The position numbers and the translations under genes are program-made. A DNA stretch of 64,000 nt from positions 372,001 to 436,000 of the forward strand of contig NBAY01000035.1 in the NCBI GenBank assembly GCA_002794775.1, given 5' to 3'. Under the pieces are notes generated by a model. The model saw nothing but the letters and a program-made list of their open reading frames with translations. It was not told the DNA's origin and searched no databases. Shown here piece after piece: positions 1 through 64,000 of the stretch (position 1 is its first letter; each line of letters opens with the position of its first letter). This DNA is from Porodaedalea pini. Taxonomy: Eukaryota > Basidiomycota > Agaricomycetes > Hymenochaetales > Hymenochaetaceae.

Positions 1-8
1 GTGCTCTG

Positions 9-698
9 ATGGTCGCAACACTGATAGAAATGACATCTACGATGCAGTCGGTCTTTGTAGCTTCTCTGGGCGCGACGTTCTTACAATACGTTCAGAGTGC
101 CATTACGGTGCGTCTGACAGGCTCATCTGGAAAAGGAATGGATGTCGTTACTAATGGTCTCCTCTTCATTTCTGTCTTCCTGTCGATCGGCACTACCTTG
201 TGCGTGGGATATGCAGTCGGGTTTTCCTCGGTGGATGTGTACACCATGCGTGTGAGCTATAAAGAGCTCGTGCGAAGGAGCTGGAGAATGGGGTTCGATT
301 TCGCCTCTTCAATGTTCAAGTTCAATGACTCAACCAGGCTCGAGCTCGAGAATGCTACCCGCATGCTCTGGTTCGGCAATCTTTCACAGCGCTCTCGGGC
401 CAGTTCGACGCCTCCTGACTCTGACACAAACCGAACCGATAACGTGGATGCTCGCGACGTTGTGCATCAATCGGCGACTTTTCTATCGACGATTATTGGA
501 TTGATGTCCTACTCCGTGGTCACTCTCCTCGCCGGGCTTCTGGTGTTTGCATGGGCAGAACAGCCGCGGGTCGTGTCGATCTTGCTTACGGCCGTACTAG
601 CGATTATTTTAGGGTTTGTTTTTCTGCCGATGGTGGTCACTGGCGAGATGGCGTATTATTTAGCAAGACAGGACATTAGAGAGAGCCTCCCACCCTGA
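9..698 (+). CDS. Multi-pass membrane protein, possibly 3' part of a larger gene
   Basis: An open frame of 229 codons runs to a TGA at 696-698. The product has about four hydrophobic segments (near residues 15-35, 45-70, 155-180 and 185-215). A polar loop between the first and second pairs is rich in Ser, Thr, Asp and Asn. This pattern suggests an integral membrane protein. The first Met lies only nine bases from the window edge, so the true start may be upstream and this may be the last exon. I do not recognise the family and see no catalytic motif. The next 1.2 kb holds no convincing continuation. Confidence 0.5.
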   Translation: MVATLIEMTSTMQSVFVASLGATFLQYVQSAITVRLTGSSGKGMDVVTNGLLFISVFLSIGTTLCVGYAVGFSSVDVYTMRVSYKELVRRSWRMGFDFASSMFKFNDSTRLELENATRMLWFGNLSQRSRASSTPPDSDTNRTDNVDARDVVHQSATFLSTIIGLMSYSVVTLLAGLLVFAWAEQPRVVSILLTAVLAIILGFVFLPMVVTGEMAYYLARQDIRESLPP

Positions 699-1939
699 GA
701 TCTTTAGAAGGCTATTGGGATTTGTTTGAACAGTTGAATGCTTGAAGAGTACTAAATATGTTGATGGAATGCGAAAGCCGAACACCAGATGTTGTGGATT
801 ATGAGGGAACTTTGGAAATCGGAGTTGTCTTACTCTTAGGATCAAGGGAAAATATATTTCGAAAAGGAGATCACGAGTGTGGGAATCGAACCTTTAACCG
901 TTGTCCGAATACGTACATACGCCTATCCTATTTGTTTTCACCTTTGCGTCTCTCTCTGAAAGGCTGTCTCCCTGCTTTTTTCTAAATACAGTGAGCTATT
1001 ATGGTTGTCTTTAAATTCCTACGCTCCTCTTGAACTTGGCTCTACGTATTCACTCGTCCTCAGAACAAAGTGGTGGCATGCGATCCTTGAAAGACATGCC
1101 TCTTCGCGAGTTCACCACTGACCAACTACCATGGCTGAACCAAATGCTCATCGCGTCCCTCTTACTTTCTGGCCCGTCTCTAAATAGAGTCTTTCTACGG
1201 GTCCTTGCTCAGTGGCTTGCATCGCTGTCAACTGCATTTACGAATCGGTGTGAGAGGGCCGTAAGTGCTCTTCACACTGCTTCGGGCATGGGGGCCGCAA
1301 GTGCCCACCACACTGCTTCAATGTCTGTGCCTTTGTCGATCATCGTGGATGGACAACATGGTGCAGCGTGGGCCGTACTCGACCTCCTCAAGACCCTTGT
1401 TGACATTATTGGGGACTCTGCATTTATATACGGTTACTCGTGGCAGGCGATACTGTATTGGCCAGGCCCGGCGGACGCTTCCATGCTCTGTGGACTATTC
1501 CATTCGTGTTTCGTCGCACACGGGTCATACAGTAGAAATCCTCATAATGCATATCTTCCGTAATGCATAGGATTTTGTCGGCGAAAAACCGGTCATATCA
1601 GCTAAGTTATCATGTCATGCTGCATAACCGCCGTAATGCTTTGGCTTGAAGTGGGAACCGAGTGTATGCATTATGAGAATTTCGACTGTAGATCCGTTCA
1701 ACCCGCGATCCAAGCTCAGACGTTAGACGACCGAAGCCTCGTTCGAAACATGCGCGCGGAGACTCGAAGCAACACTTCTTGGGGGTACTTGTCTGGAAAG
1801 TATATTGGCTTTGATGACTGAATCATGATGACGGAACAGGCCTGACAAACAAACTGCGAGTGTCTTCAACCTCACGCGACGTTCAACAAAACCAGTCGCG
1901 CATGAAGCCATGCATCGCCCCGACCTCTCTTCACCCGTT
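699..1939. other. Intergenic, no gene recognised
   Basis: Short open frames occur here but none has recognisable domains or a convincing splice pattern. The stretch at about 1024-1110 resembles sequence near 8638 and near 2815, so at least part of this interval belongs to an old dispersed repeat. Confidence 0.4.
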
Positions 1940-3400
1940 GTTTCTCATATGCTCAAGATGAAACTGAGCTCCCTGCACTGGCAAGTAATGTCATTTGTGC
2001 ATCGTTCGTTCTGTGCTTCCGCCCCGTAGGAACTGTGAGAACATGCCTCCGATATTTTTATAATGCTGCGGTACTCTGGGGAACAATACGAGGCTGTGGG
2101 TAATGTTGTTATTGGGAACATGCCGAAGACTACGTAGGTTCGTGGTGTTGCGCTGAGTCCTGGCGCACAATGGTTCTGCGAACTTCCATCTCTGGTTTGG
2201 ATGGTAATGCGCGAAGTATGTCCTATCATTAACATCATTGGATACGATGATCTCATATTGACCCACACAGATCGCGTTTACTCCTCTCCAGCTTCTGCGA
2301 TACGAGTGCTTGAAGCTCAGATTGGCGCATGGTCTGTATTGTCAAACCTCGGATGTACACAAAGCCGCGATGTGCAGGAGTTTCACAGGCGGTGCTAGTG
2401 CAGCGCTCACCGCACCGTTCAGTTTTCTCAAGGCGCGAACGATGCTCGATCTTTAGGTATCCCTCTGTACGCTCTGTGCATTTCCCCCCTGTTTTACAAT
2501 TCTGACTGTCTCTTTTTGTCACTCAGAAAATTTCGGCAACGATACTCTGTCGCTCTTTGTCCTCTTGAGAATATCTATACCAAGGAAGACATCAAAGTGC
2601 TCTTCGCACAAGCCGTGGAACACCGCAAGGGTGTCATTCTTTTTAGTGTGAGCAGAGTCTCATCGGCGTTTGAGCGATTGAGCAAGTATAACGTGATCTG
2701 CGTCGCTCATTAGACTCATACAGTGACTTTTTATGTCACATTTTCATCATCTTCCTCGGGCCTCTCCGCAACGTTTCGAACGATGATCCATGTTTGCTAT
2801 TGAGTTCCTCAGCCCAACTTGTCACCTCTCAAACTTTGCGCTGCGGAGTTACATCGTTCCGGAAGACAAGCGCTGATACGCGATTTAAAAAAGGCATTCC
2901 CCGTGTCTTGCATAATTCCGAACTTATCTTTCCTTTGCGGCATTTGACACGGGAATTTCTCGTCCAGCCGGATTTTGGACGGCGAGCGTCTACCACGCAT
3001 GCATCATGGTCTCGCGGGCTGCAAATTGCATTTCGTACCTTTTCTTGAGTGTTAGGCAGCGGGACTGACCAAAAGCCGAGCATCTATCAACTTGAAGCTT
3101 CGAAATTTGAATAGAAGCCCGTGGCTTTCGCTTTATGCTCGTTCTTCTCAGCCGAATACTAGTCTCTCCGCGGCACTCGCCAGATGAAACCACCTTGTTG
3201 ACACGGGCCTGGATTTTGAGTTCTCCCCTTTTCTCATCGGATACTTTCTGGCAAATATCTAAATCTGTCCCTCCACGCCTTAGACACCATAAGGATGATC
3301 CTCCAATCTGATGTGGAGTTCTGCATTGAAAGTGTTTCGGCATCCCTCAAAGAACTGGATCCTTTCTTATCTACCAATGACTGGCCACAACGCTCTTTTC
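1940..3400 (+). repeat. Old dispersed repeat, copy 1 (uninterrupted)
   Basis: This stretch has diverged partners elsewhere in the window. Bases about 1950-2470 align with the two flanks of the giant palindrome (27590-27815 on its left, 40427-40780 on its right); shared blocks include GGCTGTGGGTAATGT and GATACGATGATCTCAT. Bases about 2530-3400 align with about 8200-9165. No long frame is conserved between copies and I cannot name the class. Copy 1 matters because it shows the sequence without the palindrome. Confidence 0.6.
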
Positions 3401-5303
3401 AGCATCCGATGTCTCCATCTGTCTCGAAATCGGCACCAAGGCCTTCCCGCCTCCTCAGCTCAGCTCTCGATCAGTTAAGCGTCCAGGCCACATTAACGCA
3501 TCCACGATGTCGGTCTAGACCGAAACCTAGACCACCACGCCTCTGCTCGTGAATGCAATATCTTTAAAGCTGGTGATAAATGTCAATTCCGCTGAATGCC
3601 CTCGAGGGTGCTCTTCCTGTCAATCTGACGTGGGTTGATCTACTCTGAAACTCTGCGCAAAGACAATCTAAACGTCTCAATAACAAGCACGCTCAGCGTT
3701 ATTGTTGAGTACACTGACTTTTCATTTAGGTCAAAAAATGAAGCCAAGTAACCTGCTGCGCACGAAACAAAAGACAAGGATAATGGTAGAGCAGCGGCCT
3801 GGAATATTACTTGTACATGTCGACATTGAACAGCAATATGGTCTTTCCATTAGTTTTAAATTTGAGAAATGCGGGGCCTGCGTCCAACGTGAGCCAGTGC
3901 AGAGAAGGTGTCCACAATGATGTTAATTCACAGCAGATGCACGGTAGTCGCTGCACTTTCTTACAGATCTCTGAACGAGACGAGACGATAATTACCTAGC
4001 TACTTCCTTGGTCCTATTCCCTAGATGTGTTTCAATTTTCCTCCGAAACAATTTGCTAATAGTTACAAGAATTTGTTATCTTATGGAATGAGGAAATTCG
4101 TCAATAATAATAAGACGAGTAACACAACATTCATACGCTTACTTGATACATTGTGGCGTGAAGACAAGGAGAAGTGTGGACACAGGCGAAGAAAAGGGTA
4201 CATTGGTTTTAACGCCGGGCACTAGTAAAGTTACCATAGGAGCGAGAGGGTCATAGATACCACAAGCTCTGCACTCTTGATCCCCCATTCAATACTATGT
4301 GTGAGTAGATGAAATATAGACACGATTGAAACAGAATTTGGGGGAGCGAATTATGGGATTGGTGGATTGGCGAATACTTTTTGAATTCATCAGATGTCTC
4401 CTTATTTTCCTATTGACAGACTCTTGCCTTTTGGAGGTAGCAGATCAATTCAGCAGACGCCCAGCAGGGTACAACGATGTAGGAATCCACGAAGTCACGT
4501 CCAAGCATGGGAAGCTTCAGGCCAGGTCCTAGGTGAATATAACATCTCTTTCTGATGCAAAGTGCTTTTTTCATATCTCTTGCCTCATGTGGCAGAAACA
4601 CCACAATTGCGAGCAAAGATAAGAAAAACAAGGGGCATACCTTTTAAGTTTGTCATGCCATGACCAACACAAAACTCAGCAATCCCATCTTATTCGCTAA
4701 TGCACACTCCATTCACTCCATTCACTCCATTCTACCCCTCCCCTCCCACGTACACGACCTCTTGAAGCTCATTTTTCGGGGTGCTTTGGACCGTCAAATC
4801 TTAAGTACACACAAAACAGCTCTACATGAAAGCTTTGCAGGCAGTGTAGCTAAGGCAATCACTGCTCTCCCTGACATACTCGAGACACGAACAATGCTCG
4901 CTTATCTCTTTCACTAATGCTTCACTCCCCGGATGGTCCATGAAACCCTTTTTCGAGATGTCCACAACAACATCAGGAAAAACCTCCCACTCAGAAACCC
5001 TTAGAAAGTTATTAGAATTGTAGTAAATTGTAGAATCTTTGGAATGTTATGAGAATGCAGTCCAAAATTTAGAAAACTCGTAGAATTTCATGGAAAACTA
5101 TCCAAGTTTTGGAATTGAACAGAATCAGCAGCTTGAAATTTAGAATATGGATAGAAAAATGATACACCTCATAGATTCTATGGAATTTTGTAGAATAAAA
5201 AACTGATTGTGGAATTCATTAGATTCTGCCATGGCTTGACACAAGTGCAGGTACTAGATTGGCTTCTTGGACCTATACTGGGACCCATGAACTATCTGCA
5301 GAT
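3401..5303. other. Intergenic, low-complexity tracts
   Basis: I see no gene here. A short tandem repeat of the nonamer CATTCACTC lies at about 4708-4730. From about 4990 to 5225 the motif TAGAATT or GGAATT recurs many times with irregular spacing; a similar tract lies at 7964-8190. These tracts sit next to the fold-back element and the prolyl-tRNA synthetase relic. Confidence 0.4.
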
Positions 5304-5371
5304 TACAGTGTTTTTCATAAGTCTTGAGACATGTGAAGATCACAAAATTTGAGCACCTCAAAAACTTGTAA

Positions 5372-5972
5372 AATCCATATCTCACTCAATTCCTCACAAA
5401 AACTCTTCAAAAAAGTTGCTAAATTTATGTTTCAATGGTTTCTAAAATTTTTGTAAGCTTATAGGACAGAATATGGAATATTGAGGCTGCAGTAGTGAGA
5501 ATATGTGTTTTTCTAGTAAAACTCCTTCCCTGATTTTTCCTGAGCTCAATTTTGAAGCTAATGACATGAAACTTGTTGGAGAATGGTCTATATATTATAC
5601 TGTTGATGTCATGAGGGACAAACTAGAGTGAATGTCTCCTCTTGTCCTGTTTGACTGTTGTGCTGAAACTCTCAAACTCACCCAAATTTGCTTGACTCAG
5701 GCAGTTGTCAAAAAATGCCTGCATTGTTATAAGCCATCTATAATTTAATATACAATATAGATACCATTCTCCAACAAGTTTCATGTCATTAGCTTCAAAA
5801 TTGAGCTCAGGAAAAATCAGGGAAGGAGTTTTTCTAGAAAAACACCCATTCTCACTACTGCAGCCTCAATATTCCACCTTCTGTCCTCTAATCTCACATA
5901 AAGTTTAGAAACCATTGAAACATAAATTTAGCAACTTTTTTGAAGAGTTTTTGCGAAGAATTGAGTGAGATA
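5372..5972. mobile_element. Fold-back (long inverted repeat) element 1
   Basis: The arm at about 5372-5600 is repeated in inverted order at about 5740-5972; blocks such as GAGCTCAATTTTGAAGCTAA occur in one arm and as the reverse complement in the other. About 140 bp of unrelated sequence separates them. The left side extends weakly to about 5304, where the end sequence around TTTTCATAAGTC resembles the end of the fold-back element at 41282-42141. No coding capacity is visible. It is probably a non-autonomous DNA element. Confidence 0.7.
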
Positions 5973-6189
5973 TGATGTATTTTGTATTTGGAGGCACTTC
6001 AGATGACAAAAACTGCTAAGTCCAATTTCCCACACTTGGATGCGTCGTCCACAGAAGAGGTGTGGGAACTTGATCACATGTATGTTGGTTTTGACGCGAC
6101 ACGCCTTCACATCTGCTGCCACTCCAATATGTCTAGTGCCGACATCCTTACAGAACATCTGAAAAAAACCTCGATCACATCCACTGCAA

Positions 6190-7963
6190 CCATCACACAC
6201 GAAGTGGTAGCCTCGCCGGCCGCCTGGTGGGATGCACTCACTGCTGCAGGCAAGATGCCATCCAACTTCTGACCTTCAACTTATTAGAATGCTCATCTTC
6301 AAACCGAAGACCGTAAAGTCTGCCGCAACAGTTCCTGTTGTCGTCATTGCATGCATCGCCGGACCTGCTAAAATAATTTTATTGTGTTGGACAAGGACTC
6401 CCATGAGCCCAGTCTCTTTATCTGTCCACATGCATTATTAAAGTTCGTCCAGTTTCACTATTAGCACTTGACGCAAACACATTCCCAAAGGTTGTCACGG
6501 TCCTTGATGCATCACTCACATCATCAACTTCCCTCTTTGCCGTACATGCACTCGCCTCTGATCTTACTGTCTTCCTCCCTGGAACCAACATTGCTTCATA
6601 CTGGTGTGTCTCGAAATGGGGAGACCAAGCTTCACGAGGTAGATTTCATGGAACTCAAGGCCGAGGCTGTGGCGCCTGCTGTGCGCACTTCTGCAATTGC
6701 CGCCCAGGAAAAGGCAACGAAAGAGGAAGGGAGAATTGACGGTACGGTGAAGATTGCTATTGGCATGAAGAAAGGGTCGACTTCCCGGGTTGGTATACGA
6801 ACGTGCATTGATTGTTCTGTAATCCCTCACTTTGTGCTGACAAATATTATAGGCGCTGATCAAGGTCGGTATGACATGCGTCTTCAGAGGGAGCTCCGAG
6901 CTTGAGGAGCCCATAGCAATCCATCCGACTACAGAAACGGCCATGTATTCCTACTAAAGTACGGGAAATTCTCAATTTACATCGTCGTGTGTACGAGGTG
7001 CTGCTTACCGTACTCGTCATCACAGGCATCAAGTCGGACAAGGAGAAGTTTGCCGGTGGTTTCTACATGATGACCGGCCGTGGCATTCAAGCTGCAACAT
7101 CGCATTGCCTTGGCCAAGACTTCTCATGGCCAGAGATGTTCAACGTCGTGGTCTCAGACCTGGACGATCCGCAGGGTATGGGTCCGAATGGTGGCAATCA
7201 ATTCTGTGGCAGAACACGTGGAGCCTTAGCACACGCATGGTCGGAATCATGGTCATGATTCGTGGCGACAACCAGGGTCTTGTCCTCCCATCACACGTCG
7301 CTCGTTGTCCCCTGCAGTATTACCATGTGCACTAATAAGCAGGAGTTATACGACCGCTGTGAGGAGTTCGCGAAGATGCTCAGGAAAGCCAGTATCTGCA
7401 CGAAAGCGGACGTACGGGACGGCTACACTCCTGGCTACAAGTTCAACGACTGGAAACAGAAGGCGCGAAAATTCAATTATTCCTTATTTCTCGGTTTTCC
7501 TGTGGTCTTACAGATGGCTTTTTGTCCAGGTGTTCCACTTTGCCTTGAACTCAGTCCGGTTGATATCCAGAAGAAGCAAACACTTTCTGTGCGACGTGAT
7601 ACGGGCTTGAAGGAGACTGCCATACCTGTACTTCTCAAGACTATCCAACAGGAGATGTTTGAGCACGCGAAGGCAAGGTACATGTCTTGCCTGCGCGTCA
7701 TGCCAATGGGACGATCTTGTGCTGACATTGCTTCATACTTGCGTGCTCTCAAAACCGGCGAGACCAAGCTTCACAAGGTAGATTTTGTGCAACTCAAGAC
7801 CGATGCTGCGGCGCGCCTTACGTCGTCGCATGTACAAAAGGAGGTGCTTGCCGTACCCGTCATCCTGGGCATCAAGTCTGAGAAGAAGTTCGCTGGTGGT
7901 CTGCACATGATGACTGTGAAAGGCTTCATTCCGACGACCGGCCGTGACATACTTTTAGTTTAG
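6190..7963 (+). pseudogene. Broken prolyl-tRNA synthetase copy, partly duplicated
   Basis: Fragments in several frames match eukaryotic-type cytosolic prolyl-tRNA synthetase, which charges tRNA-Pro. In order they are an N-terminal YbaK-like editing segment (about 6190-6700), a catalytic-core segment containing TSHCLGQ (about 6989-7150), a segment reading LSTR..GIMVMI.GDNQGLVLP in another frame (about 7200-7290), and the anticodon-binding segment GYTPGYKFNDW...RRDTG (7340-7640). After these come second copies of an upstream linker (KTGETKLHKVDF) and of FAGGLHMMT from the core (7730-7963). The order and repetition show a scrambled or tandemly duplicated relic with several frameshifts. It cannot make an enzyme; the functional gene must lie elsewhere. 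Confidence 0.75.
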
Positions 7964-8199
7964 AATTTGTTTAAATACACTCAATTGCCACAAGGATCCG
8001 TAAGAAAATGATTGAAAAGTTTGGAATGCAGTAAGAATGTGAATAAAAATGTGTAGAAAGGTATTGGAAATTAGTCAAATTAGTCAAATCTGGAACGATG
8101 CTTGGGAATCGTGTGGAATCGGAATACCTCTGAATTGGCTGGAATTGCTCAAATATTCCAGCTGATTCCAGGGATTCCAGGGATTCCGACCAGGAGGTT
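7964..8199. other. AT-rich tract with recurring GGAAT motifs
   Basis: Short words such as GGAAT, GGATTCC and TAGTCAAA recur at irregular spacing. This resembles the tract at 4990-5225. No gene is visible. Confidence 0.35.
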
Positions 8200-9165
8200 T
8201 TTCCTGATGAAATACTCTGTCGATCTTTTCCGGCTCCAAAGATACCCACGTCAAGGAAGGCATAAAGGTGCTCTTTGCAGGTGTCGTGTGCTGTGGATCT
8301 GTTCGGGAAGGGGGAGGGGGGAAGTGCATTTCTTGGAGTGTACAAATGGAGAATGCAGAGTTTCAGGGGCGTCAATAAGTGCTTTCCTGACTAAGTTGAT
8401 ATGTTTTACTCTACTCGTTCATCTGCTTGCTTGAGTGAAAGAAGCTTGTCTTATTTTTAATTGTGCACCTCTGCTGTTTTCCTCAGGTCGCTCGATAATG
8501 TATTGAAGGAATCCTGTATCGGCCTTGGCATTCCTCCCAGCGACTGTGAGGCAAATACTGATGCTCTGATTCTTTGCAGATAGAGCAGGCTGTTGGGTTT
8601 ATCTTTGAATCTTCACCCCATTTTGCCCCCTCTCGTCATTGAACCTCGCACTGCGCATTCACTCGTTCCAGAGACAAAAACGCTGATGTGCAATTTACGA
8701 AAGGTATGCCTTGTGGTTTACATGCTTCAACTTGTTCTTATCTTCCCTTCCCTTGTGACACTAGATGTGGGGACTTCATCTACTTTTGAAAGGTCAGTGT
8801 CTACTGCACATATTTTAGTATGCCTCATGGTCTTTCAAATTGTGTTTATTATCTTTTCTTGGGCGTTAGGTAGTGGAACCGATCAATGACTGAGCGTCTA
8901 ACTCAAGTACCAACTCGAGGCTGCGAGTTTTGAATAGGATCCCCATGGCTTTCATTTTCAGCTTTCAGCTCACTTTTCTTGATCACTGTTTTTGTGGTAC
9001 TCACGGGATGAATCAGCTGCTTGACACATGTTTGGATCCTGAGTTATCTCCTTTTCCCGCTGTCTGCTGTTTGGCTGACGGTTTGAGTGTGTCTCTGTAC
9101 CCCTTAGGCATTGAAAAGGCTTTCCTCTAATCAGCTGTGAGGTTCTGCATTGCTGGAGGTACTGG
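8200..9165 (+). repeat. Old dispersed repeat, second copy of its 3' part
   Basis: Blocks such as CAAGGAAGGCATAAAGGTGC (8252-8271) and the sequence around CATTCACTCGTTCC (8658) match diverged blocks in the same order at about 2580-3350. The copies differ by many substitutions and small indels, so the duplication is old. No frame is convincingly conserved between them. Confidence 0.5.
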
Positions 9166-9773
9166 ATTAATATACAGGAGTACTGATGTGAAGCCGCGTG
9201 GTCACTCTGGATTCTATTTGTACGTTCAGACAATGTTTTTGATAAATTCGATGACAAGTTAGTCACAGAAGGATGAGGGAAGATTTCGAGTCCCTGTGGT
9301 CACGGTTTAGAGGCACGCGCAGGCTGGACAAATGCTCGAAGACTCCTCCTTCTTTTGTCTATTAAAATTTGTCCTCAAGCAGTTGAACCCTTGGAGTCCT
9401 CCTCATGTCTACCATTCTCCTTCCCTCCTCTCTGTTCCCGCTCCCGCTCTCTTCCCATCATTCCTCGTGCCATGCCATACAAGAACCTTGTCACGAGCAG
9501 CTCTGTGCCTCCATCTATCTATATGGGAACTCTCAGTCTCTCAAAGAACTTCCTAAGTTATGCATAGAAGGGACTGTCAGATGCATGGACAATCTGTGAT
9601 ATATCACTCTGGGTCTAATTCTAGGCATCGGTCATGTATAAGCTCTAGAAAACATGACATCGTTATTGTTCTGAATGCAGAACTAGGGCTGCGCTCTTTT
9701 CCACGATCTATTCTATCGCATCCTATGGTGATGCTCCAATATTTATATTGTTATATTGTTTATGGGCTGTACT
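9166..9773. other. Upstream region of the 9864 gene
   Basis: No gene is recognised here. It contains C/T-rich runs around 9410-9480 and sits directly upstream of the TATA-like box of the next gene. Confidence 0.3.
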
Positions 9774-9779
9774 ATAAAG
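9774..9779 (+). promoter_or_regulatory. TATA-like box
   Basis: TATAAA lies 85-90 bp upstream of the ATG at 9864 and is followed by a C/T-rich stretch (about 9785-9830), a common layout of fungal core promoters. Confidence 0.5.
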
Positions 9780-9863
9780 TAAGCTCGATCCTCTCCCATT
9801 CTCTTCACTCAACTCACTCTTGTCTCACAAAAACACTTTTCAAAAATAGTCCCTCCATTGACG

Positions 9864-12800
9864 ATGTTTTCAGACAACTGTGCTGAGGACATCACATCCT
9901 ATGTCAATGGCCAGCTGCGTCAGTTGCACGAGAAAGCAAAGGCCGAGTCCTCTGAGAGAACGGACGTAAAGTATCTTGCCGAGTTCAGTAACTCCGAAAA
10001 GCACTCGCACACGGACACGGACCCCGAGTTCTCTGCAACATTTGGTTGTCCATGTGTCAAGTTCATCTGTAATCATGAAATTGTGCTCTTCCTGCATATC
10101 CTCGGGGGACGCCTCTACTACAGCAAGGCGATGCAGGAACCGTAAGTCCTATCGTGTCTTTCCCAACTTGTCTTTTACTTTCTGGCTACTTCAATGTAGA
10201 GAGCCTCGTGAGACAATCGAGGACTGCAAGCTCGCGTTCCGTATTCCTCTCACTCGTACGTCTGAGAATCCCGCACCCCCGGATGTCGATAGTGCTGGAT
10301 ATCATAGGACAGTCCTTGTCCTGAACTTGGAATGCAAGTTGTAACTGTTTCTTCATTCACACTCTGCCTGATAAGTTTGCAGCTGCTGTTTTCTTACTCA
10401 AGCACTCCAATTTTACAAAATTCACCTCCAACTTCTACAAGAGCGCCTTTGACATGAAGGAGCGCAAGGACCTAACACACTGTCTGAAGAATTCCTATTT
10501 CCCGATGCTGAAGCACGCACTTGTGCACGAAAAGCTCTTCTGGCTGCCGGACTCCGAGAACGGGCAGAAGCAACTCGACTACTCGTTTATCCACCCGTAT
10601 CCGCTTGCGACGGACATGCTTTTCAACGTGCATGTCAAGGACATCAATGACTACCTCCGGAGCGAGCCAAAGCTCCAGATGGTGGTTTCTGCCAGCATGC
10701 ATGGTGTTCAGCACAGCACTATCACGCATAGCTTTGAGCCATTGTCAGAGGGCAATGACAACGGTATGCATATGAGTCTATCCTTTTTTGGCTCGCTGCA
10801 CATCCAGTGCCTGTGCAAGCGTGAAATCATACTTTACTTCAACATTCAAGGCAGCGATGTTGACTTCGGAGCGTCTGGCGGGTAAGTATACCGCTCGTCC
10901 TGTGCAGCTCTAGCTCTGACTCAAGAAATCTATCAGACCGCAGCAGCAGACAAGCTTGGAGTGGAAGATAGCCTTCGCTGTTGTAGTTCTCTATGAAGAG
11001 GACGAGAAAGGATCAACAAAGATTATCAAGGCTGATCAGACTATTAAGTGTTGAGCTCCCAAACATTTTTCTTTAACCTGATGTTTTCGTGCAGCTGCAG
11101 CACGATTCTGCAAGCATCTCTCTAACTTTGGCGAGCATCAAGACAAGAAATTGCATCACGACATGAAATTGCTAGAGCGCATCAAGAAGGCCGTTGTCAT
11201 TCAGATTGAGACCAAGTACCGTAACATCCTCAAAGGGACGACATACATATATTGCTCAACTCAAGATGGCGCTGTGGATCCTGTCGAAAGTCCCAACAGC
11301 CCTCCTGATGACAATGTTGACAGGTATGACTGCATGTGCCCAAACAAAGAGTCATGTGGACACACGGGTGGCATCCGCTGGGGCGTCATCTGGAGGCGTA
11401 TCCTGACGGAGACACACACAGGTGAAGTCAACCTCATCACAGCATTGACGCAGCGCTTGATCAACGCGAACTTAGAGGCGCTTTGGGAATCCGATTGCCA
11501 GTTCGCTCATTTATCTGACAAGGAGGCGGCAGGAGCATGGAAGAGCAGCGATTTTGAGTCCCAAGCATGTCTTGCATACTTCAGGGTCATGCAGCCTGAA
11601 AGGGAGGGAATGATCAGCTACACAGCGACATTCCACCTGAGTGCACCTAAAGTAAAGCTTGTCTCGAAGGACCTGCAAACCGTCATTCTCTATTTGAATA
11701 TCTCCAAAGGCTCACTGAAGATCTCGGGTTCTGAGAAGAGCCTTCAGCGAGGGTGCGCAGCCTTTACGCTATACTCAAACTCGAACGGTCTAACTCGTAT
11801 TCACATTGCTCTGGTACTGGTGACTTCTCCAGGCACCTTGCATACAAGGTCAAACTCAAGACTATTGATTCCAAGGAGGGTACAGGTTTCAACAAGTCGA
11901 CAGGCTGCAAACAGCTCGTCCTTTCTCTGGAATGTAAGTATGGATCCAACTCTGTATTGATGTGCTTAAAGTCATTGACATGTTTGATCTTGATAGCTGC
12001 CACTCTTGACTGGGGCCAGTCATTGGTCCCTGATTTCCATGGTCCTGACTACAGTAAGCACCGTGACGACCTCGCTGACTACATTGGAAAGCAATATTTC
12101 CTTGATTTCATGCACGCCAACTACCATGTCATCTGCACGATGCCGCAGGGCGTTTCTGATGCTTCTGACCGCTGCCATGCATTTATCTCGCTTCCATTCA
12201 AAACAATTCCCTTCAATTATGAGTCGGATACACGACACCCCAAGCTCTCTGACGAGCGTCGTCTCGCAATCTCAGGGTGTGATGCAATCGTTATCTTGGG
12301 GGTGACATCTGATTGACCGCTTCTGCCTGACTCTTTTCCGGGCTGACAAAACTGGATATGTGGCTTCGGTAAAGAGGTCCCACTCAGCATGGTGTATCTC
12401 TCGTGCAGGTTTTTCCTTGACGATGTCCTCAAGAAGCTTGAGCGCATCAATTGTGTGACAACAATTGTGCCGATTCTCTCGGACATTAGGAACGATCAAT
12501 GGGTCTTTGAGCTGGCATCGTGGAATGTGGATGCCAATTGCAGTTGGAATGAAACTGTGAAGAAGGACAACGTTGACAGTCTCGAGTTCAAATGGACGCA
12601 CAACGAGGAATTGATCCGTACGTGCGATAACGATCTCTACAACAAAGACAGTTATACGATTGGCTGTAAGCGGCTCATGTCATCCAAAATGAAATTCTCT
12701 AATGATTGTATAACTAGGCTCGACCCACAATATCTTCTCAGTCCCGACGAGCCATGATGGTAAATCTGTTATTCATTTGCAGGGCAAGGTAGACATGCGT

Positions 12801-13320
12801 CTTAAGTATGAGGGTAAAGGCAAATGCTGGAGGTGGGTTCTCAAGTATTCTGGTACTTCTCAATGCTGACTTTGTGTCAAGTTTCGAGTCAACTGCGACG
12901 TGGTCCGCGAACATTAACTTTGTCTCCACCACGTCTGGGCTCCTTGTGCAACTTCATCCTGAACGTATTGAGCCGAAGTTCTCTCCTGCCAATATCTCTG
13001 CCGTCGCTCCGGAGCACGATAGGCAGGCGCAGGCACAGGTGCTTGCCAAGCTCAAGGTGAAGTTTCCCGACTTTGTCGACTTCTCGGCGGTTGTAGGCAA
13101 ACTGAAGAAAATGTTGGAGGGCAAGTGGACAGGTGTGCAAGTGCAAGCACACGAGTACTGTGTCGCATATCCCATGTTCAACACCCATGGGGACTTGCTG
13201 CTTGAGCTCACTGTTTGTGACAAGCACATTGAGGGTGCCTCAGGCATTGGCACGAACTACAGTGCTCTTGGCCAAAATGGCAAGACAACATTTAGCAGCA
13301 TGAACGGAAATGGAATGTGA
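9864..13320 (+). CDS. Ten-exon gene, large unrecognised fungal protein (about 976 aa)
   Basis: Exons in phase: 9864-10141, 10200-10333, 10383-10881, 10937-11049, 11095-11752, 11833-11933, 11997-12301, 12377-12665, 12718-12832 and 12882-13320. Introns are 45-80 bp with GT-AG ends, except the second (GC-AG). The 12302-12376 intron is the least certain; an alternative is 12277-12408. The ATG at 9864 is the first in the frame. I do not recognise the family. A motif of type hhLxLxI-x-GSxxxxG recurs (EIILYFNIQGSDVDFGASG, VILYLNISKGSLKISGSE, EIVLFLHILGGRLYY), and LVLNLES and LVLSLES both precede a splice site, so the protein seems built from repeated beta-rich units. No signal peptide or membrane segment is evident. 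A TULIP-type lipid-binding fold is one possibility, from pattern only. Confidence 0.75.
10334..10382 (+). other. GC-AG intron
   Basis: The donor here is GCAAGT and the acceptor TTTGCAG, giving a 49-bp intron. Using the nearby GT at 10341 puts the next exon out of frame. Using GC at 10334 leaves one base, which joins CT to give Ser and keeps the frame. The parallel junction at 11934-11996 (LSLE then Ser) has the same phase with a normal GTAAGT donor, which supports the choice. Confidence 0.75.
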
Positions 13321-13550
13321 TGAGCGAGATCTTCTGATGGTACAAAGGTTCACATTTACTTCTTTTGGAGTGTTACTGACATGGCTTCATTCACTAGCCA
13401 TCCATAAGAGAGAAGACGCGAGCTAAGGAGACAGCCAGTGTTGCACGTGGCGATGTTGGTTTCCGATATTCTGGATCTGAGACTGATGCTTGTACTAGTA
13501 GAAATGAACGGGATAAGCTGTAAAAGAGTTGATAGCATGTTCATATAAGA

Positions 13551-13556
13551 AATAAA
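13551..13556 (+). terminator. Possible polyadenylation signal
   Basis: AATAAA lies 231 bp downstream of the stop codon of the 9864-13320 gene, at a plausible distance for mRNA 3' end formation. Confidence 0.4.
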
Positions 13557-14059
13557 TTCTTGCTAGATATCTTGTGTGTGTTGTCAGCTAGAAAAGCCGT
13601 GCTCGTTGGAGACAATGACTTGAAAGAAATAAGCAGTACCTGTATTGACCTGCGCTCATGTTGGGCACTAGTTTGCACTTCAATGGACTTCCTTCAAGCT
13701 CTCAGGTTGTTTCACTCCAGGAAGTGGCACTAACTTTTTGAACAGCTGTTCGATCGGGAGGAGCGTCGGGCCAAGCAGATGGCAGGCTAGAGTGTATTAC
13801 TAGTAGCAATGGATGGTAGGTATATTTCCCAGTTTGGGTCCCTAAACAGAAACACCGGGTCACTGAACTACATGTCAGGAGTACAAGCACTAAATACTCC
13901 CTATTCGGCACATCTCCACCAGCTCCGCTCCGATAACCACCCCGTCCCTTTCCAAAGCCCAACATAGAAAAAGTTTGTTAGTGTACAGAATTAGTGAGCT
14001 CCAGAAAAGGCAGGGAAAGTCGTCTCCCGCAGCCAGTTATTCAAGATGTAGAATACAGA
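13557..14059. other. Probable 3' region of the LINE, boundary not defined
   Basis: The minus-strand LINE ORF2 stops at about 14060, so its 3' untranslated region should run leftward from there. I see no poly-A or short tandem tail that would fix the end. An 87-codon minus-strand frame (13965-13702) has no recognised domain. Confidence 0.35.
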
Positions 14060-14062
14060 AAT

Positions 14063-15144
14063 TCAGAAGGATGAAACCTCTGCATCCTCTATGTCCCAAC
14101 CCTGTCTCCCTGTGTCTAGTATAGAGTCTCTGCTGTTCTCTGAAGAGACAGAGGACTGTGTAGGGACATGCATAGGTGAGTCTTGGAAGATGCTTAGAAT
14201 CTGGTAAGTAAAGTGAGCCAATGAGTTTACATGCTTCTGCTGCTGGTACAAGAAGGAGAAGAACTCCGGTGAAGTTACACTCATGTTCTGTACTGTGAAG
14301 GGCAGAGGATGTAATGAGGCAAGGTAGGCTTGGCACAGAGAGACAACTTCAGGGATAACTGAGCATTGTAAGAGAGCATGGATAGGGTCCTCCACTGCAT
14401 TGCAGCCAAAGCGGCATAGGCGCAGATGATGAGGTATTGAACCATGCCTATTAGAAGTGGCCCTAGCTAGCTGTTCTACTGCTAGACAGTGGTCTGAGAG
14501 TAGTAGGCGAGTAAGGGCAATTCTGTGCTCAGGAATTGTGACCTTTAGATAGTGTCTAAATGCTAGAGTTTGCTTAACCAGTTTTCCTTTGCTATCCTTT
14601 TCCAGACGGGTTTGGATGAGATGAGTTTTGGTTGTGGCATCAATAGCCTATTGCAGAGAAGCTGTACACTTAGCCTCAACCTCCTTTATTATGCCATCTA
14701 GTGCAGAGGGTGTGCATTGTATAGAAGGGATAGTGACAGGCTGATCTGTGCTCAGATTTGAGAGAGCAAGATGCAGATCATTGAGCCAGGACCCCTTATT
14801 CTGGGCAGAGAGTTGCACAGAGTCATGAAGAGCACATTTAGCTAAGTTTTGAGATGGGAGTGTTAGGAGGTATTTAAAATACCACAAGCACATGATGATA
14901 CGACGAACATGCAGAGGAAGAAGTCCTGTTTCTGTATATAGAGGGGCCACCATTGACCTAGGATTGAGCCCAAGAAGGCACCTAAGGAAGGTGTGCTGGA
15001 CTGCCTCAAGATTGCTTAGAAGTTTCCTATTTGTATCAGGAGTAACTTCACATGCATAAGTGAGATGAGGATCAATACGAGCTGAGTATAGTTGTATACC
15101 CTCCTTAGGTGGAATGATGCCTATGTGAGACTCAAGGGCTAGAG
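14063..15144 (-). pseudogene. LINE ORF2, C-terminal part
   Basis: This is the ORF2 segment after the gypsy insertion. It continues in frame from the reverse transcriptase side (thumb region with ARIDPHLTYACE) to a C-terminal zinc knuckle of the form C-x3-C-x8-H-x4-C (LCRFGCNAVEDPIHALLQC, near 14390-14420). A TAG stop at 14648-14650 interrupts it, so it is a pseudogene here. Such C-terminal knuckles are usual in LINE ORF2 proteins and are thought to bind nucleic acid. Confidence 0.8.
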
Positions 15145-15591
15145 TGTCATGGACGCTTTTTAAATTATCTTATCTTATCATTTTCTCTTATCTCATCTTA
15201 TCATATCTTATCCATCCATCACTAATCACGCTTATTCCTGCTTACTCATTATTCATTACGCTCCTTCTCGCACTATCTCTACTCGCTGACCGATCCTATG
15301 ATTTCATTATTCTATGAAGTTCCACGACGTTCTATCATCTATCCTTATGTAGTAGTTAATTCCCTGGTCCGTGCGCAGCCGCTGAAGGGTATATAAGTAG
15401 GTAGTCCTCCTGTACTTATCCCCTAGTTTCGACCTGGTCAATTCTACCTGGCTACGTCCAGAAGCTACTCCTTATCTCTGCGCTGTGTCAGTTCCCCCTG
15501 GCTCACTGCTCTCTCTCTTGTCTCCCTCCTCCTCTGACTGAGTTCCGCGCGACCCGGCTACCATTTGCGTACCCGTAGTCCGTCGCTGACA
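15145..15591 (+). repeat. 5' LTR of gypsy element 1
   Basis: The LTR begins TGTCATGG and ends CGCTGACA. Its first 60 bp are built from TTATC-like pentamers. It carries TATATAA at 15390-15396. Confidence 0.95.
15390..15435 (+). promoter_or_regulatory. LTR promoter and predicted mRNA 5' end
   Basis: TATATAA at 15390-15396 is followed, 35 bp after its first T, by AGTTTCGACCT (15425-15435). That 11-mer is the exact reverse complement of the primer site at 15594-15604. The position fits a transcription start at about 15425, as expected if the mRNA 5' end primes reverse transcription. Confidence 0.65.
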
Positions 15592-15593
15592 CA

Positions 15594-15604
15594 AGGTCGA
15601 AACT
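15594..15604 (+). other. Primer binding site, self-primer type
   Basis: AGGTCGAAACT begins two bases after the 5' LTR. It pairs over 11 nt with AGTTTCGACCT in the R region of the same LTR. I did not find a tRNA 3' end match. Tf1-like elements use an 11-nt self-primer of this kind. Confidence 0.65.
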
Positions 15605-16446
15605 TACCCCTACCGCCTTGCGCATTCTCAGTCACCAACGCCACGCTGGCTCTAAACATTCGCATCTCCTACCAACAACGATCTCTCTACCGCGCTACCA
15701 TCTACACCTTCACCTGTACCCCGCAAATCACTCTCACCATTGAACTATTCCTACTATCTATCATCATCACTCTCAACCCTCATCTCATCCAACAACCTCA
15801 AAACCGACCACTACCTGTCCGTAACCCCGAACTCTAGACCAACATTCTCATCCGACGCGTCCGACGACTTGGACTGCGACCCCGACTACGATTGCTTCGA
15901 CCCACACCTATTCTTAGATCGATCTCACGTGCATCGATCAGGCCGATACATCGTTAATTCCTTACCTTCATTATTAAACTCACTCGTTTCACAACCCGCC
16001 GTCCTCTTTCTATTCGATCAACTAGCGCTCGTTTGAGAGGGGGTAACGTTGAGTCCGACCCACTCGAGAGTAGCTACCAGGCCTTGGGGGTGATCTTCGG
16101 AAAGGTCCCTTGGCGCCCGTTGGAGTCTTCACAGAGGAAGATCCGGGTTTGATCAGCAAGTGAAAGTCAACCACCACATCAGGAGTTTTGTTACAGTGCT
16201 CAATCAGATCCGCAGGCGTCCGCACCACCTGTCGGCTGGCAGTGTTGTCTCTGATTTGAGCTGGCTCCACACCCGTACGCTCGACTGCCTGGATCAGCGG
16301 CACAGCGGTGGAATACACCACCAGAAGACACTGCCGACGCTGTCCTCGCACAACTACCACCCCTGACCGACGACGACCTGATACGCCTAGACGACGAGCT
16401 AGGAGCCCACCAACCACCCCACCCATCACCAACACCACCGCCTATC
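15605..16446 (+). other. Leader between primer site and gag ATG
   Basis: This 842-bp leader has no confident separate gene. From about 16255 to 16446 the gag frame stays open upstream of the first ATG and reads like protein (acidic and proline-rich), so Gag may start further upstream by splicing or a non-AUG codon. Confidence 0.45.
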
Positions 16447-17532
16447 ATGGCAGAACCCCAAGCCCCAGCTGCGCCAGCAGCCGCAACTCCGACGATCTCA
16501 AACGACATGATGCAGGAGATCATCAACGCGCTACATGGCCTAGGATTACTCGCAACCCCCACGCCAGCAGCCGCAGCCGCACCTGTCCCTCCACCAACAA
16601 GCCGCAGTGGAGGAAGACATATCGCCAAACCCGAGACGTTCAACGGACGAGACTACAAGAAGTTCGAACGTGCCATCACCCTTTACGTTGAAGCTAACGC
16701 AGAGGACTTCATGAACGACAAGGACTACTTCCTTTTCGTGTTGTCGTTCATGACGGAAGGCTCGGCCGCACTCTGGGCACAGAACTTCCTGGAAAGCATC
16801 AAGATGGACGGCTATCTGATCTTTTCGCTCGTCAGTCGCCAGAAGTTTAACGAACAGCTGGAGAAAGCGTTCGGAGATCCGAACGAACGCATGAACGCCA
16901 TGCAAAAATTGGATAGCTGGAAGCACACCCGAGACATCACAGCCGACCAATTCTTCCAGCAGTTCGACATCTATCGCCGTGCGGCAGGATACAACGATGA
17001 CGCAAAGAATGACGACACCCTCATCCACAAACTGACGAAAGCCTTGGATAGAGAGATCGTATACCGAATCGAAATGAGTGACACGGTCCCAACCACGTAC
17101 AAAGGCTGGCAAGAAAAAGCCATTCGATTCGACAACGCTAGACGTCAGATGAAGGCCATCGAACAAATGCGCGCTGCCCCGTCCAGACCTCAGGTGCTCC
17201 CACCAAAACCTACCCAGACGTTCACACTGAGAATCCCCGAAAGACGCGATGCCACCGGAGTCACATACGGAGGCATGGGGAAGCCGATGGACGTCTCACT
17301 CGAAGAGCTGAGGAAAGCCGGACTCTGCTACTACTGCAAGGAATCTGGACATCTACAGAGGAATTGCCCGATGCAGAAGAAGGTGATAAGGGCTGTGTTG
17401 ATGGGGATGGAACCCCGAGAGAGAAAAGTCTGGGCAGACGAGACCGCGACGCTCAAGGAGTCAGACTTTGCGGAGGAAGAAGAGGAGGCGCTCTTTGAGC
17501 GGGAGTTGGATTTTGCGGAACCCCAGCAGTGA
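16447..17532 (+). CDS. gag: Gag polyprotein, gypsy element 1
   Basis: This codes for 361 residues that should form the virus-like particle. The central part is an alpha-rich capsid-like region (about residues 65-230). Near residues 296-309 is a zinc knuckle of the form C-x2-C-x4-H-x4-C (CYYCKESGHLQRNC), which packages RNA. The C-terminus is very acidic. The ATG at 16447 is the first in the frame, but the open frame continues upstream. The stop at 17530-17532 overlaps pol, which is in the -1 frame and opens at 17499. Confidence 0.85.
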   Translation: MAEPQAPAAPAAATPTISNDMMQEIINALHGLGLLATPTPAAAAAPVPPPTSRSGGRHIAKPETFNGRDYKKFERAITLYVEANAEDFMNDKDYFLFVLSFMTEGSAALWAQNFLESIKMDGYLIFSLVSRQKFNEQLEKAFGDPNERMNAMQKLDSWKHTRDITADQFFQQFDIYRRAAGYNDDAKNDDTLIHKLTKALDREIVYRIEMSDTVPTTYKGWQEKAIRFDNARRQMKAIEQMRAAPSRPQVLPPKPTQTFTLRIPERRDATGVTYGGMGKPMDVSLEELRKAGLCYYCKESGHLQRNCPMQKKVIRAVLMGMEPRERKVWADETATLKESDFAEEEEEALFERELDFAEPQQ

Positions 17533-20500
17533 ACACGGCACTGACTGGGATAGGTTCAGTTTTGGTTTTTCAAACGGCCATTTTTGATAATTCTATGGAC
17601 TCTGTAGATAATTTAGATAAAATACAAAAAAATGTAAAAAGCAATGTCACTCGCAAAAATATTCCTTCTGTCCCTGTACCAGTAGCTAGTAGTATAGATA
17701 TGCCTATATGTAACAACACGTCTGCCTCATCATCTCGTCCTACTCCTGTGTCAAAAAATCATGTAAAACCCTGTTCTGAATCTTTTAATTCTATTTCTTC
17801 CTTGGCCGGAACTGAACCGAAATCCGTGAAAAATGAAAACTCGTCGAAACAAGCTGAGAGGAAGTCCTGGAGAGATTGCCCTGTCCCCTTTACGGCCCCA
17901 TGGGTAGTACGGCGTCTCAAAGAGGATAAACTCGAAAGTGCTTTGACGACTCTCCGAGTGTGGATGAAACAGCAGAGGCATGCTGAAGCGAATGAAGAGA
18001 CGGTGCGTCAAATCATTGCGCTAGAAGAACCAGATGCCGTGGCAGCTGTTAGGGACCTGAGGGGTCCGAAATGGTTCGTAAGAGGGTCTCGGGGGCAACA
18101 GCTCATGGTACCGATTCTCCTTCAAACGACCGACACCGGTAACCAGTTCAAGGTAGACGCCCTACTGGACAGTGGCTGCACTGGCTCATGTATCAACCGA
18201 TCCTTCGTCGAAAAGCATCAGATCTGGACAAAAAAGACACCCATCCCAATCCGAGTCTATAATGCTGACGGCACGCTCAACAAGGACGGCTCGATCACAG
18301 AGTTTGTGGAAATGCGCATGACGATTAAAGATCATTTGGAGCGCATCCACTTCGCGGTCACAGATCTAGGGAAAACAGATGTGTTCATCGGACATGAATG
18401 GTTAAAGCTGCACAATCCCAACATCGACTGGCAAAAATCAACGATCGAATTTGATCGATGCCCCGATGTATGCGGCTATATCCGTAGTCTAGAGGACATT
18501 GATGCAGACCCCGACGAAAACCTTGATTTGGTGGAACTTGAAGACGGCGATCAGCTCTTCCTCTTCGATTGGGACAGGTACATTAAGTCTGATCCGAGAA
18601 AAGCGCTGAAGGTCAGACAACAGGTGCTCGAGGAAGTCCCGAACTATGTCAAAGAGTTCGCGGACGTCTTCAGTGAACAGGAATTCGATCAGTTACCAGA
18701 GAGACGCCCTTGGGATCATGCTATTGAACTCAAGCCGGGATCAAAGCTCTCTGACTGTAAAATCTACCCGCTCAGCCCATCCGAACAGGTGGCACTGGAC
18801 GAATTCCTCACCGAAAACTTGAGAACTGGCCGTATTCGTAACTCTCAATCTGAGATGGCATCCCCCTTCTTCTTCATAAAAAAGAAGGATGGCAAGCTTC
18901 GCCCCGTACAGGACTATCGCCGGCTCAACGAGATGACGGTTAAGAACAAATACCCGTTACCTCTAATCCAAGAGCTCATTGACAAAACGAAACAGGCGAA
19001 ATTCTTCACGAAGCTTGACATACGCTGGGGTTACAATAACATTCGGATTCGAGAGGGCGACGAGCATAAAGCCGCCTTCAGGACAAACCGCGGTTTATTC
19101 GAACCAACGGTCATGTTTTTCGGTCTCACAAACTCACCGGCAACCTTCCAAGGATTCATGAACGAGATCTTCCGAGAACTCGTCAATGATGGACACGTCA
19201 TAGTCTACATGGACGACATCTTGATCTTCGCACGAACTCGCGAACATCATGACAAACTCGTCCGACAAGTCCTGGAAGTGTTGCGAGCAAACAAGTTGTT
19301 CTTAAAGCCAGAAAAGTGCAGCTTCGCTCAAGAGACCGTGAACTATCTTGGGCATATCCTCGGCAACGGACAGATTTGCATGGATCCAGCCAAAGTGGCG
19401 GGTGTAAAAGATTGGCCAGTGCCTAAGAACAAGAAAGAACTACAGTCTTTCCTTGGGTTCTGCAACTATTACCGCCGCTTCATCCTAGCATTCAGTCACT
19501 ATGCGAAGCCCTTGACAGCATTGACCGGAGATGTAGAGTGGAAGTGGGAGGTGGAGCAACAGGAGGCCTTTGAACGTCTGAAACAGAAGCTCTGTGAAGA
19601 ACCTGTACTCACAGTGCCTACTGATGACGGTCAATTTCGGGTGGAGGCTGATTCGTCGCATTTCGCTAACGGCGCCATTCTGTCCCAATTCGTTGACGGA
19701 AAGTGGCATCCAATCGCATACCGATCGCAAGCGCTTAGCCAAGCAGAGCGCAATTACAAAATCTATGACAAAGAGATGTTCGCGATCATGTGCGCACTGG
19801 ATGACTGGCGACAATATCTTCTAGGGGCAACGCAAACCTTCGAAATCTGGTCGGATCACCTCAACCTCCAGTATTTCCGAAAACCCCAGAAGATTAACCA
19901 CCGACAAGCGAGATGGCTACAGGAGTTAGCGGACTACGACTTCAAACTGTTCCATAAACCAGGTGCCCTGATGACTAAGGCTGACCTCCTCTCGAGACGA
20001 GCAGATCATGAGAGGGGGGAGAACGACAATATCGACATTGTTTTGCTCAAGCCGGACTTATTTGTAAACGAAACACTGCTAGAAGCGCTGGATGCAGACT
20101 TCGTTAAACGAATTAAAAGGGTACGAAACAACAGGGACAGAGCAGTTGTGAAGGCGTTAGAGCGGAAGGAACGAGAGTGGGAGGAAGAAGAAGGGTTGTT
20201 GATGTGGAAGGGCAGGATCTATGTGCCGAAAGACCATAAACTCCGAGAAGACATCATTCGAAACCATCACGACAGCACGCTCGCAGGACACCCAGGACGC
20301 TACAAGACCCATGAGTTGATCACACGCAACTACTGGTGGCCGGGAATCCAACGAGATGTTCGAATGTATGTCGAGGGATGTGATGCGTGCCAACGTACGA
20401 AGGCACACAGAGCGAAACCGCACAATCCTCTGAACCCAAACGAGATCCCGAAAGGTCCTTGGGAAATCGTCACAGCAGACCTGATCGGCGAACTACCCGA

Positions 20501-21668
20501 GTCCAATGGGCATAACGCAATCTGTGTCTTCGTTGACAGGTTCAGTAAACAGGTGCATGCGATCCCTACCTCAGTGAGCATAACGTCGGAAGGAATGGCG
20601 AGGCTCTACCGGGATCATGTCTTCAGGCTACACGGCATACCGCGCAAGTTTATTCATGACAGAGGATCACAGTTCGAGTCCAAATTCATGAACGAACTAT
20701 ACCGGTTACTGGGCATCGAGGGAAACCCGTCAACGGCATATCACCCACAGACAGATGGTCAGACAGAACGGATAAACCAAGAGATTGAACAGTACCTTCG
20801 TCTCTTTGTTAACCACCATCAGTCGGACTGGGCAGAATGGCTTGCGCTAGCGGAATTCGCGTACAACGACAAAGAACAAACATCGACAGGAGCGTCACCC
20901 TTTTTCGTCAACCATGGGAGACACCCATATAAGGGCACGAATCCTAGACGCGAATCGACCAATGAGTCCGCTAAGCAGTTTGCCGACCGGATGGCCAAGA
21001 TCAGGGAGGAAACCGAATCGGCATTAAAGCATGCGGCCGAAACCATGAAGCGCTTCTATGACAGGACGAAGGGAGAATCCATTGAGTATAAACCTGGGGA
21101 AAAGGTCATGCTCGAAGGAACTCACTTAAAGACAGATCGTCCTATGAAGAAGCTGGGAGATAAACGTTATGGGCCTTTCATTGTCGAAAAGAAAATCGGC
21201 ACGTCAGCATATAGACTTAAACTTCCACGTACATGGAAAAAAGTCTATCCGGTTTTCAATGAAGTGCTCCTCTCCCCATACCACGAGCCACAGTATACGT
21301 CGCAAAAGCAGGATCTTCCACCCCCGCCTGAAATCATTGACGATGTGCCGGAATATGAGGTCGAAAAGGTTGTCGACTCCAAACTTGTGCGAGGGAAGCT
21401 CAAATACCTCGTACATTGGAAAGGGTATCCGAACGAAGAACGCACCTGGGAGCCAATTGAGAATTTGACGAACTCACAAGAGGCCATTGACGAATTTCAT
21501 AAATCAACTCCCAGTGCTCCTCGCGCCCTCAACACCCTAGAGATGTCGCAGCTGAAGTTCCGACCCGTGTTTGAAATGACGGAGCCTGAGAAACAGAAAG
21601 GAGTGGCACAGTGGTGGGCCGGTAAGTTCCAGGGTAGGGAACAAGGGCGATCGGGACGCTCGCCTTGA
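17529..21668 (+). CDS. pol: Pol polyprotein, gypsy element 1
   Basis: This 1,379-codon frame starts inside the end of gag in the -1 frame and has no ATG at its start (first ATG about 17596), so it is probably made as a Gag-Pol fusion. Domains in order: aspartic protease with LLDSGCTGS near residue 213; reverse transcriptase with YMDDIL near residue 560; RNase H with VEADSS near 703 and DKEMFA near 745; integrase zinc finger HHCC near 910-960 and catalytic core with D, D and E (HDRGSQF, TERINQE) to about 1130; chromodomain (YLVHWKGYPNEERTWEP) near 1290-1310. The chromodomain places it among the chromoviruses. There are no stops or frameshifts, so it looks functional. Confidence 0.95.
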   Translation: MNTALTGIGSVLVFQTAIFDNSMDSVDNLDKIQKNVKSNVTRKNIPSVPVPVASSIDMPICNNTSASSSRPTPVSKNHVKPCSESFNSISSLAGTEPKSVKNENSSKQAERKSWRDCPVPFTAPWVVRRLKEDKLESALTTLRVWMKQQRHAEANEETVRQIIALEEPDAVAAVRDLRGPKWFVRGSRGQQLMVPILLQTTDTGNQFKVDALLDSGCTGSCINRSFVEKHQIWTKKTPIPIRVYNADGTLNKDGSITEFVEMRMTIKDHLERIHFAVTDLGKTDVFIGHEWLKLHNPNIDWQKSTIEFDRCPDVCGYIRSLEDIDADPDENLDLVELEDGDQLFLFDWDRYIKSDPRKALKVRQQVLEEVPNYVKEFADVFSEQEFDQLPERRPWDHAIELKPGSKLSDCKIYPLSPSEQVALDEFLTENLRTGRIRNSQSEMASPFFFIKKKDGKLRPVQDYRRLNEMTVKNKYPLPLIQELIDKTKQAKFFTKLDIRWGYNNIRIREGDEHKAAFRTNRGLFEPTVMFFGLTNSPATFQGFMNEIFRELVNDGHVIVYMDDILIFARTREHHDKLVRQVLEVLRANKLFLKPEKCSFAQETVNYLGHILGNGQICMDPAKVAGVKDWPVPKNKKELQSFLGFCNYYRRFILAFSHYAKPLTALTGDVEWKWEVEQQEAFERLKQKLCEEPVLTVPTDDGQFRVEADSSHFANGAILSQFVDGKWHPIAYRSQALSQAERNYKIYDKEMFAIMCALDDWRQYLLGATQTFEIWSDHLNLQYFRKPQKINHRQARWLQELADYDFKLFHKPGALMTKADLLSRRADHERGENDNIDIVLLKPDLFVNETLLEALDADFVKRIKRVRNNRDRAVVKALERKEREWEEEEGLLMWKGRIYVPKDHKLREDIIRNHHDSTLAGHPGRYKTHELITRNYWWPGIQRDVRMYVEGCDACQRTKAHRAKPHNPLNPNEIPKGPWEIVTADLIGELPESNGHNAICVFVDRFSKQVHAIPTSVSITSEGMARLYRDHVFRLHGIPRKFIHDRGSQFESKFMNELYRLLGIEGNPSTAYHPQTDGQTERINQEIEQYLRLFVNHHQSDWAEWLALAEFAYNDKEQTSTGASPFFVNHGRHPYKGTNPRRESTNESAKQFADRMAKIREETESALKHAAETMKRFYDRTKGESIEYKPGEKVMLEGTHLKTDRPMKKLGDKRYGPFIVEKKIGTSAYRLKLPRTWKKVYPVFNEVLLSPYHEPQYTSQKQDLPPPPEIIDDVPEYEVEKVVDSKLVRGKLKYLVHWKGYPNEERTWEPIENLTNSQEAIDEFHKSTPSAPRALNTLEMSQLKFRPVFEMTEPEKQKGVAQWWAGKFQGREQGRSGRSP

Positions 21669-21680
21669 AGGGGAGGGTCA
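21667..21680 (+). other. Polypurine tract
   Basis: A purine-rich run (GAAGGGGAGGG) lies just after the pol stop and just before the 3' LTR. It is where plus-strand DNA synthesis is expected to start. Confidence 0.7.
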
Positions 21681-22127
21681 TGTCATGGACGCTTTTTAAA
21701 TTATCTTATCTTATCATTTTCTCTTATCTCATCTTATCATATCTTATCCATCCATCACTAATCACGCTTATTCCTGCTTACTCATTATTCATTACGCTCC
21801 TTCTCGCACTATCTCTACTCGCTGACCGATCCTATGATTTCATTATTCTATGAAGTTCCACGATGTTCTATCATCTATCCTTATGTAGTAGTTAATTCCC
21901 TGGTCCGTGCGCAGCCGCTGAAGGGTATATAAGTAGGTAGTCCTCCTGTACTTATCCCCTAGTTTCGACCTGGTCAATTCTACCTGGCTACGTCCAGAAG
22001 CTACTCCTTATCTCTGCGCTGTGTCAGTTCCCCCTGGCTCACTGCTCTCTCTCTTGTCTCCCTCCTCCTCTGACTGAGTTCCGCGCGACCCGGCTACCAT
22101 TTGCGTACCCGTAGTCCGTCGCTGACA
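21681..22127 (+). repeat. 3' LTR of gypsy element 1
   Basis: Same length (447 bp) and sequence as the 5' LTR, apart from one C-to-T difference in GACGTTC. It is followed by the target duplication TAGAG. Confidence 0.95.
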
Positions 22128-25079
22128 TAGAGTAGCATAGGTGACAGAACATGCTTTAGAGGCCTTAGCAGTATAATGTTTGTAGAAGATATTGTTATTA
22201 TCAGAGATAAATGTAACACCAACATAGACATATTCAGTTACCCAGTTTAGTACATCTGAGCCTATTGCAATGTCAGGCTGAGGTGCACTAGTTCCAAATA
22301 GTTGGCATACTGTCTTGATGGCATTAATAATAAGAAAGTTTGTAGCACTCCAGTTTTTGAGGGCATTGAGTTTAATTTGAAGACCAGGTGCAGAGGTGGA
22401 CATAAGAGCCATGTCATCTGCCTGTTCCAAGTGGGAAATGGGTCTTCCTGCTAGGACAATGTCATCTGGGTGTGCAGGGGGACTAAAGTCAGATAGGAAT
22501 AGATTCCATAGGTGAGGAGAGGCAGGGTCCCCAGCTAGGATACCTATGAGAGATCTAAAAGATTCTGAGTACTCATTGTTTAAGCATACAGAGTACTCTA
22601 TAGATGCATATAGCATTCATAGCCAGTCAAAGATAGGGCCAGAGACTCCCTTACAATAAAGTTTGTACCATAGTGCACTATGATCTGTAGATGGGAAAGC
22701 ATTCTTCATATCCACATAGGCTATATAAAGAGGTTTCTTTTCTGCCTTTGCATGTTCAATAGCACATCGCAGTATGAAACTGTTATTATGAGTGCGATAT
22801 GATGGTCTGAAGCCATTTTGAGAGTCTGGTATGATATGGTATGCATCTGCCCATGCACGCAGGTGACGATCTATGAGCAGGGTGAGTAGCTTAAGAAAGC
22901 ATGATTGGAGACCAATGATCCTGTAGCTCTCTGGGTCCTTAATAGGTTTGCCTTTTTTAAGAATAGCAGCTAGAATTGCATGAGACCAATCTGAAGGGAT
23001 GACTTGATCATTAATGCACTCTTGAAAGAGAAGCTGAAGGGCATCTGTAGGTATTGTAAGAAGTAAATCATAGGAGACTTTGTCTGCACCGAGTGCTGAG
23101 TCAAGATTATGCTTTTCTATGTGATATAAGGCTGCTTGAATTTCTTCTTCAGTGAAGGGAGCAGAGAAGAACTTTTGAGGTGTCTTGTCTGTTGTATTGA
23201 GAGGCAGATGTTGAGCCAGAGTATGGATAGCCTGATATGCAACCTTATTGAAAGAGTTAGGTAGTGCAGAGGGGGGGTTCATGCGCTTCTGGAAGGTGTT
23301 TTGGAGCTGGGAGATAGTAACAACTGGTTGACGAGTTTTAGGGTCAATATATTGCTTGACTATATGCCAGAATTCTTTGTCTGATTTACAGGAGGTGAGT
23401 TGCTGAAGTGCAATCCATTTCTGCTTTCTGAGCTGGCTACGCCCACGATGTGTAGCTAGAGAATATTTCTCATATGATATGAGAGAGACAGTGTTGTCTT
23501 GCTTTGGTACAGACTGTATGGGTAGATTGGTCTGGACCTTTGGGATATTTAGAGGCGAGCCAGTGGGTAAGAGCCAGTGAGGGGGAGGGCTTGGGAAGTA
23601 AACAGGTTGTTCCTGAGGTAGACAAGCTCCTTCTTTTGCTTTAGTGTCAGCAGCATTATTTAGTTTATTTGTAGAATGTGCCTTTATCCAGTAGAGATGG
23701 AGAGGAGCATGTCTGGCTTTGATGAGGAGGATGATATTTTGTAGTATATCACCATTGGCACACTGAAAGCCTGTAGCTGCATATTTAACTGACCAATGTG
23801 CAATAGAGTGTATTGCATGCTCAGAGTCTGTATGTAGGTAAAGAGAGCGTTCAGGAGGAGCCCTAAATAGTGCTTGGAGGACTGCATAGAGTTCAGCTCT
23901 GTTATTTGTCTGTGAGGGACCAGGTGTTCTGCCATGCCAGTTTTGCATACTGTTGAGTGCAAAGAGAGCAGCAGAGCCAGCAGATGCAGAGGGAGCACCA
24001 TTATTGAGACATGATCCATCAGTGTAGATGTTGACAGGTGCTGTCTGGTAATATACATTGCCAAAGAGTGAGTTCTGAGCTTCTTCAGGGGATTGGGCTA
24101 AGGCTAGTGTATTCTTTAGAGAGATATCTATAGGCTGCAGCTCAGGAATCTCAGGTAGTTGAGAAGGGCTGAGTGAGGTAGGAGTATGCTCTAAGACAGC
24201 AGGGTTGTCTAGAGGTATGATATTTTGCAGGGTGAGAGAGAGTGAGGCATGATCAGACAGTAGCCTGGAATGTTGAGTGATTTTAAGAGTAGGAGAGTGC
24301 TGGAGAAGAGCATCATTGAGAATGACATAGTCAATGACAGAGCTTCCCTGTGTTTGTATAGATGTAGGAGCTGCTGGATAATCACTGGAGCTTTCCACAC
24401 CATTAAGGATAGATAGTTTAGTATCTGAGAGTATATCTAGTAGTTTGTTTTCTCTTGTATTATGTTGAGGATCACTAGATGTACCAGGGGGAGAGTTTGA
24501 GTGTTGGCTTTGCAGAGAGGCAGTGCGTGCATTGAGATCCCCAAGAGCAAGGATATTTAGTGAGGATGCAGCACAGGCAACTAGAGTTTGAAAGAAACTC
24601 TGAAGAGGCTCAATTTCTGTCCACTGAATCCAGCGAGATGATTCTGGAGAGATATAGGCATTTATAATAATTAAGTCATTGAGTTGGAGGACTTGAACAT
24701 CAGGAGAAGAGAGATCTGCTCGAGTACATAGGTCTATCTCATTTTTATATAAGGCCATGAGCCCTCCACCAAGCTGTGCAAGGGTAGGGTGAAGAGGGCG
24801 AGAGATAGTGTAAACAGAGTATCCAGAAGGTAATGAGAGAGATAGCTCTTCATCTGGCTGAAGATGAGTCTCTTGGCATAGCATTATGTCAGAAGACATG
24901 AGCAGTTTGCGGAATTCGGGGTCACACACTTTAGTAGGCGCATCGCCATAAATATTCTAGGATACAATATGTATTGGCTGACTTTGCAGCAACAGTGTAG
25001 GTTGTACTCTACTGGAACATTGAGGGATGCTATCTATTTGCTCTATTGGTGCGCGAGGCTGCAGCTCCGGTCTGTGCAT
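22128..25079 (-). pseudogene. LINE ORF2: endonuclease, RNase H, reverse transcriptase
   Basis: Reads leftward from an ATG at 25079. First is an APE-type endonuclease (IHIVS then NIYGD; CQETHLQP; ALGDLNA; SDHASL). Then comes an RNase H domain (about 24035-23630) with YTDGSC, NNRAELYAVLQAL, HTDSEHA, an IKAHS histidine and NAADTKAKEGA, so all usual catalytic residues are present. Then comes the reverse transcriptase (KKGKPIKDPESYR, NGFRPSYRTH, YVDMKNAF, and QADD in place of FADD). RNase H normally follows the reverse transcriptase in LINEs, so this order is unusual. Stops at 24958-24960 (Trp to TAG) and 22617-22619 (TGA, likely from CGA) break it. The rest is at 15144-14063. Confidence 0.85.
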
Positions 25080-25111
25080 CCCAAGCTCACGGCATAATGT
25101 GTGTGTGACCC

Positions 25112-26803
25112 CTAAGCAAAACCCTGCATATGAGTGAGGACCATGGACTCACAGTGCGTGGGTGGGGCTGAGGACCAAGCCTGTATGAATGCAAGGGCTG
25201 CTCGTTCATTTCTGAAGCGGACGGAGAGGTAGTTTGGGTCCTGTGCACGTTTGACAGAGTGCGAGCCCACCATAGCGTGATATGTCATGGAGGTGACAAT
25301 GTTCCCGAAGAGCTGCTTGAAGTCGCGACCCCAGTTTGCTGGACCAACAAGGACTGTAGTCGCATTGAGGTTCCCTGTGTTCGTGTTGTTATTGTTGTTC
25401 ACATTCACCGTGAGGAGGGTGGTCGTCGGGTTGGCCAGAGTGGGCTGTTGCGTAGGCAGATGTACTGGTTGTTGGACCAGCTGCTGCAAGGGCTGCAGTG
25501 TGGGCTGCAGCATGGGCTGCAGTGCAGGCTGTTGCGTGAACTGCTGTGCAGGCTGCAGGGGTGGTGTGGGTGCAGGTGCAGGTGCAGGCGCAGGTGCAGG
25601 TGCAGGTGCAGGCATGGTGGGGGCCGGCAGTGTTGGGGCACAGGGCTGTGTGTCGGTGGTGCCTGCGAATATGGCAGCGAGGTCGAGTAGTCTGGGCTGT
25701 GGCTCATAGCGTGCACGCTTTGGTACAGGTCCATTTGGTTCTGTATCTGACCGTGCATGCCCGTGGGATGGTGGCACAACAGCGGCGGCTGCAGATGGAG
25801 CCGTGAGGGAGCGCTTGTCGAGAGCCGTTAGCCATGCACTGTTAGCCACAATCTTACTATTGAGTTCCTCCTTGGTGCCTTCATGCAGGGCGTGGAAAGC
25901 AGAGAGGTCATCTCGGGCCTGTTGCAGCTTCGTGTCGAAGTCGTTTTGGCGGATTTTGGTGTCGAGGGAGAAGTCGCCTAGTTGCTCCTCGATTTTCTGG
26001 GCCATGAGTGTGAACAGTGCCTTCTCAATGTAGGCAGAGGCCTTGGCCTTGAAGGTGTTGTCACTGGCCATATCCGCCTGTGTGCTGACAGCGAGGATGG
26101 CCTGCTGTGCGCAATCAGCACGCATCTTGAGGGTGTTGATGTCGGCACGGAGGGCCTTGTTTTCATGCTGTAGCGCATTGATGTTGGCGGACATGTTGGC
26201 GTCGTCCTTCTGCATGGTGAGGATGAGGTCCTCGTGGTTGTTGGTGCGTCCGTGCTTGCGGACAGTGAAGAGAGTGAGCGCCCGCTCATAGAGCGTGCGC
26301 CGCGTCTCTCGTGCCTTTGCGGTCTCGTTCGGGGGTGCAAGCTGGATACCAAGGACGGACACTGCGTGGTGTTCATCCTTGGTGTACGCGCCGTCGATGA
26401 GGGTGTGCTGGCAGGAGAGCACGGTGGTGTGTCTCTTGCTGGCAGATGCCCTCATCTGCGTGGGAGTGGATGGTGCAGGAGACGCGGTGCGCACTCCTAC
26501 CGCGGTTCCTTTTGTATGGTTCACGGACGCTGATACATCCTCAGTGGATGGTGCAAGAAATGCAGTGGGCGTTTGCGCTGCTGTGTCGTCGCCGCTGGGT
26601 TGTGCTGCGGGTGTGGTGGGTGCGTCGTCAGGAGCACACACTTGCTGTGTGTGCGAGCGCGTGAGGGGTCAGTCACGAGCTGGGGTGGGTAAGCTGTGAC
26701 TTACCGCATCCGTAGACACATCACGTGTCTCCGTGGAGTTAGTGGCGTCTACCTGCGGGGTAGACGCCTGCTCTGCATTTGATGCAGGCGTGGCGGTGGC
26801 CAT
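25112..26803 (-). CDS. LINE ORF1 protein, with a possible intron
   Basis: Reading leftward, 33 codons from the ATG at 26803 join across a candidate 60-bp intron (26704-26645) to 510 codons ending at 25112. Total is about 543 aa. The N-terminal third is Ser/Thr/Pro/Ala-rich. A coiled coil lies in the middle (around NINALQHENKALRADINTL). Next is a Pro/Ala and Gln/Pro-rich low-complexity linker, and the C-terminus resembles an RNA-binding fold (LSVRFRNERAALAFIQAW). ORF1 proteins of LINEs bind the element RNA. If the intron is not real, the frame is broken by one TGA. Confidence 0.7.
25569..25613 (+). repeat. Hexamer repeat GGTGCA inside LINE ORF1
   Basis: About seven tandem copies of GGTGCA with one GGCGCA variant. 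On the minus strand they code for a Pro-Ala repeat. Confidence 0.85.
26645..26704 (-). other. Candidate spliceosomal intron in LINE ORF1
   Basis: On the minus strand it starts GTAAGT, has CTGAC near the middle as a possible branch site, and ends ACACAG. It is 60 bp, phase 0, and holds an in-frame TGA. Removing it joins two in-frame ORF1 pieces. Confidence 0.55.
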
Positions 26804-27589
26804 TTTCTTGGTGCAGTTGGGCATGTAGGTAGGTAGGGAGGAGCTGGGGAGCTTAGGATCACCCAGAGGTAGTTAAATAAAATTAAGAGCAATTTTTTTG
26901 CGGTTTTATTGCTCTGTAGTGGAGCTGTATAATTTTTGTCTCTCTTTTTTTTTTTTTTGTGTTTATATTACTCAGCAAGTGATCCGGGGGAGCCAGGTGG
27001 TTCACAGCAGAGCAGGGGAGAGTGGGGAAAGGGAGTATGGCGGCAAGAAAACTGGTATGAGCAGTTTGATTGATCTGTACACACTTCTATATAGCTATGA
27101 ATGTGATAGGATGCATTGAGGAGAGGAGAGAGGGGAATAGGGTGGTAGAGAGGGGTGGATGGGTCACCGGTGCCACAGATGGCTCTGAATGACTAGTCGG
27201 TGACGTCCAGCTGAGCGTGGTGATGCAGTGAGCTATCTAATACGCTCAGCTGCGGTGGAGGCAGTCTTATGAGGCTTCTGTGGGCTTTGTCTAGCTCTGA
27301 GGAGCGTAGAGGTGCTTTTTGTAATAATTTTATAATTTTATGTATTTTTCGATGGTGCCGTGTGTCCTTGATGCGTACATGGTGTGAATCGCAAGTGTGG
27401 AAACTGGCTGCTTGGTACAGTACATGCCCGTTGATCCCGCATTGATCTATGATCTGCTGTCGTTATACAAATGATGACGTAACAAAACCGACAGGCAGGT
27501 GATCGGTTTCTCCAATCGCGACACTCATTCAATGAAATCATCGCTCAGTCATCTCTAAACATCAACCGGGCCTCTTTTTGCCTTATGTC
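26804..27589. other. LINE 5' region and flank, no gene
   Basis: No gene is seen. A run of about 15 T lies at 26946-26960. The first bases are probably the LINE 5' untranslated region, but I cannot fix its boundary. Confidence 0.4.
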
Positions 27590-27815
27590 TCATGGGCTCA
27601 AGAAAAGGCTAAACTCCCTGCAAGTTTTGAATTGAGTATTTGACTGTTAGATCACTTTACAGACAGTGGTCTTCGATGGGTATGCTCATTCATTCCATAG
27701 GCACTGTGAGGATGAGCCTCCAATATGCCATAGGACTTTGGAAGATAATACAAGGCTGTGGGTAATGTAGTCATTGAGAGCACGCCGAAGGCTCGAGGAT
27801 CATCACTAGAGATGT
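27590..27815 (+). repeat. Old dispersed repeat, left half, cut by the palindrome
   Basis: This stretch aligns with about 1950-2140 (shared block ACAAGGCTGTGGGTAATGT in this copy, ACGAGGCTGTGGGTAATGT there). It stops at the palindrome start and resumes at 40427. Bases 27809-27815 (GAGATGT) are the left target duplication. Confidence 0.7.
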
Positions 27816-27892
27816 CACTTCAGGCTACCCCTCTGAGCAGACCAAGTAGGTCTATTCGTACACACAACTAATTGACCATTTAGGTATTGAGC

Positions 27893-28112
27893 CTGGGCAT
27901 GCCCAATCCACTGGGCACTCCCAGTGGGTGCGGGTTGGGTGTGCCCAATTTTTTTTACTGTGGGAAAGTTGGGTGCACCCATATCATTTGGGCACTCCCA
28001 ACTGGGCCTGCCCAGTTTTTGGGCACACCCAGTGGGAGTGCCCTGGGAGTGCCCAGATATGTCACTGTCACTGACTGTCTGGGGGACTTTTGGGCACACC
28101 CAATTTGTTTTT
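27893..28112. repeat. Outer cluster of TGGGC-N-CCCA motifs, left arm
   Basis: Several imperfect palindromes of the type TGGGCACTCCCA and TTGGGTGTGCCCAA lie within about 220 bp, some 80 bp from the element end. The mirror cluster is at 40130-40349. Repeats placed just inside transposon ends often bind the transposase; that role is inferred here. Confidence 0.75.
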
Positions 28113-28982
28113 GCCATAAAATCTAGGGGCTTTATAAATGTTGTATTTTATTGTTTTTGATCCTACAATTTAGTGATCTTGCTATTGACCATTGGCATGA
28201 ATTGAATTTTGGTCAAGATTAGTCTGCATCAGACAGGAAAGAATGCTGAGCATGCTAGATATACAGGACAAAAAGATATTTGTTGCTATTAGAAAGACTA
28301 AGATAATAAAAATAATAGAGATAGTATTGAACAGTTCTATATACTGTAAGACAAATGGAGAAATAGGGAAATTGTACAGCAGTATGAGAGAAATGAAAAT
28401 AAATATGAGTCAGCTAAAAGTGTAATGACTACTTAAGAAATCATTAATGATATTCTAACATTAAACATTGGGAATCAAGCTCCAGCATTCTAATTATATT
28501 AGAGAGATTATATGTCATAGGCTCTATGAGAAGTTCTAACTAGAGTGACATAGCTGCACTGGACACTTAAGTAGAGCAATTGAAAACTGAACAAGTGCAA
28601 AGGTCTGATACATTAGGATTAGTTTGAATGCCCAAGTAGAATAGAGAGTATAAACTAAGAGGGAAACTGAGATAGAAATGTAGAAAGAGTGTAAGCCCAC
28701 TAGAGCATTCTTATCATTTCTAACATGTTGCTGACCTTCTGAACATCATAACATAACTTTGAGATACTAAGCATCTAACACTCTGAGATACACAAAGTAT
28801 CAATACAGTGTAAAATCCTAGGATGAAGAGAACAAGAAAGGGAAGAGATTTGAAGTTAAAATGAAAGAGAGACTTGAAAGCAGTCAGACTTGAGCTGTGC
28901 TCAAATATCAGGCCTGGACTACTAAGCTTAAAAGATTAGATATGACTAGTTGACTGTATCTAAATCTTTTACAGGTACCTAG

Positions 28983-29420
28983 TTGAGTATACTCAGTATA
29001 CCCAACTATTTGGGAGTGCCCAATTATCTGGGGGTGCCCAATTGGGCACACCCAACTATCTGGGGGTGCCCAGTTGGGAGTGCCCAATTATCTGGGGGTG
29101 CCCAGTTGGGAGTGCCCAACTATCTGGGGGTGCCCAGTTGGGAGTGCCCAACTATCTGGGGGTGCCCAGTTGGGAGTGCCCAACTATCTGGGGGTGCCCA
29201 GTTGGGTGCGCCCAACTATCTGGGGGTGCCCAGTTGGGCGTGCCCAACTATCTGGGAGTGCCCAGTTGGGCACACCCAATTATCTGGGGGTGCCGAACTG
29301 GGTGCGCCCAACTATCTGGGGGTGCCCAACTGGGTGCACCCAATTATCTAGGGGTGCCCAGTTAGGTACATCCAATTATCTGGAGGTGTCCAGTTAGGTA
29401 CACCCAAATGTCTGAGAGTA
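28983..29420. repeat. Tandem array of a ~32-bp unit, left arm
   Basis: About 13 tandem units of about 32 bp, each holding CCCAACTATCTGGGGGTGCC followed by CAGTTGGGAGTG or a variant. Each unit contains a TTGGG-N4-CCCAA type palindrome. Because 32 is not a multiple of three, the array is open in all three frames and gives spurious repeat proteins. Confidence 0.9.
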
Positions 29421-30681
29421 CCTAGCTATATAAGGTCTTTTTTGATTCCTGCCTTAGAATCATTTTTTAAAATGCAAAAAATCATTATGTCATGAAAATT
29501 AAATAAGTCTAGAATGGAAGCCTTAATAATTCTATAGATAATTTCTCAAGCATTTTGTTCTAGACTCTGCATCTTGGCAGCTTTGCTCTGAAGACAAATC
29601 AATACACTACAATCATTGACCCGACACCAGAGCTTCCACAAGATTAAGGACAAGAAAGCATAAAACTTCATTTTGAAGAGATTACCACCCTGCTCCTCAA
29701 TAGTGCTCTGTATCTTCTCAATTGCATGCTCAAGACACTCAATTGCTGCATACCGCAAACTCAAAATAGGTATAGAGTGAGACAATTACAACAAACACAG
29801 CACACATTGTCAGTAGCATTTGTACCCAGCACACAGAGAGGCAGTGAAATGAGCTTTGCCTTGATAGGTACCACCTCAGTGCTCACCACCTCACCTGTCT
29901 GATAATATCAATGCCCATGTCCATATAGCACATTAACTCAATGTCTGCATGCAGCTTGATTGGCTACAGTAGTTGGCCACCACATGATCATCACCATCAG
30001 CTATGCGAATGTTGCCAGTAACAGCAAGTTCAACAGCATTGTGAAGACCTTCTCCAGCTCCATCAGTATGAGCTTGAATGCATCATACAGATGGCCATAT
30101 GTCTTGCCTAGCAGCCACCATCACTATTTCCTTCTTGTCCTCACCTGTTGCCTCCAGTTTTGCAGGTGTGGTGCTGGACTGGCCCTCAGAGATCTCCTCT
30201 GACAAAAGTTTGGATGCAACATGTCATAATATGGATGCAACCATCTTCTCTTCACATTTTGTAATGTCCTCCAGTGATACACAACACTTACTCAGATCAA
30301 AGTATCCTTCAAGGATAACAAATGAATGACTGAGACTGATACAACAGATACAACAAGAGACAGACCCTTCCCCTTGTCCTCATGCAGGATGACAATGATC
30401 TCTTTCCTTCCAACACAGATCAGCCTTTGAATTGAACAAGTTCACCTGCAAGAAAGCTCTGAGAGTAGAATCATCCCCTTGATGTTGTCACATTCAACCT
30501 GTATATATCATGAATGACAGTCAGTATTAAGTCACATCAGCCTCTGACCCGACACTCAAGCCCAAGTTGGACAAATAGTTCAAATCTGTACTCCATGCGG
30601 GACTCCACACACCATTAGTACTGTTATTGAAGTTATAGCTATAATGATAGCTACATGACACCACACACAGTATCTCAAGCA
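29421..30681. other. Unrecognised sequence in the palindrome arm
   Basis: Mirror of 37561-38821. It contains gene-like stretches (for example a frame with IECLEHAIEKIQSTIEEQGG on the plus strand of the right arm near 38490) but I cannot name them. They may be further captured fragments. Confidence 0.4.
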
Positions 30682-31392
30682 TTGGTTCACCAAGTGAGAG
30701 TGGCAAGTACAAAAAGCACACTGTCAGCTCTTCAAGTGGGACAGGCATCGGGTCAGACGACAATGGTGTCTGACGGAAAGCGGAAAAAGCAATGTTCGTT
30801 GTGCACTGAGTGCCGCGTGCTGGTGAGCTGCAATGATCGTGAGAGGGCGGCACACTCCGCACGGCTGCGCCATCTGGCAGCGTAGCAGCACACCTGAGCT
30901 CTGTTCGCGAACCCTGCCTTTGTCTGCGTACGGCCAAATTCCGGACTATTTGCATCGGACAAGGGTGGACTCGGGAAGTGCATCGCGTCGCGTGCTGCAG
31001 ATTGTTGGCAGTGAACCAAATGCGATTGTTGATTCACCAAGTGAGAGCGGCGAGTACGACAGGCAGAATGTCAGTTTTTTGAGCGGAACGGGCATCGGTC
31101 AGACAACAATGGTGTCTGTGATGCAAGCGCGGAAGAAAGGAATGTTTGCTGTGCACTGAGCGCCGCAATGACCGCGAGAGGTGGACCAACAAACGAGAAC
31201 GGCAACGATCCTGGGGATCAATAGTGGGGCAGCACGCTCCGCACGGCCGCATCACCTGGCAGCGTCGCAGCATGTCTGAGGTACTCCGTTTGCCATCCCT
31301 GCCTTTGTCTGCGCGCGGCCAGACTTCAGACTTGCGCCTGCATCTGGCAAGGGTGGACTCGGGAAGTGCCCCGCGTTTGTGCACTGCAGAAA
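30682..31392 (-). repeat. Tandem duplication next to the cyclin relic, left arm
   Basis: Mirror of 36850-37560. Two diverged tandem units of about 350-390 bp share blocks such as CACTTCCCGAGTCCACCC and the sequence around GACACCATTG. Confidence 0.7.
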
Positions 31393-32636
31393 CCGGAGAC
31401 GATCCAAATGCATTCGTACCCTCGCTTTTCGTGCGTTGCATGTTGCGTGACTTCTCTTCCTGCGGCAGCGTAGTGCTCTTGCCGACCCAGAGACACCACC
31501 CTAGGGCATCGCCCAATGCGCGTTAGCAGCGTTCAACCACGCGTGATGGGACCGGAGAGCTTTGCCCATGCTCGATTCAAATAGCATCGATCCTGTAAGA
31601 ATCTTGATACCACAACGAGTGCGGCGACGAAAGTGCGCCGCGGGCGAAGAAGCGGCGATGACAGAGGTGACAGCGGTGTGAACGGTTTTCCAAGGATCTT
31701 ACGACGCTTGTCGTTAGACTGCCCTTGAGTCTGCATCTGCTGAGTTAATGGAAGCGAAGTGTCCATATGGTAGACTGTCGGCACGCGCGATGTGTCGGAG
31801 GGGTCCATTGACGTCAGCTCTGTCGGAAGACCGCAGGGGTTGGACGTGTCCGAAGAGGTATTTGCCTTTGACGAGAGAGACGCCTCGCCTTCCCTCTTAT
31901 CCAACTCCGGCTCGCCCCTCACTCCCGTGCTGATCTTCTCCTTCTCCGCGAGCCCCGTCACCTTCCCCCGCACCACCCCGATGTAGCAGAGCGCCGACTG
32001 CAGGACGCTACGTCTCGTGCGTGAACGGCGAGGCGAGTGCGATGCAGTGCGTATGCGACGAAGTGCGCAAGCGTATTCGGTATCACTGGTGCCCCTCCTG
32101 ATCCTGCCGTTGCGGTAGCGGGGGAACGCGAGACGACTGCGGTCGAGGACGATGTGGAAGAGGTGGAGGACGACGGAGGAAGGAGCTCGGGGCAGTCGAA
32201 GGTATGGCTGACGAAGCGCGCGCAGAGCTTGCTGATGTCTTCGTGCCCGTAGTAAGTGTCGACTGCCGGTGGGGGTGCTGCCGGCGCGGGGTGGTGCGAG
32301 TGGTGTGCGCGCGGGACTGCCGATGACTGTTTTTTTGTCGAGCGTTTTCGGCGCGGTCGGAGGGAAAAAAAAGTGATAGAGAAAAAGACACCGATCAACA
32401 GCCGCTCATCACTCAAGTATCAGAGATCGGGGGGAAAGAGGGGGGATGCTTACAGAACTCGAGGTAGACGCTGCGGCAGCGGCGGACGCAGAAGACGATT
32501 TCGCAGGTGGAGGCGGGGCGTACGTCGCGCGGTGCACGCGCCGGAAGGGCGAGTGGTTCGAGCTGGCACTCGACGGTGATATTGAATGCGGATGCGGATG
32601 GGGGTGGGGATGGCGCGGGGCGTGGACGGTGGCCAT
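31392..32636 (-). pseudogene. Captured Pho80/Pcl-type cyclin relic, left arm
   Basis: Near-identical mirror copy of the relic at 35606-36850, described there. Two of the arm differences fall within it: 32185 and 32583. Confidence 0.75.
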
Positions 32637-32851
32637 ATTCGCTGCAGCGGGCTCTCTGGCTCTGGACGTTGACGAGCGTCTGTGAGCGTCGAAGGACAGG
32701 TGGAGTTGATGCGTGAGAAGAGGTCGCTGCGAATGTTTTGATCGGAACGAGATCCTTCTCGGACACAACGGTTGCGTCGCGTTCGCCGGACCGCTCAATG
32801 AGAAGGGCGGATGGGAAAACGGCTGACGTCGATGTTGAAGCGTGTGGATCG

Positions 32852-33163
32852 TCAAGGGGGGCAGGAGGAAGAGGCGAGGAACACGTGCTGCGTGAACAGG
32901 GCGAGGGAAGTTGAACCACACCAGTGCGGCAGAGACGGAGGGAAGAGTGACCAGCAGAAAGGAGCACCCTGCTTCATCGGGAAGCCCTGCTTGTCGTTTC
33001 CGCCAGAGACGCGGAAGACGTAGCCCTTGAACTCATCACCGAGCAAGTCGCTGGGGACACCTGGGACATCTTCTTGCCGTGGAAAATGCGGTAACGACGC
33101 TCATCGTCGATGTTGATCGTCTTTTGCTGGCCCATCGCCAGGTCAGCGATGTCGACACTTCAT
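32852..33163 (-). pseudogene. Captured ribosomal protein S6 fragment, left arm
   Basis: Mirror copy of 35079-35390, described there, with the same broken frames. Confidence 0.75.
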
Positions 33164-33968
33164 GGCCGGTGGTGTCTTGAGGAGCTCGTCGTGTTCTGTC
33201 CCTTCAGGCAAGCAAAAAAAATGATGAAAAGTAATTATTAGTATATTCAAATAGTTTTTATGATTATTTTTTTTGCTTACCTTGAGTGTGTGGCTGGTGG
33301 GACAGCCGTGCTCGTCGTCGATGGTGAAGACGAAACGACACGAACAACGACGACGCGTTGGTTGTGTTGCCTGATTTGGCTGATCGCCGCGTCTCAAACA
33401 AGCAATCAAAGCATTCCGATTCTTTCGGAAATCTCAAAAGTCTCAGCTGTTGGCCTCAGACAAATTCTACGGACGCGTTTAAAAATACAAAAAAATATGG
33501 AATAGTTTTATTATGTATGTATCTATAGCATAGCTAAGAATTACGCGTCCAACGCGTTTTTTTATGGAGTCATAAATACAACAGTAATCTTGACATGCAG
33601 CACCAGGCCTCCAGAAGCATACACAAAAGTACAATATACCCTGAAAGGCCTGACACATATTCTATCATGAAGTAAGTGATACATTGTGTATGTATGCAAG
33701 GTTTCAAGCCAATCAGACAAGAACTGACTTCATGATAGAGAAGGAGGTGGTTTCATGAGATCTTCTGAATCTGAGTGTTTTGTATATCCTGTTCCCAGTT
33801 TTTACTTTGAGGGCATATAAAATATTGAGCATATTTAGGGATATCGTTTTTATGTCTCTGTAAATTTACAGGTATCCAGCCTCAGTGGTTGGAGCTGGGG
33901 GAATTGCAAAACATCGAAAATCTTGGGTTTAAGAGGTTCAGAGAAAGCATATATTCATGTTGTTGCTT

Positions 33969-34273
33969 TATTCCAAACTTCAGGAAGCTCTATAAAATAG
34001 ATATTAGTACTTTATATGACTACAATAAATGTAATCAGGTGCTAGATCTCGGAGTTAGAGGAAAGTTCTGAAGGGGGAGAGGAAATACATGCAAAACTGC
34101 TCTGTGTTTCTTGGATTTGCGTCGAGTTTCACAAAACATGAACTGCATCACTTCTCATTTCACTCCCCATTCCCAACTTTTCCCTCACCCACAAAACTAA
34201 GGGTTGGATATCTTTCTTGGACCATACTTAAATACAAATAACTAAATTTGTTGAGCTTCTCATACTTTGAACC
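33969..34273. other. Central spacer of the palindrome
   Basis: This 305-bp sequence is present once. It has no gene and no recognisable signal. It contains short A/T-rich runs and a CTCCCC-rich patch near 34162. Confidence 0.85.
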
Positions 34274-35078
34274 AAGCAACAACATGAATATATGCTTTCT
34301 CTGAACCTCTTAAACCCAAGATTTTCGATGTTTTGCAATTCCCCCAGCTCCAACCACTGAGGCTGGATACCTGTAAATTTACAGAGACATAAAAACGATA
34401 TCCCTAAATATGCTCAATATTTTATATGCCCTCAAAGTAAAAACTGGGAACAGGATATACAAAACACTCAGATTCAGAAGATCTCATGAAACCACCTCCT
34501 TCTCTATCATGAAGTCAGTTCTTGTCTGATTGGCTTGAAACCTTGCATACATACACAATGTATCACTTACTTCATGATAGAATATGTGTCAGGCCTTTCA
34601 GGGTATATTGTACTTTTGTGTATGCTTCTGGAGGCCTGGTGCTGCATGTCAAGATTACTGTTGTATTTATGACTCCATAAAAAAACGCGTTGGACGCGTA
34701 ATTCTTAGCTATGCTATAGATACATACATAATAAAACTATTCCATATTTTTTTGTATTTTTAAACGCGTCCGTAGAATTTGTCTGAGGCCAACAGCTGAG
34801 ACTTTTGAGATTTCCGAAAGAATCGGAATGCTTTGATTGCTTGTTTGAGACGCGGCGATCAGCCAAATCAGGCAACACAACCAACGCGTCGTCGTTGTTC
34901 GTGTCGTTTCGTCTTCACCATCGACGACGAGCACGGCTGTCCCACCAGCCACACACTCAAGGTAAGCAAAAAAAATAATCATAAAAACTATTTGAATATA
35001 CTAATAATTACTTTTCATCATTTTTTTTGCTTGCCTGAAGGGACAGAACACGACGAGCTCCTCAAGACACCACCGGCC

Positions 35079-35390
35079 ATGAAGTGTCGACATCGCTGAC
35101 CTGGCGATGGGCCAGCAAAAGACGATCAACATCGACGATGAGCGTCGTTACCGCATTTTCCACGGCAAGAAGATGTCCCAGGTGTCCCCAGCGACTTGCT
35201 CGGTGATGAGTTCAAGGGCTACGTCTTCCGCGTCTCTGGCGGAAACGACAAGCAGGGCTTCCCGATGAAGCAGGGTGCTCCTTTCTGCTGGTCACTCTTC
35301 CCTCCGTCTCTGCCGCACTGGTGTGGTTCAACTTCCCTCGCCCTGTTCACGCAGCACGTGTTCCTCGCCTCTTCCTCCTGCCCCCCTTGA
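35079..35390 (+). pseudogene. Captured ribosomal protein S6 (eS6) fragment, right arm
   Basis: eS6 is a protein of the small ribosomal subunit. The stretch reads like the N-terminal part of eS6, with MK near 35079, [12 protein letters not shown] in one frame, the hallmark [13 protein letters not shown] in a second, and [13 protein letters not shown] in a third where eS6 has a GHSCYRPRRTG-like motif. Frameshifts separate the pieces and the 3' part of the gene is missing. Upstream, an intron-like stretch (about 34962-35040, GTAAGC to TGAAG) may come from the 5' part of the same gene. It is non-functional as protein. Confidence 0.75.
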
Positions 35391-35605
35391 CGATCCACAC
35401 GCTTCAACATCGACGTCAGCCGTTTTCCCATCCGCCCTTCTCATTGAGCGGTCCGGCGAACGCGACGCAACCGTTGTGTCCGAGAAGGATCTCGTTCCGA
35501 TCAAAACATTCGCAGCGACCTCTTCTCACGCATCAACTCCACCTGTCCTTCGACGCTCACAGACGCTCGTCAACGTCCAGAGCCAGAGAGCCCGCTGCAG
35601 CGAAT

Positions 35606-36850
35606 ATGGCCACCGTCCACGCCCCGCGCCATCCCCACCCCCATCCGCATCCGCATTCGATATCACCGTCGAGTGCCAGCTCGAACCACTCGCCCTTCCG
35701 GCGCGTGCACCGCGCGACGTACGCCCCGCCTCCACCTGCGAAATCGTCTTCTGCGTCCGCCGCTGCCGCAGCGTCTACCTCGAGTTCTGTAAGCATCCCC
35801 CCTCTTTCCCCCCGATCTCTGATACTTGAGTGATGAGCGGCTGTTGATCGGTGTCTTTTTCTCTATCACTTTTTTTTCCCTCCGACCGCGCCGAAAACGC
35901 TCGACAAAAAAACAGTCATCGGCAGTCCCGCGCGCACACCACTCGCACCACCCCGCGCCGGCAGCACCCCCACCGGCAGTCGACACTTACTACGGGCACG
36001 AAGACATCAGCAAGCTCTGCGCGCGCTTCGTCAGCCATACCTTCGACTGCCCCGAGATCCTTCCTCCGTCGTCCTCCACCTCTTCCACATCGTCCTCGAC
36101 CGCAGTCGTCTCGCGTTCCCCCGCTACCGCAACGGCAGGATCAGGAGGGGCACCAGTGATACCGAATACGCTTGCGCACTTCGTCGCATACGCACTGCAT
36201 CGCACTCGCCTCGCCGTTCACGCACGAGACGTAGCGTCCTGCAGTCGGCGCTCTGCTACATCGGGGTGGTGCGGGGGAAGGTGACGGGGCTCGCGGAGAA
36301 GGAGAAGATCAGCACGGGAGTGAGGGGCGAGCCGGAGTTGGATAAGAGGGAAGGCGAGGCGTCTCTCTCGTCAAAGGCAAATACCTCTTCGGACACGTCC
36401 AACCCCTGCGGTCTTCCGACAGAGCTGACGTCAATGGACCCCTCCGACACATCGCGCGTGCCGACAGTCTACCATATGGACACTTCGCTTCCATTAACTC
36501 AGCAGATGCAGACTCAAGGGCAGTCTAACGACAAGCGTCGTAAGATCCTTGGAAAACCGTTCACACCGCTGTCACCTCTGTCATCGCCGCTTCTTCGCCC
36601 GCGGCGCACTTTCGTCGCCGCACTCGTTGTGGTATCAAGATTCTTACAGGATCGATGCTATTTGAATCGAGCATGGGCAAAGCTCTCCGGTCCCATCACG
36701 CGTGGTTGAACGCTGCTAACGCGCATTGGGCGATGCCCTAGGGTGGTGTCTCTGGGTCGGCAAGAGCACTACGCTGCCGCAGGAAGAGAAGTCACGCAAC
36801 ATGCAACGCACGAAAAGCGAGGGTACGAATGCATTTGGATCGTCTCCGGT
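35606..36850 (+). pseudogene. Captured Pho80/Pcl-type cyclin relic, right arm
   Basis: Cyclins of this type activate Pho85-like kinases. A first exon (35606-35788, His/Pro/Ser-rich start) and an intron with GTAAGC and ACAG ends (35789-35915) lead to a second exon holding YYGHEDISKLCARFVSH and LAHFVAYALHRTRL. After a frame change come SVLQSALCYI and CPRRTFL-like sequence read here as RPRRTFVAALVVVSRFLQD, then NRAWAKLSG. A stop and another frame change precede RALGDALGWCLWVGK and RTKSEG. These match the cyclin box and tail of fungal Pho80/Pcl cyclins from memory of the family. The intron shows capture at DNA level or from unspliced RNA. Confidence 0.75.
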
Positions 36851-37560
36851 TTCTGCAGTGCACAAACGCGGGGCACTTCCCGAGTCCACCCTTGCCAGAT
36901 GCAGGCGCAAGTCTGAAGTCTGGCCGCGCGCAGACAAAGGCAGGGATGGCAAACGGAGTACCTCAGACATGCTGCGACGCTGCCAGGTGATGCGGCCGTG
37001 CGGAGCGTGCTGCCCCACTATTGATCCCCAGGATCGTTGCCGTTCTCGTTTGTTGGTCCACCTCTCGCGGTCATTGCGGCGCTCAGTGCACAGCAAACAT
37101 TCCTTTCTTCCGCGCTTGCATCACAGACACCATTGTTGTCTGACCGATGCCCGTTCCGCTCAAAAAACTGACATTCTGCCTGTCGTACTCGCCGCTCTCA
37201 CTTGGTGAATCAACAATCGCATTTGGTTCACTGCCAACAATCTGCAGCACGCGACGCGATGCACTTCCCGAGTCCACCCTTGTCCGATGCAAATAGTCCG
37301 GAATTTGGCCGTACGCAGACAAAGGCAGGGTTCGCGAACAGAGCTCAGGTGTGCTGCTACGCTGCCAGATGGCGCAGCCGTGCGGAGTGTGCCGCCCTCT
37401 CACGATCATTGCAGCTCACCAGCACGCGGCACTCAGTGCACAACGAACATTGCTTTTTCCGCTTTCCGTCAGACACCATTGTCGTCTGACCCGATGCCTG
37501 TCCCACTTGAAGAGCTGACAGTGTGCTTTTTGTACTTGCCACTCTCACTTGGTGAACCAA
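36850..37560 (+). repeat. Tandem duplication next to the cyclin relic, right arm
   Basis: CACTTCCCGAGTCCACCC occurs at about 36865 and again at about 37263, followed by parallel blocks through CTCTCACTTGGTGAA at about 37195 and CTCTCACTTGGTGAACC at about 37544. The units differ by perhaps a fifth of positions, so the duplication is older than the palindrome. Confidence 0.7.
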
Positions 37561-38821
37561 TGCTTGAGATACTGTGTGTGGTGTCATGTAGCTATCATTA
37601 TAGCTATAACTTCAATAACAGTACTAATGGTGTGTGGAGTCCCGCATGGAGTACAGATTTGAACTATTTGTCCAACTTGGGCTTGAGTGTCGGGTCAGAG
37701 GCCGATGCGACTTAATACTGACTGTCATTCATGATATATACAGGTTGAATGTGACAACATCAAGGGGATGATTCTACTCTCAGAGCTTTCTTGCAGGTGA
37801 ACTTGTTCAATTCAAAGGCTGATCTGTGTTGGAAGGAAAGAGATCATTGTCATCCTGCATGTGGACAAGGGGAAGGGTCTGTCTCTTGTTGTATCTGTTG
37901 TATCAGTCTCAGTCATTCATTTGTTATCCTTGAAGGATACTTTGATCTGAGTAAGTGTTGTGTATCACTGGAGGACATTACAAAATGTGAAGAGAAGATG
38001 GTTGCATCCATATTATGACATGTTGCATCCAAACTTTTGTCAGAGGAGATCTCTGAGGGCCAGTCCAGCACCACACCTGCAAAACTGGAGGCAACAGGTG
38101 AGGACAAGAAGGAAATAGTGATGGTGGCTGCTAGGCAAGACATATGGCCATCTGTATGATGCATTCAAGCTCATACTGATGGAGCTGGAGAAGGTCTTCA
38201 CAATGCTGTTGAACTTGCTGTTACTGGCAACATTCGCACAGCTGATGGTGATGATCATGTGGTGGCCAACTACTGTAGCCAATCAAGCTGCATGCAGACA
38301 TTGAGTTAATGTGCTATATGGACATGGGCATTGATATTATCAGACAGGTGAGGTGGTGAGCACTGAGGTGGTACCTATCAAGGCAAAGCTCATTTCACTG
38401 CCTCTCTGTGTGCTGGGTACAAATGCTACTGACAATGTGTGCTGTGTTTGTTGTAATTGTCTCACTCTATACCTATTTTGAGTTTGCGGTATGCAGCAAT
38501 TGAGTGTCTTGAGCATGCAATTGAGAAGATACAGAGCACTATTGAGGAGCAGGGTGGTAATCTCTTCAAAATGAAGTTTTATGCTTTCTTGTCCTTAATC
38601 TTGTGGAAGCTCTGGTGTCGGGTCAATGATTGTAGTGTATTGATTTGTCTTCAGAGCAAAGCTGCCAAGATGCAGAGTCTAGAACAAAATGCTTGAGAAA
38701 TTATCTATAGAATTATTAAGGCTTCCATTCTAGACTTATTTAATTTTCATGACATAATGATTTTTTGCATTTTAAAAAATGATTCTAAGGCAGGAATCAA
38801 AAAAGACCTTATATAGCTAGG

Positions 38822-39259
38822 TACTCTCAGACATTTGGGTGTACCTAACTGGACACCTCCAGATAATTGGATGTACCTAACTGGGCACCCCTAGATAATT
38901 GGGTGCACCCAGTTGGGCACCCCCAGATAGTTGGGCGCACCCAGTTCGGCACCCCCAGATAATTGGGTGTGCCCAACTGGGCACTCCCAGATAGTTGGGC
39001 ACGCCCAACTGGGCACCCCCAGATAGTTGGGCGCACCCAACTGGGCACCCCCAGATAGTTGGGCACTCCCAACTGGGCACCCCCAGATAGTTGGGCACTC
39101 CCAACTGGGCACCCCCAGATAGTTGGGCACTCCCAACTGGGCACCCCCAGATAATTGGGCACTCCCAACTGGGCACCCCCAGATAGTTGGGTGTGCCCAA
39201 TTGGGCACCCCCAGATAATTGGGCACTCCCAAATAGTTGGGTATACTGAGTATACTCAA
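38822..39259. repeat. Tandem array of a ~32-bp unit, right arm
   Basis: Mirror copy of the array at 28983-29420. Confidence 0.9.
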
Positions 39260-40129
39260 CTAGGTACCTGTAAAAGATTTAGATACAGTCAACTAGTCAT
39301 ATCTAATCTTTTAAGCTTAGTAGTCCAGGCCTGATATTTGAGCACAGCTCAAGTCTGACTGCTTTCAAGTCTCTCTTTCATTTTAACTTCAAATCTCTTC
39401 CCTTTCTTGTTCTCTTCATCCTAGGATTTTACACTGTATTGATACTTTGTGTATCTCAGAGTGTTAGATGCTTAGTATCTCAAAGTTATGTTATGATGTT
39501 CAGAAGGTCAGCAACATGTTAGAAATGATAAGAATGCTCTAGTGGGCTTACACTCTTTCTACATTTCTATCTCAGTTTCCCTCTTAGTTTATACTCTCTA
39601 TTCTACTTGGGCATTCAAACTAATCCTAATGTATCAGACCTTTGCACTTGTTCAGTTTTCAATTGCTCTACTTAAGTGTCCAGTGCAGCTATGTCACTCT
39701 AGTTAGAACTTCTCATAGAGCCTATGACATATAATCTCTCTAATATAATTAGAATGCTGGAGCTTGATTCCCAATGTTTAATGTTAGAATATCATTAATG
39801 ATTTCTTAAGTAGTCATTACACTTTTAGCTGACTCATATTTATTTTCATTTCTCTCATACTGCTGTACAATTTCCCTATTTCTCCATTTGTCTTACAGTA
39901 TATAGAACTGTTCAATACTATCTCTATTATTTTTATTATCTTAGTCTTTCTAATAGCAACAAATATCTTTTTGTCCTGTATATCTAGCATGCTCAGCATT
40001 CTTTCCTGTCTGATGCAGACTAATCTTGACCAAAATTCAATTCATGCCAATGGTCAATAGCAAGATCACTAAATTGTAGGATCAAAAACAATAAAATACA
40101 ACATTTATAAAGCCCCTAGATTTTATGGC

Positions 40130-40349
40130 AAAAACAAATTGGGTGTGCCCAAAAGTCCCCCAGACAGTCAGTGACAGTGACATATCTGGGCACTCCCAGG
40201 GCACTCCCACTGGGTGTGCCCAAAAACTGGGCAGGCCCAGTTGGGAGTGCCCAAATGATATGGGTGCACCCAACTTTCCCACAGTAAAAAAAATTGGGCA
40301 CACCCAACCCGCACCCACTGGGAGTGCCCAGTGGATTGGGCATGCCCAG
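40130..40349. repeat. Outer cluster of TGGGC-N-CCCA motifs, right arm
   Basis: Mirror copy of the cluster at 27893-28112. Confidence 0.75.
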
Positions 40350-40426
40350 GCTCAATACCTAAATGGTCAATTAGTTGTGTGTACGAATAGACCTACTTGG
40401 TCTGCTCAGAGGGGTAGCCTGAAGTG

Positions 40427-40780
40427 GAGATGTCGCGTTGCGCCAAGTCCGAACGCAGAATGCTATCTCTGATTTGGATGTGATGCACGAACTATGTCCT
40501 ATCATTAACGTCATTGGATACGATGATCTCATAATTGGCCTGCACGGGTTCCGTTCACTCCTCTCCAGTTTTCTGCAATACAAATGCTTGAAGCTCAGAT
40601 TGGCTACGCTCTGGATTGACAAACCTCAGATGCGCACAAAGCCGCTATGTGCAGGAGTTTTGCAGGCGGTGTGGATGCAGCGCTCTCGATGTCGCTTGGT
40701 GTTATCAAAGCGCTCTCGATGCTGGTATTTCCCTGTCCATTTTCTCCCTGATTTGCATTCCTAACCATGACAAGGGTTTC
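40427..40780 (+). repeat. Old dispersed repeat, right half after the palindrome
   Basis: It starts with the right target duplication GAGATGT and continues the repeat that ends at 27815. It aligns with about 2140-2470, sharing TATGTCCTATCATTAAC, ATTGGATACGATGATCTCAT and GCTTGAAGCTCAGATTGG. Confidence 0.75.
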
Positions 40781-41281
40781 CGGAAACACTGGTAGGTCCT
40801 CAGTAAGCTCATCTGCATTGTTCTGGATATCGATTATCTAGATGCCTACACAACATGCTCTAGTCATATGATCCAAATCGTCTTGTTCTCCTTCACTTTC
40901 AAGAGTCAAAACCTGCACTCCTCGGCAGGAAATAATTTTTTTTTAGCTCTCTGCATACCACACAACTTATCGGCACCAAATCTCCTCCATTGCTTTATTA
41001 TGCACTTTATAGCATAGCAATGTGTATGGTTTTTTTGTATGGAAGACTGGCGAAAACTCTTCTGCGAGCTTGTGCAATTTCTTCAAAGTAGCATCTAACG
41101 CATGGGACACACTAGCAGACCTTTTCCTTATGTACTTATAGTATCTCCTTTTTATAAGGGCATTCTAAATCAGTGTGTCCCTTGGTATCTCTTCCCAGGT
41201 TGATATGATTACATCGAACGCGAGACAGTGGTCATAGTCACCTTTGGAATTATTTCCTTCGTTTTGAGGCCTGAATATGAA
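40781..41281. other. Intergenic, nothing recognised
   Basis: No open frame with a known motif, no repeat and no RNA gene is apparent. Confidence 0.4.
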
Positions 41282-42141
41282 ATTTACAGCCATTTTCATA
41301 AGTCCTGCGACACGTGCATGTCACGTGAAGTGAGCCGCGTCAGAGCCAAAGTGTCGAAGAATTAGAATGAATGCCTATTTTCTCTGTGAATTCTGCACAG
41401 TACCTGCTCATTAAGTACTCAAAAAAAAGGCACGGTTCTCAGGAGAAGAAATATGTAAAATATGGAGCAATAAATTGACTGTGTAGGCGGGTGGAGATCA
41501 AACAAGTGCAGCTGGTCTGTTCTCTCACCCATTTCCACTGAGATTCAAAAGTTATGGCTCCCCTACATCTACCTATAAAATTCTTTCCTGTGTCTGTAAA
41601 TTAAGTATATGACTATACCAACATCTCCTGCAAGTTTGAAGCCAATCCATTCAGTATTCATGGTCCAGCAGCAAGATTTGTGTTCCACTTCAAGCTCTTT
41701 CCACCCTTCTTTTCTCACAACAGCACAGACAAGAGTGGAACACAAATCCTGCTGCTGCACCATGAATACTGAATGGATTGGCTTCAAACTTGCAGGAGAT
41801 GTTGGTATAGTCATATACTTAATTTACAGATACAGGAAAGAATTTTATAGGTAGATGTAGGGGAGCCATAATTTTTGAATCTCAGTGGAAATGGGTGAGA
41901 GAACAGACCAGCTGCACTTGTTTGATCTCCACCCACCTACACAGTCAATTTATTGCTCCATATTTTACATATTTCTTCTCCTGAGAACCGTGCCTTTTTT
42001 TTGAGTACTTAATGAGCAGGTACTGTGCAGAATTCACAGAGAAAATAGGCATTCATTCTAATTCTTCGACACTTTGGCTCTGACGCGGCTCACTTCACGT
42101 GACATGCACGTGTCGCAGGACTTATGAAAATGGCTGTAAAT
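41282..42141. mobile_element. Fold-back element 2
   Basis: Two inverted arms of 408 bp (41282-41689 and 41734-42141) surround a 44-bp spacer. The arms differ at only a few positions (for example GTGTCTGTAAA against GATACAGGAAA on one strand). The ends read ATTTACAGCCATTTTCATAAG. The outer sequence resembles the left end of fold-back element 1 (near 5304-5345). No gene and no clear target duplication are seen. Confidence 0.85.
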
Positions 42142-42317
42142 GGTTTACTTTCAGATCTAGTACTTTTTTTGTGATTTCCCCCTTTTGTTGCGAGACGCCT
42201 CATTGTATCTACATGCCAAATACATAGCAAACGAGTATCAAATTGTAACGTCAACCTTAGACTTTTCGTGTCCCAGCTTATGAATGATCTTTCTGTACCA
42301 ATTGATCACACAAATAA

Positions 42318-44206
42318 TCATCTGTCTAATCCGTTATCTATTCTCTGCCTCTTCGTCCTAACCCAAACCGGCCCCCTTGCCGCCTTCCGCGCAAGCGTCA
42401 TTCTGTGCCTTGACATTGCGACGTCGTCTACCCTTGTCTTCAGGGAAGGTGCAGTATGCATTAGGGTCTCAGACGTATCTTGCGCTCGTTTGCGTTTGCG
42501 TTTCGACGCTGCGACCTCGGCCACCCATTTCATTATCTTCTCCGTCGGGGAAGGCTCGGGGTTGTAGAACTCCTGAAGATCTTCAAGTGCCCAAAGATTG
42601 ACTTTTGTCAGACGGAAAGGCTTGGACGGTGCGACCTTTCCGTCCACAACTTGATCAATCACAAATTGAGTCTCGACGACAGTCGCGTCGCAATCTTCCT
42701 CTTGCATCTCGTTCTTATCGCCACGTTCATTTGCACCGGAGTCGTGCTTCCGCTTTTTAGCAGCACCAAGGTTAGACTCGCTATCCGCGTTGGTGTCTTC
42801 TTTGGGAGGTCGTTTATCATGTCGCCAAGGCGAATCGGCTGCGTTCATCTGCTTCTCCGCCATGCCGCTCTTTGACTTCTCGAACGTCTCCTTATGAAGC
42901 TCGATAATATGCTTCGCGAGGGTGCAGAGATGGAGATAGCACGACACAAATTCTTCTGCACGTTTAAAATTCCATTCGTAGCCCGTAGGAAATATTTCCT
43001 TACTCAACTTCAGTCGTTTCTGCTGCTATCTACAGATACAAATGACTCACTATGCGGTTGTTGCTCCAAACAGAGACATAGAGTTCAAACATGCTGGAGT
43101 TTAGAGTCGCTCCAAACACAGGAGCGTCAAGCAAGCCTAGAGCACGTCGATGATGTTGGGCGGTGACAAGATATAATATGAGTTGTCGAATGGCCAATGT
43201 CACCAGCTTCGCTTCGAATGCGAACGAGATGGGATGATATATAAAGGCATCTGCAAGCGACGACCAGGAGTAGACTCGCAAGATATCACTTAGATAATCC
43301 AATGAAATGGGTATTATCGTAACCGCATCGGCTATCGCCTCGTACGGATCTGGATGTACATTGGAACGGGGAAGAGTCATATGAGCCTCCATGCTGCAAA
43401 AGCAAGGTGAAGCTAAGGATAAAAATGTTAGAAAAATCTGGCAGTTGACGTACCAATACTGGTGCGCTCCCTTCAGTTGTAGATCGAATGCCCTGGTATG
43501 TTTCAACGACATGCGGTCAAACATCAAACAGAGTGCGCACCGCTCAATCAGACTATCAACGCCTTTCCGTCGCCCAGCCTCCATATGTTGTCGTGACGTT
43601 GCGTTGGCATGTGACTTCCAGTCAGAAGCTAAAGCATGTGCACAAATACCAAGTCGAAAAGGATCCTCTTGCACAGTCGGCTTGTTCAAAGCCCATGACT
43701 CAAATTCAGGATAGTCCATCTCCTTGAAGTGATTTAAAACCTGACAAAAGATAAGTAAATATCCCAACTAGGTGCAAATTGCGTACCTCTGGACTTTTTA
43801 TGCACTGTGGGAACTTGACGGTGCTCATGAGGTCGAAGAAGTCTCTGTTCGTCCATCTCGCAGTATGTTCAGTTATACACTGATTGGTCTTCCATTTGCT
43901 CCACTGCAAATCATCTTTCACCATCCTGACTTCCCTATGAGCACGGTACACAGATCGCACAAATAGAAAGAATCGTACTCAGATGCTGAAGATTTCTTTC
44001 TAGAGTAATGTCAGAGAAAGAAGGATTCACGGGCATGACGACTCACGATCTGACAGTATAAGCTGAGCTGCTGTATCCACGCGATCCTCTGCCCCGGGAG
44101 CCCCTACGGAGGGCAATAGGTCGACCTCCCGAACTTGTACCGCTAAAACTGTCCAGTCGCAATTGAAAAGTATGAGAAAGGCTGCTCTAGCGAAGATTGA
44201 GGACAT
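42318..44206 (-). CDS. Five-exon gene, unrecognised basic protein (about 556 aa)
   Basis: Reading leftward: exons 44206-44047, 43977-43787, 43740-43454, 43393-43051 and 43007-42318. Introns are 69, 46, 60 and 43 bp, all GT-AG and all phase-consistent; the last acceptor could also be 43023 or 43020. The ATG at 44206 begins MSSIFARAAFLILF. The middle is mostly helical without repeats. The C-terminal 230 residues are hydrophilic with two basic clusters (AAKKRKHD and ASKRKRKRAQD) that look like nuclear localisation signals. I do not recognise the family; a nuclear role is only suggested. The first exon is the least certain. Confidence 0.6.
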
Positions 44207-44884
44207 ACAGTGCCACTCCTTCCACTAAACTACCCGGCGTCGCAGCTTCGGTCTGCGATCTGAGCGCGCTTGGCGGACTGAGTAAAGAGTGAATCCGAGA
44301 CCTCTGTCGAAGAATGAACGTACGTACGTCTCAGTATTGGATGAAGACATTAGACTATATGGGTGGGAGCATCGTATCAGCCAAGGATTTTTATCCGAAT
44401 AGGTTATGGACTCGCTTGGGCTGTTCTTTGCTAGACATCGATGGTGGCACGAGAAAGCGGAGTGGCCCTGTAAATATCATCAACCTTGGGTTGCTCCATG
44501 TATACGAAGATACAAATAAGTCACGATTACCAGCTAACAGAGGAGAAAGAGGGTATATTTGAGGATGTTCTGCGCTGTTCGACGCACTAGCGTACTCGCA
44601 GCAATAGATGGTAACAAGTGTTAACAATTCGAGCGTTTGGTCCAATCAGGCAGCATGGGTCACGTAATTACAGGCATCAGATGCGCTTAGCTCAGCTGTG
44701 TCCATTCTCGTCGAATACTGTCTTTATCTGTATAGTGCAACCATCACGCGAACGCTAGGCCGGTTGGGTTGCAGGGCGTAACACATCACACTGGGGTCGG
44801 GTTGCTTGCTGTATCTAGCGTTACGCAATAAAATAATATTATAATTCAAAAAAAAAATCCAAGAAAATCAAAATAAGTGAATTT
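44207..44884. other. Intergenic, nothing recognised
   Basis: Short frames only. It lies between the upstream side of the 44206 gene and the 3' end of the transposase relic. An A-run of about 9 lies near 44850. Confidence 0.4.
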
Positions 44885-45754
44885 ACTGCATAGCAGGCAG
44901 ACCACCTTCACCCCAGGCGATTCCGTCATCATTAAATGCATATATATCCTCCTCATCAGAGCTAGGTACGAGAGCAAGGCCTGTATCAGACGCCTTGACC
45001 CTGTCCAAATGAGTGCAGTAGCAACTACAGCGAGCTGGGATTTTGATTTTAAGAGCACTGGCAACTACTGAGGAAAGAGGGGCCACAGCATCATCTTCAT
45101 TCATTTCATTGTAGTTCTTGTCGGCAATTTCGCCCTCAACATCTGTACTGATGATTATCTGTTGTTGTTTTTCGTGCTGCTATTTCATCAGATAGGACTT
45201 TGTCTGCCTCAAGCTATGCCTCAAGGTCGTTGAGGCAAATGTTCAGGTCTGTTAGCTTGTCCAATGACAAGTTATAGGTCTTGATGGTGCATTTGCACCA
45301 TGCCTAGGAATAATAATGAGTAAAAAGTTGTAGATATAAGAATAAATAATAAATTTACCATCTGGACAATCTGCTAGCCTAATGATGAGTTCATGTAGTC
45401 AAAGACACTCATGATGGCCTTTACTGATGCATTATGAAGGACTGAGATAGAATTTGAGAATTTGACACTTTTGAGAGCAACTCCTTGTGAAAGCTGTTCC
45501 TGTTGTGTCTTCACGAGCTCCTCAAGGAAAACTTGCTTTATAATATGTTTGATGACCCTTTGAAGGCTGATGTCTGCTGGCTGGAAGATGCCTGTGCCTA
45601 TAAGAAATATGTTAGCAGTCCTTTGTCTGTGTAGTGGTATGCAGATTTTTGTATGTGAAATAATTTACAGTTAGCTGGAACAAATACCGACAAGACATAT
45701 GGATGTCTCTCTTCAAGGAAGGTCAAGAAAGCTTTGCTGAGGTGAACAGGATAT
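44885..45754 (-). pseudogene. DDE transposase relic, C-terminal part
   Basis: Reading leftward, the pieces ERHPYVLSVFVPANC, then TGIFQPADISLQRVIKHIIK, then TIKTYNLSLDKLT match the C-terminal half of the basidiomycete DDE (CENP-B/pogo-like) transposase family, where motifs like TGLFQPCDVGLQR are typical. Two introns are visible: 45668-45598 (71 bp) and 45358-45304 (55 bp). Frame breaks follow the second intron, and the tail ends near 44885 with an acidic stretch. The upstream half is missing because gypsy element 3 begins at 45755. It is inactive. Confidence 0.7.
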
Positions 45755-45933
45755 TGTCAGAACTTGAACTTTCACCCCTTCTTTTATTTTCCTTTTTACC
45801 ATTTCTTTTATTTTAATCACCCCTTCCCATTACATTTAATCATCTTTTCAATCATTTTCCACACTCCTTTCACATGACCTTCATTTGTTCCATTCCACTT
45901 GTTTATGTAATCTTAGGTAATATAGTCTCACGG
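45755..45933 (+). repeat. U3 part of the 5' LTR of element 3
   Basis: Starts TGTCAGAACTTGAACTTTC, which matches the start of family-2 LTRs (TGTTAGAACCTGAACTTTC on the minus strand of element 2), and continues to TATAGTCTCACGG, where the match stops. Confidence 0.75.
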
Positions 45934-46685
45934 TGTAACACCAACTGGTTCGTTGGGCATGGAACGAGCGGAACGCACACGATGTATGTCACAAAGTCGA
46001 AGAGCCTCGACTCAGCAATCGAGCAAAGTGGTACACCCGGATCGGCGGTGATTACCCAAACACAGAATGCACGGAATGACCGGATCGCACGCATCAGCTA
46101 CTCAGACCGACCCCGGTGCACTTATCTGTGCACATGTCCTCTCGACCCTGCCAAAGGTTCGTTCATTTGCCTTTGTCTAACGAACATGCGCCAGCCTGGC
46201 ATTGGTCGTTCCGGCTCCGTACAAAGGATCCTGAAGCTCACCAATGCTACACCAAGTCAACACACGCCATCCCCACCTTTCAGTAGTTCGGATTGTGGAG
46301 CCGCTCAAAGGAACACTCAGGAGGCTCAGTGGAAGGACAATAGAGGACTCATCTTATTTTATTTCACCTTTCATGTTTACGCAGGACACTTGTTTAGTAT
46401 TTATAGAGTGCCAAATGTTGTAGATAGGACAGCAATTCCACCCCTGAGTTTTGACGCCTAACTTTGTGTGATATCTCTCAGGACGGTCCCTAGGAACACT
46501 TTGGTGTCTTAGTGACTTGAATCGCTCACCTCGACTTCATTTTATTCATGTTGCGCTTGTTGCACTCGTTCCGTCTGTTCTGTCTTTGCCTCGTTTCTGC
46601 TTCATTCTCATTACCTTGACCTTGCTCCCCTCTCGTCTTTTATCTTCTGATTTAGTTCCGTACATTGTCTCGCCCCCTGGCATTC

Positions 46686-47099
46686 TGTTAGGCGGAAGTC
46701 CGGGAGACGACTCGGACTGGGCAGGCCTCGGCTGACTGTCGTCTGGGACGTGCTATACTCGAGCGGGAACTCGGGACACGCTGTACTCAGGCTAGGTCGT
46801 CGCAGAGGTAGGAGGATTAATACAAGTCTAAACTAATACAAGGGGGATGAGTCTCACCTAGGTCGTCGCAGAGGTAGGAGGAAAAGCAGAACAAGGAGTT
46901 CATGCGATTCCTGAGACCTTATATAGCGACGACCGTGAGACTATATTACCTAACATTACATAACGAGTGGGAATGGAACGAATGAAGGTAGTGTGGGAAT
47001 GATTGTGTAAGATGGGTAAATATAATGAAAAGGACGAATATAATAAAGGAAATGGTAAAAGGGAAATAAAAGGAAAAGGTGAAAGTTCAGGTTCTAACA
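46686..47099 (-). repeat. 3' LTR of element 2
   Basis: 414 bp. On the minus strand it begins TGTTAGAACC directly after the pol stop codon at 47102-47100. Confidence 0.95.
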
Positions 47100-50000
47100 T
47101 TACCCCCCCTTCAAGGTTGGGCGTCCCGACCAACCATGATCGCGGTCGTCAGGCTCGGTGTCGACGAAGAGCGGACGGAGTCGTTGACGAGGGATGTCGA
47201 GTTTCCGAGGTGCACCGGGATGTTTGAGGTAGAACTCAGCGATCGCCTCCTTCGCGTTCTCGCCTAAGTCCGTCTCAGGCTGCCAAGTAGGTTCATTGTA
47301 GCCGACCCACTTGACAAGGTACTGTAGTTTCCCTCGGTGCAGACGTGAGTCTAAGACTTCCTCGAGTTCGTATTCCTCCTCGTTGTCGATGATGTTTGGC
47401 GGTGGCGGCGGCGGTTGCTTCTGGCTTTCAAAGGACGGTTCGACGGCGGGTTTCAACAGGGCTTCGTTGAAGACAGGGTGGACCTTTTTCCATCGCTTCG
47501 GGAGTTTGAGCTTGTACGCGCTCGCTCCTATCTTGTTGGCAATGTCAAAGGGACCGTACCATTTGTCGGCAAGCTTCTTCGTGGGCGAATCTGTGCTGAT
47601 GTTTCGTCCATCGAGGAAGACCTTATCGCCAGCCTTGTACTCCACTGAGGCTCCTGCCGTCCGGTCATGGTAACGTTTCATGTCGTCTGCCGCTTTGACC
47701 AGGTTGTCCTTCGCGACACGATGAGTCTCCTTTATGTGTTTCGCGAATTCTTCCGCCGACATGTTGGCAGACGAGGTTCGTGTCGTGTCAAAGCTCAAGG
47801 GGTGACGTCCTGTGTTCGCGTAGAAGGGGGACATCTTCGTTGCGGAATGTTCGCGGTTATTGTACGCAAACTCTGCGAGGGGGAGCCAGTCTTTCCAGTC
47901 CGATTGGCGATGGTTCACGAAGAGCCTAAGATACTGTTCGAGCTCTTGGTTAACGCGTTCTGTCTGACCATCTGTCTGTGGGTGATACGCCGTCGACGGG
48001 TTGCCTTCGATGTGTAGGAGTTTGTACAGCTCCTTCATCATTGATGCGTCAAACTGTGTGCCTCGGTCATGGATGATCTTCTTCGGCAAGCCGTGAAGGC
48101 GGAAGACTTGGTCTCGGTACAGCTGGGCCATGCCTTCTGCCAACAGCCTTGTCGTTGTCGGGATCGCGTGCATTTGTTTCGAGAACCTGTCGACGAAGAC
48201 ACAGATTGCGTTGTGCCCTTTGGAGTCTGGGAGTTCTCCGATGAGGTCGACCGTGACGATTTCCCATGGGCCTTCCGGGATCGTGTTCGGGTGAAGTGGC
48301 CTTGATCTCGATGTTCTCAGAGCCTTCGTCCGCTGGCAACGGTCGCATCCTCGGACGTATGCTCGAACGTCGGAGAACATCGACGCCCACCAGAAGTCTC
48401 GACGTACCAGTTCGACCGTTTTTGACGATCCGGGATGTCCTGCCAGGGTCGAGTCGTGGCATTCCCGTAAAACTGCTTCCTTCATCGTCGACGGCACGTA
48501 CACCTTGCCTTTCATCCGCCACAGCCCGTCGGCCTTCGTCATTCCTGTTGGTCTTTCCAACTCGTCCTGCGCCCTCTGCGCTTCACCCACTCGTTCCAAC
48601 ACTTCCTCACGCGACGTCCTCACCACTCCACGGTTCAGCCACTTGTCCTTGATGAACACGACGTCATCGTTGTCATCCTTTCCCTCATCGTAGCCTGCTT
48701 TGCGTGACAGTAGGTCCGCCTTGCCCATCGTCTTCCCCGACTTGTGCTCGAGGTGGAAGTCGAATTCCTCGAGTTCTGTCCGCCAGCGAGCTTGTCGATA
48801 GCTCAGTTTCTGTGCCGACCTGAAGTAGGTGAGGTTGGCATGGTCGGACCAGATCTCGATCTTGTGGCGAGCGCCCAGGAGGTATTGACGCCATTCCTTG
48901 AGTGCCGAGACGATTGCGAGCATTTCCTTGTCGTAGATCTCGTAGTTTCATTCGGCCGGTAGGAGCGCTTCTGACCTATAGGCGATTATCCTCCACTTGC
49001 TTTCCTGTTTCTGCAATAGCACGCCTCCGAGTGCGAAGTTCGACGAGTCCGCCTCAACGCGGAAAGGGCCCTCGTCGTTGGCGATGGCCAGGACTGGAGG
49101 TGAGCAGAGACGTCGTCTCAGCTCCTCGAACGCCTCCTGCTGTTCGGTCTCCCATGCCCAGTCCTTCTTGCCCGTCAGTGACGTCAGCGGATGGACCACC
49201 TTGCTGTAGTCCTTGATGAACCGTCGTAGCCAATTACCCATGCCGAGGAACTGTTGTAGCTCCTTGAGGTTTCGTGGGACTGGCCAGTTTGCAATCGCCT
49301 CCGTCTTTGCCGGGTCCGCCTTGATCTCGCCGTTGCCGATGATGTGACCGAGATACTTAACGACCTTGGCATCGAATTCGCACTTTTCCGGTTTCAAGTA
49401 CAGGCCGTTTTCCCGGAGGATCTGAAGTACGCGCCTCGACGTGTCGATGTGCTCCTCAATGGTTTCTGAGAGGATCAGTATGTCGTCGAGGTATACGATG
49501 ATCAAGTTTGCGTAGATCAGTTCTTTGAAGATGTGGTTGACGAACGCTTGGAACGTCGCCGGCGCATTACAAAGGCCGAAAAACATGACTGTTGGCTCGA
49601 AGAGGCCCATGTTCGTGCGAAATGCTGCCTTCCACTCGTCGCCTTCGCGGATCCGGACGTTGTAGTACCCCCAGCGAAGGTCAAGCTTAGTGATGTACTT
49701 CGCCTTCTTGACCTTATCAACAAGTTCGTCGATGAGAGGGAGGGGGTACTTATTCTTGATCGTGCCGTCGTTGAGTTTGCGGTAATCCTGGATCGGGCGT
49801 AGCGATTTGTCGGCCTTCTTTATGAAGAAGAAAGGCGACGCCATGGGTGATATCGACCGTCGGATGCGACCTGACTTTAGATTTTCATCGAGGAAGTCCT
49901 TGAGCGACTGCTGCTCAGTCGGCGTGAGCGGGTAGATCTTACAGTCGCTTGGTTTGAAGTCGGGCTTCAAGTCGATGACGTGGTCCCAGGGGCGATGTTC

Positions 50001-50725
50001 TGGTAGCTTTTCAAAACCTTTTTCGCTAAACACATCGGCGTAGTCGTTGAGGTATGCGGGCCAGGACGTCTTGTCCATTCGCATCTCTCTCACCCCCTTC
50101 GTTTCTTCCACTGCTCTCCACACCTTCCGCATGCCTTCCTCCACATTCCTCTCTACCACACATTCACTCGGGCAACGTGTAAAGTCGAGTATTCCCGTTT
50201 TCCAGTCGACTTCCGGGTTGTGTCGACGAAGCCAGTCATATCCTAGAAAGATGTTGGACGATGCCAGTGAGGTCACCGCCAGGACGATCTGTTCTTTATG
50301 GTGACCGATCGTAAGTTCGACGTCGACGTACTCCTCGATCAATCCGGCTTCGTTGTGTGTGCCGTCGGCGTTGAGTACCGCAAGGGGTCGAATATAACGC
50401 TTCGTCTCCAGTCCGTACCGTTCGACGAACCTTACATCAATGCACGATCCTGTACATCCCGAATCTACGAGTGCGTGTGCGTCCACCTCCCTCACTTCAC
50501 CTTCCATTCTGTGTCCGACGTTCAGGAGAAGGTCCAGCTGGCGTCCGCCAGTTCCTCTCATGAATAGCTGCTCATATCCCTCCCTTTCTTTCACACCGGT
50601 AGAGACTTCGTAATCGGGAAAACCATCAACGTCGTTCGCATCTACGTATTGTACAAACGGTTGGTTATATTTTAGCGGATCCGGATTCGAAGTCTCTTGT
50701 TCTTCTTGGTCAGTCGCCCCGATGG
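47100..50725 (-). CDS. pol: Pol polyprotein of element 2, one in-frame TGA
   Basis: Reading leftward in the -1 frame relative to gag. Domains: aspartic protease (LVDSGCTGS), reverse transcriptase (VYLDDIL), RNase H, integrase with HHCC finger and D,D,E core, and a chromodomain (YLVKWVGYNEPTWQPE). The frame opens at the end of gag without an ATG. The TGA at 48950-48948 falls inside RNase H, between VEADSS and YDKEMLA, and would cut off RNase H, integrase and chromodomain unless it is read through. The rest of the frame is open, about 1,200 codons. The stop codon TAA touches the 3' LTR, and the polypurine run (about 47103-47113) lies in the last codons. Confidence 0.85.
48948..48950 (-). other. 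In-frame TGA shared by three family-2 copies
   Basis: The codon context is GAA TGA AAC. The same TGA sits at 58107-58105 in element 4 and at 63432-63434 in element 3. Family 1 has CGC (Arg) at the same place. Confidence 0.85.
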
Positions 50726-51808
50726 TTACGCCTGACCACTCGCAAAACCCTGCGAGTCGACGACCTCTTCGTCATTATCTCCTTCCTCCACATAGTCCTC
50801 CACCGTCGACCTCCGAGTGTCTACGACTTCCTCGAAGGCCGATTCCTTCATCGCGCCGAGCTCGTCCGCGAGGATGCGGCGTTCGCCTGGTGCCATTAGT
50901 TCCAGCATGCGCTGGATGATCGGCTTCCCCTGCGGGCACTTGTCCTTGAAATGGCCCAGCCCGCCGCAGATCCAGCACGCGCGTCGTCGTTGCGCCTCAT
51001 TCATTGAGACGTCCATCGGTTGACCAGCGCCTCCAAAGGTGACGCCGGTCGCGTCGCGTCTGTCGACGTGAGGGGCCGCTACCTGACGGCGAGCCGGGGG
51101 TCCTTGTTGTTGTTGCGGGCGAGGCTGAGGTATGAACGGGCGACCTCGTTGGATTGCGCGGATCTGTTGTTCGCCTCGATCGATCTCGATGGCCTTGTTC
51201 TTCCAGTCCTCGTACTTCGTCGGAACCGGCGTTGATCTCAGGACTCCACGCACTACTTCGATATTCATGGCGCGTTTGAGACGATCACAGATGATGCCGT
51301 TGTCCTTCAGTTCCGCACGTTTGATGATGACGTCGAGCTGTTGGAAGAACTTGTCTGCGGTGAGGTCCTTCTGAACCTTCTCCCGGAATTCCTTCAGCGC
51401 CGCCTCCTTGCGATTCGGGTCGTCGAATGAGGCGTCGAGTCGTTCCTGGAATCTCTCCCAGCTGTCGGTGAATGTGACAATTCCCGACATTGTCGACTCC
51501 TCGACGTAGTTCTGCGCCCACGTCGCCGCATTACCACCCTTCAGGTAAGAGAGAGCTACATAAATTCTACTCTCCGACGTAGGGTATCGGTTCGGGTTCG
51601 CGGATACAAAAAGAAGGACTTCTCGTCTGAAGTCGAGGTAGTCGTCGCCACCAGTGAACTCACGTGGTCGGGCGACGTCTATGTTGGGGGTCGGGGGGTT
51701 AGTGGCCGCGACCGGTGCTGGGGCGTTGTTCGCCTGATGGGTGAAGGCACTCGCAACGATGGCCGCGATCTGTGCCATTTGCTGTTGGCTAAAACCTTCT
51801 GTTGACAT
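50726..51808 (-). CDS. gag: Gag polyprotein of element 2
   Basis: 360 residues from the ATG at 51808. The capsid-like region spans about residues 45-220. A zinc knuckle C-x2-C-x4-H-x4-C (CWICGGLGHFKDKC) lies near 281-294, followed by an acidic tail. The frame is open for a further ~130 codons upstream of this ATG, with a segment (HDIWWSEIRRGWYSS) conserved in elements 3 and 4. So the real N-terminus is probably upstream and reached by splicing, a frameshift or a non-AUG start. Confidence 0.85.
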   Translation of the reverse strand: MSTEGFSQQQMAQIAAIVASAFTHQANNAPAPVAATNPPTPNIDVARPREFTGGDDYLDFRREVLLFVSANPNRYPTSESRIYVALSYLKGGNAATWAQNYVEESTMSGIVTFTDSWERFQERLDASFDDPNRKEAALKEFREKVQKDLTADKFFQQLDVIIKRAELKDNGIICDRLKRAMNIEVVRGVLRSTPVPTKYEDWKNKAIEIDRGEQQIRAIQRGRPFIPQPRPQQQQGPPARRQVAAPHVDRRDATGVTFGGAGQPMDVSMNEAQRRRACWICGGLGHFKDKCPQGKPIIQRMLELMAPGERRILADELGAMKESAFEEVVDTRRSTVEDYVEEGDNDEEVVDSQGFASGQA

Positions 51809-52506
51809 CGCGGGTTCGGGTGCGGGTGTCGAAGGTTCTGGAGGAGTTGGCGGTGAGGGGTCTCTGTTGGTTTCGCGGTAAGGACCCGGGGTCGGTGGTA
51901 GGTTGATCGTAGACGTTGACGGTGCAGGTGACGACGGAGCGGCTGGGGGCCACCTTGCTCTCCTCCCTCGTTCGTCTGATGAATACCAGCCGCGCCGGAT
52001 TTCACTCCACCAGATGTCGTGAGTGACACCGCTATTATTGGTCGCGACGTAACCTGGTCGGTCTGGATCCCAACGGGCTGAAGCAGGAAGGGCCCGTTGC
52101 TGTTCGTCGGTGAGATCTATCTTGACGTCGGCGGAGGAACAGGGATCGGTTGTGCGTTCGATCCGGGGTTACGCCAACGTTGAGCGGGTTCGTCAGCGAA
52201 GTTGATGACGAGGCGGTAGGATCCGAGCAAGATTACAAACGAGATTGTCGTCGAGGTTTGAACTCGTCTTGTTACCCACGTCCACGTTAGGTGCGCGCTC
52301 CACCAGAGGCTAACTCGTAAAGCCAGGGTCGGGAAATGTCGGTTGATATGATTATGTAATACACGAACGTCCGAAAACGTTCGGGCAGGGTTGAGGGTTG
52401 TCGTTTAGGGGGTTTACACGTCAAGTCCGTCGAGGGGAGCGCTCCTCTAGACTGAGTGAAGGCGAGTCGACAGCGACGACGTACGCTGGGGATGAGCCTG
52501 GGTGAG
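51809..52506 (-). other. Leader of element 2 with conserved coding-like sequence
   Basis: Between the primer site and the gag ATG. Two consecutive protein-like stretches occur in different frames: LGSYRLVINFADEPAQRW in one, and the gag-frame extension in another. Both are recognisable in elements 3 and 4 with the frame break at the same place. Confidence 0.55.
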
Positions 52507-52517
52507 GTTCTGCTTTT
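52507..52517 (-). other. Primer binding site of element 2, self-primer type
   Basis: On the minus strand AAAAGCAGAAC lies one base inside the 5' LTR. It pairs over 11 nt with GTTCTGCTTTT in the R region of the LTR (52725-52715), whose start is 33 bp after the first T of a minus-strand TATATAA box (52758-52752). Confidence 0.65.
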
Positions 52518-52518
52518 A

Positions 52519-52932
52519 TGTTAGGCGGAAGTCCGGGAGACGACTCGGACTGGGCAGGCCTCGGCTGACTGTTGTCTGGGACGTGCTATACTCGAGCGGG
52601 AACTCGGGACACGCTGTACTCAGGCTAGGTCGTCGCAGAGGTAGGAGGATTAATACAAGTCTAAACTAATACAAGGGGGATGAGTCTCACCTAGGTCGTC
52701 GCAGAGGTAGGAGGAAAAGCAGAACAAGGAGTTCATGCGATTCCTGAGACCTTATATAGCGACGACCGTGAGACTATATTACCTAACATTACATAACGAG
52801 TGGGAATGGAACGAATGAAGGTAGTGTGGGAATGATTGTGTAAGATGGGTAAATATAATGAAAAGGACGAATATAATAAAGGAAATGGTAAAAGGGAAAT
52901 AAAAGGAAAAGGTGAAAGTTCAGGTTCTAACA
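52519..52932 (-). repeat. 5' LTR of element 2
   Basis: 414 bp, flanked on the right by CATTC. Carries the TATATAA box at 52758-52752 on the minus strand. Confidence 0.95.
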
Positions 52933-53286
52933 CATTCCAGACAACATCCTGTTAAGCACAGGGACCAGCTGTCCATTCCGAGGACAATCCCGCTCTGAGA
53001 AGTCGCACTAGTGTTAGCACATCTCCATGTCTTCTGACACAGCCACCGACAATCCCCCACACATCTTGAGCGCTCCGTCGGTGCTATGCTTTGAACGCTT
53101 CCCTACTAGCACACTCTCCCAATTCTGTTACTCCTGACACACCGGAACGCACGCAACTCAAATCCTTCAATCCGGAACCCACAGAACTCAACCAGAACGA
53201 GGGCATTGACCCACTAGACACGTCTCCCTTGAACTCAATCATCTGATTCCCTTTTACTAACAACCGGAACTCAGTATTTTCAACAG

Positions 53287-53555
53287 TTGTTGCTATAAGA
53301 GGTCTCAGGAATCACATGAACTCCTTGTTCTGCTTTTCCTCTTACCTCCACGACGACCTAGGTGAGACTCATCCCCCTTGTATTAGTCTAGACTTGTATT
53401 AATCCTCTTACCTCCACAATGACCTAGTCTGAGTAAACCAGCCACCTGAACTTCGTGTTCGAGATACGGCCCATCCCAGACAATGTCACCGTCACCGTCA
53501 GGTGCCACACGTTGAGGTTGCCTAGTCTGAGTTCCACCCAGACTTCTGCCTAACA
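53287..53555 (+). repeat. R-U5 part of the 5' LTR of element 3
   Basis: Matches the family-2 LTR from the TATA region (TGCTATAAGAGGTCTC here) to its end CTAACA. The R motif GTTCTGCTTTT lies at 53327-53337 and the primer site AAAAGCAGAAC at 53557-53567. Confidence 0.8.
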
Positions 53556-54335
53556 TAAAAGCAGAACCCCACCCAGGCTCATCCCCAGCATATGTTGTTG
53601 CTGTTGACTCGCCTTCACTCAGTCTAGAGGAGTGCTCCCCTCAATGGGCTTGGCATGTAAACCCCCTAAACGACAACCCTCAACCCTGCCTGGATGGTTT
53701 CAGATGTTTGTGTATTACATAAAACTTTCCAACCAACTTTTCCCGACCCTTACCACATTTGGACACCAACTTGACCTTGGACAGGTTGATGTCTCAATTG
53801 GGAAACCCTCTCCCACCCTGGCACTCTGAATTAGCTTCTGGTGGAGCACACATCTGACGTGGACATGGATAACCAGATGAGTACAAGCATCTACAGCAAT
53901 ATTGTTTGTGATCTCACTCGGCTCCTACTGCCTTGTCATCAACTTCGCTGATGAACCCATTCAACGTTGGCATAATCCCAGATCAAACGAACAACCGATC
54001 CCTGTTCCTCCGCCACCGTCGAGATAGATATCACTGAGGAACAGCATTGGGCTCTCCCTGCATCAGCACGTTGGGACCCAGAATGACCAGGATACGTCAT
54101 GACCAACAATAGCGATGTTGCATACGACATCTGGTGGAGTGATATCCGGCACAGCTGGTATTTGACGAATGAAGAAGAAAGGAGAGCTAGGTGGCCCCCA
54201 GCTGTTCCATTGTCGCCCACACTGTCAATGTCTACCGTCACCTTACCACCAGTCCCAGGTCCTTACCATGAGACCTGTAGGGATCCATCACCACCAACCT
54301 CCCCTGAACCTTTGACGCCTACACCCAAACCAGTG
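53556..54335 (+). other. Leader of element 3
   Basis: Primer site, then the same two protein-like stretches as in element 2 (LVINFADEPIQRW, then YDIWWSDIRHSWY), ending at the gag ATG at 54336. Confidence 0.6.
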
Positions 54336-55400
54336 ATGTCAACAGGAGGTTTCAGCCAACAACAGCTGGAACAAATCATGGCCATTGTCACAGATGCTTT
54401 CACCCACCAAGCGACACACACCCCTGCCACTCAAGGCCCCTCAATTGATATTGCCTGACCGTGCGAATTTGCTGGTGGCAACGACTACCTCAACTTCAGA
54501 TGTGAAGTCACTCTCTTTGTCTCGGTGAACCCCATGAAGTACCCCTTGTCGTTGAGCAAGATCTACCTCACCCTCTCATACCTCAAGGGTGGCAATGCAT
54601 TGATGTGGGCACAGAACTACATCGAGGAATTCACAATGAATGGTGTCGTGAGTTTCACGGACAGCTGGACCAGGTTCCAGGAATGGCTGGACGCCTTGTT
54701 CAATGATCCAAATTGGAAAGAGAAAGCCTTGGCGCTCTTCTGAACCCAAGTCCAGAAGGACCTCTCTGCTGATGAGTTCTTCCAGAAGCTCAACATGATC
54801 ATCATGATAGCAGGTTTGATGGACAATGCCATCATCTGCAACTGCCTGAAGCGTGCGATGAACATCAAGGTGGTCCATGGAGTGTTGAGGTCGATGCCAG
54901 TCCCAATGACGTACGATGACTGGAAGAAGAAGGCAATTGAGATCGATCATGGTGAACAACAGATCCGAGCTATCCAACGAGGTTGTGCATTTCTGCCCCC
55001 ACCACACCTGCAGCAGCAGCAGGCACTGCCTCCTCGCCGTCTGACCGCAGCCCCCCACGTCAACAAGCGTGATGCGACTGGAGTCACCTTTGGAGGCGCA
55101 GGGCAGCCGATGGACGTCTCAATGAACGAGGCACAACAATGATGGGCATGCTGGATCTGTGGCCAGCTGGGTCACTTTAAGGATAAGTGCCCACAGGGGA
55201 AGGCGATCGTGCAGCACATGCTGCAGATGATGGCGCCTGGTGAGCGTCACCTCCTTGCTGACAAACTGGGCATGATGAAAGAATCAGCCTTCAAGAAAGT
55301 CATAGACACTCAGAGGATGATGGTGGAGGACTATGTGGAGGAAGAAGGTGATGACGAAGAGGTCGTCGACTCACAGGATTTTGCGAGTGGTCAGGCATAG
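54336..55400 (+). pseudogene. gag: Gag relic of element 3
   Basis: Starts MSTGGFSQQQL. Stops interrupt it after residue ~40 (a TGA where element 2 has an Arg-coding CGA-type codon), in the capsid region near 54741, and just before the zinc knuckle at 55140, whose CWICGQLGHFKDKC is still readable. The changes against element 2 are mostly C-to-T and G-to-A. Confidence 0.85.
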
Positions 55401-55840
55401 CCATCAGGGCAACTGACCGAGAAGAACAAGGGACTTCAGATTCAGACTCGATAAAATATAGTCAACTGTCTGTACAATACCTAGATGCAAATGACGCTGA
55501 TGACTTTTCCGATTATGAAGTTCCCACTGGTGTGAATGAGGATAGCGAGTATGAGCAGCTGTTTGTGAGGGGAACTGGCAGACGCCAGCTGGACCTCCTC
55601 TTGAACATCAGACACAGTGTGGAGGGTGAAGTGAGAGGGGTGGATGCACATGCCCTCATGGACTTGGGGTGTATGGGATCATGCATCAATGTAAGGTTTG
55701 TCAAATGATACAGGCTAGAGACCAGGTGCTACATCAGACCCCTCACAGTGCTCAATGCAGACAGCATGCATAATGAGGCTAGCTTGATCGAGAAATACGT
55801 CGACATCAAGCTCATGATTGGACACCATAAGGAAAGAATC
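55401..55840 (+). pseudogene. pol: Pol relic of element 3, first part
   Basis: N-terminal region and start of the protease. The catalytic DSG motif is altered here to LG (LMDLGCMGS), and a TGA follows at about 55708. Cut at 55840 by element 4; bases 55836-55840 (GAATC) are the target copy. Confidence 0.8.
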
Positions 55841-56256
55841 TGTTAGGTGGGAGTCCGGGAGACAACTCAGACTGGGCAGGCCTCGACTGACTATCGTCTG
55901 GGACGTGCTATACTCGAGCGGGGACTCAGGACATGCTATGCTCAGGCTAGGTCATCGTGGAGGTAAGAGGATTAATACAAGTCTAAACTAATACAAGGGG
56001 GACAAGTCTCACCTAGGTCGTCGCGGAGGTAAGAGGAAAAGCAGAACAAGGAGTTCATGTGATTCCTGAGACCTTATATAGCAATGACCATGAGACTATA
56101 TTACCTAATGTTACATAAATGAACGGAATAGAACGAATGAAGGTCATGTGAAGGGGTGGTGGGAAATGATTGAAAAGACAATTAAATATGGTGAAAAGGA
56201 GCAATTAAAAGAAAAGAAGTGATAAAAGGGGAAATAAAAGAGTTCGAGTCCTAACA
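55841..56256 (-). repeat. 3' LTR of element 4
   Basis: 416 bp, TGTTAG to CTAACA as written on the plus strand. Confidence 0.9.
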
Positions 56257-56269
56257 TTACCCTCCCCTC

Positions 56270-59200
56270 AAGGTTGGGCGTCCCAACTAACCAAGATCAC
56301 GGTTGTCTGGCTCAGTGTTGACAAAGAGTGGATGGAGTCGTTGGCGAGGAATGTTGAGTTTTTGCGGAGTGCCAGGATGTTTTCAATAGAATTCAGTGAT
56401 CGCCTCCTTTGCGTTCTCGCCAAAGTCCGTCTCAGGCTGCCAAGTCGGTTCATTGTACCTGACCCACTTGACGAGGTACTGTAGTTTCCCTCGGTGCAGA
56501 CGTGAGTCGATGACCTCCTCGACCTCATATTCTTCCTTATTATCGATGATGTCTGGCAGCTGCAACGGCAGCTGTCTCTGGCTTTCAAAGGATGGTTTAA
56601 CAGTGGGTTTCAACAGGGCTTTGTTGAAGACCAGGTGGACTTTCTTCCATCACTTTGGGAGCTTGAGCTTGTATGCGCTCGCTCCTACCTTGTCAATGAC
56701 GTCGAAGGGGCCGTACCACTTGTCAGCAAGCTTCTTCATTGGCAAGTCTGTGCTGATGTTTCGCCCATCAAGGAAGACCTTGTCTCCAGTCTTGTACTCC
56801 ACCAAAGTTCCTGCCATCTGATCATGGTAGCATTTCATGTCCTCTGCTGCCTTGATCAGATTGTCCTTTGTGATGTGATGTGTTTCCTTAATGTGCTTCG
56901 TGAATTCTTCCGCCGACATGTTGGCAGAGGAGGTTCATGTCATGTCGAAGCTCAGAGGGTGACATCCTGTATTCATGTAGAAGGGGGACATCTTTGTTGC
57001 TGAGTGTTTGTGGTTGTTGTATGCGAACTCTGCAAGGGGGAGCCAGTCCTTCCAGTCCACTTGCTGATGGTTAACGAAGAGCCGAAGGTACTGTTCGAGC
57101 TCTTGGTTAACACATTCCATCTGACCATCCGTCTGTGGGTGGTATGCCATTGACAGGTTGCCTTCGATGTGCAGGAGTTTGTACAGCTCCTTCATCATTG
57201 ACGCGTCAAACTGCATGCCTCGGTCGTGGATGATCTTCTTTGGTAGGCCATGGAGGCAAAAGACATGATCCCAATACAGCTGTGCCATGCCTTCTGCCAA
57301 CAGTTTTGTCATCGTAGGGATCACATGCATCTGCTTTGAGAATCTGTCCACAAAGACGCAGATGGCGTTGTGTCCCTTCGAGTCTGGGAGTTCTCCAATG
57401 AGATCGACCATGACAATTTCCCAAGAGCCTTCTGGTATTGCATTCAGATGAAGCTGTCTTGACCTCGACATTCTCAAAGCCTTTGTTCATTGGCATCAAT
57501 CACATCTTTGGACATATGCCCTCACGTCTGAGAACATCGAGGCCCACCAGAAGTCACGACGCACGAGTTCCACCATTTTTGATGCTCCTGGATGTCTGGC
57601 TAGGACCGAGTTGTGACATTCCCGCAATACGGCCTCCTTCACTGTCGACGGTACATACACCTTGCCCTTCATCCACCACAACCCGTTGACCTCCGTCATA
57701 CCTGTCGGCCTCTCCAACTTGTTCTGCGCCCTCTGCACTTCACTCACTCTTTCCAACACCTCATCATGCGACGTCCTCACCACCCCACAGTTCAACCACT
57801 TCTCCTTGATGAACACGACCCCATCATTGTCATCCTTGCCCTCATCGTAGCCCGCCTTGCATGATAGCAGGTCCACCTTGCCCATCATCTTTCCCAACTT
57901 GTGTTCGAGGTGGAAGTCTAATTCCTTGAGCTCTGTTCACCAGCAAGCTTGATGGTAGCTCAGCTTCTGCGCCAACCTGAAATACGTGAGGTTAGCGTGG
58001 TTGGACCAGATTTCAATCTTATGACAGGCGCCGAGAAGGTATTGCCTCCACTCTTTGAGTGCTGAAACGATTGCAAGCATCTCTTTGTTGTAGATCTCAT
58101 AGTTTCATTCCACCAGCAGGAGCGCTTCTGGCCTGTAGGTGACTACCCTCCACTTGCCTTCCTGTTTCTGTAACAACACACCTCCAAGCGCAAAGTTTGA
58201 TGAGTCTGCTTCGACGCAGAAAGGGCCCTTGTTGTTGGCAATGGCCAGGACTGGAGGTGAGCAGAGATGTCGTCTCAGCTCCTCAAATGCTTCTTGCTGT
58301 TCAGTCTCCCATACCCAGTCCTTTTTGCCTGTCAGTGATGTTAATGGATGGACTACCTTGCTGTAGTCCTTGATGAACTGTCGCAGCCAGTTGCCCATGC
58401 CTAGGAACTGTTGCAGCTGTTTAACGTTTCACAGGATGGGCCAGTCTGCAATTGCCTCCATCTTTGCTGGGTCAGCCTTGATCTCACCATTGCCGATGAT
58501 GTGGCCGAGGTATTTTACAACCTTGGCGTCAAATTCACATTTTTCCAGTTTCAGGTACAGGCCATTTTCTTGCAGGATCTGAAGGACATGCCTCGATGTC
58601 TCGATATGTTCCTTAAGAGTCTGTGAGAGGATCAGGATGTTGTCGAGGTAGACAATGATCAAGTTATCGTAGATCAGTCCCTTGAAGATGTGGTTGACGA
58701 AAGCCTGGAACATCGCCGGTGCATTGCAGAGACCGAAAAACATGACTGTTGGTTCAAAGAGACCCATGTTTGTGTGGAAAGCTGCCTTCCATTCATCGCC
58801 CTCACAGATCTGGACATTATAGTATCCCCAGCAAAGGTCAAGCTTAGTGATGAACTTCGCCTTCTTGACCTTGTCGACAAGCTCGTCGATGAGGGGGAGA
58901 GGATACTTATTCTTGATCGTGCCCTCATTGAGCTTCCGGTAATCCTGGATCGGGCACAAGGACCTGTCGGCCTTCTTGATAAAGAAGAAAGGTGACACCA
59001 TCGGTGAAATCGATTTTTGTATGCAGCCCGACTTCAAATTTTCCTCGAGGAAATCCTTCAGCGACTGTTGCTCAGTTGGCGTGAGCAGATAGATCTTACA
59101 GTCGCTAGGCTTGAAGTCGGGTTTCAGGTCGATGACATGGTCCCAAGGTCGATGTTCCGGTAGCTTTTCGAAACCTTTCTTGCTGAAGACATCAGCAAAG

Positions 59201-59840
59201 TCATTGAGGTATGTGGGCCAGGATGCCTTGTCCATTCACACCTCTCTCATCTTCCTCATCTCTTCCACCATCTCCTTCTCAATCACACATTCCTCAGGAC
59301 AACGGGTGAATTCAATCGAACCCGTCTTCCAGTCAACTTCTGGGTTGTGGCATCGAAGCCAGTCGTAGCCAAGGAAGATGTTTGACGACACTAGGGATGT
59401 CACCGCAAGGATGATCCTTTCCTTGTGATGTCCAATCATTAGTTCAATGTCAACGTATCTTTTGATCAAGCCGGCCTTGTTGTGCGTGCCATCCACATTG
59501 AGCACCACAAGAGGTCTGATATAGCGCTTGGTCTCCAACCTGTATCACTCAACAAACCTCACGTCGATGCACGATCCCGTACATCCTGAATCCACGAGGG
59601 CATGCACGTCCACCTCTCTCATCTCTCCTGCCACACTGTGCCTGACGTTCAGGAGGAGGTCCAGCTGGTGTCCACCAGTTCCCCTCATGAACAGCTGCTT
59701 GTACTCATCATTTTCATTCACACCGGTGGGGGTCTTGTAGTCGGGAAAACCATCAACGCTGTTTGCATCTACGTACTGTACAGGCGGTTGGTTATATTTT
59801 AGTAAATCTGGACTTGAAACCCCTTGCTCTTCTCGGTCAG
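56270..59840 (-). pseudogene. pol: Pol relic of element 4
   Basis: Protease, reverse transcriptase (VYLDNIL, where the second catalytic Asp of YLDDIL is now Asn), RNase H, integrase and chromodomain can all be followed leftward in broken frames. Arg residues of element 2 are replaced by Cys, His or Gln at many sites (for example LRWGYYNVRIREG became LCWGYYNVQICEG). The shared TGA is at 58107-58105. Confidence 0.85.
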
Positions 59841-59852
59841 TTGCCCCAATAG

Positions 59853-60926
59853 CTACGCCTGACTATTTGCAAAATCCTGTGAGTCGACGACTTCTTCGTC
59901 ATTGTCTTCCTCCTCCACATAGTCCTCCACTGTCATCCTCCAAGTGTCTACAACTTCCTTGAAGGCCGATTCCTTCATTGCACCTAGTTCGTCAGTGAGG
60001 AGGCGATGTTCGCTTGGCATCATTATCTGCAGCATGTGCTGCACTATTTTCTTTCCCTGTGGGCAATTGTCCTTGAAGTGACCTAGCTGGCCACAGATCC
60101 AGCATGCCCATCATTGTTGTGCCTTGTTCATCAAGACATCCATCGGCTGACCAGCACCTCTGAAGGTGACACCAGTCGCATCGTGTTTGTCGGTGTGGGG
60201 GGCTGCCATCTGTCAGTGAGCCAGGGGTGTCTGCTGTTGCTGCAGGTGTGGTGGAGGTGGAAAAGCATGACCTCATTGGATAGCATGGATCTGTTGTTTG
60301 CCCCGGTCAATCTCAATCGCCTTCTTCTTCCAGTCGTCATATGTTGTTGGAACCGGCGTCAACCTCAATACTCTACAGACTACCTCGATGTTCATCACCC
60401 GCTTCAGGCAGTCACAGATGATGCTGTCATCTGTTAGACCCGCTCTTGTGATGACAACATCGAGTTTCTGGAAGAACTCATCGGTGGTGAGGTCCTTCTG
60501 AACCTTGGTTCAGAATTCTGCTAGTGCCTTCCCCTTCTGGTTCGGGTCATCAAATGAGGCATCCAGATGTTCCTGGAACCTGGTCCAACTATCGGTGAAG
60601 GTTACGATGCTGGCCATTGTTGATTCCTCCATGTAGTTTTGTGCCCATGTTGCCGCATTGCTGCCCTTCAGGTAAGAGAGGGCAACGTAGATCTTGCTTT
60701 CCGATGTGGGGTATCTGTTCGGGTTTGCAGAGACAAAAAGGAGGACTTTGCGTTTGAAGTCCAGGTAGTCATCACCACCAGTGAATTCATGTGGTCAGGC
60801 GACATTGATATTGGGGGTCGGGGTGGCCCCTTGACCCACCGGGGTGTTTGCTGCTGCAGCAGTGAACGCGCCTGCAACAATTGCTGCAATCTGCTCTAGC
60901 TGCTGTTGGCTGAAGCCTGTCGACAT
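59853..60926 (-). pseudogene. gag: Gag relic of element 4
   Basis: Starts MSTGFSQQQL at 60926 and ends near 59853. The zinc knuckle region is still recognisable (near 60075-60110) but several stops interrupt the frame. Confidence 0.8.
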
Positions 60927-61705
60927 TGTTTCAGGTGTCGGCATTGAAGGTTCAGGTGGTGTCAATGGTGATGAGTCCCTACGGGTTTCACGGTATGGAC
61001 CTGGGGTCAATGGTAACGTCACAGTCGACGTTGACGGTGTGGGCGATGGAGGGATGGCTGGGGACCACCTGGCTCTTTTCCCTTCTGCTGTCGTCGAGTA
61101 CCAACATTTGTTGATATCGCTGTACCAGATCTCATGTATGACGCCGCTGTTGTCAGTTGCGATGTAACTTGGTCGATCTGGGTCCCACTGTGCTGATGAA
61201 GGGAGGGCTCGATGCTGTTCCTCGGTGATATCTATCTTGTCTAAGATGGTGGGGGAATAGGGATCAGTTGTTTGTTCAATCTAGGGTTATGCCAACATTG
61301 AATGGGTTCGTCGGCGAAGTTGATGATGAGGCGGTAGGAACTGAGTGAGATTACAAACGATATTGCTGTAGATGTTTGTACTCATCTGGTTATCCACATC
61401 CACGTCAGATGTGTGCTCCACCAAAGGCTAATTCAGAGTGCCAGGGTGGGAAAGGGTTTCCTAATCAAGACTGCAACTTGCCCAAGGTCAAGTTGGTGTC
61501 CAAATGCAGTAATAGTCAGGAAAAGTTGGTTGGAAGGTTTATGTAATACATGAACATCCGAGAACATCCGGGCAGGGTTGAGGGTTGTCGTTTGGGGGTT
61601 TTACATGTCAAGTCTGTCAAGGGGAGTGCTCCTCTAGACTGAGTGAAGGCGAGTCGACAGTGACAACATACACTGGGGATGAGCCTGGGTGGGGTTCTGC
61701 TTTTA

Positions 61706-62121
61706 TGTTAGACGGGAGTCTGGGAGACAACTCGGACTGGGCAGGCCTCGACTGACTGTTGTCTGGGATGTGCTATACTCGAGCGGGGACTCGGGACCCG
61801 CTATGCTCAGGCTAGGTTGTCACGGAGATAAGAGGATTAATACAAGTCTAAACTAATACAAGGGGGACAAGTCTCACCTAGGTCGTCGCGGAGGTAAGAG
61901 GAAAAGCAGAACAAGGAGTTCATGTGATTCCTGAGACCTTATATAGCAACGACTGTGAGACTATATTACCTAATGTTACATAAATGAACAGAATGGAATG
62001 AATGAAGGTCATGTGAAGGGGGTGTGGGAAATGATTGAAAAGGTGATTAAATATGGTGAAAAGGAGTGATTAAAAGAAAAGAAGTGATAAAAGGAGAAAT
62101 AAAAGAGTTCGAGTCCTAACA
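61706..62121 (-). repeat. 5' LTR of element 4
   Basis: 416 bp. Self-primer pair retained: R motif at 61902-61912 and primer site at 61694-61704 (plus-strand coordinates). Confidence 0.9.
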
Positions 62122-64000
62122 GAATCGTCCTTGTGGTGACATCCCTGGCATCATCAAACATCTTCCTTGGCTATGACTGGCTTTGATGCCACAACCCAGA
62201 GGTCGACTGGAAGATGGGTTCAATTGAATTCACCCACTGTCCAGAGGAATGTGCGATCGAGAAGGAGGTGGTGGAAGAGATGAGGAGGGTGAGAGAAGTG
62301 CGAATGGACAAGGCATCCTGGCCCACATATCTCAATGACTACGCTGACGTCTTCTCGGAGAAAGGATTTGAGAAGTTACCAGAACATCAACCCTGGGACC
62401 ATGTCATCGACTTGAAGCCTGACTTTAAGCCTAGTGACTGCAAGATCTATCTGCTGACGCCGACAGAACAACAGTCATTAAAGGACTTCCTTGGTGAAAA
62501 CCTGAAGTCTGGCCGTATTCGAAAATTGATCTCCCTAATAGCATCGCCCTTCTTCTTTATCAAGAAGGCCGACAAATCCCTATACCCAATCCAGGATTAC
62601 CAGAAGCTTAACAAGGGTACAATCAAAAATAAGTATCCTCTCCCCCTCATTGATGAACTGGTTGACAAGGTCAAGAAGGCAAAGTTCATCACCAAGCTCG
62701 ACCTTTGCTGGGGATACTATAACATCCGGATCCACAAAGGTGATGAATGGGAGGCAGCATTCCACACGAACATGGGCCTCTTCGAACTGATGGTCATGTT
62801 CTTTGGTCTTTGCAACGCACCGGCAATGTTCCAGGCTTTCGTCAATCACATCTTCAAGGACCTGATCTATGCAAACCTGATCATTGTATACCTCGATGAC
62901 ATCCTGATCCTCTTGGAAACCATCAAGGAGCACATTGAGACGTCGAGGTGCATACTTCAGATCCTTCAAGAAAATGGCCTGTATCTGAAACTGGAGAAAT
63001 GTGAATTTGACATCAAGGTCATTAAATACCTTGGCCACATCATCGGCAACGGCAAGCTTAAAGCTGACCCGGCGAAGACGGAAGTGATTGCTAGCTGGCC
63101 TGCACCTAGAGATCTTAAGGAACTTCAAAAGTTCCTCGGTATGGGTAGCTGGCTTTGACAGTTTATCAAGGACTACAGCAGGGTGGTCCAACCACTGATG
63201 TTGCTGATGGGCAAGAAGGGCTGGGTATGAGAGACCGAGCAGCAAGAAGTGTTTGAGGAGCTGAAGTGTTGTCTCAGCTCACCTCCAGTCCTAGCAATTG
63301 CCAACGACAAGGGCCCTTTCCATGTAGAGGCAGACTTGTCGAACTTTGCGCTTGGAGGCATGTTGTTGCAGAAGCAGGAAGGCAAGTGGAGGGTCATCAC
63401 CTACAGGTCAGAGGCACTCCTACCAGTGGAATGAAACTATGAGATCTATGACAAGGAGATGCTCACAATCGTTTTGGCACTCAAGGAGTGGAGACAGTAC
63501 CTTCTCGGTGCCTGTCACAAGGTCGAGATCTGGTCCGACCATGCCAACCTCACATATTTCAGGTCAGCGCAGAAGCTGAGCTATTGTCAAGCCTGCTGGT
63601 GAACAGAGCTCGAGGAATTTGACTTCCACCTCGAACACAAGTTGGGAAAGACGATGGGCAAGGTGGGCTACGACGAGGGCAAGGATGACAATGATGGTGT
63701 CATGTTTATCAAGGAGAAGTGGCTGAATTGTGGAGTGGTGAGAACGTCATGTGATGAAGTGTTGGACTGAGTGGGTGAAGCGCAGAGGACACAGGACAAG
63801 TCAAAGAGGCTGATGGGCATGACAGAAGTTGACAGGTTGTGGCGGATGAAAGGCAAGGTGTATGTACCATTGACAATGAAGGAGGCTGTATTGCAGGAAT
63901 GCCATGACTTGGTCCTAGCAGGACATCTGGGAGCATCAAAGATGGTGGAGCTTGTGCGTCAGGACTTCTGGTAGGCATCAATGTTCTCCGACATCTGGGC
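62122..64000 (+). pseudogene. pol: Pol relic of element 3, second part, cut by the window end
   Basis: Continues the protease (SNIFLGYDWL then a TGA), reverse transcriptase with VYLDDIL (62214-63158 is open), RNase H with VEADLS in place of VEADSS and the shared TGA at 63432-63434, then integrase finger sequence to 64000. Several further stops occur (63158, 63230, 63600, 63768). Inactive. Confidence 0.85.

What the first reader, a model, noticed from the sequence alone, without database searches (positions are those of the whole stretch)
27816..40426. A 12.6-kb nearly perfect palindrome that behaves like a transposon
Seen: arms of exactly 6,153 bp each, about five differences noticed, a 305-bp spacer, ends CACTTCAGGC and GCCTGAAGTG, and GAGATGT directly repeated on both sides. 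Known: fold-back elements exist in several eukaryotes and Galileo elements make 7-bp duplications, but arms over 6 kb are exceptional. Inference: this is a giant non-autonomous fold-back transposon, mobilised by an enzyme coded elsewhere and perhaps of a new fungal family. The near identity means recent formation or gene conversion between arms.
Basis: partly seen in the sequence, partly recalled or inferred. Interest (0 to 1): 0.92.

Follow-up and report, generated by a model that had tools for sequence, protein, structure and literature searches.

The report
Giant palindromic transposon family in fungus
A 12.6-kb near-perfect DNA palindrome in a fungal genome is one of dozens of copies of a jumping gene with no enzyme of its own that carries pieces of two host genes, and whose two mirror halves stay almost identical even where different copies have drifted apart.

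Summary
Confirmed. Arms 27816-33968 and 34274-40426 differ at 6 of 6,153 bases; the spacer is 305 bp; GAGATGT flanks both sides. A second locus (C63) carries the same flanks uninterrupted, with one GAGATGT: a precise empty site.

It belongs to a large family. The spacer matched at 40 of 40 scored places (52 candidates). A host RPS6 gene fragment, carried in each arm, forms 50 inverted pairs; 39 have both element ends among the listed places. Two larger same-ended elements (22.1 and 29.6 kb) have ~4-kb inverted repeats and 8-bp duplications and enclose a KDZ transposase domain. Of 24 elements read at both junctions, 21 have 7-8-bp duplications (two with one mismatch).

Best reading: a non-autonomous fold-back relative of KDZ transposons that captured RPS6 and cyclin gene pieces. 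It was palindromic before its subfamilies separated by 5-7%, yet arms within 11 copies differ by only 0-20 bases: concerted evolution, most likely gene conversion between arms. A new variant of a known kind, larger and more numerous than fold-back elements I saw in print.

The parts
27809..27815 (.). left target-site duplication GAGATGT
   Evidence: one copy only at the C63 empty site
27816..33968 (+). left arm of the palindrome, 6,153 bp, begins CACTTCAGGCTACCCC
   Evidence: same end in 65 (28-mer, up to 3 mismatches) and 118 (16-mer, up to 1 mismatch) places genome-wide
33969..34273 (.). 305-bp spacer, the only part not duplicated; homologous spacer at 40 of 40 scored places (52 candidates), 39 of them centred in an inverted RPS6 pair
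34274..40426 (-). right arm, inverted copy with 6 substitutions
40427..40433 (.). right target-site duplication GAGATGT
29010..29395 (.). subterminal tandem array, 32-bp unit, 12.1 copies, rich in TGGG..CCCA motifs (left arm)
   Evidence: similar arrays in C28 and C2 elements
38828..39232 (.). the same tandem array in the right arm
32919..33192 (-). captured 5' coding fragment of the host 40S ribosomal protein S6 gene (left arm); 90% identical over 229 bp and 83% over 46 bp to the intact gene at C81:91618
35050..35323 (+). mirror RPS6 fragment (right arm)
32031..32729 (-). captured fragment of a host cyclin-domain gene (C33:135.5-136.8 kb), 95% over 700 bp (left arm)
35513..36211 (+). mirror cyclin fragment (right arm; coordinates by symmetry from the left-arm match)
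31387..32028 (-). stretch 80% identical to C28:74200-75000, a second locus with a weak cyclin match (left arm)
36214..36855 (+). mirror of that stretch (right arm; coordinates by symmetry)

Best explanation
The feature is one insertion of a large family of non-autonomous fold-back DNA transposons, most likely moved in trans by KDZ (Kyakuja-Dileera-Zisupton) transposases of larger same-ended elements in the same genome. An ancestral element with kilobase inverted repeats captured pieces of the host RPS6 gene and of a cyclin gene. It became a full palindrome when nearly all of its interior was taken into the repeats, leaving one short spacer (inferred). It then spread with 7-8-bp target duplications (shown). 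Since then the two arms of each copy have evolved in concert, most likely by gene conversion between the arms. Shown: copies, ends, duplications, empty site, KDZ domain in two same-ended elements, captured pieces, arm concordance. Inferred: that this KDZ enzyme moves the palindromes, how the first palindrome arose, and the molecular route of homogenisation.
For: Family: 65 and 118 end matches with 0 reversed-control hits; spacer at 40 of 40 scored places of 52 candidates; 50 inverted pairs and 7 single RPS6 fragments among 107 of the 113 rows (I dropped the intact gene and 5 overlapping rows), 39 of the 50 pairs with both ends among the listed places. Transposition: of 24 elements with both junctions read, 10 have an exact 7-bp and 9 an exact 8-bp duplication, 2 have 7 bp with one mismatch, 1 has 6 bp, 2 have none; empty site C63; a nested insertion at C50 whose uninterrupted site is present in sister copies. 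Partner: C28:3533-25584 (22,052 bp, ~4.02-kb inverted repeats at 98.3%, 5 mismatches and 3 gaps, duplication ACTTGTAT) holds a KDZ domain at E 2.4e-60; C2:501266-530822 (29,557 bp, ~4.0-kb repeats at 97.3%, duplication TTGCTATC) holds one 85% identical to C28's over residues 60-246. No other transposase family above cut-off in the 20 C28 ORFs of 120 aa or more. Concerted evolution: arm differences in 11 copies are 6,8,0,0,0,1,0,1,20,0,0 (C35w,C3,C14a,C14b,C19,C20,C29a,C29b,C40,C42,C46), against 0.16-0.67% between the eight subfamily A copies and about 5-7% between subfamilies; arms are sisters in 10 of 11 copies; subfamily changes are mirrored in both arms next to the shared spacer in the four copies aligned; in C20 the palindrome runs 37 bp further into the spacer edge than in 8 other copies.
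Against: Trans-mobilisation was not shown. C28 shares with the palindrome only its ends, about 350 bp at 81% and the tandem motifs; the rest of the repeat differs. Whether the KDZ genes are intact is unknown: only open stretches were read. C40 does not fit: its left arm groups with C29a, it has 20 arm differences and no change that is private and shared by its arms; its spacer edges show single-base deletions that look like sequencing errors. In the window copy itself, private changes shared by both arms (6) are no more than arm differences (6). C14b and C25 lack matching duplications. Only 11 palindromes, against 50 inverted pairs counted, were read in full. One contig (C168) repeats a locus already on C120, so counts may include redundant contigs. 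No reads were available to check the assembly.
Confidence: 0.87

Rival explanations
1. Arm identity is renewed at transposition or breakage rather than by steady gene conversion: a hairpin or snap-back copy of one arm rebuilds the whole palindrome, perhaps primed by the imperfect inverted repeat at the spacer edges, and arms then diverge with age.
For: Arms are identical (0 differences in the compared columns) in 6 of 11 copies, as expected of a copy-at-birth process; the two spacer edges resemble each other in inverted orientation (by eye).
Against: C20 and C46 have duplications with one CpG-type transition each, but only 1 and 0 arm differences; over the 9 copies with a clear duplication, 2 of 65 duplication sites against 16 of 39,829 arm sites differ (Fisher P 0.0004). 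So arms seem to be corrected after insertion. Only two mismatches carry this argument.
Confidence: 0.15
2. Assembly or sequencing artefact (folded-over reads or consensus homogenisation).
For: Near identity of arms; no reads available; C40 shows probable consensus errors and C168 is a redundant contig.
Against: Target duplications with distinct sequences flank 22 of 24 elements read (6-8 bp); a clean empty site; the same central spacer in 39 inverted pairs; 132 C20-private changes present in both arms, which polishing cannot invent; one copy (C19) has an LTR element in one arm only.
Confidence: 0.03
3. The palindromes are moved by an unrelated enzyme (P-type as in Galileo, hAT, or CACTA-type), and sharing ends with the KDZ elements is coincidence.
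For: 7-8-bp duplications also fit P and hAT elements (recalled; hAT with 7-bp duplications in fungi, PMC12730594 passages); ends begin CACT; hAT domains exist in the genome (10 rows).
Against: 28 of 28 end bases are shared with a KDZ-bearing element; duplications are not 3 bp as in CACTA; none of the 10 hAT rows lies inside a listed same-ended pair; no hAT or P family in the 20 C28 ORFs. A search for the P-type domain PF21787 gave 0 rows, but nothing rang in its controls either, so that is no evidence of absence.
Confidence: 0.06

Closest known systems
KDZ transposons of fungi (Kyakuja in Laccaria, Dileera in Puccinia, KDZ1-3 in Cryptococcus)
   Same: KDZ transposase domain in the same-ended partners; 7-bp (Kyakuja) or 8-bp (Zisupton, Dileera) duplications and, for Kyakuja, CA..TG ends (PMC12730594, passages); 4-8-bp duplications in Cryptococcus (PMC12810828, passages)
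   Different: Reported inverted repeats are absent (Kyakuja-1/2_LB) or 139-241 bp (Cryptococcus KDZ1-3); here ~4 kb in the partners and 6.2 kb in the window palindrome; one end family gives both 7- and 8-bp duplications
Galileo (P superfamily, Drosophila)
   Same: Fold-back derivatives made almost only of inverted repeats with internal tandem repeats, 7-bp duplications, within-copy repeat identity of 98-100%, chimeric copies without matching duplications, recruitment of interior into the repeats by ectopic repair proposed (PMC3573991, passages)
   Different: Repeats average 668 bp in D. mojavensis; the largest that I saw is one 9,021-bp copy with 4.2/4.7-kb repeats in D. willistoni (PMC4168063, passages). 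Different transposase superfamily; no large set of uniform giant palindromes in the passages I saw
Transposon-amplified housekeeping gene fragments in fungi (histone H3 in a hAT element, Pseudocercospora)
   Same: One original host gene plus many transposon-borne copies (PMC6710886, abstract and outline)
   Different: Here the captured pieces (RPS6, cyclin) sit twice per element in mirror image, in a palindrome with the ends of KDZ-bearing elements
Tm1 Mutator/Foldback family (Meloidogyne)
   Same: Fold-back type repeats with MITE-like and transposase-bearing members (PMC3169594, passages)
   Different: 9-bp duplications; Mutator-type; sizes in the passages I saw are a 1,080-bp element and a 3,154-bp clone

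Membership tests
KDZ superfamily (as non-autonomous derivative) | KDZ transposase in a larger relative with the same ends | tested here: met
   C28 and C2 elements; PF18758 E 2.4e-60 for C28; C2 domain 85% identical to C28's over residues 60-246
KDZ superfamily (as non-autonomous derivative) | 7- or 8-bp target-site duplication | tested here: met
   21 of 24 elements read have 7-8 bp with at most one mismatch
KDZ superfamily (as non-autonomous derivative) | CA..TG element ends (reported for Kyakuja) | tested here: met
   CACTTCAGG..CCTGAAGTG
KDZ superfamily (as non-autonomous derivative) | KDZ enzyme acts on these ends | not testable with these tools
   needs a transposition or cleavage assay
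Kyakuja, Dileera or Zisupton subgroup | transposase phylogeny | not tested
   no named subgroup references were at hand; 705 homologues found, the best of the 120 listed about 60% identical
Fold-back (FB-type) element | element made almost wholly of long inverted repeats | tested here: met
   arms 12,306 of 12,611 bp; all 11 copies read in full are palindromes, C3 and C19 with extra inserted DNA
Galileo / P superfamily | P-type transposase in a same-ended element | tested here: inconclusive
   no such family in the 20 C28 ORFs scanned; genome search with PF21787 gave 0 rows but its controls were silent too
hAT superfamily | hAT transposase in a same-ended element | tested here: not met
   10 hAT rows in the genome, none inside a listed same-ended pair; 18 of 118 end places were not listed
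CACTA (CMC) | 3-bp target duplication | tested here: not met
   7-8 bp

The most novel reading that the evidence does not exclude
The palindrome is actively regenerated as part of the element's life: a hairpin or snap-back step, or very efficient arm-to-arm conversion, copies changes of one arm into the other. Anything captured by one arm, such as RPS6 and cyclin pieces, is thereby made into a two-copy mirror gene that would give long double-stranded RNA if transcribed across the spacer. The family would then be a self-correcting gene-capture and hairpin-RNA system aimed at host RPS6 and cyclin.
Probability: 0.12. Interest if true: 0.88.

Novelty: new variant of a known kind. Interest (0 to 1): 0.72.

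Why it matters
Long palindromes are usually thought unstable in microbes (general knowledge). Here one genome holds dozens of long palindromes of common ancestry at many loci, with a single spacer marking the centre, so arm-to-arm conversion can be measured directly against copy divergence. It also shows that KDZ-bearing elements can carry kilobase inverted repeats, and that same-ended elements amplify pieces of essential host genes in mirror image, which raises a testable question about small RNAs against RPS6.

Tried and rejected
Considered and rejected: chance inverted repeat (length and identity); assembly fold-over (duplications, empty site, mirrored subfamily changes); CACTA membership despite the CACT ends (duplication length); simple internal deletion of the C28 element (arms differ beyond the first ~350 bp and the tandem motifs). 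Pfam scans of nine arm frames found no family above cut-off; the RPS6 and cyclin pieces were spotted by eye in the frames and then tested against host genes. Rfam (gathering threshold) and tRNA scans of the window gave nothing. Two stretches of C122 (1.6 and 1.4 kb), guessed to hold the ends of that palindrome, held no copy of the core end motif, so the ends of that subfamily stay unknown; 11 of the 50 pairs lack one or both listed ends.

Literature: nine searches were answered. Judged by titles and starts of abstracts in the listings, plus passages in PMC12810828, PMC12730594, PMC9674265, PMC3573991, PMC4168063 and PMC3169594, I saw no description of KDZ palindromes or of fold-back arms above 5 kb. 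The library is open-licence only.

Counts and dropped rows: one search gave 113 rows; 107 were used for pairing, and only minus-then-plus neighbours less than 15 kb apart were called a pair. One search listed 100 of 118 end places; I added three end places. The nested C50 case was mis-sized (33,963 bp uses the inner element's right end); corrected, the 39 elements cover 592,656 bp, 1.1% of the genome, inserts by other elements included. That C2's KDZ lies inside the element rests on coordinates; the middle of C2 was read only around the KDZ domain.
Full report
Observation. The palindrome is exactly where it was reported: two arms of 6,153 bp with 6 substitutions (window positions 30003, 30380, 30534, 30539, 32185 and 32583 in the left arm), a 305-bp spacer, ends CACTTCAGGC/GCCTGAAGTG, and GAGATGT on both sides. 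The window lies at contig C35:372001-436000 of a 53.3-Mb genome in 201 contigs.

It is an insertion. The last 434 bp of the left flank also occur at C63. There the left flank (96.3%) and the right flank (96.7% over 720 bp) are joined with an overlap of exactly the 7 bases GAGATGT. This is an empty site at a related locus. A second empty-site case is nested: the C50 copy sits inside another member of the family with a TATACTG duplication, and the uninterrupted sequence is found in sister copies, at 97.3% in C3 (75 of 93 bp), 97.8% in C20, 96.8% in C46 and 89-95% in the others.

It is one of many. The 28-base end pattern (up to 3 mismatches) occurs 65 times and the 16-base pattern (up to 1 mismatch) 118 times, each with 0 hits for the reversed control. 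The 305-bp spacer matched at all 40 scored places of 52 candidates, 93-100% identical. 39 of those 40 lie between an inverted pair of RPS6 fragments, within 35 bp of the pair's centre; the 40th (C168) lies near a contig end. The RPS6 family model finds one intact gene (C81:91618-91995) and 112 further rows. Of the 107 rows that I paired, 100 make 50 inverted pairs and 7 are single; 39 of the 50 pairs have both element ends among the listed places, and cover 592,656 bp, 1.1% of the genome, inserts included. Redundant contigs may inflate these counts: C168 repeats the C120 locus. Among the 22 elements with a recognisable duplication, no two duplications have the same sequence.

Target duplications. 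Both junctions were read for 24 elements: 22 palindrome-family copies plus the two large KDZ-bearing elements. Ten have exact 7-bp and nine exact 8-bp duplications. C20 and C46 have 7 bp with one mismatch, C40 has 6 bp, and C14b and C25 have none. The 8-bp cases are not chance extensions of 7-bp ones, because they are in a different register.

The likely enzyme source. KDZ transposase domains are abundant in this genome (77 rows). Two lie inside same-ended elements. C28:3533-25584 is 22,052 bp, with inverted repeats of about 4.02 kb (98.3%: 5 mismatches and 3 gaps), an ACTTGTAT duplication and a KDZ open stretch at E 2.4e-60. C2:501266-530822 is 29,557 bp, with about 4.0-kb repeats at 97.3%, a TTGCTATC duplication and a KDZ domain 85% identical to that of C28 over residues 60-246. 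C28 shares with the palindrome all 28 end bases, about 350 bp at 81%, and the subterminal tandem motif, but not the rest of the arm. So it is a plausible helper but not the direct parent. The other 19 C28 ORFs of 120 aa or more (20 listed) gave no Pfam family above cut-off. hAT domains occur in the genome (10 rows), none inside a listed same-ended pair. A P-type domain search gave nothing, but its controls were silent too.

What the arms carry. On the outward-reading strand of each arm there is a 5' piece of RPS6 (90% over 229 bp and 83% over 46 bp, with 26 bp of the gene missing between the two) and a 700-bp piece 95% identical to a host cyclin-domain gene at C33. Next to it lies a stretch of about 640 bp 80% identical to a second locus with a weak cyclin match. 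Whether the last two come from one or two genes was not resolved. The pairs of RPS6 fragments were defined as minus-then-plus, that is, reading outward from the spacer; the 7 singles lie on 7 different contigs, so no pair of the opposite orientation was left over.

Concerted evolution. Eleven copies were read in full; all are palindromes, C19 with an insert in one arm and C3 with extra DNA in the middle. In the arm proper, without the tandem array and the junction (5,641 columns, fewer where noted), arm differences are C35w 6, C3 8 (of 2,792), C14a 0, C14b 0, C19 0 (of 2,571), C20 1 (of 2,849), C29a 0, C29b 1, C40 20 (of 5,640), C42 0, C46 0 (of 3,412). Between the eight subfamily A copies the distance averages 0.43% (0.16-0.67%, 28 pairs). 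Between subfamilies it is about 5% (A against C3 and C46) and about 7% (C20 against the rest). Copy-private changes found in both arms, against sites where the arms differ, are: C20 132 against 1, C46 25 against 0, C14b 14 against 0, C3 11 against 8, C19 8 against 0, C29b 7 against 1, C35w (window) 6 against 6, C42 5 against 0, C14a 2 against 0, C29a 1 against 0, C40 0 against 20. At sites variable within subfamily A the two arms agree in 657 of 684 cells. A FastTree tree makes the two arms sisters in 10 of 11 copies; the exception is C40, whose left arm joins C29a.

The palindrome is older than the subfamilies. The spacer and the junction are homologous in the four copies aligned (C35w, C14a, C20 and C46), and subfamily substitutions next to the spacer appear in mirror image on both sides. 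Counted from the start of a common motif, the perfect palindrome runs 26 bases in 8 copies, 19 in C46 and 63 in C20 (the motif was not found in C3), as expected if copying tracts end at different points. So the arms have been homogenised since the common palindromic ancestor. Homogenisation probably continues after insertion: C20 and C46 have duplications with one CpG-type mismatch each, but 1 and 0 arm differences (2 of 65 duplication sites against 16 of 39,829 arm sites in nine copies, Fisher P 0.0004). This last point rests on two mismatches and is suggestive only. C19 has an LTR retroelement (414-bp LTRs, 99.8% identical) in one arm only, so large young insertions are not instantly copied or removed.

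Against the reading. C40 shows single-base deletions at its spacer edges that look like consensus errors, and its arms differ most; it may be a chimera or a poorly polished stretch. C14b and C25 lack matching duplications, as Galileo chimeras do (PMC3573991, passages). The window copy has as many arm differences as private shared changes. The helper enzyme was not shown to act on these ends. I could not inspect reads.

Comparison with what is known. KDZ elements in fungi are known with 7-bp (Kyakuja, CA..TG ends, no inverted repeats) or 8-bp (Zisupton, Dileera) duplications (PMC12730594, passages), and with 139-241-bp repeats and 4-8-bp duplications in Cryptococcus (PMC12810828, passages). Fold-back elements with long repeats are known from Galileo, with repeats averaging 668 bp and one 9,021-bp copy with 4.2/4.7-kb repeats (PMC4168063, passages). 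Amplification of a housekeeping gene by a fungal transposon is known for histone H3 (PMC6710886, abstract and outline). What appears new is the combination: dozens of long palindromes (12.5-20 kb in 35 of the 39 with both ends listed) with the ends of KDZ-bearing elements, carrying host gene fragments in mirror image, with arms evolving in concert. My nine answered literature searches, judged by titles and abstract starts, did not list such a case; the library is open-licence only.

Verdict. A real, unusual and well-supported transposon family.

Noticed in passing
window 41282-42141: An 860-bp near-perfect hairpin (95.6%) with ends ATTTACAGCC/GGCTGTAAAT, 0.86 kb right of the giant palindrome; no flanking duplication of 2-12 bp found. 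Different ends, so probably another family.
   Followed up: partly
window 15145-22127: A Gypsy-type LTR retroelement (typed by eye) with 447-bp LTRs 99.8% identical and long open reading frames; related elements at 46683-52932 and 55841-62121.
   Followed up: no
window 22008-26668, minus strand: Long open reading frames that look like a non-LTR retroelement (endonuclease/reverse transcriptase-like); recognised by eye only.
   Followed up: no
L005 (C168) and L006 (C120): C168's flank is the reverse complement of C120's left flank: the same insertion on two contigs, so the assembly holds some redundant or second-haplotype contigs.
   Followed up: partly
L033-L034 (C40): Spacer edges of the C40 copy have several single-base deletions against the other copies, which look like consensus errors; its arms are the least alike of the 11.
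   Followed up: partly
L072-L074 (C2:501266-530822): A 29.6-kb same-ended KDZ element most of whose middle was not read; it may carry cargo genes.
   Followed up: no
G000:C50:61983-97119: A palindrome-family member holding another complete palindrome nested in its tandem array.
   Followed up: partly
L062, L063 (C122) and C44, C54, C65, C83: Five inverted pairs with 94%-identical arm core and 98%-identical spacer have no listed end of the common type; the C122 stretches fetched to find its ends hold the tandem motifs but no core end motif. They may have different ends.
   Followed up: partly
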